Shown here piece after piece: positions 1 to 64,000 of a stretch of DNA of 64,000 nucleotides. The notes beneath the pieces were generated by a model. The model saw nothing but the letters and a program-made list of their open reading frames with translations. It did not search any database and was not told the origin of the DNA. Each line of letters begins with the position of its first letter. Within the stretch, counting starts at the first letter, position 1. The position numbers were made by a program, and so were the translations under genes. Origin of the DNA: Cantharellus purpuraceus (Eukaryota; Basidiomycota; Agaricomycetes; Cantharellales; Hydnaceae); NCBI GenBank assembly GCA_025174535.1, contig JALBUN010000009.1:558001-622000 (forward strand), in the 5' to 3' direction.

Positions 1-274
1 CCTCTGCCACCGAGAGGTTGCTTCTCCTGAAACCAGCTTTTGCATACCTCCCAACCGGGCTCCCCATTGTCATCCAGTCACAGAGCACGATCAGCCATCG
101 GGACCGACCTTTAGCTCCCATCCCTATCCAACCACAGAGCACTATCCCACTTCCCTGTTACTTACCCCTCGCCCTGATTGATCTTTGGAGTGCTGAACAA
201 CTGCGTTACACACCGTCTGTTTGCTAGGACCGTTGCGCGCAGGCTTATAGGATCTATTCCTTAAGCGAACCGAC
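1..274 (+). repeat. Family B LTR-like unit, 3' end only
   Basis: This is the last 274 bp of a B unit whose start lies outside the window. It matches 1006-1279, 27563-27848 and the reverse complement of 13838-14115. It ends in the shared terminus GCGAACCGAC. No coding role is seen; the open frame over it is chance. A second B unit begins a base or two after it, so B copies are tandem or nested here. Confidence 0.75.
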
Positions 275-275
275 A

Positions 276-1279
276 GCGATCCCATATTCTTTCACGATTC
301 CGTTGAACCATATACATTCCTCGGCATTTTGCCTCTATATCGTAACACGGATAGACGAGTCGAACGTGAGGTAGAATTTCAGTCGCCATCACAGACCTAT
401 CCTCCCACTTCAATCCGACTCAGGTTACATCGTGTCAGGCAAAGGGACCGAATACCCTTGGAATGGGATACCATATGGAGACGTATCACTAAGACAATAA
501 GGAGTATTTGACTCAGGGTCAATTTACCTTCAGAGCCATATGGAAGATGGTATTGGTGGACATTTCTATTGTTCTTTTATATGACTCACCCCTGTTTCAT
601 CTTTTAATTCATTCATACACAACTTACTCATCCTTGTTCTATTTTTGGTTCTTTTATTACTCATCACCCCCTATTCTTACAAAGATTACCCCTATCTGTC
701 ACTTCATTTCTCCAAGATTTCCCCATTAGTAGTTCAACTTCACATGCTTCATCAGCTGGCTTGATCAGCATTTCTTGCATCATATCGCATCATTTGCTCT
801 TCATATTGTGTCGTTGTGCCCTGGGGATTTGTATATAAAAGGGCGCTAGTTTTCACCTTTGGAATGAATCAACAAGTTTTCAGCCCACACTCTAAAGTCA
901 AAGTCCATGCTCTAAGTCTACGCTCTACGCTCTACATCACAATCCATCAGCTCTACACTGAGGTAAAGCACCTTGGTTCAATGATCAGATTTCCCTCTGC
1001 CACCGAGAGGTCGCTTCTCCTGAAACCAGCTTTTGCATACCTCCCAACCGGGCTCTCCATCCTCATCCAGTCACAGAGCACGATTAGCCATCAGGACCGA
1101 CCTTTTGCTCCCATCCTCATCCAACCACAGAGCACTATTCCACTTTCCTGTTACTCAGTGCTACCTCTACCCCTCAACCTGATTGATCTTTGGAGTGCTG
1201 AACAACTGCGTTACACACCATCTGTTTGCTAGGACCATTGCGCGCAGGCTTATAGGATCTATTCCATAAGCGAACCGAC
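276..1279 (+). repeat. Family B LTR-like unit, 5'-truncated
   Basis: About 1 kb of a B unit, lacking the first 400 bp seen in the copy at 26446-27848. It keeps the second half of the small B ORF (329-490), the promoter-like stretch with TATATAAAAGGG near 833-844, and the GAACCGAC end at 1279. It abuts family A antisense ORF sequence at 1280, so it was inserted in that ORF. A TATA box two thirds along followed by about 430 bp fits U3 then R-U5 of an LTR. Confidence 0.7.
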
Positions 1280-2127
1280 AGCAGCCTCCAAGCGTTCCCT
1301 CTCCTCCTCCTTGTCCTGCTGTTCTGCCACCACCTTCTCCATCTCGCGCTTGCAAAGCTGGATCACCGACCTCGCGACACACAGCTCCTTCTTACGGGTC
1401 ACCAACACGTGACTCTCCACCTTGCACCATATGACCCTCTGATCCGCCTCCCACTTCTCCATATCAGCACTCGGGTACACCTTCAATGAAAAGACCGCGA
1501 CGTCAAGATTCTTCTTGGTGGTAGCAGCATAGAGCTCCGCTCTTTTGCGAGCCTCAACCACGGCTACCCAAGCCATCTCCTCAGCCGCACCCAACCCAAA
1601 TAATGGCCATGCCCACGGACACAACGGCGAGTCCTCCGCAGTGAGTTTTCGGATGAGTTGTCTCCGTCCGTGTAATGGAGATGATGGCAACTTCTGGGGT
1701 CCCTGTCCGTATCGGCACACTTGGACTTCCTGGACTGGTCACCCCTGCCCCGGTCACCTCCTCCTCTACCTCCATGGCGGCTTCTAGCTTGTGCGCCTGC
1801 TCCTCCACTTCTTTCAGTCTCGTGGCCTCCATCGCAGCCGCAAGTTCCTTGACCCTGCAGGCTCTCTCGGCCTTCACTTCCTCCTCTTTCCTTCTCTGTT
1901 CTGTCTTCGCTGCCTCTTTCCGCCTCTGCTCTTCCTCCTCCTTCCGTCTCCGTTCCACCTCCTCCTCCTTCCGTCTCCATTCCGCCTCCTCCTCCTCCTT
2001 CCGTCTCCATTCCGCCTCCTCCTCCTCCTTCCATCTCCATTCTGCTTCCTCCTCCTCTTTCCATTTCTGCTCCTCTTCCTCTTCCTTCCGTTGGGCCAAG
2101 AGCAATCATGCTTGCCAAAGGGTTTGA
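1280..2127 (-). pseudogene. A0 antisense coiled-coil ORF, broken copy
   Basis: Read on the minus strand this is the N-terminal half of the family A antisense ORF: a long run of KEEEEAERRRKEEEE-type heptads (roughly 1930-2105), then the alanine/glutamate-rich region and the AYLASWVAVVEAR-like segment equivalent to the middle of the A1 copy (41064-42734). The frame shifts at least once, so translation is split over two frames, and a B unit replaces everything after 1280. It lies between (off-window) pol and the LTR at 2272, the same place as in the other A elements. A TATAAAAGG box on the minus strand sits just upstream at 2161-2169. Function unknown. Confidence 0.7.
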
Positions 2128-2160
2128 CATTGTTGAGGATAAGACCTCAATCATGCCCCA

Positions 2161-2169
2161 CCTTTTATA
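2161..2169 (-). promoter_or_regulatory. TATA box of antisense ORF (A0)
   Basis: TATAAAAGG on the minus strand, about 50 bp upstream of the antisense ORF start. The same box at the same place is present in A1 (41049-41057), A2 (18345-18353), near 19188 and near 54713. Confidence 0.55.
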
Positions 2170-2271
2170 TGTCTCCAGACCCCCAGTATAACTCCAACTG
2201 CACCCAACCGTCTCACCTATTCAATTCGTGGACATGAGGCCTCAGGGGCTTGGCCTTAAATGGAGAGATAC

Positions 2272-2921
2272 TGTTATGACTATATTCATTAACGACCAGA
2301 TCCCCATCCAATCCACTCAGATCCCCGCACATATGAAATCTATACTCCATTTGGAAACCGCCACGTCTCCATCTACCTGTCCGATTGTCACCGCTGATTC
2401 CACCCATCCGTCTCCGGTTCCAATTGATGCATCAGCATCACCATAGGAACCCAGGCATCTGTCCCCGTCGGACTTGGACATACTTATGTAAGGCCGTTGG
2501 CCTCGGAGACCCATCACCAGAGTAATTATCATTAGATTTCAAAATATGTATTTAAGTTGCCTGACTGGGGACTTCATTCCCCAGTTTGAATATCAAATCA
2601 CGCCTAGTTCCTAAGTCCGATCCTAACTCTCTAAGTTGTACTCTGCCTCTGAAATCTCGGACACCAGTATTAGTGAGGGTGCAGCACATAAGCTGAAGCC
2701 AAGTCCGTTCCGACCCCCCACGACATGCTCCAACTCCGACCCAACCTCCAACCCAACCTCCAACCCAACCTCCAACCCAACCTCCAACCCAACCTCCAAC
2801 CCAACCTCCAACCCAACCTCCAACCCAACCTCCAACCCAACCTCCAACCCAACCTCCAACCCAACCTCCAACCCAACCTCCAACCCAATCTTCAACCCCC
2901 AATCAGACCTAGTGTGTAACA
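2272..2921 (+). repeat. 3' LTR of A0 with expanded minisatellite
   Basis: Family A LTR from TGTTATGACTATATTC to TAGTGTGTAACA, preceded by the family's conserved 3' internal end (GGCCTTAAATGGAGAGATAC). It has the usual TATTTAAG box, the CTGGGGA/TCCCCAG hairpin and the start-site motif CAGTTTGAATAT. It is 650 bp rather than about 520 because a 12-bp unit is repeated near its end. It breaks straight into the reverse transcriptase of E1. Confidence 0.88.
2741..2884 (+). repeat. 12-bp minisatellite, 12 perfect units
   Basis: The unit CCAACCTCCAAC is repeated twelve times head to tail with almost no variation, and is followed by a decayed unit. Other family A LTRs have only one to three degenerate units here (for example 18891-18940), so this copy expanded after insertion. 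The long NPTS and GWVGGWVG frames over it are artefacts. Confidence 0.95.
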
Positions 2922-4180
2922 ACAGTGTTTGCAACCATCTTGGGGACATTCATCAGTCAGGTCATGCAGCAAGGGGACTGCAATGCCCCCTCAACATTTC
3001 AGCAGCTCATGACTGCCATCTTCTGAGAATATATCAGAAGATTTGTCCATGTATATCTGGACAATATATTTGTGTACTCTTGTACTATACAAGAGCATGA
3101 ACACCACCTAGAGATGGTGTTCACTGAGCTCAGGAAAGCACATATGTTCCTGAGCAAGGATAAGATCGATCTATACTCAATGAGTATGGATTGCCTTGGT
3201 CACCTAATAGATGACCAAGGCATGCACACAGACACTGATAAAATGCAGCGAATACGAGAATGGAGACAACCTAGGTCATACCACAAAGTCCAACATTTTC
3301 TTGGACTAGTGCAGTATCTGGCACACTACATGCCAGATATAACTGCATACACAACCCCGTTATTGGGTTGTGCTCATAATAATCATCCATTCTTATGGAC
3401 GCCACTGCTGGAAAAATGCTTTGACAGCATCAAGCTTCTAGCATGTAGGGCTCCAATATTGAAGCCCATCAATGTCAATAACCCTGATACTATTTGGGTT
3501 ATTACTGATGGCTCCAAAACTGGAGTCGGAGCTGTCTATGGACAAAGAAAAGATTGGCAGACCTGTTGGCCTGCTGGATTCCTATCCAAGAAATTTAGTG
3601 CTGCACAACAGCACTATAAGACCCACAAGCATGAGACTATAGCTGTACTTGAAGCCCTAATGGGATGGGAAGATAAGCTACTAGGATGAAAGTTCATCCT
3701 AGTAACTGACCACAAGGGTCTCAAATACTTCGAGACCCAAAAGAACCTGTCTCCTAGACAGATTAGGTGGTGGGAGTTCTTATCCGTTTCAACCTCACCA
3801 CCCTGCATATAGACAGGGTAGAGAATAAAGTAGTGGATTGTCTATCATGCTACTATGCTGATGACTCCCCAACAGAGAGTCATCCCAGCTACATCTACGT
3901 GGGCACAGATGTATGTCTCGACCCTGAAGGAGAACTGCTCCCCATGGAATGGTCCATCAAGATCAGGACAGCAGCAGTCACCCAAAGGCAACTGCTCGAG
4001 AAAAAGGAAAACAGAGTGCTAGAAGCTGAAGCACTCAATGTTCAAACAGAATCATTGAATGATGATTCTAATTCCTCTAAAGAAATAGAGGATGTTGGAG
4101 TGATGTCATCAAATGATGACGGAACACCATTGCGATCTCATGTCAAGCATGGGATCAACCTTGTGCAGATTGTATGAGGC
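2922..4180 (+). pseudogene. E1 pol fragment: RT C-terminal part and RNase H
   Basis: Ty3/gypsy polymerase fragment entered in mid reverse transcriptase (GTFISQVMQQG) because A0 is inserted upstream. The catalytic box reads YLDNIFVYS near 3056-3082, with the second Asp changed to Asn. It continues through the connection domain (MDCLGHLIDDQGMHTDTDKM, REWRQPRSYHKVQHFLGLVQ) into RNase H (VITDGSKTGVGAVYG, then HYKTHKHETIAVLEAL). A TGA at about 3687 and several frame changes break it, and the rest reads VTDHKGLKYFETQ. Inactive. The copy at 22475-23308 plus 32440-32635 is its close relative. The DNA carries many short perfect hairpins (see findings). Confidence 0.85.
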
Positions 4181-4259
4181 ACATATAGAAAGGATACCGT
4201 CCTTTCTAAGGTGCTGGAAGCACCTAAAGAGCACGCATGATTTGGTGTGCATGATGGTC

Positions 4260-5600
4260 TAATATGGACCAAAAATATATACAAACACAATGTCATCTGT
4301 ATACCCCACTCAGTGTTCCTGAAGGGGAGGAGGCTGGTTGAGATGATAATTGACCATGTGCACCAAGTAGTTGGCCATTTTGGTCAACTAAAGACTGCAA
4401 ATTACATTTGACGGTTGTACTGGTGGCCAGGCATGACCACCAATGTCAAATCATTCTGCACTTCATGCATGAAGTGCCAAATGAATAAAGACAGTACGAA
4501 GAAACCCACAGGGCTTCTTCATAGCTTGCCAGTACCAGAGCGGCCCTGGCAATCGATAGGTATGGACTTTATGGGTCCATTACCAAAATCAAATGACTAT
4601 GACTACCTACTGGTAGTCATTGATCGCTTCATGTCGCAGGTACATATAATACCTACGAACACGCATGTAACAGTGAAAGGAGTAGCATGACTTCACAGTG
4701 TACCAGACTCGATTGTGTCTGATCGAGATTTGAAATTCACGTCTATCTTTTGGCATGAACTACAGTGGATAATGGGAGTGAAACTCCTCATGTCCACAGC
4801 ATTCCATCTGCAAACAGATGGAGCAACGGAACAAGCAAATCGTTCCATTGGCCAAATACTTCGTACTGTTGTATGAAGTGATCAGAAAGATTGGGCACAC
4901 AAGTGTCCAATGGTGGAGTTTGTGCTAAACTCCAACATAAGCTCTACAATGGGGTTTACTCCGTTTGAACTTAACCATGTATATGCCTAGGATAGGCATG
5001 CCCATTAACAATGACACCAAGTTCAAGGGTGTCAAATGATTTGCACAGCAGGCCCAAATGAACCTGCTAGCGGTGCATGATGCAATTATAGAAAGTCACG
5101 TCATTCAGACATTTCATGCCAATAAGAAATGTTGGGAAGGTCCAACCTTCCAGAGAGGTGACAAAGAACTTGACTCTACCTAAGGGTAGAACCAGCAAAC
5201 TAGTGCCCAGGCATATTGGGCCCTATAAAATAATCAAAGCCTATAATAAAGCTTTGATGGTGACACTGGAACTGCCACCAGAACTGACTAGTAGGCCTAT
5301 TATGCCTATGTTCCATGTCAGTCTCATTCAACCATATGTGCCAAATGATGAGATGAGATTCCCAAAACAGGAAGCGAAGTCATTTTACGACTTTGGGAAC
5401 GACAATGAGCAGAAGTGGCTTGTCAATGAAATCATTGCTCATTGATGGATAAGCGATAAAGAACTTGAAATTCAAGTTCTATGGACATTGGGAGATGTCA
5501 CCTGGGAACCTTACACATCGTGTAAGGACCTAGAAGCTCTAGATGATTATTTAGAGCTTCAAGGGGTGATTCAAGCGCAAGAACTACCTCATAGACAGTA
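4260..5600 (+). pseudogene. E1 pol fragment: integrase and chromodomain-like tail
   Basis: Integrase of the same gypsy element. The zinc-binding end is visible as CTSCMKCQMNK, followed by the first catalytic Asp in GMDFMGPLPK (about 4561) and the second in SDRDLKFTS (about 4719). A region reads DGATEQANRS around the expected catalytic Glu. The C-terminal GPYKIIKAYNKALMVTLELP motif leads into WLVNEIIAH...EIQVLW...VTWEP, a chromodomain-like module ending near 5560. Stops at 4688, 4875 and elsewhere and a frame change near 4985 make it non-functional. Integrases with such tails direct insertion to modified histones in chromoviruses (family knowledge). Confidence 0.82.
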
Positions 5601-5870
5601 GTTCTCAGAGAGACAGAGCCCCAAAGATCTAATGGGGCTCAAAGGGAAGAAGTGGAGCTACCAAGAATAAAGGTAGCTCCTAGCAGGATGTGACAAGAGC
5701 TATCATCAATGATGGTAGCTCAATGAGGGGAGGAGGAACCACCTCAACTAATGGTAGTTCCTAGATAAGGATAGAGCTACCATAACAACAGGCAGCTTGA
5801 TGGCAGAAAAAAAAACTGCTCCCATAGGGAGCAGTTCACCGTCATGCTACTCATAGTAGCATGAAAGGGG
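5580..5870 (+). other. E1 run of consecutive stem-loops between pol and ORF3
   Basis: Seven or eight stem-loops follow one another in under 300 bp: GAACTAC/GTAGTTC near 5580-5605, GAGCCCC/GGGGCTC near 5617-5642, GGAGCTACC/GGTAGCTCC (5654-5680), GAGCTATCATC/GATGGTAGCTC near 5697, an imperfect GGAACCACC/GGTAGTTCC, AACTGCTCCC/GGGAGCAGTT with a 3-nt loop (5814-5836) and TCATGCTACT/AGTAGCATGA (5842-5864). E2 has the mirrored cluster at 29020-29225 and 30058-30120. No ORF is convincing here, so it may be an intergenic RNA element of the transposon. Confidence 0.8.
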
Positions 5871-5969
5871 TAAGCGATAATTAATCACATTACACCCATG
5901 TGACATAGTCACTGGAAAATTCTCAATAAAGAATTTTCAAGCTCACCCATAAAAGGCTAGCAGTGTTTC

Positions 5970-7772
5970 TTTGAGATGACCTGGAAAATTGGCAGATGGC
6001 ATGGTGGCACTGCCATCCATCACCCTCAACAAGTGCAACGCATATGTGTCACACGGCTGACTACATCTTTCCACCGAAGCGGTGGAAAGAGCATTAAGAG
6101 TCACATGGCTGCGACTTATACATGACATCAAAGATGATGTTGCGACACCTTATTGTGAAGACTACAATAAGATGTACAAGGACAACTTGGACCTGTTTGC
6201 GCAGGTCCAAGAACTTGAAGGACTTCTCAACAATGAGAAGTCCGAAGTAACTCGTCTCAGAGATGAGTTAAAAACACTGAAGGAGGCTGCTGACAGAGCA
6301 CCTCCTACATTCAAGACCAAGCTCACGATGGTGTGCTTGGCCCCAGTAGCATCACTATCGTGTGCTACGGCAGGCAAATCATTGCCTACCATTATGTCAT
6401 CACAGCCTGTGGCTTCATCATCACAGGAAACAATTGACCTCACCAAAGAGGATGATCTCCTGGGCAAATTACCTCAGGTCAACCCTCAAGGGTTTGAAGG
6501 TCAAGATTGGGATGATACCAACCCAATCTGGGAAGGATACGACCACGATCGTGGTCTCCTCCTGGCTAGCATCCCCAAGGGTGCTAAGCCACCGGGCAAA
6601 CTCAAAGAGTTTGCCCTATCAGAAATTGAAGCTGAGATTGATCAGCTTCAAAAGGAGTATATGGCTGGTGACACCAGCTGTACTTTAAAAGACCCAGCAT
6701 TGAAGATGCTGGAGGAAGCCCAGTGTACAAATTACCGCAAACACTGGGACGATTTTGGGCATGCCCTCAAGCATGCCAATGTGGGGAAATCATTCCCCAA
6801 ATGGGCACCATGGTTCATGACTGTGGCTGACCCTCCCAGAGCAGTCACTGGCCACCTGCTGTGACCTCTGGGCAAGTCCGCCCCTATCAGGGCAGACTGG
6901 TTCGACATCTGTGATATGGACACTCTGGAGTTCATATCGCTCCATAAAAAAGCATTGGCCACACCGTTTGCAGAACGGACTGTACCGATGTGCAGAGTCA
7001 TCAAGAGAATGACTCTGCTGGCTCATGCTGATAATGCGAGTCTTATCATCACTCTACCAACCACACTGGTAGACACACTTGCCCTCATATGGGGGTGGCA
7101 AGTGAACCCTAATGGGGTCCCCCCAGCCATCTGACAGGAGTCAGATGGTACTATGAACTTGTCTGATGTGGACGTCTGGATGTGGCTACAGAAGGCCACT
7201 CCCAAGAAGGGTTCTTCTGTATTTAAGAAGAACCTCTGAACTGCGTTCCAGAATCCTGGCCACTGGGGGTTATTGACCAGTGGTCAAAAGTTCTCACCAA
7301 CTATTGGTGACACCTTTCACGCTCCAGTCACTGGAGCATATGATTGGGGGAATCACTCCCCCAAAGAACATACTGAATTAGAGCTTGTGCTCTGGTTTGG
7401 ACGATTGGGGGCATCACCCCTGATTGCACTGCTATATTAGAGGAGTTTGCTAAACGCATCGCCTCCGGAGCAGCATTTAACCAGCCCACCAGGGTTGGTA
7501 AGCGAAAGCAGGAGACTCAGGGTGTCTCCCAAGCAGCTCATAAAGCTGCTAAATGCTCTCTTGCTGAGCGTTTAGGTCATGATCAACTCAATCATGAACT
7601 TGATCAGGATGCTGCAGTAGCAATTGCATCCTCCTCATCCATTCAAGTGGATGAGGATACTGCAACCATGTTGGGGATGACTGAGAGCTGTCCCCCTCTG
7701 GAGCCATATGAACAAGATGATCATATGGACACCAACTCATCAGAACAGCTTCATAAGGAGCTGTATGATTAA
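5970..7772 (+). pseudogene. E1 ORF3, extra sense ORF downstream of pol
   Basis: A third ORF on the same strand as pol, between pol and the 3' LTR. It opens with EMTWKIGRWHGGTAIHHP (about 5973), runs through a coiled-coil stretch (LDLFAQVQELEGLLNNEKSE, 6190-6245), a Ser/Thr-rich linker and a conserved body (EYMAGDTSCTLKDPALKMLE; DVDVWMWLQKATPKKGSSVF; SPKEHTELELVLW). It ends at LSEQLHKELYD with TAA at 7770-7772. Stops near 6862, 7132 and 7237 and at least one frameshift break it. The copy in E2 (25655-29006, minus) shares the domain order. I do not recognise the family. It occupies the position of env in errantiviruses but shows no signal peptide or membrane segment. Confidence 0.7.
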
Positions 7773-7815
7773 AAGGTACTGAATGAGATTGTGCCTCATT
7801 CAAAAAAGGGGAAGG

Positions 7816-8092
7816 TGTAAGTACCCAAGGTACTTACTTACTATAGTATGTAGCTAGATAGTTATAATTAGTGTATGCAGCATTTCATTAAGGGATGCTG
7901 TCTTCTTGATAGATATATGCACCCTATGGGTGCATATGTATAGTTATTATGTAAGCCAGTGGACCCAAGTACACGTGTGGGTCCACTTATAGTAGAAAAA
8001 ACTTAGTAACTACCACACTGTACAGCACATCGCCCAACCAATACACTTGGTTGAGTTCTGTGCAACAGTGTGAACTAAGACACCCTTTAACA
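7816..8092 (+). repeat. 3' LTR of E1
   Basis: LTR of 277 bp from TGTAAGTACC to CTTTAACA, immediately preceded by a polypurine tract (7802-7815, AAAAAAGGGGAAGG) as expected for a 3' LTR. It contains the hairpins AAGTACC/GGTACTT at its start, ATATGCACCC/GGGTGCATAT (7915-7937) and AGTGGACCC/GGGTCCACT (7958-7987). It matches 25338-25615 and 55338-56840. The 88 bp that follow (8093-8180) are unclassified. Confidence 0.85.
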
Positions 8093-8180
8093 AACATGTA
8101 CCCCATGACTCATAGACCAGTAGTCAATAGAACTACTGGTATGAAAAACACAGGAAGCCAACCCACACCCCATGGACATG

Positions 8181-8678
8181 TGTTATGACTATATTCATTA
8201 ACGACCAGATTCCTGTCCGATCCACTCAGATCCCTGCGCATATGAAATCTATACTCCATTTGGAAACCGCCACGTCTCCATTACCTGTCTGATTGTCACT
8301 GCTGATCCCGCCCATCCGTCTCCGGTTCCAATTGATGCATCAGCATCACCATAGGAACCCAGACATCCATCCCTGTCAGACTTGGACATACTCATGTAAG
8401 GCCTTCAGCCTTGGAGACCCATCACCGAGTAATTATTATTAGATTTCAAATATGTATTTAAGTTGCCTGACTGGGGACTTTATTCCCCAGTTCGAATATT
8501 GAATCACACCTAGTTCCTAAGTCTGATCCTAAATCTCAGACACTGGTATTAGTGAGGGCGCAGCACATAAGCTGAAGCCAAGTCTGTTCCAACCCCCACG
8601 ACGTACCCGACTCCTTCTCCGACTCCGACTAAACCTCCGATCCAGTCTCTGACCCCCAATTGGACCTAGTGCATAACA
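8181..8678 (+). repeat. 5' LTR of A2
   Basis: Family A LTR, 498 bp, TGTTATGACTATATTC to TAGTGCATAACA, with TATTTAAG near 8455 and the hairpin-plus-start motif near 8465-8500 (here CAGTTCGAATAT, one change from the others). Directly after it at 8679-8694 comes the self-complementary primer site ATATTCAAACTG. Confidence 0.9.
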
Positions 8679-8710
8679 GTATATTCAAACTGCCATACTC
8701 ACTCCTACCA

Positions 8711-9853
8711 ATGCCACAATCCACCGCCAATTCCGAACGCGCACGAACCGTCGAGGTGCCCGCTCCCAGCATCAACACCATCCCTGAGGTCGTCGAAGAA
8801 CCAATGGACCACATAGAGGCTGTCAATGAAGAAGACAACACCCCACCCTCTCCAAATCTGGTGCAAGCCATCTCCCTGCTCGCCAGCAGCATCCGTAACC
8901 CACAAGCTCTTAAGTCCTGGACCAAGGTCCGAGAACCCGACCCATTCAATGGCTCTGATCTGTGCAAGCTCCAGCCGTTCTTGGTGCAATGCTGGTTGAA
9001 TTTCCATGACCGCCCCAATGCGTTCACATCCAATCGGGTGAAGGTCACCTTTGCCATGTCCTATCTCAAGGGCACCACACTGGACTACTTTGAGCCAGTG
9101 CTCATGGACGATTCCAATGAGCCGATATGGTCAGAGGACTACTCTGACTTCATCTCCAAACTTCGGACCAATTTTGGTCCTTACAACCCCGAGGCTGATG
9201 CTGAGAATGAACTCGATCAACTTCGGATGAAGGAAAATCACAAAATCACAAAATACATTGTGAGTTTCCAGCAGCTAGCCCCAAAAGTCCAATGGGGCGA
9301 CACTGCACTCCAACGCCAATTTTATGTTGGTCTTCCATCCCGCATCAAGGACGAGATATCACGTGTCGGTAAGCCAGATACTTTGGTTAACCTTTGCAAG
9401 CTCGCCCAATCCATCGACACCTGTTATTGAGAACATCAATCCAAGGTCTCCCACGAAGATTTGGCCAACAACAAATCGGACAAATCATTGGACAAGACCC
9501 CAAAGTCCAACAAGGGGTCCGATAAGTGGGCCACCGCCAACTCAGGCCAGAAGTCAAACACTGGTAACGCTGCTGCTTCCGGTTCCAGTCAGAACAACTC
9601 CGGCACCAGCAATAACTCTGGAGCTCGCAAGAGTACTCCAGACCTCTCCACCAAGCTGGGGAAGGACGGAAAACTTACCCAGCAGGAATGCCAGTGCCAC
9701 ATGGACAACAACCTCTGTCTGTTCTGTGGAAAGCCTGGCCACCAAGCCAAGGATTGCAACAAGGCAACCTTGTCTGCAGCAAAGGCAAAGGGCCGTGCCA
9801 CCAATGCCATGACGGACAAGTCTGACGCAAAAGCGATGGACCCAAAAAAATAG
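8711..9853 (+). pseudogene. A2 gag, one nonsense codon
   Basis: Capsid-nucleocapsid precursor of family A, same length as A1 and A3 (1,143 nt, 380 codons). I start it at the ATG just after the primer-site region because all three copies share it and none has an earlier conserved start. The middle holds the gypsy capsid-type domain (PFNGSDLCKLQPFLVQCWLN, YFEPVLMDDSNEPIWSEDY, RTNFGPYNPEAD). The C-terminus has a single CCHC knuckle, CLFCGKPGHQAKDC, then a basic tail. TGA at 9428-9430 replaces the Trp of a YWER-like motif. The stop TAG at 9851-9853 is preceded by A-AAA-AAA, the presumed -1 frameshift site into pol. Confidence 0.88.
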
Positions 9854-12800
9854 TAAGCAGTCCTATAGCCTCCATATGGGCTGAGGGCTGCGTTGGTACT
9901 CCCGTACGACAAACGAGGTCTGCCTGAACGCATCCACTCTTTCCCACTCCAACTCCCTTACCCTCCTTGTCTACTCTGACTCCATTCCCAATACTGCTAT
10001 CCAAGCATTAATTGACTCTGGTTGTACTCATTGTTTCCTTGATTCCTCTTTTTCCAATTTACATAAACTCCATACATACACCATAACTCCAATATCGCTC
10101 CGATTATTTGATGGCACTACTAATGCTGTTATTTCACGAGCTATAGATCTGTCTATCTGTTTTTCTGTCAGAGAAATCCAGAACCTTACATTCTATGTTA
10201 CTCCGCTTGACTCCAGCTGTTCTGTGGTTCTCGGACATAACTGGCTCACCCACTACAATCTGTTGATTGACTGGGCATTGGGCCATATCACATTCTGTTC
10301 TCCAGCACAGGCTGTGTCATCCCCAACGTCACCAGCAACTTTAGGTGCGAAACTATCTTCCATCTCCACTGACTCCGCTCTGATAGATACTCCGTCTACT
10401 CCTCCGTTTATATCAATGGTGGACGCTATGGTCTTTGCCAGACTAAGCAAACTGGATGGCTCACACATTCCAGGTCCACCTCTCCGATCTGATATTCCTT
10501 GCTGCTTGTTCTGCCCGATCAACTCCACCAGACCTATCTATGGTTCCTAAGGAGTATCATGAGTTTGCCGACGTGTTCAGCAAGTCTAAAGCTGACTCCC
10601 TAGCAGAACACCAACCATATGATCTCAAGATTGAACTGGATGACAACTCCACCCCTCTGCTTGGCCCTATCTACTTGCTATCCCAAAAAGAGCTACTGGC
10701 TCTCTGAACATTCATAGACGAGAACTTGGCCACGGGCTTCATCCGCCCATCCCTATCGCCCCATGGAGCTCCGGTCCTATTTGTCCACAAAAAGGACGGA
10801 TCACTCCGCCTATGCGTCGACTTCCGTGGACTTAACAAGATCACCAAGAAAGACTGATACCCAATACCCCGCACCACGGACCTACTCGAGAGTCCTCGAA
10901 AGGCTAAGATCTATTCCAAAATAGATCTCCAACATGCATACCATCTAGTCTGCATCCGAGAAGGTGACGAGTGGAAAACGACTTTCTGCACTCAATATGG
11001 ATCTTTTGAATGGTGTGTCATGTCCTTTGGACTAACCAATGCTCCAGCCACCTTCCAGCGGTTCATGATTGATACCTTCACCGACCTCCTCGATGTGACT
11101 GTCCTTGTTTACTTAGACAACATTTTGGTATATTCAGACAGCAAAGAAGAACATCGGACACATGTCCGAGAGGTACTCTGACATCTCCAAAAACATGGCC
11201 TTTTCGCCCATGCTGACAAATGTGAATTCCACTCCGACTCGGTCAAGTATCTAGGCTATATCCTCTCCCTGGCAGGACTGACAATGTCCGATGACAAAAT
11301 CAAAGCCATACAGGAATGGCCGGAACCCCGGAAAGTTAAAGACGTACAGTCCTTCCTGGGGTTCGCCAACTTCTACCGCCACTTCATTTATGGCTACTCT
11401 GATATCACCGTTCCACTCACCTGACTTACTAGGAAGGGTACCCAATGGAATTTCACTGACAAATGTAGACAGAGCTTTGAGACCTTAAAAAAAGCCTTTA
11501 CTTCTGCTCCAATACTGACTCATTGGGTTCCAGACATTCCTATCCTATTAGAGACTGATGCCTCCAACTATGCACTTGCCGCGATCCTGTCCATCATCTC
11601 TCTGGACGATGGACAAGTCCATCCGATCGCTTTTCACTCACGTACATTTACGCCCCCTGAACTGAACTATGACGTCTATGACAAAGAGCCCTTGCCATAT
11701 ATGAGGCCTTCCGGAAATGGAGACACTACCTCGAAGGCCCCTCCGATCCGGTGGATGTCATAACTGACCACAAGAACTTGGAATACTTCTCCACAATGAA
11801 ACTGCTCACCCGGAGACAGGTCCAATGGTCCGAATACCTATCTCAGTTCAATCTCATTATCTGTTTCTGTCCAGGTTGACTCGGAGCAAAGCCCAATGTG
11901 TTAACTAGACGCTGGGATGTCTACCCTAAAGAGGGGAATAGCGACTATGCCACTGTAAACCCACACAACTTTCATCCTGTGTTTACTAACGAGCAGCTGG
12001 CATTGTCCCTATGAGCATCCACCCTCATGACTCCCACCCTCCGAGCTGTCACCATTATGGACATCAACCAACTCTGCTCCGACATCCGCTCATCACTCCG
12101 ATCCAATCCTGTTGCAGTTAAACACTTGGACAACCCTTCCAATCCAAAATGGTCACTTGACCCCGAAGGGCACCTCCGACACAACGACTGGATATACGTC
12201 CCCAATGCCAATGGCCTCCAACTCCAAGTTTTGCAGTATTATCATGATCACCCAATCTCTGGCCATTTCGGGCAAAATTGCACACAAGGATTAATCTGAC
12301 GAGACTATGTATGGCCAAAAATGCGGGAATACATTCAACACTACTGTAACTCCTGCACCATGTGTATGCACTCAAAATTGCAAAGGCACAAACCCTACGG
12401 AACGCTCAAACAACTTCCGATCCCAGAGCAACCATGGAACTCCATCTCCATGGATTTCATAGAGAAGCTTCCCCCATCACTCGGATATGACACCATACTC
12501 GTGATTGTCAACAGGTTCACCAAACAGTCACTATTCATTCCGACACATGACACCATGTTGGGGTATATGCAGTTCTAAACTACTTCAAATAAGGACTATT
12601 ATTTAGTAGTTTAAAGGTATTTCAAATATTCTATTGAATGTACTTATATTTCGCTTTTTTGTGTATTTGAGCCCACAAGTGTACACAAGGGGTCGGTTGC
12701 TGATATAATCTGTCATTCAACTCCGACGAGCACTCGCGCGTGAGCGAACGACGTGCGCATTACATAATCATCGGAGTTTGCACAGCCAAAAGCGGCCACA

Positions 12801-13837
12801 GAAGGTTCTGACACCTTCCTGGACCTTCCACAAGGTTCCCCGGCCTTCTCTTTCCTTCCAGGGGCTTCCCTAAGCGCCAGGAATGTTCTCTGATTAGTTA
12901 CATAAGCTAGATAGTCCATGTATATAAAAAGGGCTGCAACAGCAGTGCAAGAATAATATCTTTTTACCACTCACACACAGCAGTGTCTACTCAAGCATTG
13001 AGTAATCATCACATAAGCATCACGCTTATATCAGCTACTCTTAGTGTATATTAACTTTGATTGACTCTTGGAGAAGCCAGAAGTTGTTATATTACAAGCG
13101 CAGCAGGCTCTAATATTAATCAAACTTGGAGAAGAGGTTAATACGGAGTAACTGATTAGTAATTAACACACTACAAGCCCACTCGGAGCAGTAACTTGAA
13201 GTGTATTAATTGTTATTCATTGATCAAGAACCTTACACGTGTAATTGAGACTCTGAGGTTAGCCAAATTATCACGTATCGGGCTATTGGTTATAATCAAG
13301 AATCTTGCACATTTAATTGAGACTCTGAGGTTAGTCAGGTTAATATGTACTAGGCTATTGATTGGTCAAGAATACTGCACGTTTAATTGAGACTCTGAGG
13401 TTAGTCAGGTTAACACGTACTTTGCTATTGATCGGTTGGTTCAATTGTGGGCATTTCAATAAATCAACAACACAGTCTATTAACTCACCTCTTTGAGACA
13501 AGATTAATATCCCTTGACTGTTGATTCTATCACGGATAAACACATACAGTGAATACGCTTGTTCAGAAGGAAGTGTTCAAGTGCGTATCTATCTTTTTAC
13601 GTTGAAGGGATTATTGTTAGCTTTAATCCACTCAACCTGCGGTACTAAGGCACTAGGTTACTTCCCCCTTTGAAGTATCTGAACCCTTGAACGCCTGTCA
13701 ATCTTTGACTTTACATTGCATCAGCAGTAAAGCATGAACTACACGTGACAAGCATAAATCTCTATTGCTTCACTTCCTGTGGCAACATTGATTGTGATTG
13801 TTCACCGGAGTATAATTTCTTAATTGGGTTCTCCGTT

Positions 13838-15248
13838 GTCGGTTCACTTAAGGAATAGATCCTATAAGCCTGCGTGCAACGATCCTAGCAAACAGACGGT
13901 GTGTAACACAGTTGTTCAGCACTCCAAAGATCAATCAGGTCGAGGGGTAGAGGTAGCACTTAATAACAGGGAAGTGGAATAGTGCTCTGTGGTTGGATGA
14001 GGATGGGAGCAAAAGGTCAGTCCTGATGGCTAATCGTGCTCTGTGACTGGATGAGGATGGAGAGCCCGGTTGGGAGGTATGCAAAAGCTGGTTTCAGGAG
14101 AAGCGACCTCTCGGTGGCAGAGGGAAATCTGATCGTTGAACCAAGGTGCTTTACCTCAGTGTAGAGCTGATGGATTGTGATGTAGAGCATAGAGCGTAGA
14201 CTTAGAGCGTGGACTTTGACTTTAGAGCATTGGCTGAAAACTTGTTGATTGATTCCAAAGGCGAAAACTAGCACCCTTTTATATACAAATCCCCAGGGCA
14301 CAACGACACAATATGAGGAGCAAATGATGCGATATGATGCAAGAAATGCTGATCAAGCCAGCTGATGAAGCGTGTGAAGTTGAACTACTAATGGGGAAAT
14401 CATGGAGAAATGAAACGACAGATAGGGGTAATCTTTGTAAGAATAGGGGGTGATGAGTAATAAAAGAACCAAAAATAGAACAAGGATGAGTAAGTCATGT
14501 ATGAATGAATTAAAAGATGAAACAGGGGTGAGTCATATAAAAGAACAATAGAAACATCCACCAATACCATCTTCCATACGGCTCCAAAGGTAAATTGACC
14601 CTGAGTCACATGAGGACTTCAGTCAGCTTTCACAACAAATACTCCTTATTGTCTTAGTGATCCGTCTCCATATGGTATTCGGTCCCTTTGCCTGACACGA
14701 TGTAACCTGAGTCGGATTGAAGTGGGAGGATAGGTCGGCAATGGCGACCGAAATTCTACCTCACGTTCGACTCGTCTATCCGTGTTACGATATAGAGGTG
14801 AAATGTCGAGGAATGTATATGGTTCAACGGAATTGTGAAAGAATATGGGATCGCCAATGGCATAAGAGAGACATGGTGGGGATCTTGGACGTTGAAAGAG
14901 TTTTGGAAGTATTTTGACATGTGGAGGTGGCTTAACATGCCCATGGAGCTCAGCGTATTTTTGATAGTCCTCTGTGTCCAGAGACCAGTGTGATGTATTA
15001 TTAGAAGAGATGTTGGAGAGGGGAATAGAATTGGAAGCCATGTGAATGATGATGAAAGGATCGGTGTGAATTGAAGGCTGATAATGATCGATGGCGATGA
15101 AACACGGGTGACGATCGATGGCTAGAATTAGAGACTGAGGTGGAGAGGGAGTTGCGGCGCTATTTAAAAGTTTGATATGAAAAGACGCTGGTGGAGTTGG
15201 ACTGTCAGAGTGGTTCGATATGCATCCTCGATGCATCCTGGCTCGTCA
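13838..15248 (-). repeat. Family B solo LTR, complete, inserted in C
   Basis: Complete B unit of 1,411 bp flanked by a perfect 5-bp duplication CCGTT (13833-13837 and 15249-15253). On the minus strand it runs TGACGAGCCAGGATGC...GAACCGAC, so the ends are TG and AC. A TATATAAAAGGGTG box (about 14270-14285) is two thirds along. The 5' part carries the small B ORF. Confidence 0.85.
14646..15041 (-). CDS. Small conserved ORF inside B LTR (copy iii), unknown
   Basis: A 131-aa frame on the sense strand of the B unit, upstream of its TATA box, that is in the U3-like part. It begins MASNSIPLSNISSNNTSHWS and continues with DTEDYQKYAELHGHVK and a C-terminal RLRLHRVRQRDRI. The same ORF is open in copy ii (26653-27087, 144 aa) and shortened in copy iv (51330-51617). 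Changes between copies are mostly synonymous or conservative, with a downstream difference at the C-terminus. I do not recognise a domain. The start is chosen as the Met shared by all copies; an upstream in-frame ATG at 15236 exists only here. It could be a real product or a well-preserved non-coding stretch. Confidence 0.4.
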   Translation of the reverse strand: MASNSIPLSNISSNNTSHWSLDTEDYQKYAELHGHVKPPPHVKILPKLFQRPRSPPCLSYAIGDPIFFHNSVEPYTFLDISPLYRNTDRRVEREVEFRSPLPTYPPTSIRLRLHRVRQRDRIPYGDGSLRQ

Positions 15249-16497
15249 CCGTTAAAATAGTTTCAAGCTTATTGCTAGCCTTGAAAGGTCATACATCCTC
15301 AGGCTAAACTTAGATTGTGATTAACACCACAGTTTAGGTTGAAGTTCACGGTTCCAAAACACACCATCACCTCCGCCTCACTAGCTAAATTGTTCGTTCT
15401 CCACGTATTCTCTAAACATGGAGTCCCATTGCATGTCATGTCCGATAGGGGCTCGGAGTTCATGTCCTCCTTCTTCCGCACACTAGGAAAGGCTCTCGAC
15501 ATGAAACTTCATTTCACCTCTGGATACCATCCTGAAGGAGATGGACAAACAGAACGAATGAATCAGTCCCTGGAACAATATCTCCGAATCTATTGTAACT
15601 ATCAACAAGACAACTGGGCTGATCTACTTCCGATTGCAGAGTTCACCTACAACAACACTCCGAACGCGACTACCGGCGTCTCTCTGTTCTTTGCTAATAA
15701 AGGCCACCATCCGAACATCTCCATCCACCCCAAGAAAGAACTTGCCTCCACCAAAGCCCACCAATTCATAACCGACCTCAATCAACTACACCAACATCTC
15801 TGAGAAACCATCTCCGATGCCCAGAAACAATACCAAGTCTCCGCAGACTGACGCCGCATTCTGGCTCCAGACCTGCAAATCGGAGACAAAGTATTTGTTA
15901 AGGCCGAACACTTCCGGACCACCCGTCCATCGAAGAAACTCTCCGAGAAATACTTAGGTCCTTATGAGGTCATTGCTTGTGCAGGCAGCAGGTCTTTCAC
16001 CCTCCGCCTCCTGGACCACTTCCGAGCAGTTCATCCGGTCTTCCATATATCAATGCTTGAACCCGCTACCACGAATGAGATCTCTGGTCGCACGCAACCT
16101 CCACCTCCCCCAATCATCATCGAAGGAGACAATGAATATGAGATATCCGAGATCCTGGACTTGAAGATCGACTGTCAATACAAGTGCAAGCTCCAGTACT
16201 TAGTCAAATGGACTGGATACAAAGGCACCGATGAAGAGTCTTCATGGATCTCCACGTCCGAACTCGATCACGCATCCAAATCTGTCTCCGATTTTCACTC
16301 TGCTTATCCAGACAAACCTGGCCCTCTTATGAATCTTTAAGTTTGATTACTAATGCTAATTCTATTATTTTGCATCACCATTTTATTACAAGTCAAGGGA
16401 AATTACCAGCCTGCCCAAAAAACTCCGAAGGAATATCACTCCGCCTCATTCTTTCTCTGTTCTGAAATTTATAATCATTTTCATTTTTATTTTATCC

Positions 16498-18337
16498 ATC
16501 ACGTTTCCTTTTCCCCTTTCCCTTATCTACCTCAGGCTCCGTCTCCGACTCCTCATCACTCTCTACATCCAACACCCAATCCTTCTCATCTCCCATGTCC
16601 GAATCCTCGTCCAACGGGGCCATGAACTTCCGCAATCAATGTAACTCGGCTGTCCGACGACCCTCCAGAACCTCCTTCCATTTCATCGTTTTCACCAAGT
16701 CCACTAGCAACCCCTCCATCCGCCAAAGGTGCTCCGACTGCAGGTTAACCAGCCGGATAAGCTGGCCCATGGTACTATTGGGCGCAGAGACGCGCCCCGT
16801 ACCTGCACCAGTTGTTGCCCCTTCTGATCCGATGCCGCTACCCCTGGCTGCCACAGCACCTGTCTCCATCCGCCTCTTTTTGGTCGGACGACCCTCCGAT
16901 TCTTTTTCTGCCCCTCCTTGTACCACTAGTCAGGGCTTGACGCTCCAACTCCAGGGATCGAACTTTCCATCGATCCTACACCCCCCTTTCCAACCCCGAC
17001 AACGATCGCAGGACTGAAGTCAGCGAGTTGGGCCGGTAGGCCACACACACTCCACACCCACATCACGACATAAGTCGCAAGTTACACCGGGTCCACCGAA
17101 TGGCTCCATTGGAGCCAGAGCCTTGGGTAGTCCACCCCTTCTCGCTGCAGCCTCCAAGCGTTCCCTCTCCTCCTCCTTGTCTTGCTGTTCTGCCGCCGCC
17201 TTCTCCATCTCGCTAGCGACACACAGCTCCTTCTTATGGGTCGCCAAAATGCGACTCTCCACCTTGCACCATATGACCCTCCGGTCCACCTCCCGCTTCT
17301 CTGTATCAGCACTCGGGTACGCCTTCAGGGAAAAGACCGCAACGTCGAGGTTCTAGCGACACGCAGCTCCTTCTTACAGGTTGCCAAAATGCGACTCTCC
17401 ACCTTGCACCATATGACCCTCCGGTCCGCCTCCCGCTTCTCCGTATCAGCACTCGGGTACGCCTTCAGTGAAAAGACTGCGACGTCGAGGTTCTTCTTGG
17501 TGGTAGCGGCATAGAGCTCCACTCTTTTGCGAGCCTCGACCGCAGCTACCCAAGCCATCTCCTCATAGGAATTCGAAGTAGGATCTGGCTCCGCATCCAT
17601 CCCAACATCCACGCCCGCCTCGGGCTCCGCATTTGCATCGAGCTCCACATTGGCATCGGGATCCGCTTCCACCTCCACCCTCTCCGTCTCCGCCGCATCA
17701 TCTTCCTCAGCTGCCCCCAACTCAAATAAGGGCCATGCCCGCGGACATAACGGCGAGTCCTCCGCAGTGACAGTCCTCAAACGAGTCGCCTCCATCCGTG
17801 TAACGGAGATGATGGCGACTTCTGGGGTCCCTGGCCGTATTGGCACACTTGGACTTCCTGGGTGGCTGGTTTCCCCTGCCCTGGTCACCTCCTCCTCTAC
17901 CTCCATGGCAGCCTCTAGCTCGTGCGCCTGCTCCTCCACTTCTTTCAGTCTTGCAGCCTCCATCGCTGCCGCAGGTTCCTTCACCATGCAGGCCCTCTTG
18001 ACCTTCGCATCCTCCTCTTTCCTTCTCCGTTCCGTTTTCGCCGCCTCTTTCCGCCACTGCTCTTCCTCCTCCTTCCGTCTCTGTTCCGCCTCCTCCTCCT
18101 CCTTCCGTCTCCGTTCCACCTCTTCCTCCTCCTTCCATCTCCATTCCGCCTCCTCCTCCTCCTTCCGTTTCCGTTCTGCCTCCTCCTCCTCCTTCCATCT
18201 CCGTTCCGCTTCCTCCTCCTCTTTCCGTTTCCACTCCTCCTCCTCTTCCTTTCGTCAGGCCAAGAGCAACTGCTCAAGCTCGGCCATGCTCATGCTTGCC
18301 AAAGGGTTTGACATCATTGAGGATAAAACCTCAATCA
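16498..18337 (-). pseudogene. A2 antisense coiled-coil/Cys-cluster ORF
   Basis: Opposite-strand ORF between pol and the 3' LTR, homologous to A1 41064-42734. From its N-terminus (about 18319 downward) it has a long Glu/Arg/Lys heptad coiled coil, a KAERACMVKELAAAMEAARL-like helix, an acidic region (DPDANVELDANAEPEAGVDV), VAAVEARKRVELYAATTKKN, and a cysteine cluster (CDLCRDVGVECVW, then CDRC). The C-terminal part includes GRPTKKRRMETGAVAARGSG and NLQSEHLWRMEGLLVDLVKT. A 140-bp tandem duplication (17214-17353 and 17354-17493) and frame changes disrupt it. TATAAAAGG at 18345-18353 is its likely promoter. Function unknown; regulatory or silencing roles are only guesses. Confidence 0.7.
17214..17493 (-). 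repeat. 140-bp tandem duplication in the A2 antisense ORF
   Basis: Two head-to-tail copies starting TAGCGACAC at 17214 and 17354 differ at only a few bases. The duplication also replaces the CATCTCGCGCTTGCAAAG-type sequence found in A1 at this place, so it came with a small deletion. Confidence 0.85.
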
Positions 18338-18455
18338 TGCCCCTCCTTTTATATGTCTCCAGACCCCCAGCATAACTCCGACCACGCCCAATCGTCTCAC
18401 CTATTCAATCCACAGACATGAGGCCTCAGGGGCTCGGCCTTAAATGGAGAGATAC

Positions 18456-18966
18456 TGTTATGACTATATTCATTAACGACCAGATCCCCATCCGATCCAC
18501 TCAGATCCCCACGCATATGAAATCTATACTCCATTTGGAAACCACTACATCTCCATTTACCTGTCCAATTGTCACCGCCGATTCCGCCCATCTGCCTCCA
18601 GTTCCGATTGATGCATCAGCATCACCATAGGAACCCAGACATCTGTCCCCGTCGGCCTCAGAGACCCATCACCGGAGTAATTATTATTAGATTTCAAATA
18701 TGTATTAAGTTGCCTGACTGGGGACTTCATTCCCCAGTTTGAATATCGAATCACGCCTAGCTCCTAAGTCCAATCCTAACTCTCTAAAGTCATACTCCGT
18801 CTCCAAAATCTCGGACACCAGTATTAGTGAGGGCGCAGCACATAAGCTGAAGCCAAGTCCGTTCCGACCCCCACGACGTACTCCAACCCCAACCCAACCT
18901 CCAACCCTAACTCCGACCCAACCTCCGATCCAATCTCCAACCCCCAATTGGACCTAGTGCGTAACA
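18456..18966 (+). repeat. Internal LTR of A2
   Basis: Family A LTR of 511 bp in the position of a normal 3' LTR, preceded by the 3' internal end GGCCTTAAATGGAGAGATAC. Its right flank is a second piece of antisense ORF, not a duplicated target site. Confidence 0.88.
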
Positions 18967-19292
18967 TCCTCCTTCCATCTCCGCTCCTCCTCCTCCTCCT
19001 TCCGTCTCCGTTCCGCCTCCTCCTCCTCCTTCCGCCTCCATTCTGCTTCCTCCTCCTCTTTCTGTCTCCGCTCCTCTTTCTCTTCCTTCCATCAGGCCAA
19101 GAGCAACTGCTCAAGCTCGGCCACGCTCATGCTTGCCAAAGGGTTTGACATCATTGAGGATAAGACCTCAATCATGCCCCTCCTTTTATATGTCTCCAGA
19201 CCCCCAGTATAACTCCAACTGCACCCAACCGTCTCACCTATTCAATCCACAGACATGAGGCCTCAGGGGCTCGGCCCTAAATGGAGAGATAC
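18967..19292 (-). pseudogene. Repeated antisense ORF start plus 3' internal end
   Basis: About 180 bp of the N-terminal coiled-coil coding part (18967-19150), the TATA box region near 19188 and the GGCCCTAAATGGAGAGATAC end, repeated between two LTRs of A2. A relic of recombination between LTRs or between two A elements. Confidence 0.8.
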
Positions 19293-19797
19293 TGTTATGA
19301 CTATATTCATTAACAACCAGATCCCCATGCATATGAAATATATACTCCATTTGGAAACCGCCACGTCTCCATTACCTGTCCGATTGTCACTGTCAATCCC
19401 ACCCATCCGTCTCTGGTTCCAATTGATGCATCAGCATCACCATAGGAACCCAGACATCCATCCCTGTCGGACTTGGACATACTCATGTAAGGCCTTCGGC
19501 CTCAGAGACCCATCACCGGAGTAATTATTATTAGATTTCAAATATGTATTTAAGTTGCCTGACTGGGGACTTTATTCCCCAGTTTGAATATCGAATCACG
19601 CCTAGTTCCTAAGTCCAATCCTAACTCTCTAAGTTGTACTCTGTCTCCGAAATCTCAGACACCGGTATTAGTGAGGGCGCAGCACATAAGCTGAAGCCAA
19701 GTCCATTCCAACCCCCACGATGTACCCGACTCCTTCTCCAACTCCGACTAAACCTCCGATCCAATCTCCGACCCCCAATCGGACCTAGTGTGTAACA
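19293..19797 (+). repeat. Outer 3' LTR of A2
   Basis: Family A LTR, 505 bp, TGTTATGAC to TAGTGTGTAACA, followed by ACATG, which matches the base pairs left of the 5' LTR at 8176-8180. Confidence 0.88.
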
Positions 19798-19802
19798 ACA
19801 TG

Positions 19803-20301
19803 CATACATGGGTCCCAATATGCACTCATGACAAGTGAGTGCACCAAGGCCAGAACCCCATAGTGGTGGCTCCAGATTCAATACCAACAATTTCCCTCTT
19901 AAGGGTAATTATCAATTGAAACCACCAACACATGTGAGTGGTGATTGATCAAACAATGTTACTAGTAATGTTGTGTGCTACAAATGTGGCCAGACAGGTC
20001 ACATGCAACCTAGCTGCCCCAAATTAAAGGGCAATGTAAGGTTGGCAGCAGTCCAAAAGGACATGCCCTCACACATAGTGGAGGACAATGTAGATGGGTT
20101 CTCCCCAATAGAGGGAGAGCATGAAGAAGCAATGGATGATCCCAAGGATCATCTAGAGGAGAAAATGCCAGCTATAGATATAGCTGACAAATGGAATGAA
20201 GAAATTGCCCCATATGAATGGGATGATCAGGATGATGCCCCTAAAGAGGAGGTGATGCCAATGTATTGCTCCAATGTGATACAGATTCAATGCAATGATT
20301 G
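19803..20301 (+). pseudogene. E2 gag C-terminal part with CCHC knuckle
   Basis: End of the family E gag. The single knuckle CYKCGQTGHMQPSC is at about 19976-20017, followed by an acidic stretch (DNVDGFSPIEGEHEEAMDDP, EEIAPYEWDDQDDAPKEEV) ending at TGA about 20300. Only about 170 bp precede the knuckle, so most of gag is gone. It shares the dense hairpins of E1, for example TGCACTCA/TGAGTGCA near 19819-19845 and GATGATCC/GGATCATC near 20136-20154. Confidence 0.75.
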
Positions 20302-20842
20302 AGTCTCACCAAACATGCCTATGCAGTGTGTTTCTGTAATGTGAAAGGATTCCTGACAAGCAGGGAATCACAACAGCTGCATGTAGCTTCTGTCAGCATT
20401 GACAAATCAGCTGAACCTATGTATAATCATAGGAGCCAACAGAAGTCAACAGCATGATCTGATAGGCCATGCATCAATAATAAAACAATCTCTGGATACT
20501 GGGAGATTGGTGGGACTCTTGCTCACTGTCTATTAGACAGTGGGAGTGAAGGGATAATGATACCCCCTGAATTCACATGTGTGACAGGTATGAAAACCTT
20601 TGCACTGGAGCAACCCATTGCACTGCAGCTAGCATGTGTAGGGAGCAGGAGTACCATAAACTATGGTACTCACACTACCATAAGATTTGGTAGCCAAGAC
20701 ATCAAAGAATACTTCAATGTCACTAATGTTGAGTATTACAATGTAATACTTGGTACTCCATTCCTACAAAAGTTAGGAATATGCCTGGACTTTAATGGCC
20801 CAGGTCAAATCATGATGGGAACTGAAATGAAGAGCATGATAT
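20302..20842 (+). pseudogene. E2 gypsy protease region
   Basis: Retroviral-type aspartic protease: LLDSGSEGIMIPPEF with the catalytic Asp-Ser-Gly near 20530-20550, then NVILGTPFLQKLGICLDFNG near the end. Stops between 20302 and 20556 separate it from gag. Perfect hairpins include GATTCCTG/CAGGAATC (20348-20368), CACTGTCTA/TAGACAGTG near 20525-20543 and GAGTACCATA/TATGGTACTC (20649-20671). Confidence 0.78.
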
Positions 20843-21017
20843 AGATGCTCTGTGTACCCTATCACGGGGTACAAACTCCCTGCAAAAAGGGAGTAGTGGT
20901 GTGAGTAGATGATGCCAAGGGGGTAACTCAAAGCATGAGCTACCTACAACACAGTCCTTCCCAAAAGAAGGACTATATTCAGTAAAGGATCCCCCAACAG
21001 AGGATCCAACTAAGAGC

Positions 21018-21951
21018 ATGAGGCAAATAGCATCATCATGTGAAGGGTCAACCACATACATGGCTGATCAGATACCTCAGTTGAGGGATCAATGGAAAGA
21101 AAAGTATGCTGACCTATTTGGTAGCATCCCCCTAGAACATCCCCCATTCAGGGAAGTTAATCATGAGATTAATCTTGTGGATCCCAACAAGCAAATACAT
21201 TATTGCTTGCCTAAATACCCTGAGCACTATTGACACTTGGGATGATGCTGTTATACAATATTCTGATGTATATGAGATGTACATCAGAATATATGAGATA
21301 TACATCAGAATTTTAATAATGATAATAAAAATAGGGAGTTACAATCTGGATATCTTAAATTTTTATAAATATAAATATATATTTCATATTTTAATAAACT
21401 TTAAAAGATAAGATGTTTGTTATAGATGAATATAATTATTTATATGAATATAATAGTAATGTATATATTAATATTATTGGTATAATATAGAATATTTAGA
21501 TATACAAATACCAGGTGGGGATTCAAGGTACATTAAATTATTTGACCAGTATAGTATAAGAAAGAATGAGTGAAAGAAATTAAGTGTAGTAGGAGTAGAA
21601 TATTCCCTGGAAGCAGTTGCCACCAGTAAATGAAAAAAAATATATATATTTTTGAGAATCATGTATGAAATATCAAAATATGTTTTAATATAAGTATATT
21701 ATGTAAAATTTGAGGAAATGGGTTGTATATACATATTTGATGTATTTCTGAACAAGCATCATTGGGCAGAACTTTCAGAGAAAGTTCTGTGCTACACCAC
21801 TGCCAAATGGTGGGTACTGGCTACAGCCTGACAGGCTGTACCTATGCTATGTATTCCCAAGAAAAATGGGAAAGTCCATACTGTATTTGACTTGCATGAA
21901 CAGAATGACAATACAGTGAAGGATGTAACACCCTTCCCCAATCAGGATAAC
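21018..21951 (+). pseudogene. E2 reverse transcriptase N-terminal part, split by a MITE
   Basis: Start of RT: ADLFGSIPLEHPPFREVNHE, LPKYPEHY, then after the MITE (21232-21760) WAELSEKVLCYTTAKWW, PMLCIPKKNGKVHTVFDLHE and DNTVKDVTPFPNQD. The reading frame joins exactly when the MITE and one 3-bp duplication are removed. It continues after the solo LTR at 21952-22474. Confidence 0.8.
21232..21760 (-). mobile_element. AT-rich MITE, copy 1
   Basis: A 529-bp AT-rich, non-coding insertion flanked by ATT (21229-21231 and 21761-21763). It matches copy 2 (in pieces 40411-40419 and 48271-48867) in opposite orientation. One end is GATGCTTGTTCAGAAATAC; the other is degraded compared with copy 2, where the inverted ends GAYGYTTGTTCRGAA can be seen. 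A 3-bp duplication fits CACTA or PIF/Harbinger-type DNA transposons; the superfamily is uncertain. Confidence 0.7.
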
Positions 21952-22474
21952 TGTTATGACTATATTCATTAACACCCAGATCCCCATCCAATCCACTCAG
22001 ATCCCTGTGTACATGAAATCTATACTCCATTTGGAAACCATCACATCTCCATTTAGTCTGTCTGATTGTTACCATTGACCTCACTCACCCACCTCTGATT
22101 GATGCATCAGCATCACCATAGGAACCCAGACATCTGTCCCTGTTGGACTTGGACATATTCACATAAGGCCATCAGCCTCAGAGACCCACCACCCGAGTAA
22201 CTATTATTAGATTTCAAATATGTATTTAAGTTGTACTACTGGGGACTTCATTCCCCAGTTCAAATATTGAATCACACCTAGCTCCTAAGTCTGATCTGAA
22301 CTATCTAAGTCATACTCCATCTCTGAAATCTCAGACACCGGTATTAGTGAGGGCACAGCACATAAGCTGAAGCCAAGTCCATTCCAATCCCCACAATGCA
22401 CCCTGATCCCCACTCCAACTCCGACTCTGACTCCAACACAAGTTCTGACCCCCAACTGGACCTAGTGCGTAACA
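21952..22474 (+). repeat. Family A solo LTR in E2 RT
   Basis: 523-bp solo LTR with a perfect duplication ATAAC (21947-21951 and 22475-22479). It interrupts the RT reading between PFPNQDN and IRHDVAHC. A clean example of LTR-LTR recombination removing an internal region. Confidence 0.92.
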
Positions 22475-23308
22475 ATAACATCAGGCATGATGTTGCCCAC
22501 TGTACATATTGATCTAAGTTTGATATCTCTGAGGTGTATGAACAAATACATGTCAGGCCAGTGGATACACCCAAGATGGCCTTTGCAACTGTCTTGGGGA
22601 CATTTGTCAGCCAAGTTATGCAGCAAGGGTACTGTAAAGCCCCTTGACATTCCAGCAGCTTATGACTGCCATCTTCCAAGAATATATCAGAAGATTCATG
22701 CATGTATATTTGGACAACATATTCGTGTGCTCTCATACTATATGAGAGCATGAACACCACCTCAAAATGGTGTTCACTGAGCTCAGGAAAGCACATATGT
22801 TCCTGAGCAAGGATAAGATTGATCTATACTTAACGAATATGGATTGCCTTGGTCACCTAATGGATGACCAAGGCATGCACACAGACACTGATAAAATGCA
22901 GTGAATACAAGAGTGGAGACAACCTAGGTCATACCACAAAGTCCAATGATTCCTTGGACTAGTGCAGTATCTGGCACACTACATGTCAGATATAACTGCA
23001 TACACAACCCCATTGTCAGGTTGTGCTTATAATAATCATCCATTTTTATGGATGCCGCTGCTGGATAAATGCTTCAAAAGCATTAAGCTTCTAGTGTGCA
23101 GGGCTCCAATATTGAAGCCCATCAATGTTAATAACCCTGATACTACCTGGGTTATTACAGATGGCTCTAAGACTGGAGTTGGAGCTGTCTGTGGACAAGG
23201 GAAAGACTGGCAGACCTGTCAGCCTGCTGGATTCCTTTCCAAGAAGTTTAGTGCTGCTGTGCAGCACTATAAGACTCATGAGCATGAGACTATAGCCTTG
23301 CTCAAAGC
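22475..23308 (+). pseudogene. E2 RT C-terminal part and RNase H start
   Basis: Continues RT: TPKMAFATVLGTFVSQVMQQ, a catalytic box reading YLDN(I/T)FV, then MDCLGHL, HYMSDITAYTTPLSGCAYNN and RNase H WVITDGSKTGVGAVCGQGKD. It stops at HETIALLKA where D1 is inserted (23309). The next codons are found inverted at 32635 going down (ALMKWEDKLLG), which gives ETIALLKALMKWEDKLLG in one frame, as in E1. Several stops make it inactive. Confidence 0.85.
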
Positions 23309-25136
23309 TGTTTTGGAACCCACAAAATTATGGTGTTAGGGCAAACTCTAAATCACCACAATTCCGTGAATGAACAGCTGAGAAGAATATCAAATCCTAC
23401 TGCAGCACAACTCCAGAAACAATTTAATGTTTGTACTTTGGTTACAATCCATTGTAATGGTCAATGCAGACGATATGCAGGAAGGTAATACGTTTCTTAG
23501 CAGTAGGGAATGAATAAGACTTCCAGAGTCTAGAGTTCACAGATGCTTAGGGGTCCAGATATTCCAAAAAGAGGGGAATGCACTTAGAGGCTAGAGGAAG
23601 TAGGTGGATGAATCCGACCATCCAACCAGTGACACTCTGAAGCAGGTAACAGCAATGTGTGAAGTTAGTGTTATGACTATATTCATTAATGCCCAGATCC
23701 CCGTCTGATCCACTCAGATCCCCACGCATATGAAATCTATACTCCATTTGGAAACCATCACGTCTCCATTTATCTGTCTGATTGTCACCGCCAAATCTTG
23801 CCCATCCGTCTCTGGTTCTGATTGATGCATCAGCATCACCATAGGAACCTGGACATCCGTCCCCATCAGACTTGGACATACTCATGTAAGGCCGTTGGCC
23901 TCGGAGACCCATCACCAGAGTAATTATTATTAGATTTCAAATATGTATTTAAGTTGCCCAACTGGGGACTTCATTCCCCAGTTCGAATATTGAATCACAC
24001 CTAGTTCCTAAGTCCAATCCTAATCATCTAAGTTGTACTCCGTCTCCAAAATCTCAGACTCTGGTATTAGTGAGGGCGCAGCACATAAGCTGAAGCCAAG
24101 TCCGTTCCGACCCCCATGACGCACCCCAATTCCCTCTCTGACTCCAACCGTCACTCTGACCCAACCTCTGACCCAACCTCTGACCCCCAATCAGACCTAG
24201 TGTGTAACATCTAGCAACTGCTTCACACGAGTTCAAGATCCTAATGCTCTGCAAAGGCAGTATACACTAGTAACTTAAACTAGAGCACTAATGGCAGGAC
24301 TATCAACAAACAATCTCACCCTGTAGATTTATAGTCATGTGAGGTAGATACTACACTCACACCCAAAGCAGGACAATCACTACTTTAAGTGCAATCGAAT
24401 ACAGTTACACAACTGTAAGTGACCCTTGAACTGGACAATCAACAGTTACTGAGATATAGAGGATGACACTGTATGTCACTCTAGTCACACTGATGTGCAA
24501 ATGATGGGGTAGAAATGGTTATTTATTCAGAGGCAAAATGGCCTCCTTATATACTGTATCTACAGGAGCTGACTAATCCTTCTACCTATTAATAGTTATG
24601 AGTCATGGCAGGAGTCATACATAACCTGAGTCATGGTAAGAGTCATAGCATGAGTCACTATTACTCAAACAACTTAGGCAATACTCTGTTTCCTGGGCTG
24701 ATCAGCACAGCTATGGGTAGGCACAGCTTCTATTGAACTCTCCACCAAAAATGGAGTCAGGAGGAGCTGTGGTTGCCAAGATATTGAGGATTTACTGGCA
24801 GTGGTGATCAGATTGGGTCGGAGATTGAAATGAGTCATGTGATCAAAAATGAGTCAGTAGATCAGGTGACTCTGCTGACTTTGAAGCTGCTGACATCTGT
24901 GAAGGTTTGTGAGTCCATGTGGGTCCAAACTTCACCCAGCAGGACAATAAGTTTGTGGACTCATTTCTGCATGGAAAATTCCTGAAAAAAAATATGAAAA
25001 AATAGAGAATATTTGAATGGCCCTGAATCAAGAGAAAGCAGCACATATATGCTGATATTTTAAGGCCATGAAGCGAAATTGTACAGTTTTGGGACTTTAA
25101 ACAAGATCTTTTTAAGGGAAAACCAGTTCCCATACA
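23309..25136 (-). repeat. D1, family D solo LTR (left arm of inverted repeat)
   Basis: Minus-strand D LTR, TGTATGGGAAC...GGTTCCAAAACA, 1,828 bp including a nested A LTR. Left flank is AAAGC, right flank ACCTG. These do not match each other, but AAAGC matches the inverted flank of D2 and ACCTG matches its other flank, as expected if the DNA between D1 and D2 was inverted. No genes. Confidence 0.88.
23669..24209 (+). repeat. Family A LTR nested in D1
   Basis: 541-bp A LTR inside D1, at the same base as the one inside D2 (33563-34103). The unoccupied site in D5 (near 48986-49002) reads GAAGTAGTCTAGC, so insertion came with TSD TCTAG and loss of AGTC on one side, shared by both arms. Confidence 0.88.
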
Positions 25137-25337
25137 ACCTGTGTCTGAGATTTCAGAGACAGGGTACAACTTAAGTAAGTAGAATCAGACTTAAAACCTA
25201 GATGTGATTTGATATTTGAACTGGGGAATGAAGTCCCCAGTAGTATTCATATGTGAAATCTAATAATAATTACTCTAGTGATGGGCCTCCAAGGCTGATG
25301 GCCTTACATGAGTATGTCTGAGTCCAATGGGGGTGGA
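25137..25337 (-). repeat. Family A LTR piece, other half at 34464-34573
   Basis: Middle part of an A LTR: it reads on the minus strand from the TCCATCCCC-like region through the hairpin and ends CTCAGACACAGGT. After un-inverting, it joins 34464 (CAGGTATTAGTGAGGGC) over the D2 duplication CAGGT to give the usual LTR sequence. E2's LTR cuts it at 25338. Confidence 0.85.
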
Positions 25338-25615
25338 TGTAAGGTTGGACTTAGTTCACACCAACACAGAACTCAACCAAGTTATATTAGTTGTGCTATG
25401 TGCAACAGTGGTGTGGTAAAATCTAAGTGTGTTCTAACTACATGTGGACCCACATGTATACTTGGGCCCACTTGATTATATAATAACTATATGTATGCAC
25501 CCTATGGGTGCATATATCTACCAAGAAAAGCAGTACTCCTTAAGGGAATGCTGTATATACTAATATTAATATCTATATATTATTTTATAGTAAGTAAGTA
25601 CCTAGGGTACTTACA
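25338..25615 (-). repeat. 3' LTR of E2 (inverted segment)
   Basis: 278-bp E LTR, TGTAAGTACCCTAGG to CCAACCTTACA on the minus strand, preceded by a polypurine tract (AAAAAGGGGAGGG, complement of 25616-25628). Same hairpins as the E1 LTR. Confidence 0.85.
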
Positions 25616-25654
25616 CCCTCCCCTTTTTGAATGAGGCATGACCTCATTCACCAC

Positions 25655-26440
25655 TCAATCATACAGCACCTTATGGAGCTGTTCAGACAAATCAGTGTCC
25701 ATATGATCATCTTGATCATATGACTCTGGAAGGGAATGGCTCTCAGTCATCCCCAACATCATCATAGTATCCTCACCCACTTGGATGGATGAGGAGTAGG
25801 CAACTGCTAATGTGGTGTCTTGGTCAAGGTCACAATCTAGCTGATCATGACCCAAATGCTCAGCAAGGGAGCATTTAACAGCTTTATGGGCTGCTCAAGA
25901 GGCTCCTTGAGTCTCTTGCTTTTCCTTACCAACCCTGGTGGGTTGGTTGAATGCTTCTCCAGAGGCAATGTGACTAGCAAATGCCTCCAGGATAGCAGCA
26001 CGATTGGGGGTGATGCCTCCTGTTTGCCCAAGCCAGAGTGTGAGTTCTAGCTCGGTATGCTCTTTGGGGGAACGATCCCCCCAATTATACACTTCTGAAA
26101 TAGAAGCACAGAAAGTGTCACCACTAGTGGGTGAAAACTTATGGCCACTGGTTAATCCTTCCCAGTGGTTGGGAGTCTGGAGCAAAGTCCAGAGGTTCTT
26201 CCTGAATACAGAAGAACCTTTTTTAGGAGCAGCCTTATAGAGCCACATCCAAACATCTACATTGTAGAGGTTCATAGTGCCATCTGACTCCTGTCAGATG
26301 GCTGGGGGCACCCCATGGGGGTTCACTTGCCACCCTTGTATGAGGGCAAGTGTATCTACCAGTGTAGTCAGTAGAGTGACAATGAGGCTCACATTATCAG
26401 TGTGAGCAGAGTCATTCTCTTGATGATTCTATGCATTGGT
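25655..26440 (-). pseudogene. E2 ORF3, C-terminal part
   Basis: Minus-strand continuation of the ORF3 that starts at 29006. It includes LYNVDVWMWLYKAAPKKGSS, SPTSGDTFCASISEVYNWGD, SPKEHTELELTLWLGQTGG and AAILEAFASHIASGEAFNQP, ending DLSEQLHKVLYD at 25655. It is cleaner than in E1, with only a few frame breaks near 25840-25895. The B unit at 26446 separates it from the N-terminal part. Function unknown. Confidence 0.68.
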
Positions 26441-26445
26441 ACCAT

Positions 26446-27848
26446 TGACGAGCAAGGACGCATCGAGGATGTATATCGAACCACTCTGACAGTCCAACTC
26501 CGCCAGCGTCTTTTCATATCAAACTTTTAAATAGCGCCGCAACTCTCTCTCTACCTCAGTCTCTAATTCTAGCCATCGATCGTCACTCATGTTTCATCGC
26601 CATCGATCATTATCAGCCTTCGATTCACACCAATCCTTTCATCATCATTCACATGGCTTCCAATTCTATTCCCCTCTCCAACATCTCTTCTAATAATACA
26701 TCACACTGGTCTCTGGACACAGAGGACTATCAAAAATATGCCGAGCTCCACGGGCATGTTAAGCCACCTCCACATGTCAAAATACTTCCAAAACTCTTTC
26801 AACATCCAAGATCCCCACCATGTCTCTCTTATGCCATTGGCAATCCCATATTCTTTCACAATTCCGTTGAACCATATACATTCCTCGGCATTTTGCCTCT
26901 ATATCGTAACACAGATAGAAGAGTCAAACGTGAGGTAGAATTTCAGTCACCATCGCTGACCTATCCTCCCACTTCAATCCGACTCAGGTTACATCGTGTC
27001 AGGCAAAGGGACCGAATACCCTTGGAACGGGATACCATATGGAGACGTATCACTAAGACAATAAGGAGTATTTGTTGTGGATGCTGACTGAAGTCCTCAT
27101 GTGACTCAGGGTCAATTTACCTTCAGAGCCGTAGGGAAGATGGTATTGGTGGATGTTTCTATTGTTCTTTTATATGACTCACCCCTGTTTCATCTTTTAA
27201 TTCATTCATACATGACTTACTCATTCTATTTTTGGTTCTTTTATTACTCATCACCCCCTATTCTTACAAAGATTACCCCTATCTGTCACTTCATTTCTCC
27301 AAGATTTCCCCATTAGTAGTTCAACTTCACATGCTTCGTCAGCTGGCTTGATCAGCATTTCTTGCATCATATCACATCATTTGCTCCTTATATTGTGTCA
27401 TTGTGCCCTGGGGGTTTGTATATAAAAGGGCGCTAGTTTTCACCTTTGGGATCAATCAACAAGTTTTCAGCCAACGCTCTAAAGTCAAAGTCCACACTCT
27501 ACATCACAATCCATAGCTCTACACTGAGGTAAAGTACCTTGGTTCAATGATCAGATTTCCCTCCACCACCGAGAGGTCACATCTCCTGAAACCAGCTTTC
27601 GCATACCTCCCAACCGGGCTCCCCATTGTCATCCAGTCACAGAGCACAATCAACCATCTGGACCGTCCCTTTTCGCTCCCCACCCTCCTCCAACCACAGA
27701 GCACTATTACACTTTCCTGTTACTCAGTGCTACCCCTACCCCTTGACCTGATTGTTCTTTGGTGTGCTGAACAACTGCGTTACACACCGTCTGTTTGCTA
27801 GGACTGTTGCACGCAGGCTTATAGGATCTATTCCATAAGTGAACCGAC
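26446..27848 (+). repeat. Family B solo LTR, complete, inserted in E2 ORF3
   Basis: 1,403-bp B unit, TGACGAGCAAGGACGC to GAACCGAC, flanked by ACCAT (26441-26445) and ACCGT (27849-27853), the same duplication with one G-to-A change. TATATAAAAGGGCG near 27420-27433. Confidence 0.82.
26653..27087 (+). CDS. Small conserved ORF inside B LTR (copy ii), unknown
   Basis: The longest intact form, 144 aa, starting at the shared Met (MASNSIPLSNISSNNTSHWS) and ending TIRSICCGC. Middle motifs are PRSPPCLSYAIGNPIFFHNS and EPYTFLGILPLYRNTDRRVK. Rich in Ser, Pro, Tyr and Arg, no signal peptide, no membrane segment, no domain I recognise. It lies in the U3-like part of a solo LTR, so any transcript would come from outside the element's own TATA box, which is about 340 bp downstream. 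Confidence 0.42.
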   Translation: MASNSIPLSNISSNNTSHWSLDTEDYQKYAELHGHVKPPPHVKILPKLFQHPRSPPCLSYAIGNPIFFHNSVEPYTFLGILPLYRNTDRRVKREVEFQSPSLTYPPTSIRLRLHRVRQRDRIPLERDTIWRRITKTIRSICCGC

Positions 27849-27853
27849 ACCGT

Positions 27854-29006
27854 TCATTCAGCAAACAGCATGGCCAATGCTTTCTTGTGTAGTGATATGA
27901 ACTCAGGAATGTCTGTATCACATATGTCAAACTAGTCCACCCTGATAGGGATGGACTTACCTAGGGGTCAAGGCAGGTGACCAGTGACCATTCTGGGCAG
28001 GTCAGCTGTGGTCATAAACCATGGTGCCCACTTAGGGAATGGCTTCCCTGCATTGGCATGCTTAAGAGCATGCCTGAAGTCATCCCAGTGTTTGCAATAG
28101 TTCACACACTGGGCTTCCTCTAGCATTTTCAATGCTGGATCTTTTAAAGTACAGCTGGTGTCACCAGCCATGTACTCCTTATGAAGCTGACCAATCTCAG
28201 CTTTGATTTCTGATAGGACAAACTCTTTGAGTTTGCCTGGTTCTTAGCGCCCTTGGGGATGCTAGCCAGGAGGAGACCACAATCGTGGGCATAATCCTCC
28301 CATATCAGGTCCATATTGTCCCATTCTTGACCCTCAAGCTCTCAAGGGTCAATCTGAGGTGGTTCACTGGGTGATCATCCTCTTTAGTGAGGTTGATCAC
28401 CTGTGATGATGATGCCATGGGTTGAGATGATTTAATGGCAGGCAATGATTTGCCTGCCATAGTGCATGATGATGACCCTACTGGAGCCAAGCCCACTGTT
28501 GTGAGCTTGGTCTTGAATGTAAGAGGTGCTTTAGCTGCAGCCTCCTTGAGTAATTTTAACTCATCCTTAAGATGAGTTACCTCACATTTCTCCTGTTCAA
28601 GAAATCCTTCAACTTCTCAAACCTGTATGAACAGGTTTGAGTTGTCCTTGAACAGCTTATCATAATCCTTACAATGAGCACTAGTGACACCATCTTCAAT
28701 GTCATGAATCAACCGCAGCCATGCGGTTCTCAAGGCTCTCTCCATTGAAGCAGTGGAGAGGTATAATCAGCTCCCTTTCTAAGCCTCAATTAAGTGTGAG
28801 ACATAGTCATCGCACTTTTTGCACCCATGAGGGTGATAGATGGCAGTGCCTCTGTGCCATCCACTAATCTTCCAGGTCATCTCATCTTGATGACCTTGGA
28901 TCATTTCTGCAGCACTCATTACAGGTGCCACGGATGTGGAAGATTGTTCAGCTTCCATTGGATGCTCATCTTGAGCATCTATCATCTCCCTTCTGGGAGA
29001 TGACAT
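27854..29006 (-). pseudogene. E2 ORF3, N-terminal part
   Basis: ORF3 start, chosen at the Met of MSSPRREMIDAQDEHPMEAE because it follows the hairpin cluster and no stop intervenes until 28779. Then EMTWKISGWHRGTAIYHPHG with CKKCDDYVSHLIEA, a small His/Cys motif (H-P-H-G-C-x2-C) that could bind metal. After a stop the coiled-coil and linker follow (ESLRVKNGTIW, about 28305), then MAGDTSCTLKDPALKMLEEA (28171 down). A relative of this N-terminus is at 57114-57271. Stops and frame changes disable the copy. Confidence 0.66.
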
Positions 29007-29230
29007 TTTTGTGCTACCATGAGTAGCATGAAGATAAGCTGCTCCCTATGGGAGCAGTTTTCACTGCTATTGAGCTGCCTATTATCATGGCAGCTCTATT
29101 CCCTCTAGGAACTACCATTATTCATGGTAGTTCCTCCTCTCCTTGTTGAGCTACCATCATTGATGGTGGCTCCTTATCATGTTCTGCTAGGAGCTACTGT
29201 TATCCTTGGTAGCTCCATTTCTCCCCCCTT

Positions 29231-30052
29231 TGTCAAGAATTTATTCAAGTAATATTACAATCTATTGGAGCAAGAAGGGGGAGTTTTATGATAAGGAAAA
29301 GTTGTGAAAAGTTTGGGAATTTTTTGATTAAGGGATGAGGAGGAGGTGATTTTCGATTTTATTTTGTGAGCCATCCTTTCGTTCTACGGGGGTGGCTACT
29401 ATTCAAAAAGGGAGGTATTATGATGATTTTCATTTGTCATAAACCTCAAGTCAAACGGGTAAAAACTCCTCTCTCTATAAAAAGTTTTTCCCCATGACAT
29501 CACATATTATCAGTATCCACATCATTTCTTTTATCATATGTCAATCTTACTAAAAGGTTTTTTTATCATGTGATTGTCAAATTGTATATTAACTACAACT
29601 GTGTACGAGTATCAACAAGGAGATTCACTATTCTCAATCCCTTCCAAGCTGCAAACAAACAGCTTGTGTCAACTTTCTGTCGTTCCTGGAATAACTCCTA
29701 AACGACCTATTCAATTTGAAATCTTTTGCATATCCCATTAGGATATTGCATCAACTATTGCTATCTCAAATTACGAACGATTTGGATCATTAAATCCATT
29801 TCTATTAAGCAAGCACTTTTTTGAAGTGTTGCTATTCCCATTTCTGCTCAAATATTTTGCAGAAGTCCCAGTTCTTAACCAAATATTCTGATATTTGGTA
29901 ACATCACTCTACTAAACAACACCTTTCCATCGACCCCGCATATATTTGCATCCTTACAGTAATTGCTCCCCTATTCAAAAATCTACTTCGCCACCATCCC
30001 TCACCTTCATCTTACACTCACCCACAACACCCCTCCATATCTTTTCTTAACA
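29231..30052 (+). repeat. Family F solo LTR
   Basis: 822-bp insertion, TGTCAAGAATTTATTC to TTCTTAACA, with perfect duplication CCCTT (29226-29230 and 30053-30057), between the hairpin cluster and the chromodomain region of E2. It contains a CTCTATAAAAAG box near 29473 and an AT-rich tail. It matches F2 (56095-56746). No coding. Confidence 0.85.
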
Positions 30053-30266
30053 CCCTTGAGCCCCATCAGATCTTTGGGGCTCCACCTCTCTGAGAACTAC
30101 TGTCTATGAGGTAGTTCTCATGCTCGAGTCACCCCTCAAAGCTCTAAATAATCATCTAGAGCTTCCAGATCCTTATACAACATGTAAGGTTCCTAAGTGA
30201 CATCTCCCAACATCCATAGAACTTGAAATTCAAGTTCTCTATCACTTATCCATCAATGAGCAATGA

Positions 30267-30830
30267 TGTTCAGGGCTGGGAAACTTGGAGTTCAATGGAA
30301 TAACTGGAGTTCGGCTGCTAGTGAAGAAGGGGAGGGGACTTTACTGTTCCAGTTCAACCAGAGACAGAATGGGACAATAACTATTGAGTCAGATCGAGTG
30401 GACTTGGCTTCAACTTGTGTGTTGCACCCCCTCGGATCGTCGGTCCAATATTTTGGAGTTCAGAGTACAGAGTTGGATCAAGGATCCAGAGTTCAACTTG
30501 TCAAGAAAGTACTTGTCAAGAAGCTGGCAACCAAGAAGTTGATAGGGCAAATCTTAGTCAATACAAACTACTATAATAGACAGAGAGTAGCCCATATAAG
30601 TATATAGAGAATTGAATGATAAAACTAAAAGCGATAAGACAATAAGATGGATATGGAGTACAACACAGAAAGGAGTTTGGAGTTTGGACCCAAGTCCAAA
30701 CTAAAAGAAGAAGGTTTGTTGTAACCTATAAGAAGAAACTACTTATAAGGAGAACAATAATGGAGTTCAGGGTTGACAGAGGTAAAGTTGATGGAGAATG
30801 GAGATGGACTTGGTGTTACAGGATGTAACA
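30267..30830 (+). repeat. Family G solo LTR
   Basis: 564 bp, TGTTCAGGGCTGGG to CAGGATGTAACA, with perfect duplication AATGA (30262-30266 and 30831-30835), in the chromodomain-like tail of E2 pol. Relatives: 55379-55974 and about 40033-40169. Confidence 0.88.
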
Positions 30831-30835
30831 AATGA

Positions 30836-32635
30836 TTTCATTGATGAGCCATCCCTGCTCATCATTGTTCCCAAAGTCATAAAATGTCTTTGCTTCCCAT
30901 TTTGGGAATCTGGCCTCGTCATTCAACACATGTGGTCAAATGAGACTGACATGGAATGTAGGTGTAATGTGCCTACTAGTCAGCTCTGGTAGCAATTCCA
31001 GTGTCACCATCAAAGCCTTATTATGGGCTTCAAGTATCTTATAGGGCCCAATAAATTTAAGCACTAACTTGCTGGCTCTACCCTTGAGTGGAATCAAGTT
31101 TTTTGTTGAGAGATAGACCTTGTCACCTCTCTGGAAGGTTGGACCTTCATGATGTTTCTTATTAGCATGAAACATCTGGCTGACACAACTTTCTATGATT
31201 GTGTCATGTGCTACTGGTGGGTTCATTTGAGCCTGCTGTGCAAATTGTTTGACACCCTTGAATTTGGTGTCATTATTCATGGGTATGCCTATTATAGGCA
31301 TATACCCATAGTTAACCTCAAATGGAGTAAACCCTGCTGTTGAGCTTATATTGGAGTTTAATGCAAACTCTACCATTGGACACTTATGTGTCCAATCTTT
31401 CTGATCACTTCATATGACTGTATGAAGTATTTGACCAATGGAATGATTCACTCATTCCATCACTCCATCTGTTTGTGGATGGAATGCTGTGGACATGAGG
31501 AGCTTCACTCCCATGATCCATTGTAGTTCACACCAAAAGATTGATATGAACTTTGAGTCTCAATCAGACATGATCAAGTCTGGTACACTGTGAAGGTGTG
31601 CAACTTCTCTAAGGAATAGCCATGCTACTCCTTTCACTGTCACATGCATATTTATAGGTATTATATGTACCTGCAATGTGAAGTGATCTATGACTACCAG
31701 TAGGTAGTCATGGTCATTCAATTTTGGTAATGGGCCCATAAAGTCCATTCCTATCAATTGCCAGGGCTGCTCTGGCACTGGCAGACTGTGAAGAAGCCCT
31801 ATGGGTTTCTTCATATGGTCTTTATTCATTTGGCACTTCATGCATGAAGCACAGAATGATTCAACATCAGTGGCCATGCCTGGCCACTAGTTCAACCTTT
31901 GAATATAATTTGCAGTCTTCAGTTGACCTTACTTGGCATGCATGGTTGATTATTATCTTGACCAGCCTCCTCCCCTTCAGAAATGCTGAATGGGGTATAC
32001 AGATGACATTGTGTCTGTATATATTTTTGGTCCATATTAGACTATCACACACCGAATCATGTGTGATTTTTAGGTCCTTTCACCTTAGAAAGTAGTATCC
32101 TTTCTATATGCACCTCATACAATCTGCACAAGGTTGATCCCATGTTCAATGTGGGATTGTAATGGTGTTCCATCATCATTAGATGACATCACCTTGATGT
32201 CCTCTATTTCTTTATAGGACTTAGAATCATCATTCAATGATTCTGCTTGAACATTGAGTGTTTCAGCTTCTAGCACTCTGTTCTCTTTTCTCTCAAGCAG
32301 TCACCTTTGGGTGACTGCTGCTGTTCTGATCTCAATGAACCATTCCATAGGGAGCAGTTCTCCTTTGGGGTTGAGACATACATCTGCACTCACATAGATT
32401 TAGCTGGGATGACTCTCTGTTGGAGAGTCATCAACATAGTAGCATGACAAACAGTCTGCTACTTTGTTCTCTACCCTGTCTATATGCAGGGTAGTGAAGT
32501 TGAAACAGGATCCCACCACCTAACCTGTCTAGGAGACAGATTCTTCTGGGTCTCAAAGTATTTGAGACCTTTGTGGTTGGTTACTAGGATGAACTTTCAT
32601 CCTAGTAGTTTGTCTTCCCATTTCATTAGGGCTTT
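30836..32635 (-). pseudogene. E2 integrase and RNase H end (inverted segment)
   Basis: Minus-strand continuation of pol from 32635 downward: RNase H end (ALMKWEDKLL, VTNHKGLKYFETQKNLSPRQ), linker, then integrase with CASCMKCQMNKD (about 31845), catalytic GMDFMGPLPKLNDHDYLLVV (about 31745), PDLIMSD at the second Asp (about 31565, followed by TGA), and the C-terminal MVEFALNSNISSTAGFTPFE to GPYKILEAHNKALMVTLELL (31376-30936). The chromodomain tail continues below 30267 past G1. Stops and frame changes throughout. It only makes sense as the continuation of 22475-23308 if 25137-32635 is flipped. Confidence 0.85.
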
Positions 32636-34463
32636 TGTATGGGAACTGGTTTTCCCTTAAAAAGATCTTGTTTAAAGTCCCAAAACTGTACAATTTCGCT
32701 TCATGGCCTTAAAATATCAGCATATATGTGCTGCTTTCTCTTGATTCAGGGCCATTCAAATATTCTCTATTTTTTCATATTTTTTTTCAGGAATTTTCCA
32801 TGCAGAAATGAGTCCACAAACTTATTGTCCTGCTGGGTGAAGTTTGGACCCACATGGACTCACAAACCTTCACAGATGTCAGCAGCTTCAAAGTCAGCAG
32901 AGTCACCTGATCTACTGACTCATTTTTGATCACATGACTCATTTCAATCTCCGACCCAATCTGATCACCACTGCCAGTAAATCCTCAATATCTTGGCAAC
33001 CACAGCTCCTCCTGACTCCATTTTTGGTGGAGAGTTCAATAGAAGCTGTGCCTACCCATAGCTGTGCTGATCAGCCCAGGAAACAGAGTATTGCCTAAGT
33101 TGTTTGAGTAATAGTGACTCATGCTATGACTCTTACCATGACTCAGGTTATGTATGACTCCTGCCATGACTCATAACTATTAATAGGTAGAAGGATTAGT
33201 CAGCTCCTGTAGATACAGTATATAAGGAGGCCATTTTGCCTCTGAATAAATAACCATTTCTACCCCATCATTTGCACATCAGTGTGACTAGAGTGACATA
33301 CAGTGTCATCCTCTATATCTCAGTAACTGTTGATTGTCCAGTTCAAGGGTCACTTACAGTTGTGTAACTGTATTCGATTGCACTTAAAGTAGTGATTGTC
33401 CTGCTTTGGGTGTGAGTGTAGTATCTACCTCACATGACTATAAATCTACAGGGTGAGATTGTTTGTTGATAGTCCTGCCATTAGTGCTCTAGTTTAAGTT
33501 ACTAGTGTATACTGCCTTTGCAGAGCATTAGGATCTTGAACTCGTGTGAAGCAGTTGCTAGATGTTACACACTAGGTCTGATTGGGGGTCAGAGGTTGGG
33601 TCAGAGGTTGGGTCAGAGTGACGGTTGGAGTCAGAGAGGGAATTGGGGTGCGTCATGGGGGTCGGAACGGACTTGGCTTCAGCTTATGTGCTGCGCCCTC
33701 ACTAATACCAGAGTCTGAGATTTTGGAGACGGAGTACAACTTAGATGATTAGGATTGGACTTAGGAACTAGGTGTGATTCAATATTCGAACTGGGGAATG
33801 AAGTCCCCAGTTGGGCAACTTAAATACATATTTGAAATCTAATAATAATTACTCTGGTGATGGGTCTCCGAGGCCAACGGCCTTACATGAGTATGTCCAA
33901 GTCTGATGGGGACGGATGTCCAGGTTCCTATGGTGATGCTGATGCATCAATCAGAACCAGAGACGGATGGGCAAGATTTGGCGGTGACAATCAGACAGAT
34001 AAATGGAGACGTGATGGTTTCCAAATGGAGTATAGATTTCATATGCGTGGGGATCTGAGTGGATCAGACGGGGATCTGGGCATTAATGAATATAGTCATA
34101 ACACTAACTTCACACATTGCTGTTACCTGCTTCAGAGTGTCACTGGTTGGATGGTCGGATTCATCCACCTACTTCCTCTAGCCTCTAAGTGCATTCCCCT
34201 CTTTTTGGAATATCTGGACCCCTAAGCATCTGTGAACTCTAGACTCTGGAAGTCTTATTCATTCCCTACTGCTAAGAAACGTATTACCTTCCTGCATATC
34301 GTCTGCATTGACCATTACAATGGATTGTAACCAAAGTACAAACATTAAATTGTTTCTGGAGTTGTGCTGCAGTAGGATTTGATATTCTTCTCAGCTGTTC
34401 ATTCACGGAATTGTGGTGATTTAGAGTTTGCCCTAACACCATAATTTTGCAGGTTCCAAAACA
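32636..34463 (+). repeat. D2, family D solo LTR (right arm of inverted repeat)
   Basis: 1,828 bp, plus strand, same length as D1 and identical over all three open frames they share. Left flank GCTTT is the complement of AAAGC beside D1; right flank CAGGT (34464-34468) is the complement of ACCTG beside D1. Contains a TATATAAGGAGG box near 33220. Confidence 0.9.
33563..34103 (-). repeat. Family A LTR nested in D2
   Basis: 541 bp, same position and same flanking 4-bp loss as the copy nested in D1, on the opposite strand. Confidence 0.88.
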
Positions 34464-34573
34464 CAGGTATTAGTGAGGGCACAGCACATCAGCTGAAGCC
34501 AAGTCCATTCTGACCACCACAACTCCAACTCTGTCCCTGAAGATCCAACCCCTGACAGACCCAGCGCATACCA
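34464..34573 (+). repeat. Family A LTR 3' piece
   Basis: Last 110 bp of the A LTR whose other part is 25137-25337. It starts with the CAGGT duplication and ends GCGCATACCA, a decayed GTAACA end. Confidence 0.8.
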
Positions 34574-34802
34574 ATAGCACCATAAAGCATTTTAGTGCCT
34601 AGCTTTATGCCTGCTTTGAGGAATTGATGGTACTAGGATTGAATATATCATACTGTGAGTATGGAACTGTCTGGGGGTGCACAGTCTTGCAATCACAAGT
34701 TCAAGAGAAATCATCCTCAACTCAAATTGCTTCCAGCTTGTATATTCCAGTGACTGCTATGTTAGCAGGAGAATGGACCTGCATTCAGAACTCCGTGATA
34801 TT
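34574..34802. other. Unclassified, probably host 3' flank
   Basis: About 229 bp found once in the window, with no ORF of interest and no match to the repeat families. Since H1 to its right is flanked by ATATT on both sides, this stretch was once continuous with the sequence just after the carboxylesterase stop. Confidence 0.5.
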
Positions 34803-35548
34803 TGTTATTTGGAACACCGGACTTCTGGGGAGAAAGGAGGAGAGGGGGGAACAGAGGGGATAGAAGGGATAGGAGCACATAGGAGGCTCAGGAGCTCAGG
34901 AGGGGATAAGGAGACGAGGGGAAATAACTGAGAGGGGAGCCCCTGTAAGCTCCACAATCATCTGAACATTCACCCTAATTTTATTTTGATTTATTTCATC
35001 ATTTTTCCCTATTTGACATCACCCCCATTTCATTTTTATCATAAATCACTTTCCTGTGATTCACATGACACAGAACTTTTATCATGAGTCATTAGCATGC
35101 ATATCTTGTATAAAACATGCCTAGCTAGATATGAAATGGACCAGAGAATTAACTCTCACTATTTCTTTGTGTCTTGTATCTGAACTATTCATATCTGGAA
35201 TAACTCCAGAATGAACGCATCTTTCTACAATCTTTTGCATATTCTACTAGATATTGCAACATATATTCGAATCCCAGTTTGCGAAGCCTCCTAAGCTCCA
35301 CTGGTTGATTTTCTATTAAGCATTTACTCGATTTCGAAGCATCAGTCCCTGCTGCATACTTAAATTGTCAATATCTAGACAAGGACCACACCGAATCCTT
35401 TCAAAATTCGTAGGAAGATACTACTCAAGCATATCTTTCATTCGACTGTGCAGACACCCAGTCCGCATCACTTCCCCACTCCCTATTCAAGTTCTACTTC
35501 ACACGGAATGCCCCCAGCAAGGCACCGTCACAAATTTATTTCTCAACA
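34803..35548 (+). repeat. H1, family H solo LTR downstream of carboxylesterase
   Basis: 746 bp, TGTTATTTGGAACACC to TTTCTCAACA, perfect duplication ATATT (34798-34802 and 35549-35553). It includes a purine-rich stretch (34830-34930) and GTATAAAACATG near 35107. It lies tail to tail with the carboxylesterase gene, 90 bp past its stop codon. H2 at 51777-52529 is the second copy. Confidence 0.88.
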
Positions 35549-35637
35549 ATATTGAAAGTATTCTTCTGGAGATATCCGAAGCTACAGTACATGCATCCTG
35601 CATTACACTGGGCTGTGATGAAGGCAATATCGAATAA

Positions 35638-37752
35638 TTAAAACTCAAGGAAGGCATTCCAAACCATATTGCATGGACTATCATCAAGACCGGCCAGAGC
35701 AGGCTGCACGACATTTCCCAGATCAACATTCCCCTGATACGCTAGCTTGGCAAGGGTATCGGTGCTGTTTCCTGGGATGAATCTCCGCCAATTGGGCGCA
35801 GGAGGGGTAGTGGGGTCCTTTATGAAGTTTGACCATACAGTCTGCATGGAGCGAGACAGCGTTTTTTGTGCAGGAGTTGCTATGGTTGCATTGAATGTGC
35901 CAAAGATCTCTTCAACTGGGCGAATGTGGTTAGACTTAGCAGTGGATGGAGGGGGGAAGAGGCCAACGACTAACTCTCTGATGAATGCCATGCCCCCGCC
36001 CCAGGGAATGGTTGAAGATCCATGAAGACCGCACCTTTCAGGGATATAATTTGTGTAATAACATCAAAGACTCGACATCGCTCACCATACATGTAGCGGA
36101 AAACATTCTTCTCTCCAGACTCGACGTATGCGCTTGTAGTGAGCTGGGCTGGGCTAGAACCGGTTTTAGCACCCATGACGGTTTTATACAAATAGATGCT
36201 TGTTGCACACCAAAGGAAAACAAAATCACGGAACACTGCAGGAATGACCTCTGTGTCGTTGAGTGCGGGATATGCAGCTCGGACTTGATCAACAGAAACA
36301 AGGGGGCCGAACATTCCATTCAGGAAATCAGGTAAGGATATCTGTCCCACTGTGAACAAAGTGCCATCATCCTGATTTGCACCATTGAGAATGGGAACAC
36401 GGGCCGTTTGCTTCTCTCTGATGCGCTGGATGGGGTTAGCGAATACCGTAGCACTACAATACCTGTTTCTCAGAGGCACATTCGGTTAAAAACTCATATC
36501 GTGTATACGTACTTGTCGACCATTGGCTCGAAGGGGAGGCCTTGGGGTCCGTTTGCCCATGCGCGTATCGCATCCCCTGGAACAGCCTTCAGACAGGCGA
36601 GTCTTGCTGTACCTGGTGACTGAGAGCAGTTGACAGCTTTAGCCATGACATCAAACGGCGTGAATTTGGGGATCGTGGACATGGATGTGGCTGTCCCAGA
36701 CTGCATGATCGCAGCGCGGAATGGAGTGTTCTTGGCGTGTCTTTGTAGCAATTGTGCGACAGATTGAGAACCGGCGCTTTCTCCCTATACACACAATGTT
36801 TAAAAAGAGGTATTCATCGAATCAGGAAAAATACATGCCATGATGGTAACCTTCTTCGGGTCACCGCCAAAGGCGGCAATGTTGTCTTGGACCCATTGTA
36901 ACGCAAGGTCCTGATCCATGAAACCGAGATTTTCCTGGTGAGGGAATAGCTCTTCGCCACCAGGGAAGCCAAATGCATTAGTACGGTAGTTTGTAGTCAC
37001 GATCACAATGTCTTGGTTCTTTGCGAAGCTTGTCTAGATGACCAACAGTGAGACTTGACAGGTGACTTGAAATTGACGAATTTGTTACCCCATCGTAAGC
37101 AGGTATTGATGCTGTGCCAAACGCAAGAGATCCACCATAGACTATGACGAATCGCATCAGGAAACTGGGAGGATGGATGTGGGCTGAGAGCTTACACCAG
37201 ACGACGACGGGTTTTTTTTGACCTTGAGTCTGAGCCGGTGCCCACACGTTCCTGTGAATTACACCAATTCCACTTCTTCGTGCAAGACCCCATTACTTAC
37301 AGAAAAAGGCAATCCTCACTCTCACCGGGTGGAGGCGGAGTATTGAATAAAGATTCAATGAAGCTCTGCGTAGCAAATGCGAATTGCTGGAAACAAGAGG
37401 GGCCTAATGCAGAGGCATCGTGGGTTTCTTGCGACGAGAATGGCTTCGGAGGCTCCCAGCGAAGAGCTCCCACGGGTGGCTGGCCAAATGGCTTAACAAG
37501 AAAAGCAAATGCTAAGTATGCAACGCATCTATAGATGACGATGACCATACAATCCCCTTGAATGAGATGACTTGTGGGTATCAGCGATGTATACCACGCC
37601 ATTGTAGTAAGAATATTCTCACCTCCATCTTGTTCTACGCCCTTTAGGGCGCCAGATGATGTTTTGATGATAGGAGCATTCTTCAGTGAGACAGAGCAAG
37701 ACGCAGAAATAATGAGTTTACTCAGAACACCGAGCGTGAAACTGGGCTTCAT
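35638..37752 (-). CDS. Secreted type-B carboxylesterase/lipase, 10 exons, intact
   Basis: Hydrolyses carboxylic esters; an extracellular esterase or lipase of the COesterase alpha/beta-hydrolase family. Exons on the minus strand: 37752-37623, 37511-37301, 37251-37196, 37141-37089, 37033-36839, 36784-36513, 36462-36211, 36153-36086, 36034-35975, 35915-35638. They join to 1,575 nt, 524 aa plus TAA. Introns are 111, 49, 54, 55, 54, 50, 57, 51 and 59 bp; all are GT-AG except the fifth, GC-AG. Visible are an N-terminal hydrophobic signal-like stretch, [22 protein letters not shown], oxyanion loop [21 protein letters not shown], the nucleophile elbow GESAGS (Ser218), an acid in [10 protein letters not shown] (Asp338 where Glu is common) and AWHSSE (His429). 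Length is typical of fungal members. It is the only undamaged gene seen here. A cholinesterase-like name would be over-specific. Confidence 0.93.
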
Positions 37753-37793
37753 CTTAGATTCCTTGAACGAGGTTCACATAAGTGCTATGGGCT

Positions 37794-37800
37794 CTATATA
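37794..37800 (-). promoter_or_regulatory. TATA box of the carboxylesterase
   Basis: TATATAG on the minus strand, about 42-48 bp upstream of the ATG at 37752, implying a 5' UTR of only 10-20 nt. Confidence 0.5.
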
Positions 37801-38278
37801 GCCTCTCAATTCTGGATCTTCATGTCGGTAAAAACATTACCGTGACCCATTTGGTCAAAAATTCTCCAAGTGTTACAGGTGCCGATGTAGTAGTCCAGTG
37901 ACCAAAGGCTATAGCCTTGGCTTGCGTTAAATGATTTATGTATTGTAGTTGACCGCAAGTTGATAATAAATCCGATGCCTCCGGTGAACAGCTCCCAAAT
38001 TATATAAGTGCATGCTATTCTATAGATGAACCAGCGCAAGACACTGTAAGAATTGGAGAAAATGTTGCTATACCTGGGCCTGCGGATCGAAGCTATATAT
38101 AGTTATTGTAGTCCCAAGGTTTGACCTCATGATTTACTGCGATCCATCGTTAGTGCCCAGTGAAAATCGACACGGTTGAGATCGGGTGCCGGCCGCATTT
38201 TCATGTCAAACTTGGTCAAAACGGATCGATCTGTAAATACATGGAATACACATGTCCGTTTATGTATAATTCGGTGCC
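37801..38278. other. Intergenic region, host-like
   Basis: No repeat family of this window matches. Short frames on both strands show no recognisable protein. Probably the upstream region of the carboxylesterase and the 5' flank of the Tnp2 remnant. Confidence 0.45.
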
Positions 38279-39866
38279 TTGTGCTCGATCGAGATCCGAC
38301 GCACGGCCACCCGCTCACCTGCACCACTATGTAGTGCAACTGTGCAGTCTACTGTCACGGTGGGAAAAAAATTGGCAAGTCGACATGGTACACGCACGCA
38401 CGGTATCGCTCCAGCATTGTTCCCGTTCGTGCCATCCCAACCTGTACAAACTGTCGCAAACGAATTATCACCGCCAGGCCCATCGTCACCCGAGCATAGA
38501 CCATATGTCGGTTCGGGAAATATCAGACGTTTTGGTTCCCTGGAGCCAGATAGTGGGGAGGGCGGAACCACGCAATTGCCTGACATACTAGGAAGCGAAG
38601 CGGTCGGGGCGCGAGGAGAGGTCGACAGCAGATATCTCCTGGACGATGTGGAGCCCGTTTTTGATGAGCAACCTGACTATATGGAGGAGGGGTCAGTAAA
38701 CCCACAAGGTGTCAAGGTAGAGGTATGACTTCGACTACCCAACACTCGCTGCTGACTCACTTTTCCACTTTGTGTATCTGATACCAATAGCCAAGAAGCT
38801 CTTTTTCTCTTTCTTCTATCCATGTAATTTATATTCATCTGATTAAATATTTAAAGAAATTGATGAAAATGTTTTCGATGAGAGCTGGTACAATCAACAA
38901 CTTTCGGACCCAACCTCACACCAAGCGGCCGAGGATTTTGACATGCCCTCAGACACTAATTCTGAGCCTGCGGATTTGGAGACACTTGAAGAAATGCTGA
39001 ACGAAGGCACACCGAACTTACCCGACATGGTTCCAGTAGTTGACGAACTTATACGTGCGCGAGACTTCATTAAAGCTGTGGAAAACGCCTGCCTCCGTAA
39101 TGGAGACCTCAGCGCCGATGTTGTGGCTAGAATATGAGCTCCCCCACAACAAATTATGACGATCGATGATCCAAGTAAACTGTACTCTCTTAAGCAATAT
39201 CTAGTGGCACAAGGCGCCTCACAGTATGTCTATACGTCATTTCGTAACAATCATAACAAATCATTTCCGGGAATGTTTATGTTTGTCCTATGAGCAGATA
39301 CAGAAAAAAGTGGCATAGTGGAGTGGAATTCAGCCAATCATTAGCCATATGTGCTCCAACTCATGCGTGTACTTCAAGAAGCTCAATACCTGCCCTGAGT
39401 GTGGTCTAAGTCGGTGGGACAATTTTCAGCTCAATAACAGCCATGGTCAAAAGAAAAGTCCTGCACAAAAATTCTATACCATTCCATTAGGCCCCCAAAT
39501 TCAAGTGTTATGGTGATCACCTGAGAGTGCAGCTAATATGAAATACCGCCAATGCAAAATCACTCAGTTGTTTGAGGAGATCAACAATGGTGTTCACTTC
39601 ATACAAGTGTATGATGATTTTATACATGGTTGTGAGTACCTTGAAGCCTATCTATGTGGAGATATAGGGGACAATGACACCATCATTATGTTTTCTATTG
39701 ATGGTGCACAACATTATCAAGACAAGCACTCAGATTGTTGGATATATATCTTGGTGATTCTGGGCCTGGACCCTGCTCTATGCTACAAGAAGGTTCATGT
39801 ACTCCCTGGCAGTTTTATCCCAGGACCAAACAACCTGTTACAAGTTGACATTCCAATCACATTCTG
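38279..39866 (+). pseudogene. Tnp2-type transposase remnant (Plavaka/CACTA-like)
   Basis: Cut-and-paste transposase relic. A first open part (38279-38723, ending GVKVEV) may splice by GTATGA...AAAG to 38858, giving ENVFDESWYNQQLSDPTSHQ, LPDMVPVVDELIRARDFIKA and SLKQYLVAQGASQ, features of the N-terminal part of basidiomycete Tnp2 proteins. After stops comes CPECGLSRWDN with a zinc-type CxxC, FYTIPLGPQIQVLW, and an open 109-aa part (39538-39867): YDDFIHGCEYLEA, MFSIDGAQHYQDK, DCWIYILVILGLDP and HVLPGSFIPGPN, the Tnp2 core with its conserved Asp of SIDGAQ. The C-terminal half is missing. No terminal inverted repeats were found. Inactive. Confidence 0.82.
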
Positions 39867-40169
39867 ATCATATTCCAATGATATTCCAATGATATCCTTA
39901 TCATCCTACTCAATGACCTGTCACACATCAAATCCATTTTTTGGAAGTATGATCCACCCATCTATTCAAATGTCAGAATCTAGATTTGAATTGGTATCAT
40001 TATCTGTTAAAGTCTGGGAGACTGTGTTTGAAAGGAGTAACTGGAGTTCAGATGCTAGTGATATAGGGGAAGGGACTTTACTGTTCCAGTTCAACTGGAG
40101 ACAGAGTGGGCAATAACTATTGAGTTGGATCAAGTGGACTTGGCTTCAACTTGTGTGTTGTGCCCCCTC
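39867..40169 (+). repeat. Unclassified 160 bp then family G LTR 5' piece
   Basis: From about 40033 the sequence matches the first 140 bp of G1 and G2 (GGAGTAACTGGAGTTC, GGACTTTACTGTTCCAGTTC, GTGGACTTGGCTTCAACTTG) and is cut by D5 at 40170. 39867-40032 holds short repeated words (GATATTCCAATGATATTCCAATGATATCC) but nothing I can name. Confidence 0.65.
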
Positions 40170-40419
40170 TGTTTTGGAACCTGCAAAATTATGGTGTTAG
40201 GGAAAACTCTAAATCACCACAATTCCGTGAATGAACAGCTGAGAAGAATATCAAACTCTGCTGCAGCACAACTCCAGAAACAATTTCACATTTGTACTTT
40301 GGTTACAATCCTTTGTATTGGTCAATGCAGACTATACACAGAAAAGTAATACATTTCTTAGCATCAAGAAATGAATAAGACTTCCAGAGTCTAGAGTTCA
40401 TGGACACTTAGACGCTTGT

Positions 40420-40946
40420 TGTTACGCACTAGGTCCGATTGGGGTCGGAGATTGGGTTGGAGGTCAGGTCAGAGGTCGGGTCGGAGTCGGAGTATGTTGT
40501 GGGGGTTGGAATGGACTTGGCTTCAGCTTATGTGCTGCGCCCTCACTAATACCGGTGTCCAAGACTTCGGAGACGGAGTACGACTTAGGGAGTTAGGATC
40601 GGACTTAGGAGCTAGGCGTGATTCGATATTCGAACTGGGGAATGAAGTCCCCAGTTGGGCAACTTACATACATATTTGAAATCTAATAATAATTACTCCG
40701 GTGATGGGTCTCCGAGGCCGATGGCCTTACGTGAGTATGTCCGAGTCTGACAGGGACGGATGTCCAGGTTCCTATGGTGATGCTGATGCATCAATCGGAA
40801 CCGGAGATGGATGGGCGGAATCGGCGGTGACAATTGGACAGGTAAATGGAGACGTGGCGGTTTCCAAATGGAGTATAGATTTCATGTGCGCAGGGATCTG
40901 AGGGGATTGGACGGGGATCTGGGTGTTAATGAATATAGTCATAACA
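40420..40946 (-). repeat. 3' LTR of A1
   Basis: 527 bp, family A. Inner border TGTTATG at 40946 next to the conserved GGCCT(T)AAATGGAGAGATAC internal end. Confidence 0.92.
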
Positions 40947-41048
40947 GTATCTCTCCATTTAAGGCTGAGCCCCTGAGGCCTCATGTCCATGGATTGAATA
41001 GGTGAGACGATTGGGTGCGGTCGGAGTTATACTGGGGGTCTGGAGACA

Positions 41049-41057
41049 TATAAAAGG
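41049..41057 (+). promoter_or_regulatory. TATA box of the A1 antisense ORF
   Basis: TATAAAAGG on the plus strand in the context GGAGACATATAAAAGG, conserved in five family A 3' ends in this window. A start about 30 bp on would favour the ATG at 41088 or 41109 over the first one at 41064. Confidence 0.6.
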
Positions 41058-41063
41058 AGGGGC

Positions 41064-42734
41064 ATGATTGAGGTCTTATCCTCAACGATGTCAAACCCTT
41101 TGGCAAGCATGAGCGTGGCCGAGCTGGAGCAGTTGCTCTTGGCCCGACGGAAGGAAGAGGAAGAGGAGCGGAAACGGAAAGAGGAGGAGGAAGCAGAACG
41201 GAGACGGAAGGAGGAGGAGGAGGTGGAACGGAGACGGAAGGAGGAGGAGGAGTCGGAACGGAGACGGAAGGAGGAGGAGGAGGCAGCACGGAGAGAGGCA
41301 GTGAAAACGGAACAGAGAAGGAAAGAGGAGGAAGCGAAGGCCGAGAGGGCCTGCATGGTGAAGGAGCTTGCGGCAGCGATGGAGGCTGCAAGACTGAAAG
41401 AAGTGGAGGAGCAGGCACACGAGTTAGAGGCGGCTATGGAGGTAGAGGAGGAGGTGACCAGGGCAGGGGAAACCAGCCACCCAGGAAGTCCGAGTGTGCC
41501 AATACGGCCAGGGACCCCAGAAGTCGCCATCATCTCCGTTACACGGACAGAGGCGACTCGTTCGAGGATTGCCACCGCGGAGGACTCGCTGTTACGCCCA
41601 CGGGCAGGGCCCTTATTTGAGTTAGGGGCAGCTGAGGAAGATGATGCGGCGGAGACGGAGAGGGCGGAGGTGGAAGCGGATCCCGATGCCAATGTGGAGC
41701 TCCATGCAACTGCGGAGCCCGAGGCGGGCGTGGATGTTGGGACGGATGCGGAGCCAGATCCTACTTTGAATTCTTACGAGGAGATGGCTTGGGTAGCTGC
41801 GGTCGAGGCTCGCAAAAGAGCGGAGCTCTATGCTGCTACCACTAAGAAGAACCTCGACGTTGCGGTCTTTTCCCTGAAGGCGTACCCGAGTGCTGATACG
41901 GAGAAGTGAGAGGCGGACCGGAGGGTCATATGGTGCAAGGCGGAGAGTCGTGTGTTGGCGACCCATAAGAAGGAGCTGCATGTCGCAAGGTCGGTGATTC
42001 AGCTTCGGAAGCGCGAGATGGAGAAGGTGGCAGCAGAACAGCAGGACAAGGAGGAGGAGAGGGAACACTTGGAGGCCGCAGCGAGAAGGGGCAGACCACC
42101 CAAGGCTCTGGCTCCCACGGAGCCATTTGGCGGACCCAGCGTAACTTGCAACTTATGTCGTGATGCGGGTGTGGAGTGCGTGTGGCCTACCGGCCCGACT
42201 CACTGACTTCAGTCCTGCAATCATTGTCGGGGTCGGAAAGGAGGGTATAGGATCGATGGGAAGTTCGATCCCCGGAGTTGGAGCGTCAAGCCCCAATTAG
42301 TGGTACAAGGAGGGGCAGAGAAGGAATTGGAGGGTCGTCCGATCAAAAAGAGGCGGACGGAGACGGGTGCTGTGGCAGCTGGGGGTAGTGGCGTTGGATC
42401 GGAAGGGGCGACGACTGGTGCAGGTATGGGGCGCGTTTCGGCGCCCAATAGCACTGTGGGCCAGCTTATCCGGCTGGTTAACCTGCAGTCGGAGCACCTT
42501 TGGCGGACAGAGGGGTTGTTGGTAGACTTGGTGAGGACGATGAAACGGAAGGAGGTTCTGGAGGGTCGTCGGACAGCCGAGTTACGTCAGTTGCGGAAGT
42601 TCATGGCCCTGTTGGACGAGGATTCAGACATGGGAGATGAGAAGGATTGGGTGTTGGATGTAGAGAGTGATGAGGAGTCGGAGACGGAGCCTGAGGTAGA
42701 TAAGAGAAAGGGGAAAAGGAAACGCAATGTATAA
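41064..42734 (+). CDS. A1 antisense ORF: coiled-coil, Cys-cluster protein
   Basis: 557 codons in one frame, opposite to gag-pol, broken only by TGA at 41907-41909 and 42204-42206. In-frame Mets at 41064, 41088 and 41109; the last two fit the TATA box better. Order: a highly charged heptad coiled coil (about residues 25-115), helical KEVEEQAHELEAAMEVEEEV, Pro/Ser linker, acidic stretch, MAWVAAVEARKRAELYAATT, second coiled coil, cysteine cluster CNLCRDAGVECVW...CNHCRGRKGG, a basic IKKRRTETG nuclear-signal-like piece, a leucine helix (NLQSEHLWRTEGLLVDLVRT), and an acidic then basic tail. The paired CxxC resembles clusters in many basidiomycete hypothetical proteins. Role unknown; nuclear nucleic-acid binding is a guess. 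The second TGA occurs in three copies (see findings). Confidence 0.6.
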
Positions 42735-42883
42735 AATAAAAATGAAAATGATTATAATTTTCAGAACGGAGAAAGAATGAGGCGGAGTGATTCCTTCGGA
42801 GCTTTTTGAGCAGGCTGGTAATTTCCCTTGACTTGTAATAAAATGGTGATGCGAAATAATAGAATTAGCATTAGTAATCAAAC

Positions 42884-45800
42884 TTAAAGATTCATAAGAG
42901 GGCCAGGTTTGTCTGGATAAGCGGAGTGAAAATCAGAGATGGATTCGGATGCATGATCAAGTTCGGATGCGGAGATCCATGAAGACTCTTCATCGGTGCC
43001 TTTGTACCCAGTCCATTTGACTAAGTACTGGAGCTTGCACTTGTATCGACGGTCGATCTTCGAGTCCAGGATCTCAGATATCTCATATTCATTATCTCCT
43101 TCGATGATGATCGGGGCAGGTGGAGGTTGCGTACGACCGGAGATCTCGTTCGTGGTAGCGGGTTTGAGCATTGATATATGGAAGACCAGATGAACTGCTT
43201 GGAAGTGGTCTGGGAGGCGGAGGGTGAAAGACCTGCTGCCCGCGTGAGCAATGACCTCATAAGGACCTAAGTATTTCTCGGAGAGTTTCTTCGATGGGCA
43301 GGTGGTCCGGAAGTGTTCGGCCTTAACAAATACTTTGTCTCCGATTTGCAGGTCCGGAGCCGGGATGCGGCATTGGTCTGCGGAGACTTGATATTGTTTC
43401 TGAGCATTGGAGATGGTCTCTCGGAGATGTTGGTGTAGTTGATCGAGGTCAGTTACGAATTGGCGGGCTTTGGTGGAGGCAAGTTCTTTCTCGGGGTGGA
43501 CGGAGATGTTCGGATGGTAGCCTTTATTAGCAAAGAATGGAGAGATGCCGGTAGTCGTGTTTGGAGCGTTGTTGTAGGCAAACTCTGCGATCGGAAGTAG
43601 ATCAGCCCAGTTGTCTTGTTGATAGTTACAATAGATTTGGAGGTATTGTTCCAGGGACTGATTCATTCGTTCCGTTTGTCCGTCTCCTTCAGGGTGGTAT
43701 CTGGAGGTGAAATGGAGCTTCATGTCGAGAGCCTTTCCTAATGTGCGGAAGAAGGAGGACACGAACTCTGAGCCCCAATCGGACGTGACATGCAATGGGA
43801 CTCCGTGTTTAGAGAATACATGGAGAATGAACAATTTAGCTAGCGAGGCGGAGGTGATGGTGTCGTGCGTCGGAATGAATAGTGACTGTTTGGTGAACCT
43901 GTCGACAATCACGAGTATGGTGTCATATCCGAGCGATGGGGGGACCTTCTCTATGAAGTCCATGGAGATGGAGTTCCATGGTTGCTCCAGGATCAGAAGT
44001 TGCTTAAGCGTTCCATAGGGTTTGTGCCTTTGCAATTTTGAGCGCATACACATGGTGCAGGAGTTACAGTAGTGTTGAATGTATTCCCGCATTTTTGGCC
44101 ATACATAGTCTCGTTGGATTAATCCTTGTGTGCGATTTTGCCCGAAGTGGCTGGAGATCGGGTGATCATGATAATACTGCAAAACTCGGAGTCGGAGGCC
44201 ATTGGTGTCAGGGACGTATATCTGGTTGTTGTGTCGGAGGTGTCCTTCAGGGTCAAGTGACCATTTTGGATTGGAAGGGTTGTCCAAGTGTTTAACTGCA
44301 ACAGGATTGGATCAGAGTGATGAGCGGATGTCGGAATGGAGTTGGTCAATGTCCATAATGGTGACAGCTCGGAGAGTGGGAGTTATGAGGGTGGATGCTT
44401 GTAGGGACGATGCCAGCTGCTCATTAGTAAACACAGGATGAAAGTTGTGGGGGTTTACAGTGGCATAGTCACTATTCCCCTCTTTAGGGTAGACGTCCCA
44501 GCGTCTAGTTGGCGCGTCAGGCTTTGCTCCGAGTTGACCTGGACGGAAACGGATAATGAGGTTGAACTGAGATAGGTATTCGGACCATCGGACCTGTCTC
44601 CGGGGTGAGCAGTTTTGTTGTGGAGAAGTATTCCAAGTTCTTGTGGTCAGTTATGACGTCCACTGGATCGGAGGGACCTTCAAGGTAGTGTCTCCATATC
44701 CGGAAGGCTTCATATATGGCAAGGAGCTCTTTGTCATGGACGTCATAGTTCAGTTTGGGGGGCGTAAATGTACGCGAGTGAAAAGCGATCGGGTGGACTT
44801 GTCCGTTGTCTGGAGAGATGATGGACAGGATTGCAGCAAGTGCATAGTCGGAGGCGTCGGTCTCTAAAAGGATGGGAACGTCTTGAACCCAATGAGTCAG
44901 TATCAGTATTGGAGCGGAAGTAAAGGCCTTTTTCAAGGTCTCAAAGCTCTGTCTACATTCATCAGTGAAATTCCATTGGATACCCTTCCTAGTGAGTCGG
45001 GTGAGCGGAACAGTGATATTGGAGTAGCCGTGAATAAAGTGGCGGTAGAGGTTGGCGAACCGGAGGAAGGACTGTACGTCCTTGACTTTCCGGGGTTCTG
45101 GCCATTCCTGTATGGCTTTGATTTTGTCATCGGACATTGTCAATCCTGCTGGGGAGAGGATATAGCCTAGGTATTCGACTGAGTTGGAGTGGAATTCACA
45201 TTTGTCAGCGCGGGTGAAGAGGCCATGCTTTCGGAGACATTGGAGTACCTCTCGGACATGTGTCCGATGTTCTTCTTCGTTGTCCAAATATACCAGAATG
45301 TCGTCTAAGTAAACGAGGACGGTCACATCAAGGAGGTCGGCGAAGGTATCATTCATGAACCTCTGGAAGGTGGCCGGAGCATTGGTTAGTCCGAAGGGCA
45401 TGACACACCACTCGAAAGATCCATATCGTGTGCGGAAGGTCGTTTTCCATTCATTGCCTTCTCGGATGCAGACTAGATGGTAGGCATGTCGGAGATCTAT
45501 TTTGGAGTAGATCTTAGCCTTTCGAGGACTCTCGAGTAGGTCTGCGGTGCGGGGTATGGGGTATCGGTCTTTCTTGGTGATCTTGTTGAGCCCACAGAAG
45601 TCGACGCATAGACGGAGTGATCCGTCCTTTTTGCGGACAAATAGGACCGGAGCTCCATGAGGAGATAGGGATGGGCAGATGAAGCCTGTGGCCAAGTTCT
45701 CGTCTATGAATGTCCGGAGAGCCAGTAGCTCTTTTTGTGATAGCGAGTAGATAGGGCCAAGCGGAGGGGTGGAGTTGTCATCCAGTTTGATCTTGAGATC

Positions 45801-46580
45801 ATATGGTCGGTGTTCTGCTAGGGAGTCGGCTTTAGACTTGCTGAACACGTCGGCGAACTCATGATACTCCTTGGGAACCATAGAGAGGTCCGGTGGAGTT
45901 GATCGGGCAGAACGAGCGGCGAGGAATATCGGGTCGGAGAGGTGGACCTGGAATGTGTGAGAACCATCCAGTTTGCTTAGTCTGGCGAAGACCATAGCGT
46001 CCACCATCGATATAAACGGAGGGGTAGATGGAGTATCTATCGGAGCGGAGTCAGTGAAGGCGGAAGATAATTTCGCACCTAGAGTTGCTGGTGACGTTGG
46101 GGATGACACAGCCTGTACTGGAGAACGGAATGTGATATGGCCCAATGCCCAGTCAATCAACAGATTGTAGCGGGTGAGCCAGTTATGGCTGAGAACCACA
46201 GAACAGCTGGAGTCAAGCGGAGTAACATAGAATGTAAGGGTCTGGATTTCTCCGACAGAAAAACGGATAGACAGATCTATAGCTCGTGAAATAACAGCAT
46301 TAGTAGTGCCATCAAATAATCAGAGTGGTATCAGAGTTATGGTGTATGTATGGAGTTTATGTAAATCGGAAAAAAAGGAATCGAGGAAACAGTGAGTAGA
46401 ACCGGAGTCAATTAATGCTTGAATAGTGGTATCGGGAATGGAGTTGGAGTGGGCGAGGAGGGTAAGGGAGTCGGAGTGGGAAAGAGTGGATGCGTTCAGG
46501 CGGACCTCATCTGTCGTACGGGGAGTACCAGCGCAGCCCTCAGCCCGTACGGAGGCTACAGGACTGCTTATTATTTTTTT
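42884..46580 (-). pseudogene. A1 pol: protease, RT, RNase H, integrase, chromodomain
   Basis: Read in the -1 frame from the A7 at 46574-46580. Protease ALIDSGSTHCFLD near 46420-46380; TGA at 46320-46322. A 560-codon open part from 46199 has HNWLTRYNLLIDW, the RT fingers [36 protein letters not shown], intact catalytic VYLDDILVY, and RNase H ETDASDYALAAIL and DHKNLEYF. An extra G in the run 44602-44605 shifts the frame. A 467-codon open part from 44287 (after TGA 44312-44314) has integrase H-H-CNSCTMC, catalytic SMDFIEKVPP, SDWGSEFVSSFF and DGQTERMNQS, then GPYEVIAHAGSRSFTLRLPD and the chromodomain CKLQYLVKWTGYKG...ESSW, ending at 42884. The best preserved pol here. Confidence 0.92.
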
Positions 46581-47713
46581 TGGTCCATTGCTTTAGTGTC
46601 GGACTTGTCTGTCGTGGCATTGGCAGCGTGGCCCTTCGCCTTTGCTGCGGATGAGGTTGCCTTGTTGCAATCCTTGGCTTGGTGACCAGGCTTCCCGCAG
46701 AACAGACAGAGGTTGTTGTCCATGTGGCGCTGGCGTTCCTGCTGGGTAAGTTTCCTGTCCTTTCCCAGCTTGGTGGAGAGGTCCAGAGTACTCTTGCGAG
46801 CTCTGGAGTTATTGCTGGTGCCGGAGTTGTTCTGACCGGAACTGGGAGCGGCAGCGTTGCCAGTGTTTGATTTCTGGCCTGAGTTGGCGGTGGCCCACTT
46901 ATCAGACCCCTTGTTGGATTTTGGAGTTTTGTCCGATGATTTGTCCAATTTGTTGTTAGCCGAATTTTCACGGGAGACCTCGGATTGACGTTCCCAATAA
47001 CGGGCGTCGATGGATTGGGCGAGCTTGCGAAGGGTAGCCAAACTATCCAGCTTACCGACGCGTGATATCTCATCCTTGATGTGGGATGGGAGTCCAACGT
47101 AAAATTGGCATTGGAGTGCAGCGTCGCCCCATTGGACTTTCGGAGCTAGCTGCTGGAAACTCACAATGTATTTTGTGATTTTGTGATTTTCCTTCATCTG
47201 AAGTCGATCGAGTTCATTCTTGGCATTGGCTTCAGGGTTGTATGGACCGAAATTGGTCCGAAGCTCGGAGATGAAGTCAGAGTAGTCCTCTGACCATATC
47301 GGGTCATCAGAGTCATCCATGAGCGCTGGCTCAAAGTAGTCCAGTGCGGTGCCCTTGAGATAGGACATGGCGAAGGTAACCTTCACCCGATCGGATGTGA
47401 ATGCGTCGGGGCGGTCATGGAAATTCAACCGGCATTGCACCAAGAATGGCTGGAGCTTGCATGGATCGGAGCCATCGAATGGGTTGGGTTCTTGGACCTT
47501 GGTCCGGGACTTAGGGGCTTGTGGGTTATGGATGCTGCTAGCAAGCAGGGAGATGGCTTGCGCCAGATTTGGAGAGGGCGGGGTGTCATCTTCTTCATTG
47601 ATGGCCTCTATGTGGTCCGTCGGTTCTTCGATGACCTCGGGGATGGTGTCAATGCTGGGGGTGGGTACTTCAATGATTCAGGCACATTCGGAATTGGCGG
47701 TGGATCGTGGCAT
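46571..47713 (-). pseudogene. A1 gag, nonsense at codon 12
   Basis: 380 codons, same start and length as A2 and A3. TGA at 47678-47680 (CGA in A3) interrupts codon 12; otherwise open to TAA at 46571-46573. A truncated product could start at Met 47443. Capsid region PFDGSDPCKLQPFLVQCRLN, YFEPALMDDSDDPIWSEDY and RTNFGPYNPEANAKNELDRL; Ser/Asn/Lys-rich linker; knuckle CLFCGKPGHQAKDC. The stop is preceded by A-AAA-AAA (46574-46580) for the -1 shift into pol. Confidence 0.9.
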
Positions 47714-47731
47714 TGGTAGGAGTGAGTATGG

Positions 47732-47743
47732 CAGTTTGAATAT
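47732..47743 (-). promoter_or_regulatory. Self-complementary primer-binding site of A1
   Basis: Three bases after the 5' LTR the minus strand reads ATATTCAAACTG, the exact complement of CAGTTTGAATAT in the LTR (47952-47963), 34 bp after TATTTAA (47991-47997). No tRNA-like TGG site is seen. This fits Tf1-type self-priming. Confidence 0.65.
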
Positions 47744-47745
47744 AC

Positions 47746-48265
47746 TGTTACGCACTAGGTCCGATTGGGGTCGGAGATTGGGTCGGAGGTTGGGTCAGAG
47801 GTCGGGTTGGAGTCAGAGTATGTCGTGGGGGTTGGAATGGACTTGGCTTCAGCTTATGTGCTGCGCCCTCACTAATACCGGTGTCCAAGACTTCGGAGAC
47901 GGAGTACGACTTAGGGAGTTAGGATCGGACTTAGGAGCTAGGCGTGATTCGATATTCAAACTGGGGAATGAAGTCCCCCAGTTGGGCAACTTAAATACAT
48001 ATTTGAAATCTAATAATAATTACTCTGGTGATGGGTCTCCGAGGCCGACGGCCTTACGTGAGTATGTCCAAGTCTGACAGGGACAGATGTCCGGGTTCCT
48101 ATAGTGATGCTGATGCATCAATCGGAACCGGAGACGGAATCGGCGGTGACAATTGGACAGGTAAATGGAGACGTGGCGGTTTCCAAATGGAGTATAGATT
48201 TCATGTGCGTGGGGATCTGAGGGGATCGGACGGGGATCTGGGTGTTAATGAATATAGTCATAACA
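47746..48265 (-). repeat. 5' LTR of A1
   Basis: 520 bp, TGTTATGACTATATTC to TAGTGCGTAACA on the minus strand. TATTTAA at 47991-47997, hairpin CTGGGGGACTTCATTCCCCAG-like at 47961-47981, presumed transcript start CAGTTTGAATAT. Confidence 0.92.
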
Positions 48266-49859
48266 CTTGTTCAGAAATACATCAAATATGTATATACAAC
48301 CCATTTCCTCAAATTTTATATAATATACTTATATTAAAACATATTTTGATATTTCATACATGATTCTCAAATTTATATAATTTACTTAGATTTAAAACAT
48401 ATTTTGATATTTTGACATGATTCTCAAAAATAATTCTTTTTTTTTAATTTACCGGTGGCAACTGCTTCAAGGGAATATTCTACTCCTGCTACACTTAATT
48501 TCTTTCATTCATTCTTTCTTGTACTATACTGGTCAAATAATCTAATGTACCTTGAATCCTCACCTGGCATTTGTATATCTAAATATTCTCTATTATACCA
48601 AGAATATTAATATATATATTACTGTTATATTCATATAAATAATTATGTTCATCCATAACAAACATCTTATCTTTTAAAGTTTATTAAAATATGAAATATA
48701 TATTTATATTTATAAAAATTTAAGATATCCAAAAAAAACTTGGATATCCAAAATCTTTAAAGATATCCAGATTGTAACTCCCTATTTTTATGATCATTAT
48801 TAAAATTCTGATGTACATCTTGTATACATCAGAATATTGTATAACAGCATCCTTCCGAACAAACATCTTAGGGGTCCAGATATTCCAAAATAAGGGGAAT
48901 GCACTTAGAGGCTAAAGGAAGTAGGTGGATGAATCCAACTGTCCAACCAGTGGCACTCTGAAGCAGGTAACAGCAATGTGTGAAGTAGTCTAGCAACTGC
49001 TTCACATGAGTTCAAGCTTCTAATGCTCTGCAAAGGCAGTACACACTAGTAACTTAAACAAGAGCACTAATGGCAGGACTATCGACAGACAATCTCACCC
49101 TGTAGATTTGTAGTCATGTGAGGCAGATACTACACTCATGCCCAGAGCAGGAATATCACTACATTGAGTGCAATCAAGTACAGTTACATGACTGTAGAAG
49201 ATCTTTGAACTGGTAATCAACAGTTACTGAGATAGATGACACTGTATGTCACTCTAGTCACACTGGTGTGCAGAAGATGGATAGAAGTGGTAGAATATGT
49301 TATTATTTCAGAGGCAGAATGACCTCCTTATATTGTATTTACAGGGGCTGACTAATGCTTCTGGAATATTCTACCTATTAATAGATGGAAACTACTGGAA
49401 GGTTGTGGAAGGTGGAAGAAAGGGGTAGAATATTCCAAGCCAATCACCTGATCTGATCACCAATCACCTGCTCTGATCCCTGAGCTAGGCACTGAGCTAG
49501 GCACTGATCAGGCAAAAAGAAGGGTATCCACCCTGTTTTCTGCACTGGTTTGCACAGCCATGGATAGCCACATCTCAGGTGATGATCTCCATGGAAATTT
49601 GTGCCCTGAGAGGCTGTGGTTGTCAAGAATATTTATTGATCAGAGACATCTGAGCTTGAATTCAGGCCAAATGCCTGGTTCAGAGGTGGAGTGCTGACTG
49701 TGTGAAGGTTTGTGGGTGCCTATGGGTCCACAACTGTAGCACAGCAGAATAAGAGCATTCTGGGCTGAGTTCTGCATGGAATATTCCTGAAAAAATATGG
49801 AAAAATAGTTTTTGTATTGAGTTTCAGACAATATACACACAACACCTGCCTTATCACAT

Positions 49860-50228
49860 TGTTATGACTATATTCATTAATTCCCAGATCCCCATGCATA
49901 TGAAATCTATACTCCATTTGGAAACCATCACATATCCATCTGTCTATCCAATTGTCACCATTGAATCTCACTCATCCACCTCTGGTTCTGATTGATGCAT
50001 CAGCATCACCATAGGAACCAGACATCCATCCCTATTGGACTCAGACATATTCACATAAGGCTGTCAGCCTTGGAGATCCATCACCAAAGTAATTATCATT
50101 AGATTCCAAATATGTATTTAAGTCATACTACTGGGGACTACATCCCCCAGTTTGAATATTGAATCACACCTAGCTCCTAAGTCCAATCTGAACTATCTAA
50201 GTCATACTCCATCTCTGAAATCTCAGAC
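49860..50228 (+). repeat. A4 5' LTR, truncated
   Basis: First 369 bp of an A LTR, ending CTCAGACAC, fused directly to antisense-ORF sequence at 50229. The rest of the LTR, gag and pol are missing, so A4 is an internal deletion derivative of family A. Confidence 0.82.
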
Positions 50229-51122
50229 ACATCCTACACCCTCCTTTCTGACCCTGACAATGATCGCAGGACTGAAGTCAGCAGGTTGGACCAGTGGGCC
50301 ATACACACTCCATGCCTATCATGACACAAGTCACATATTATGCCAGGTCCACTGAATGGCTCCATCAGAGCCAGAGCCTTGGGTGGTTCACTCCTTTTTG
50401 ATGCAGCCTCCAAGTGCTCCCTCTCCTCCTCCTTGTCTTGCTGCTCTGCTGCAGCCTTCTCCATCTCATGCTTACAAAGCTGGATCACTGACCTAGCAAC
50501 ACGCAGCTCCTTCTTATGAGTTGCTAATACACAATCCTCTGCCTTGCGCCATATGACCCTCCGATCCACCTCCCACTTCTCTGTATCAGCGCTCAGGTAC
50601 ACCTTCAATGAGAAGACCGCAACCTCAAGATTCTTTTTGGTGGTAGCAGCATATAGCTCCACCTGTTTGTGAGCTTCAACTGTGGCTACCCAGGCCATCT
50701 CCTTGTAACAATTTGAGGTCAGATCAGGCTCTATATCCATCCCAACATCCACACCCACCTCAGGCTCCACATTTGCATCGAGCTCCATGTCTGCATCAGG
50801 ATCCACCTCCACTTCTGCCCTCTCCACCTCTGCTGTCATCCTCTTCAGCCGCACCTGCCACAAATAACGGCCATGGTCACAAATGCACCAACAAGTCTAC
50901 CGGTGGGGCAGTTGTTGGACAGGTCAACTCCATCTGTGTGATTGAGATAATGGTGACCTCAGGGGTCCATGCCCATATTGGCACACTCAAACTCCCCAGG
51001 TGACTAGTTGCCCCTGCCCTGGTCACCTCCTCCTCTACCTCCATGGCAGCCTCTAGCTCATGTGCCTTTTCCTCCACTCCCTCCAGCCTCATGGCCTCCG
51101 CAAGCTCCTTGACCTTGCACAC
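50229..51122 (-). pseudogene. A4 antisense ORF, C-terminal and middle part
   Basis: Minus-strand relative of A1 41064-42734. From the right: KVKELAEAMRLEGVEEKAHE, PEVGVDVGMDIEPDLTSNCY, MAWVATVEAHKQVELYAATT, VIQLCKHEMEKAAAEQQDKE, then CDLCHDRHGV near 50330 and TGA again at the position of the conserved stop (about 50286). It ends at the deletion junction 50229. The N-terminal part lies at 54461-54700, beyond B, H2 and D3. Not functional. Confidence 0.7.
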
Positions 51123-53134
51123 TGATGAGCCAGGACGCATCAAGGACGTATATTGAACCACTTTGACAGTCCAACTCCACCAGTGTCTTTTCGTATCAAA
51201 CTTTTAAATAGCGCTGCAACTCCCTCTCCACCTCAGTCTCTATTTCTAGCCATCAATCGTCACTTGTGTTTCATTGCCATCAATCATTATCAGCCTTCTA
51301 TTCACACCAATCCTTTCATCATCATTCACATGGCTTCCAATTCTATTCCTCTCTCCAACATCTCTTCTAATAATATGTCACACTGGTCTCTGGACACAGA
51401 GGACTATCAAAAATACACTGAGCTCCACAGGCATGTTAAGCCAAGATCCCCACCATGTCTCTCTTATGCCATTGGTGATCCCATATTCTTTCATGATTCC
51501 ATTGAACCATATACATTCCTTGGCATTTCACCTCTATATCGTAACATGGATAGAAGAGTCAAATGTGAGGTAGAGTTTCAGTTGCCATCGCCAACCTATC
51601 CTCCCACTTCAATCTGACTCAGGTTACATCGTGTCAGGCAAAGGGACCAAATACCCTTGGAATGGGATACTATATGGAGACAGATCACTAAGACAATAAG
51701 GAGTATTTGTTGTGGATGCTGACTGAAGTCCTCACATGACTCAGGGTCAACTTACGTTCGGAGCCATAGGGAAGATTGTTATTTGGAAAACCGGACTTCT
51801 GGGGAGAAAAAGGAGAGGGGGGAACAGAGGGGATAGGAGGGATAGGAGTATATAGGAGGCTCAGGAGCTCAGGAGGGGATAAGGAGATGAGGGGAAATGA
51901 CTGAGAGGGGAAAGGAGGAGCCCCTGTAAGCTCCACAGTCATCTGAACATTCACCCTAATTTTTCTTTTTATTTATTTCATCATTTTTCCCTATTTGACA
52001 TCACCCCCCATTTTGTTTTTATCATAAATCACTTTCCCTTTATTCACATGACACAGAACTTTTATCACGAGTCATTAGCATGCATATCTTGTATAAAACA
52101 TGCCTAGCTAGATATGCAATGGACTAGAGAATTTCCTCTCACTTGTTTTTGTTGTCTTGTATCTGAACTATTAGTATCTGGAATAACTCCAGAACGAACA
52201 CGTCTTTCTACAATCTTTTGGATATTCTACTAGGATATTGCAACATCTATTCGAATCCCAGTTTGAGAAGCCTAAGCTCCACTGGTTGATTTTCTATTAA
52301 GCATTTACTCGATTTCGAAGCATTAGTTCCTGCTGCATACTTAAATTGTCAATATCTAGACGAAGATCACACCGAATCTTTTCAAACTTCATAGGAAGAT
52401 ACTACTCAAGTATATCTTTCATTCGACTGTGCAGACACCCAGTCCACATCACTTCCCCACTCCCTACTCAAATTCTACTTTACATGGAACACTCTCAGCA
52501 AGGCACCGTCACAAATTTATTTCCCAACAAAGATGATATTGGTGGACATTTCTATTGTTCTTTTATATGACTCACCCCTGTTTCATCTTTTAATTCATTC
52601 ATACATGACTTACTCATCCTTGTTCTATTTTTGGTTTTTTTATTACTCATCACCTCCTTCCTATTCTTACAAAGATTACCCCTATCTGTTGCTTCATTTC
52701 TCCATGATTTCCCCATTAGTAGTTCAACTTCACATGCTTCATCAGCTGGCTTGATCAACATTTCTTGCATCATATCACATCATTTGCTCCTCATATTGTG
52801 TCATCGTGCCCTGGGGATTTGTATATAAAAGGGCACTAGTTTTCACCTTTGGAATCAATCAACAAGTTTTCAGCCAACACTTTAAAGTCAAAGTCCACAC
52901 TCTAAGTCTACACTCTACACTCTAAGTCTACACTCTACACTCTACATCACAATCCATCAGCTCTACACTGAGGTAAAGCACCTAGGTTCAATGATCAGAT
53001 TTCCCTACCCATTACTCAGTGCTACCCCTCAGCCTGACTGTTCTTTGGCATGCTGAACAACTGCATTACACACCATCTGTTTGCTAGGACCATTGCACAC
53101 AGGCTTATAGGATCTATTCCATAAGCGAACTGAC
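51123..53134 (+). repeat. Family B solo LTR (copy iv), split by H2
   Basis: TGATGAGCCAGGACGC to GAACTGAC; about 1.25 kb without H2. It sits in the A4 antisense ORF. Target duplication unclear. Contains a shortened 95-aa version of the B ORF (51330-51617) and TATATAAAAGGGCAC near 52822. Confidence 0.75.
51777..52529 (+). repeat. H2, family H solo LTR in B
   Basis: 753 bp, TGTTATTTGGAAAACC to TTTCCCAACA, perfect duplication AAGAT (51772-51776 and 52530-52534). Confidence 0.9.
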
Positions 53135-53145
53135 AGCGCTCACTC

Positions 53146-54455
53146 TGTATGGGAACCTCCCTTTCCCTATCAAATTCTATTTATGCAGCACCAATGTGCT
53201 TTATTTCCCTTTTCCATCCCTAAATATCAGCATATACATGGTGCTTGTGCCTGGAATGGGCTTATTCAAATATTCTCTAATTTTCCATATTTTTTCAGGA
53301 ATATTCCATGCAGAACTCAGCCCAGAATGCTCTTATTCTGCTGTGCTACAGTTGTGGACCCATAGGCACCCACAAACCTTCACACAGTCAGCACTCCACC
53401 TCTGAACCAGGCATTTGGCCTGAATTCAAGCTCAGATGTCTCTGATCAATAAATATTCTTGACAACCACAGCCTCTCAGGGCACAAATTTCCATGGAGAT
53501 CATCACCTGAGATGTGGCTATCCATGGCTGTGCAAACCAGTGCAGAAAACAGGGTGGATACCCTTCTTTTTGCCTGATCAGTGCCTAGCTCAGTGCCTAG
53601 CTCAGGGATCAGAGCAGGTGATTGGTGATCAGATCAGGTGATTGGCTTGGAATATTCTACCCCTTTCTTCCACCTTCCACAACCTTCCAGTAGTTTCCAT
53701 CTATTAATAGGTAGAATATTCCAGAAGCATTAGTCAGCCCCTGTAAATACAATATAAGGAGGTCATTCTGCCTCTGAAATAATAACATATTCTACCACTT
53801 CTATCCATCTTCTGCACACCAGTGTGACTAGAGTGACATACAGTGTCATCTATCTCAGTAACTGTTGATTACCAGTTCAAAGATCTTCTACAGTCATGTA
53901 ACTGTACTTGATTGCACTCAATGTAGTGATATTCCTGCTCTGGGCATGAGTGTAGTATCTGCCTCACATGACTACAAATCTACAGGGTGAGATTGTCTGT
54001 CGATAGTCCTGCCATTAGTACTCTTGTTTAAGTTACTAGTGTGTACTGCCTTTGCAGAGCATTAGAAGCTTGAACTCATGTGAAGCAGTTGCTAGACTAC
54101 TTCACACATTGCTGTTACCTGCTTCAGAGTGCCACTGGTTGGACAGTTGGATTCATCCACCTACTTCCTTTAGCCTCTAAGTGCATTCCCCTTATTTTGG
54201 AATATCTGGACCCCTAAGTGTCCATGAACTCTAGACTCTGGAAGTCTTATTCATTTCTTGCTGCTAAGAAATGTATTACTTTTCTGCATATAGTCTGCAT
54301 TGACCAATACAAAGGATTGTAACCAAAGTACAAATGTTAAATTGTTTCTGGAGTTGTGCTGCAGCAGGGTTTGATATTCTTCTCAGCTGTTCATTCATGG
54401 AATTGTGGTGATTTAGAGTTTTCCCTAACACCATAATTTTGTGGGTTCCAAAACA
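53146..54455 (+). repeat. D3, complete family D solo LTR
   Basis: 1,310 bp, TGTATGGGAACC to GGTTCCAAAACA, perfect duplication CACTC (53141-53145 and 54456-54460). No nested LTR, so it gives the family's true LTR length. It is inverted relative to D5, forming a second large inverted repeat with 40170-49806. Confidence 0.92.
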
Positions 54456-54460
54456 CACTC

Positions 54461-54820
54461 TACTTTGCCCCTTCCTCCCTCTTCCTCTGCTCCACCTCCT
54501 CCTTCCATCTCCATTCTGCCTCCTCCTCCTTCCATTTCCATTCCACCTCCTCCTCCTTCTTCCATCTCTGTTCTGCCTCCTCCTCCTCCTTCCATCTCCA
54601 TTCCTCTTCCTCTTCCTTTCATTGGGCCAGGAGCAACTGCTCAAGCTCAGCCACACTCATATCTGCAAAAGGGGTCGACATTGTTGAGGATAAGACCCCA
54701 ACATGCCCCTCCTTTTATATGTCTCCAGACCCCCAGTATAACTCCAACTGTGCCCAACCATCTCACCTATTCAATCCATGGACATGAGGCCTCAAGGGCT
54801 TGGCCTTAATGGAGAGATAC
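54461..54820 (-). pseudogene. A4 antisense ORF start, promoter and 3' internal end
   Basis: N-terminal coiled-coil coding part (54461-54670, minus) with several small deletions, TATAAAAGG near 54709-54717, and the conserved GGCCTTAATGGAGAGATAC end before the 3' LTR. Confidence 0.72.
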
Positions 54821-55337
54821 TGTTATGACTATATTCATTAATGCCCAGATCCCTGTCCAATCCACTCAGATCCCCATGCACATGAAATCTATACTCCATT
54901 TGGGAACCATCACATCTCCATTTAGTCCATCTGATTGTCACCATCGATCTCACTCATCCACCTCCAGTTCCAATTGATGCATCAGCATCACCATAGGAAC
55001 CCAGACACCCATCCCCATCGGACTCAGACATACTCACGCAAGGCCATCAGCCTCGGAGACCCATCACCAGAGTAACTATGATTAGATTTCAAATATGTAT
55101 TTAAGTCATACAACTGGGGACTTCATTCCCCAGTTCAAATATTGAATCACGCCTAGCTCCTAAGTCTGATCCGAACTACCTAAGTCATACTCTGTCTCCA
55201 AAATCTCAGACACAGGTATTAGTGAGGGCACAGCACATAAGCTGAAGCCAAGTCTGTTCTGACCCCTACGATGCACCCCAATCCCCACTCTGACTCCGAC
55301 ACAAGTTCCAACCCCCAACCAGACCCAGTACATAACA
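54821..55337 (+). repeat. A4 3' LTR
   Basis: 517-bp A LTR, TGTTATGAC to CAGTACATAACA, next to an E LTR piece at 55338. Confidence 0.88.
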
Positions 55338-55378
55338 ACTGAGCACAGAACTCAACCAAGCTATACTGGTTGGGTGAT

Positions 55379-55974
55379 TGTTAAGTGCTGGAAATGGAGT
55401 TCAAGGGAGTAACCAGAGTTTGGATGCTAGAGTCAAATGGGAGGGGACTTTACTGTTCCAGTTCAACTGGAGACAGGGCAGTGCAATAACTATTGAGTCA
55501 GATCAAGTGGACTTGGCTTCAACTTATGTGTTGCACCCCCTTGGATCATCAGTCCAATATTTCAGAGTTTGGAGGTATGGAGTTGGATCAGGGATCCAGA
55601 GTTTGACTTGTCAAGAAGTCACTTGTCAAGAAGCTAGCAACCAAGAAGATGATGGGGTTGAACTTGATTGATATACCAACTACTGTAACATACAGAGAAT
55701 AGCCCATATAAGTATACAAAGAATTGAATGAGAAACTGGAGTAGGAGAACAATAGGGTGGATATGGGATACAATATGAAAAGGAGTTCAGAGTTCAGACT
55801 CAAGTCCAAACTATAACTAATCAATATAAAAGATGAAGGTTATTGTAACCCATAGCAAGGAAACTACTTATCAAGAACACAATAATGGAGTTCAGGGTTG
55901 TTGGACATGGAGTTGTCAGACATGGAGATGGAGATGGAGTCCAGAGATCAGACTCAGTGTTACAGGATGTGACA
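55379..55974 (+). repeat. G2, family G solo LTR
   Basis: 596 bp, TGTTAAGTGCTGG to CAGGATGTGACA. Flanks GTGAT and GTGCT differ at one base, so the duplication is probable, not certain. Confidence 0.75.
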
Positions 55975-56094
55975 GTGCTGTGATATACAGTGTGGTTTTG
56001 TCTAAGTTATCTCTCTATCTACATGTGGACCCACATGTATTTGGGTCCACTGATCATATAATAACTATACATGCACCCTATGGGTGCATATACC

Positions 56095-56746
56095 TGTTAG
56101 GTAAAAATAAGGAGGAGTGTGATGTGTGTAAGACAGGGGGTGAATGCTGAGTAGAAATCAAATAGGAGTATGATTGGGGTGCGGAGGATGATGTATGCAC
56201 AGTCATATGTTATATATATTTGAGTAGGATGTTGTCACCAAATTTCAGGTGACTCAGTTAAGAACTGGACGTTCTGCGAAATATTTAAGCAGAAATAGGG
56301 AACAGCAACACTTCAAGAAAGTGTTTGCTTAATAGAAATGGACCCGATGGTCAAAATCGTTCGTAATTTGAGATAGAACTAGAAGGTGCAATATCCTAAT
56401 GGGATATGCAAAAGATTTGAGATTGAATAAGTCGTTTAGGAGTTATTCCAGGAACGACAGAAAATTGACACAAGCTGTTTGTTTGCAGCTTGGAAGGGAT
56501 TAAAATCAGTGAATCCAATGTGATTATGGTACGTAGCTATACACATAATATAAATTTTAATAATCACATGGAAAATGATTCATAAATGATACAGAGAATT
56601 AAGGAGGGCTCACAGAATAAAATCGAAAATGACCTCCTCCCCATCCCTTAACCAGAATCCCTAATCTTTTCACACCTTTCTCTTATCATACATCTCTCCC
56701 CTCTTACTCCAGTAAGTCATGATAATTCTCGAGTGAATTCTTGACA
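56095..56746 (-). repeat. F2, family F solo LTR
   Basis: 652 bp, on the minus strand TGTCAAGAATTCACTC to CTAACA, perfect duplication ATACC (56090-56094 and 56747-56751). Shorter than F1 by internal gaps. Confidence 0.82.
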
Positions 56747-56840
56747 ATACCTACCAACAAAGCAGCATTCCTTAAGGGAATGGTGTATATACTTATATGT
56801 ATAATTATATTACAGTAAGTAAGTACCTAGGGTACTTACA

Positions 56841-57113
56841 ATCCATCACTGGAGTAATTATTATTAGATTTCAAATAAGTATTCAAGTCATACTACTGGG
56901 GACTTCATCACCCAGTTCAAATATTGAATCATGTCTAGGTCCTAAGTCCAATCCTAACTATCTAAGTCATACTCCATCTCTGAAATCTCAGACACAGGTA
57001 TTAGTGAGGGGTGCAGCACATAAGCTGAAGCCAAGTCCATTCTGACTCCCCACCCAACTCTGACTCCAACTCTGACCCCCAAAGCTTCAACCCAACAGAC
57101 CCAGTGTGTAACA
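56841..57113 (+). repeat. Family A LTR, 3' half
   Basis: From the ATCCATCACTGGAGTAATTATT region to CCAGTGTGTAACA; the 5' half is missing, cut by the E3 LTR. Confidence 0.8.
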
Positions 57114-57271
57114 AGAGGTCAATTTGATTGAGGTGATGTGCCCCAATCAAATGCATGACATGGTTTTTGCAGCATAGACACCCCTGGGGGTGGTGGCAGG
57201 TGGCCCCTCCAGGCCACCCTGTGATTTTCCTGGTCATCTGGTCATATGACCCTGGATGAGAATTGCAGTAC
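57114..57271 (-). pseudogene. Family E ORF3 N-terminal fragment
   Basis: Minus strand MTRKITGWPGGATCHHPQGC then LCCKNHVMHLIGAHHLNQID, a diverged relative of EMTWKISGWHRGTAIYHPHG...CKKCDDYVSHLIEA of E2. The His-Pro-x-Gly-Cys-x2-Cys pattern is kept, which supports it as a real motif. Confidence 0.65.
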
Positions 57272-57800
57272 TGTTATGACTATATTCATTAACACCCAGA
57301 TCCCCATCCGATCCACTCAGATCCCCACGCATATGAAATCTATACTCCATTTGGAAGCCATCACGTCTCCAATTATCTGTCTGATTGTCACTGTTGAATC
57401 TCGCCCATCCATCTCCGGTTCCAATTGATCCATCAGCATCACCATAGGAACCTGGACATCCATCCCCATTGGACTTGGACATACTCATGTAAGGCCATCA
57501 GCCTTGGAGACCCATCACCAGAGTAACTATTATTAGATTTCAAATATGTATTTAAGTCATACAACTGGGGACTTCATTCCCCAGTTCAAATATTGAATCA
57601 CGCCTAGCTCCTAAGTCTGATCCGAACTACCTAAGTCATACTCTGTCTCCAAAATCTCAGACACAGGTATTAGTGAGGGCACAGCACATAAGCTGAAGCC
57701 AAGTCCGTTCCGACCCCCACGACGCACCCCAATTCCCGCTCTGACTCTGACCCAATCTCCAACCCAATCTCTGACCCCCAATCAGACCCAGTGCATAACA
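57272..57800 (+). repeat. Family A solo LTR
   Basis: 529 bp, perfect duplication AGTAC (57267-57271 and 57801-57805). Confidence 0.92.
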
Positions 57801-57944
57801 AGTACTCATGGAGGGTACTGCATGTGCTATAGGTGTTTAGAGTTCAGACTTGAGTCAAGACAAGATACTAATCAATATAAAACACCAAAGGTTATCATAA
57901 CCTTGAAAAGGAAACAAGACTCAGGGAAATAATAACAGAGTTTG
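57801..57944. repeat. E and G leftovers
   Basis: 57801-57835 continues the E-like sequence of 57114-57271. From about 57836 it resembles the later part of G2 (AGAGTTCAGACTTGAGTC, AATCAATATAAAA, GGTTATCATAACC). Confidence 0.5.
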
Positions 57945-58149
57945 TGTTGTAAAGGAAACTTCTATGCGCAGTCGGTCTAAGACGATGTCAGAAAAGATCT
58001 GAAGCATTGTCGTACATCTGGTATCTGCTTTATACTAAGTAGCTTTATTGTATATACGAAAAGAGCATTGTTTTAAAAGTAACAAAAAGAAGTCGGTGCT
58101 CAGCCATATAGAAAAATATTACAATTGTCTTATTGTCCCATTTTCAACA
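57945..58149 (-). repeat. Ty1/copia 3' LTR
   Basis: 205 bp, minus strand TGTTGAAAATGGGAC to CCTTTACAACA, preceded by a polypurine tract TTGAGGGGGAC (58150-58160). The 5' part of this element is gone. Confidence 0.75.
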
Positions 58150-58478
58150 GTCCCCCTCAATTGAAATATCAATGAGTCCAAGTCGATCCACTAAAAAACT
58201 ATGTTGTTCTCAAGGTAGAGCCTTTGTACAGATGTCTGCAAGGTTATTCTTGGAGTGACCTTGTTAATGTTGATTGTCACATTAGCTATTTTTTCACAGA
58301 TGTAATGGTACTTATTATCAATGTGCTTTGTTCTCTTGTGATATATGTTGTTTGAAGCAATTGATTGAGCACCTTGAGAGTCACTGAAGATATCAATGGG
58401 GAGGTCAACGTCAAAAGATAATTGTTGGAGTAAGGATGTGGTCCATTGTGCGTGCTTCAAGCACTCAGTGAGAGCCAT
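58150..58478 (-). pseudogene. Ty1/copia RNase H C-terminal remnant
   Basis: Minus strand: ALTECLKHAQWTTSLLQQLS, IFSDSQGAQSIASNNIYHKR, TKHIDNKYHYICEKIANVTI, the strongly conserved end of copia RNase H (catalytic Asp in DSQGAQ, then HKRTKHID). It is cut by the A LTR at 58479. This is the only copia sequence in the window. Confidence 0.88.
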
Positions 58479-58907
58479 TGTTATGACTATATTCATTAAC
58501 GACCAGATCCCTGTCCAATCCACTCAGATCCCCACGCACATGAAATCTATACTCCATTTAGAAACCACTACATCTCCATTTACCTGTCCGATTGTCACCG
58601 CCAATTCCGCCCATCTGTCTCCGGTTCTGATTGATGCATCAGCATCACCATAGGAACCCAGACATCCGTCCCTGTCAGACTTGGACATACTCACGTAAGG
58701 CTGTCAGCCTCGGAGACTCATCACCGGAGAAATTATTATTAGATTTCAAATATGTATTTAAGTTGCCCGACTGGGGACTTCATTCCCCAGTTTGAATATT
58801 GAATCACGCCTAGTTCCTAAGTCCAATCCTAACTCTCTAAGTCGTACTCCGTCTCCGAAATCTCAGACACTGGTATTAGTGAGGGCGCAGCACATAAGCT
58901 GAAGCCA
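58479..58907 (+). repeat. Family A LTR lacking its last 100 bp
   Basis: Begins TGTTATGAC and stops in CATAAGCTGAAGCCA, where the 5' LTR of A3 begins. A3 was either inserted in this LTR or joined to it by recombination. Confidence 0.85.
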
Positions 58908-59467
58908 TGTTATGACTATATTCATTAACGACCAGATCCCCGTCCGATCCACCCAGATCCCCACGCATATGAAATTTATACTCCATTTGGAAACTGCTAC
59001 ATCTCCATTTACCTGTCTGATTGTCACCGCCAATTCCGCCCATCCGTCTCCGGTTCCGATTGATGCATCAGCATCACCATAGGAACCCGGACATCCGTCC
59101 CCGTCGGATTCAGACATACTCATGTAAGGCCGTCAGCCTCGGAGACTCATCACCGGAGTAATTATTATTAGATTTCAAATATGTATTTAAGTTGCCCGAC
59201 TGGGGACTTCATTCCCCAGTTTGAATATTGAATCACGCCTAGTTCCTAAGTCCAATCCTAACTCTCTAAGTCATACTCCATCTCCAAAATCTCAGACACC
59301 GGTATTAGTGAGGGCGCAGCACATAAGCTGAAGCCAAGTCCGTTCCGACCCCCACAATGTACTCCGACCCCAACCCAACCTCCAACCCGACCTCTGATCC
59401 AATCTCCGACCCCAAATCGGACCTAGTGCATAACAGTATATTCAAACTGCCATACTCACTCCTACCA

Positions 59468-60610
59468 ATGCCACGATCCACCGCCAATTCCAAACATGCA
59501 CGAATCGTCGAGGTACCTGCCCCCAGCATTGACACCATCCCCGAGGTCATTGAGGAACCGACGGACCACATAGAGGCCGTCAATGAAGAAGACGACACCC
59601 CACCCTCTCCAAATCTGGCGCAAGCCATCTCCCTGCTCGCTAGCAGCATCCGTAACCCACAAGCCCCCAAGTCCCGGACCAAGGTCCAAGAACCCAACCC
59701 ATTCGATGGCTCCAATCCGCGCAAACTCCAGCCGTTCTTGGTGCAATGCCGGTTGAATTTCCGCGACCGCCCCAATGCATTCACATCCGACCAGGCGAAG
59801 GTGACCTTTGCCATGTCCTATCTCAAGGGCACCGCACTGGACTACTTCGAGCCAGCACTCATGGACGACTCCGATAACCCGATATGGTCAGAGGACTACT
59901 CTGACTTCATCTCTGAACTACGGACCAATTTCAGTCCGTACAACCCCAAGGCCGATGCCAAGAATGAACTCGATCGACTTCAGATGAAGGAAAATCACAA
60001 AATCACAAAATACATTGTGAGTTTCCAGCAGCTAGCTCTGAAAGTCCAATGGGGCAATGCCGCACTCTGACGACAATTTTACGTTGGACTCCCATCCCGC
60101 ATCAAGGACGAGATATCACACGTTGGTAAGCCGGATAGTTTGGCTACCCTCCGCAAGCTCGCCCAATCCATTGACGCCCATTATTGGGAACGTCAATCTG
60201 AGGTCTCCCGCGAAAATTCAGCCAACAACAAATTGGACAAATCATCAGACAAGACACCAAAGTCCAACAAGGGGTCTGATAAGTGGGCCACCGCCAACTC
60301 AGGCCAGAAGTCAAACACTGGTAACACTGCCGCTTCCGGTTCCGGTCAGAACAACTCCAGCACCAGCAATACCTCCGGAGCTCGCAAGAGTACTCCAGAC
60401 CTCTCCACCAAGCTGGGAAAGGACAGGAAACTTACCCAGCAGGAACGCCAGCGCCACATGGACAACAACCTCTGTCTGTTCTGCGGGAAGCCTGGTCACC
60501 AAGCCAAGGATTGCAACAAGGCAACCTCATCCGCAGCAAAGGCAAAGGGCCTTGCCGCCAACGCCATGACGGACAAGTCCAATGCTAAAGCAATGGACCA
60601 AAAAAAATAG
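59468..60610 (+). pseudogene. A3 gag, one nonsense codon
   Basis: 380 codons from the shared ATG. TGA at 60068-60070 (codon 201) is the only stop before TAG at 60608-60610. Motifs as in A1: PFDGSNPRKLQPFLVQCRLN, ALDYFEPALMDDSDNPIWSE, CLFCGKPGHQAKDC. A-AAA-AAA at 60601-60607 precedes the stop. Confidence 0.9.
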
Positions 60611-63456
60611 TAAGCAGTCCTATAGCCTCCGTACAGGCTGAGGGCTGCGTTGGTACTCCCCATACGACAAACGAGGTCCGCCTGAACGCATCCGCTCTTT
60701 TCCACTCCAACTCCCTTACCCTCCTCGTCCACTCCAACTCCCTTACCCTCCTCGTCCACTCCAACTCCCTTACCCTCCTCGTCCACTCCAACTCCATTCC
60801 CGATACCACTATTCAAGCGTTAATAGACTCCGGTTCTACTCACTGTTTCCTCGATTCCTTTTTTTCCGATTTACATAAACTCCATACATACACCATAACT
60901 CTGATACCACTCCAATTATTTGACGGCACCACTAATGCTGTTATTTCATGAGCTATAGATCTGTCTATCCGTTTTTCTGTCGGAGAAATCCAGACCCTTA
61001 CATTCTATGTTACTCCGCTTGACTCCAGCTGTTCTGTGGTTCTCGGACATAACTGGCTCACCCACTACAATCCATTGATTGACTGGGCATTTTGCCATAT
61101 CACATTCCGTTCTCCAGCACAAGCTGTGTCATCCCCGACATCACCAGCAACTATAGGTGCGAAATTATCTTCCGCCTCCGCTGACTCCGCTCCGATAGAT
61201 ACTCCGTCTACCCCTCCATTTATATTGATGGTGGACGCTATGGTCTTCGCCAGACTAAGCAAACTGGATGGTTCTCACACATTCCAGGTCCACCTCTCCG
61301 ATCTGATATTCCTTGCCGCTCGTTCCGCCCGATCAACTCCACCGGACCTCTTTATGGTTCCCAAGGAGTATCATGAGTTCGCCGACGTGTTCAGCAAGTC
61401 TAAAGCCAACTCCCTAGCGGAACACAGACCATACGATCTCAAGATTGAACTGGATGACAACTCCACCCCTCCGCTTGGCCCTATCTACTCGCTATCACAA
61501 AAAGAGGTACTGGCTCTCCGAACATTCATAGACAAGAACTTGGCCACAGGCTTCATCCGCCCATCCCTATCTCCTCATGGAGCTCTGGTCCTATTTGTCC
61601 ACAAAAAAGACAGATCACTCCGTCTATGCGTCGACTTCCGTGGACTCAACAAGATCACCAAGAAAGACTGATACCCGATACCCCGCACCGCAGACCTACT
61701 TGAGAGTCCTCGAAAGGCTAAGATCTATTCCAAAATAGATCTCCGACATGCCTACCATCTAGTCCATATCCGAGAAGGCGATGAATGGAAAACGACCTTC
61801 CGCACACGATATGGATCTTTCGAGTGGTGTGTCATGCCCTTCGGACTAACCAATGCTCCGGCTGCCTTCCAGAGGTTCATGAATGATACCTTCGCCGACC
61901 TCCTTGATGTGACCGTCCTCGTTTACTTAGATGACATTCTGGTATATTCGGACAATGAAGAAGAACATCAGACACATGTCCGAGAGGTACTCCGATGTCT
62001 CCGAAAGCATGGCCTCTTCGCCCGTGCTGACAAATGCAAATTCCACTCTGACTTGGTTGAATACCTAGGCTATATCCTCTCCCCAGCAGGATTGACAATG
62101 TCCGATGACAAAATCAAAGCCATACAGGAATGGCCAGAACCCCAGAAAGTCAAGGACGTACAGTCCTTCCTCGGGTTCGCCAACTTCTACCGCCGCTTCA
62201 TTCACAGATACTCAGATATCACCATCCCACTCACCCGACTCACTAGGAAGGGTATCCAATGGAATTTCACTGACGAATGTAGACAGAGCTTTGAGACCTT
62301 GAAAAAGGCCTTTACTTCCGCTCTGATACTGACTCATTGGGTTCCAGACGTTCCTATCCTATTAGAGACCGACGCCTCCGACTATGCACTTGCCGCGATC
62401 CTGTCCATCATCTCTCCAGACAACGGACAAGTCCACCTGATCGCTTTTCACTCATGTACATTTACGCCCCCCAAACTGAACTATGACGTCCATGACAAAG
62501 AGCTCCTTGCCATATATGAAGCCTTCCGGATATGGAGACACTACCTTGAGGGTCCCTCCGATCCGGTGGACGTCATAACAGACCACAAGAACTTGGAATA
62601 TTTCTCCACAACGAAACTGCTCACCCGGAGACAAGTCCAATGGTCCAAATACCTATCTCAGTTCAATCTCATTATCTGTTTCCGTCCAGGTCAACTCAGA
62701 GCAAAGCCCGATGCCTTAACTAGACGCTGGGACGTCTACCCTAAAGAGGGGAATAGTGACTATGCCACTGTAAACCCACACAACTTTCGTCCTGTGTTCA
62801 CTAACGAGCAGCTGGCATCATCCCTACAAGCATCCACCCTCATGACTCTCACTCTCCAAGCTGTCACCATTATGGACATCGACCAACTCCGCTCCAACAT
62901 CCGCTCATCACTCTGATCCAATCCTGTTGCAGTTAAACACTTGGACAACCCTTCCGATCCAAAATGGTCACTTGACCCCGAAGGACACCTCCGACACAAC
63001 GACTGGATATACGTCCCCGACGCCAACAGCCTCCGACTCCGAGTTTTGCAGTATTATCATGATCACCCGATCTCCGGCCACTTCGGGCAAAATCACACAC
63101 AAGGATTAATCTGACGAGACTATGTATGGCCAAAAATGCAGGAATACATTCAACACTACTGTAACTCCTGCACCATGTGTATGCGCTCAAAATCGCAAAG
63201 GCACAAACCCTACAGAATGCTTAAGCAACTTCCGATCCCGGAGCAACCATGGAACTCCATCTCCATGGATTTCATAGAGAAGGTCCCCCCATTGCTCGGA
63301 TATGACACCATACTCGTGATTGTTGACAGGTTCACCAAACAGTCACTATTCATTCCGATGCATGACACCATCACCTCCGCCTTGCTAGCTAAGTTGTTCG
63401 TTCTCCACGTATTCTCTAAACACGGAGTCCCATCGCATGTCACGTCCGATCGGGGC
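60601..63456 (+). pseudogene. A3 pol, truncated by D4
   Basis: -1 frame pol. Three tandem HSNSLTLLV units (27 bp each, 60703-60783) precede protease ALIDSGSTHCFLDSFFSD. Stops at 60949-60951, 61669-61671, 62914-62916 and about 63112. RT has [31 protein letters not shown] and intact VYLDDILVYSDN (about 61920); RNase H ETDASDYALAAIL and DHKNLEYF; integrase zinc part CNSCTMCMRSK and SMDFIEKVPP. It ends in TSDRG at 63456. Confidence 0.9.
60703..60783 (+). repeat. 27-bp in-frame triplication upstream of protease
   Basis: CACTCCAACTCCCTTACC-starting unit, 27 bp, three times in a row, with a partial fourth. A1 and A2 have one. It adds 18 aa without shifting the frame. Confidence 0.92.
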
Positions 63457-64000
63457 TGTATGGGAACCACCTTTTCCCTATCAAATTCCATTTATGCGGC
63501 ACCAATGTGCTATTCTTTGCTTTTCCATTCCTAAATATCAGCATATATTTGATGCTTGTACCTGGAATGGACTTATTCAAATATTCTCTATTTTTCCATA
63601 TTTTTCCGGGAATATTCCATGCAGAACTCAGCCCAGAATCATTTATTTCTGCTGTGCTACAGTTGTGGACCCATAGGCACCCACAAACCTTCCCACAGCC
63701 GGCTATCCACCTTTGGACCAGGCATTCGGCCTGAATTCAAGCTCAGATGTCTCTGATCAATAAATATTCTCTAACTTGACAACCACAGCCTCTCAGGGCA
63801 CTATTTTCCGTGGAGATCATCACATGAGATGTGGCTATCCATGGCTGTCCAAACCAGTGCAGAAAATAGGGTGGATACCCTTCTTTTTGCCTGATCAGTG
63901 CCTAGTTCAGGGATCAAATCAGCTGATGGGTGATCAAATCAGGTGATTGCCTTAGAATATTCTATCCCTTTCCATAACATTCTAGCTGTTTCCTTCTATT
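63457..64000 (+). repeat. D4, family D LTR, start only
   Basis: Begins TGTATGGGAACCACC in the A3 integrase core (left flank GGGGC) and runs off the window. Confidence 0.85.

What the first reader, a model, noticed from the sequence alone, without database searches (positions are those of the whole stretch)
2922..8092. Family E retrotransposon is saturated with short perfect hairpins along coding and LTR sequence
In 5.2 kb of E1 I found about 20 stems of 8-12 perfect bp with loops of 0-12 nt, plus many of 6-7 bp. Examples: 3192-3222 (11 bp), 3679-3704 (12 bp, 2-nt loop), 4458-4477 (20-bp palindrome), 4803-4822, 4914-4934, 5654-5680, 5814-5836, 5842-5864, 6066-6090, 6149-6171, 6186-6211, 6220-6243, 6594-6616, 6627-6650, 6992-7018, 7210-7234, 7344-7364, 7915-7937, 7958-7987. 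For random DNA an 8-bp perfect stem with about ten allowed loop lengths is expected about once per 6-7 kb. Family A, of similar size and also gypsy, has almost none. E2 shows the same (20348-20368, 20649-20671). The stems ignore reading frame, so they constrain codon choice over the whole element. Possible causes: selection for an ordered genomic RNA (packaging, protection from silencing), or a mutational process that perfects near-palindromes by template switching.
Basis: seen in the sequence. Interest (0 to 1): 0.88.

Follow-up and report, generated by a model that had tools for sequence, protein, structure and literature searches.

The report
Retrotransposon built from short perfect hairpins
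One family of fungal jumping genes carries a short, perfectly matched DNA/RNA hairpin about every 50 bases through its genes and its ends, far more than the other families sampled in the same genome, as if it had to code for proteins and for a chain of hairpins at once.

Summary
E1 (2922-8092) has 45 perfect stems of at least 8 bp (loop 0-12) against 0.9 in 30 dinucleotide shuffles; its open coding pieces have 24 against 1.6 in 100 codon-preserving shuffles. Over 22 rows, 97 helices cover 43% of E1, one per 53 nt, LTR included. Related subfamilies have them; family A, 12 copia loci and 4 other chromovirus loci lie at or near background. No wobble or strand preference was found, by weak tests. 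Nearly all of the excess lies at spans of 16-30 nt. Copies decay independently (both arms varied 83 times, 81.6 expected). Between lineages, stems change less than other sites (9/431 against 80/1584, p=0.008), with modest covariation (14 pairing-preserving double changes, slid controls 1-6). Six hairpins have loops in both orientations, a mark of template switching in hairpins that really form, but rare. Best reading: the element selects a chain of local hairpins, largely through synonymous codons; its purpose is inferred. A hairpin-making mutational process is not excluded.

The parts
2922..8092 (+). E1: 5'-truncated copy of the hairpin-rich Ty3/gypsy element (from RT to the 3' LTR); 97 helices of 7 or more majority pairs over 22 rows
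3027..3686 (+). open piece: end of RT, RNase H
   Evidence: Pfam RVT_1, RT_RNaseH_2, RT_RNaseH
4412..4687 (+). open piece: integrase zinc-binding H2C2 and what follows
   Evidence: Pfam Integrase_H2C2
5092..5442 (+). open piece: Tf2-1-like SH3 domain of integrase; chromodomain-like residues follow in another frame (by eye, recalled motif)
   Evidence: Pfam SH3_Tf2-1
5443..6060 (+). tail of pol and 3' spacer; 12 helices, 19.4 per kb, mean stem 9.0 bp
6061..7769 (+). extra coding region between pol and the 3' LTR; no Pfam family in three open pieces; coiled coil predicted at residues 5-79 of the first piece
7816..8092 (+). 3' LTR, 277 bp, TG...CA; hairpins at 7817-7837, 7878-7900, 7915-7937, 7958-7987, 8035-8053
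3596..3616 (+). hairpin whose loop is inverted (one mismatch) in the copy at 22582-23296 (there 23249-23269)
3973..3996 (+). hairpin with loop TGAA/CGAA/CAAA in most copies, TTCA in L009 and L015
4983..4999 (+). hairpin with loop GAA or TTC; TTC occurs in E (L024, L046) and in E' (L049)
6066..6090 (+). hairpin; E1 has the loop inverted against the other copies (AAG, others CTT or its decay)
7817..7837 (+). LTR hairpin; loop CAA, TTG in L027
7915..7937 (+). LTR hairpin; E1 alone has the loop inverted (TAT, others ATA or its decay)
19801..21165 (.). E2: fragment matching the 5' part of E-type elements, 7 stems of 8 bp or more (strand not determined)
22582..23296 (+). further E fragment (RT/RNase H), 88.5% identical to E1
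25350..32634 (-). E': related copy, 79-88% identical to E1 by piece, interrupted by another repeat (about 26440-27850); most hairpins shared
55375..56840 (.). E-type fragments, in mixed orientation, with LTR-like hairpins

Best explanation
E is a Ty3/gypsy-type LTR retrotransposon whose active lineage was under selection, at the nucleotide level and over its whole length, to keep a chain of short local perfect hairpins (stems mostly 7-12 bp, loops 0-11 nt, total span about 16-30 nt, about one per 53 nt). In coding parts the hairpins are made largely by choice of synonymous codons. Shown: the excess, its near absence from the other families sampled here, the sharing of most stem positions between subfamilies, slower change in stems than in loops or flanks, and loop flips that imply the hairpins form in vivo. 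Inferred: that the benefit is local, quickly formed folding of the element's own nucleic acid (genomic RNA and/or single-stranded cDNA), which would favour packaging and keep the strand from pairing with antisense RNA, small RNAs or distant parts of itself. The lack of a wobble preference suggests, weakly, that the helix must also work on the minus strand or as DNA.
For: Excess against dinucleotide and codon shuffles and against permuted alignment columns (97 helices against 7-19 in 6 permutations). Near background in family A, 12 copia loci and 4 other chromovirus loci. Of 76 E helices testable in the window's E' copy 52 lose at most one pair, 15 two, 9 more; L045 16, 9, 1 of 26; the L011 tail 11, 9, 2 of 22; L046 53, 7, 2 of 62. 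Of 40 stems of 8 bp or more in that E' copy, 38 map to E and 30 of them lose at most one pair in the E majority. Polarised over 1.65 kb: stem 9/431 against 80/1584 elsewhere, OR 0.40, p=0.0076; without CpG 5/411 against 58/1502, OR 0.31, p=0.0072. Non-CpG double changes that keep pairing, E majority against four other copies: 14, against 1-6 for partners slid by 1-3 (summed). 3' spacer, raw: E' 5/135 stem sites changed against 27/121 outside and 8/42 in loops; L045 8/138 against 53/228 and 11/51; LTR end, E' 11/122 against 33/148 and 7/33. RT/RNase H residues in arms equal the majority residue of 120 homologues as often as outside (0.78 and 0.78 against 0.72). E1 MFE z -4.0 against MS2 -3.05 and Qbeta -2.85. 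72% of predicted pairs in E1 span at most 31 nt, against 50-52% in those phages and 40-47% in the three control elements folded.
Against: The polarised test is small (9 stem changes), its halves alone are marginal (p=0.031 and 0.058; without CpG 0.157 and 0.025), the same sites enter both halves on different branches, it lies mostly in pol, where protein constraint also acts, and one copy (L045) polarises it. With strict majority strings only 9 of 15 E stems (4 of the other 6 lie where E' is undefined) and 9 of 18 E' stems have a same-centre stem of 7 bp or more in the other lineage. The spacer and LTR counts are raw: E-branch breaks are left out of stems by definition, which inflates the contrast. 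Among copies of E there is no covariation. No G-U tolerance was found, though that count has little power (MS2 7:3, Qbeta 5:5), and sense/antisense energies depend strongly on base composition (family A and L042 differ by 12 kcal per 150 nt either way). The E' copy's z (-2.74) is not below that of the phages. Stem length falls as loop length rises (rho -0.36, n=97; -0.21, not significant, in 47 perfect helices of 8 bp or more), the opposite of a simple free-energy threshold. No expression or probing data exist here.
Confidence: 0.5

Rival explanations
1. Mutational origin: the element's reverse transcriptase (or host polymerases) switched template between near-palindromic arms within a window of about 30 nt and perfected them; protein selection removed the harmful events. 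The hairpins need no function.
For: Loop inversions, a known footprint of such switching, occur: reverse-complement loop pairs at 9 of 96 loops (5 exact) against 0, 2, 1 and 0 for four other transforms; with three fewer copies, 8 against 0-2 in 20 control draws outside helices. Six are convincing by eye. Perfection without wobble preference, symmetry of strands and a sharp span limit suit a mechanical process. The 14 pairing-preserving double changes between lineages are also what arm homogenisation would give. Two published cases link switching with perfect inverted repeats in coding DNA (PMC8604942: abstract and passages read; PMC6649704: abstract and discussion read).
Against: Homogenisation without selection predicts change in stems at the neutral rate, nearly all as paired changes; stems change less, and in the E' copy 9 paired changes stand beside 57 unpaired single ones outside CpG (many of the single ones will be decay of that copy). 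Full flips are rare: 6 hairpins among 1331 loop copies, against roughly one substitution per hairpin and copy (my reckoning from the stem divergence). The scan of 96 loops gave no flip that separates E from E'. Residues in arms are not less typical than outside.
Confidence: 0.27
2. Selection on DNA rather than RNA: the hairpins or cruciforms serve in cDNA or integrated DNA, for example as structures bound by an element protein (possibly the extra ORF) or as chromatin or replication signals.
For: No G-U over A-C excess; sense and antisense folding equal (E1 z -4.00 and -4.02; sense less stable than antisense by 1.8 +- 1.0 kcal per 150 nt, whereas MS2 and Qbeta are more stable in sense by 3.2 +- 1.5 and 3.2 +- 1.4). 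Loop flips point to hairpins in DNA.
Against: Loops are A-rich on the sense strand (A 0.37-0.385 against 0.31-0.33 outside), as in many folded RNAs (recalled). A common motif of the arms was not tested.
Confidence: 0.15
3. Ordinary: the count reflects composition, dispersed hairpin insertions or counting rules.
For: One other repeat in the window does carry one hairpin copied many times (ACTGGGG...CCCCAGT), and two controls slightly exceed their shuffles.
Against: Dinucleotide, codon and column controls; the same rule gives near-background counts in 3 family A copies, 12 copia loci and 4 chromovirus loci; E stems differ in sequence and sit inside conserved RT, RNase H and integrase codons.
Confidence: 0.02

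Closest known systems
Ty3/gypsy (Metaviridae-type) chromoviruses of fungi
   Same: CCHC knuckle, protease, RT, RNase H, integrase with Tf2-1-like SH3, TG...CA LTRs; Ty3_capsid below cut-off
   Different: extra coding region 3' of pol without a Pfam match; hairpin density some ten times or more that of the other families sampled in this genome
Genome-scale ordered RNA structure; single-stranded RNA phages MS2 and Qbeta (measured here)
   Same: folding energy far below shuffles along the genome
   Different: E1 has 8.7 perfect stems of 8 bp or more per kb against 0.84 and 1.42; pairs more local; equal on both strands
Coding palindromes in nematomorph mitochondrial genes (PMC6649704; abstract and discussion read)
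   Same: many perfect inverted repeats inside conserved protein-coding sequence, all-or-none identity, no clear function
   Different: those reach 284 bp and come and go between species; here spans stay near or below 30 nt and most positions are shared between subfamilies; here they are in a retroelement and its LTR
Template switching at short inverted repeats (PMC8604942: abstract and passages; PMC8794818: abstract and start of the introduction)
   Same: inversion of short loops between perfect arms, including recurrent flips
   Different: the events described there are scattered over genes; here a whole element is saturated and arms change less than their surroundings
Ty3 genomic RNA structure in yeast (PMC11381356: abstract and passages)
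   Same: LTR retrotransposon RNA with local stable folds
   Different: well-folded core reported as about 20% of Ty3 RNA; E helices alone cover 43% of E1 (not the same measure)

Membership tests
Ty3/gypsy chromovirus | RT and RNase H of the Ty3/gypsy type | tested here: met
   RVT_1, RT_RNaseH_2, RT_RNaseH above cut-off
Ty3/gypsy chromovirus | gag capsid, CCHC knuckle and aspartic protease upstream | tested here: met
   zf-CCHC and RVP_2 above cut-off in L011; Ty3_capsid only below cut-off (25.8 against 29.1 bits in L011)
Ty3/gypsy chromovirus | integrase after RT/RNase H with C-terminal SH3 and chromodomain | tested here: inconclusive
   Integrase_H2C2 and SH3_Tf2-1 met; chromodomain seen by eye only, its frame was not searched
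Ty3/gypsy chromovirus | LTRs beginning TG and ending CA | tested here: met
   277-bp LTR at 7816-8092, found in other copies; end of a 5' LTR in L023
Genome-scale ordered RNA structure | folding energy well below shuffles along the genome | tested here: met
   E1 mean z -4.0 over 34 windows, E' -2.7 over 24
Genome-scale ordered RNA structure | structure specific to the RNA strand (wobble tolerance, sense more stable) | tested here: inconclusive
   sense and antisense equal; no G-U excess over A-C; low power, shown by the phage yardsticks
Genome-scale ordered RNA structure | covariation among relatives | tested here: inconclusive
   none among copies (83 against 81.6); modest between lineages (14 against 1-6)
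Template-switch (quasipalindrome) correction | inversion of the loop between intact arms | tested here: met
Template-switch (quasipalindrome) correction | arm homogenisation: stem change at neutral rate, as paired changes | tested here: not met
   stems slower than surroundings; paired changes a minority
Nematomorph-type coding palindromes | long perfect repeats with frequent gain and loss | tested here: not met
   excess nearly all at spans up to about 30 nt; most positions shared between E and E'

The most novel reading that the evidence does not exclude
A whole retrotransposon lineage carries a second, genome-wide nucleotide code: a selected, strand-symmetric chain of perfect Watson-Crick hairpins limited to about 30 nt, written through synonymous codons and the LTR alike, which the element needs on both its RNA and its cDNA strand.
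Probability: 0.35. Interest if true: 0.9.

Novelty: new variant of a known kind. Interest (0 to 1): 0.8.

Why it matters
Codon choice in a mobile element is usually read as translation or mutation bias. Here it appears to be shaped by hairpin pairing over the stretch of about 5 kb studied and, by stem counts in copies, over the 5' part too. If selection is right, the element offers a natural, extreme test of what local structure buys a retroelement (packaging, cDNA synthesis, escape from antisense or small RNAs). If a mutational process made it, the polymerase behind it is an unusual hairpin maker.

Tried and rejected
Covariation between copies: looked promising (60 alternative Watson-Crick pair types), but with CpG-prone sites set aside only 17 alternative pair types remain, 3 of them double changes; double variants equal expectation (CpG pairs 40 against 41.9; all 83 against 81.6). 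Rejected as evidence.

First conservation test (stem 16/652 against 98/1258): I later found that L045 is a third lineage, not an E' copy, so those changes lie mostly on the E branch, where stems were defined; I replaced it by the polarised test and do not rest.

Loop-inversion list: 9 hairpins by rule. Of the 8 printed, 3679 and 5509 are CpG decay on inspection; 4597 was not printed; 3596, 3973, 4983, 6066, 7817 and 7915 stand. The complement transform also hit two of these (4983, 7915) because such short loops are nearly symmetric.

Codon phase of the arms (24, 21, 15 for the three phases): slight deficit of the 3-3 phase, not tested, not used.

IMG/VR scans for relatives' DNA: nothing. Structure of the extra ORF: coiled coil, otherwise low confidence (mean pLDDT 56); no fold search made. 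Ten paper searches, of which I saw listings only, some cut (25 of 69, 4 of 6, 12 of 53): none of the seven aimed at such elements listed a title or abstract start that reports one; the other three were for template switching, RNA phages and Ty1/Ty3 structure. The library lacks most subscription papers.


Full report
What was checked. The window is G000:C9:558001-622000 of an unnamed 40.2-Mb genome in 50 contigs. A fixed rule (perfect Watson-Crick stem, loop 0-12, three or more different bases per arm, no overlaps) finds 45 stems of at least 8 bp in E1 against a mean of 0.9 and a maximum of 3 in 30 dinucleotide shuffles, and 133 against 9.75 in the whole window (4 shuffles), concentrated in E-type stretches. 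Holding amino acids and codon usage fixed, nine open pieces of E1 keep 24 stems against 1.62 +- 1.17 (max 7). So the excess in coding parts is made largely by which synonymous codon stands where.

What the element is. E1 is a 5'-truncated, frameshifted copy. Open pieces match RT, RNase H, integrase H2C2 and Tf2-1-like SH3; 5' pieces of other copies match zf-CCHC and retroviral protease, and Ty3_capsid below cut-off. The LTR is 7816-8092, 277 bp, TG...CA; the end of what I take for a 5' LTR is seen in L023, giving an element of about 8 kb by my reckoning. Between pol and the 3' LTR lies an extra coding region (6061-7769) with no Pfam family, 10 database relatives of its first piece and a predicted coiled coil. 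A search with 609 bp of E1 lists 40 long matches in the genome, 39 of them 90-94% identical and one E1 itself; only 40 of 121 candidates were scored. A search with the integrase piece shows E-type matches (70-100%) and then a gap down to 43-47% among 150 scored of 870 candidates.

How far the trait goes. Stems of 8 bp or more per kb: E1 8.7, E' 7.3, E2 5.1, L046 7.0, L045 4.2 (L045 is partly not E); 5.8 over 127.6 kb of E-like sequence against 0.77 over 179 kb of the rest (the E-like mask wrongly takes in one nested repeat, 1-1280 and its copies, so both figures are approximate). Family A 0.23-0.68, 12 copia loci 0-1.07; four loci of other chromoviruses (44-47% integrase identity) have 2, 0, 0 and 2 stems. 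Two of these controls slightly exceed their own shuffles (family A 8176-12556, 3 against max 2; L032, 4 against max 3). It is thus, as far as sampled, a property of one clade here. The 5' part of the element is as dense in copies that have it (7-8 and 5-7 stems in the first and second kb of L011, L012, L013).

Anatomy. Pooling E1, 20 loci and the fragment at 22481-23300 (22 rows, few covering every site), 97 helices have 7 or more pairs that are Watson-Crick in at least half of the rows, one inner mismatch allowed, loop up to 12; 63 have 8 or more. Column permutation within 100-nt blocks gives 7-19 and 3-5 (6 permutations). They cover 43% of E1, centres 53 nt apart on average; density is 17 per kb in pol, 19 in the 3' spacer, 20 in the extra ORF, 22 in the 3' end with the LTR. 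Stem length falls as loops grow (rho -0.36, n=97; -0.21, not significant, in 47 perfect helices of 8 bp or more). Part of that must come from decay that opens inner pairs. 72% of predicted pairs in 1-kb folds of E1 span at most 31 nt (E' 65%, L046 70%), against 52% in MS2, 50% in Qbeta, 40-47% in the control elements folded (family A on both strands, L042, L035).

Strand and wobble. G-U and A-C departures show no G-U excess to speak of wherever counted: E1 1:1 and all 20 loci 11:21, copies 209:180, majority interior 10:6 and outer flank 15:19, single changes in four other copies 58:76 (summed), non-CpG 67:62 single-copy and 12:25 shared, E' stems read in E 15:13, L045 stems 6:8. Folding z of E1 is -4.00 in sense and -4.02 in antisense, of E' -2.74 and -2.87; MS2 -3.05 and -2.44, Qbeta -2.85 and -2.82; family A and L042 -0.3 to -0.7. 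E1's sense strand is not the more stable one (+1.8 +- 1.0 kcal per 150 nt; L046 +2.7 +- 1.3); MS2 and Qbeta are more stable in sense by 3.2. That last measure follows base composition (family A and L042 differ by 12 either way), and the wobble count has little power: by the same rule MS2 gives 7:3 and Qbeta 5:5. So sense-RNA specificity is unsupported, not excluded. Loops are A-rich on the sense strand (0.37-0.385 against 0.31-0.33 outside), which points the other way.

Evolution among copies. Copies differ by about 10% and decay independently: at paired sites both arms vary 83 times against 81.6 expected. Most seeming compensations are CpG sites facing each other in the two arms, each decaying on its own (40 against 41.9).

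Evolution among lineages. Ep (the E' copy of the window), L049 and L050 form E'; L045 is a third lineage. Of 76 E helices testable in Ep 52 lose at most one pair, 15 two, 9 more; of 38 mapped stems of Ep, 30 lose at most one in E, 7 two, 1 three; of 15 of L045, 11; of 7 of the L011 tail, 4. With strict majority strings over 1.65 kb, 9 of 15 E stems and 9 of 18 E' stems have a same-centre partner (4 E stems lie where E' is undefined). Using L045 to polarise, E-defined stems have 1 of 169 sites changed on the E' branch against 32 of 827 elsewhere (p=0.031), and E'-defined stems 8 of 262 on the E branch against 48 of 757 (p=0.058); without CpG p=0.157 and 0.025. Together 9/431 against 80/1584, p=0.0076, and without CpG 5/411 against 58/1502, p=0.0072; the pooling uses the same sites for two branches. 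Non-CpG sites changed on both arms with pairing kept number 9 in Ep, 2 in L045, 3 in the L011 tail and 0 in L046, in all 14, against 1-6 for partners slid by 1-3 columns; in Ep 57 single changes leave a mismatch, many of them surely its own decay. In the 3' spacer (raw) stems differ at 5 of 135 sites in Ep and 8 of 138 in L045 against 27/121 and 53/228 outside and 8/42 and 11/51 in loops; in the LTR end Ep 11/122 against 33/148 and 7/33. The residue typical of 120 homologues is kept in arms as often as outside, so the hairpins were not bought with unusual amino acids in RT/RNase H.

Loop flips. In 96 loops, pairs of copies whose loops are reverse complements (3 or more differences forward, at most 1 inverted) occur at 9 hairpins, 5 of them exact; four other transforms give 0, 2, 1 and 0 hairpins; with three fewer copies 8 hairpins are hit, against 0-2 in 20 draws of equal segments outside helices. 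By eye six stand (3596, 3973, 4983, 6066, 7817, 7915). At 4983 both orientations occur in E and in E'. Such inversions are a published footprint of template switching between short perfect arms in yeast (PMC8604942, passages read). They show that these stems do pair in vivo, most simply as DNA. Their rarity (6 hairpins among 1331 loop copies) against about one substitution per hairpin and copy (my reckoning) suggests that full arm-to-arm switching is too rare to keep the arms perfect; short partial switches would escape this count.

Conclusion. The trait is real, saturating, limited to one clade as far as sampled, and conserved more than its surroundings. I take selection for a chain of local hairpins as most likely (0.5), a mutational hairpin-making process filtered by protein selection as the main rival (0.27), and selection on DNA as a third (0.15). 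What the hairpins do is inference only. The paper searches made here (listings seen) showed no report of a retroelement of this sort.

Noticed in passing
6061-7769: Extra coding region 3' of pol with no Pfam match; 10 relatives of its first piece, all unnamed hypothetical proteins, coiled coil at its start. It could be tied to the hairpins, but that was not testable here.
   Followed up: partly
2564-2585, 8470-8491, 18717-18738, 19562-19583, 22238-22259, 23960-23983, 25220-25241, 33789-33812, 40633-40656, 47959-47983, 55112-55135, 57563-57586, 58770-58791, 59199-59220: One hairpin (ACTGGGGA..TCCCCAGT type) copied many times inside another dispersed repeat; differs from E, where hairpins differ in sequence.
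   Followed up: no
21258-21292, 48805-48835, L045 (reverse strand, 1671-1701 of the turned locus): Another repeat with an 11-14 bp hairpin of the ATTCTGATGTA type.
   Followed up: no
whole genome, E copies: Strong CpG decay: CpG sites facing each other in two hairpin arms decay independently and mimic compensatory change. In the 150 scored RT matches of the genome nearly all in-frame stops are TGA, as CGA to TGA decay would give.
   Followed up: partly
L016: An inverted pair of 883 bp at 100% identity beside an E copy, a sign of recent insertion or duplication around E copies.
   Followed up: no
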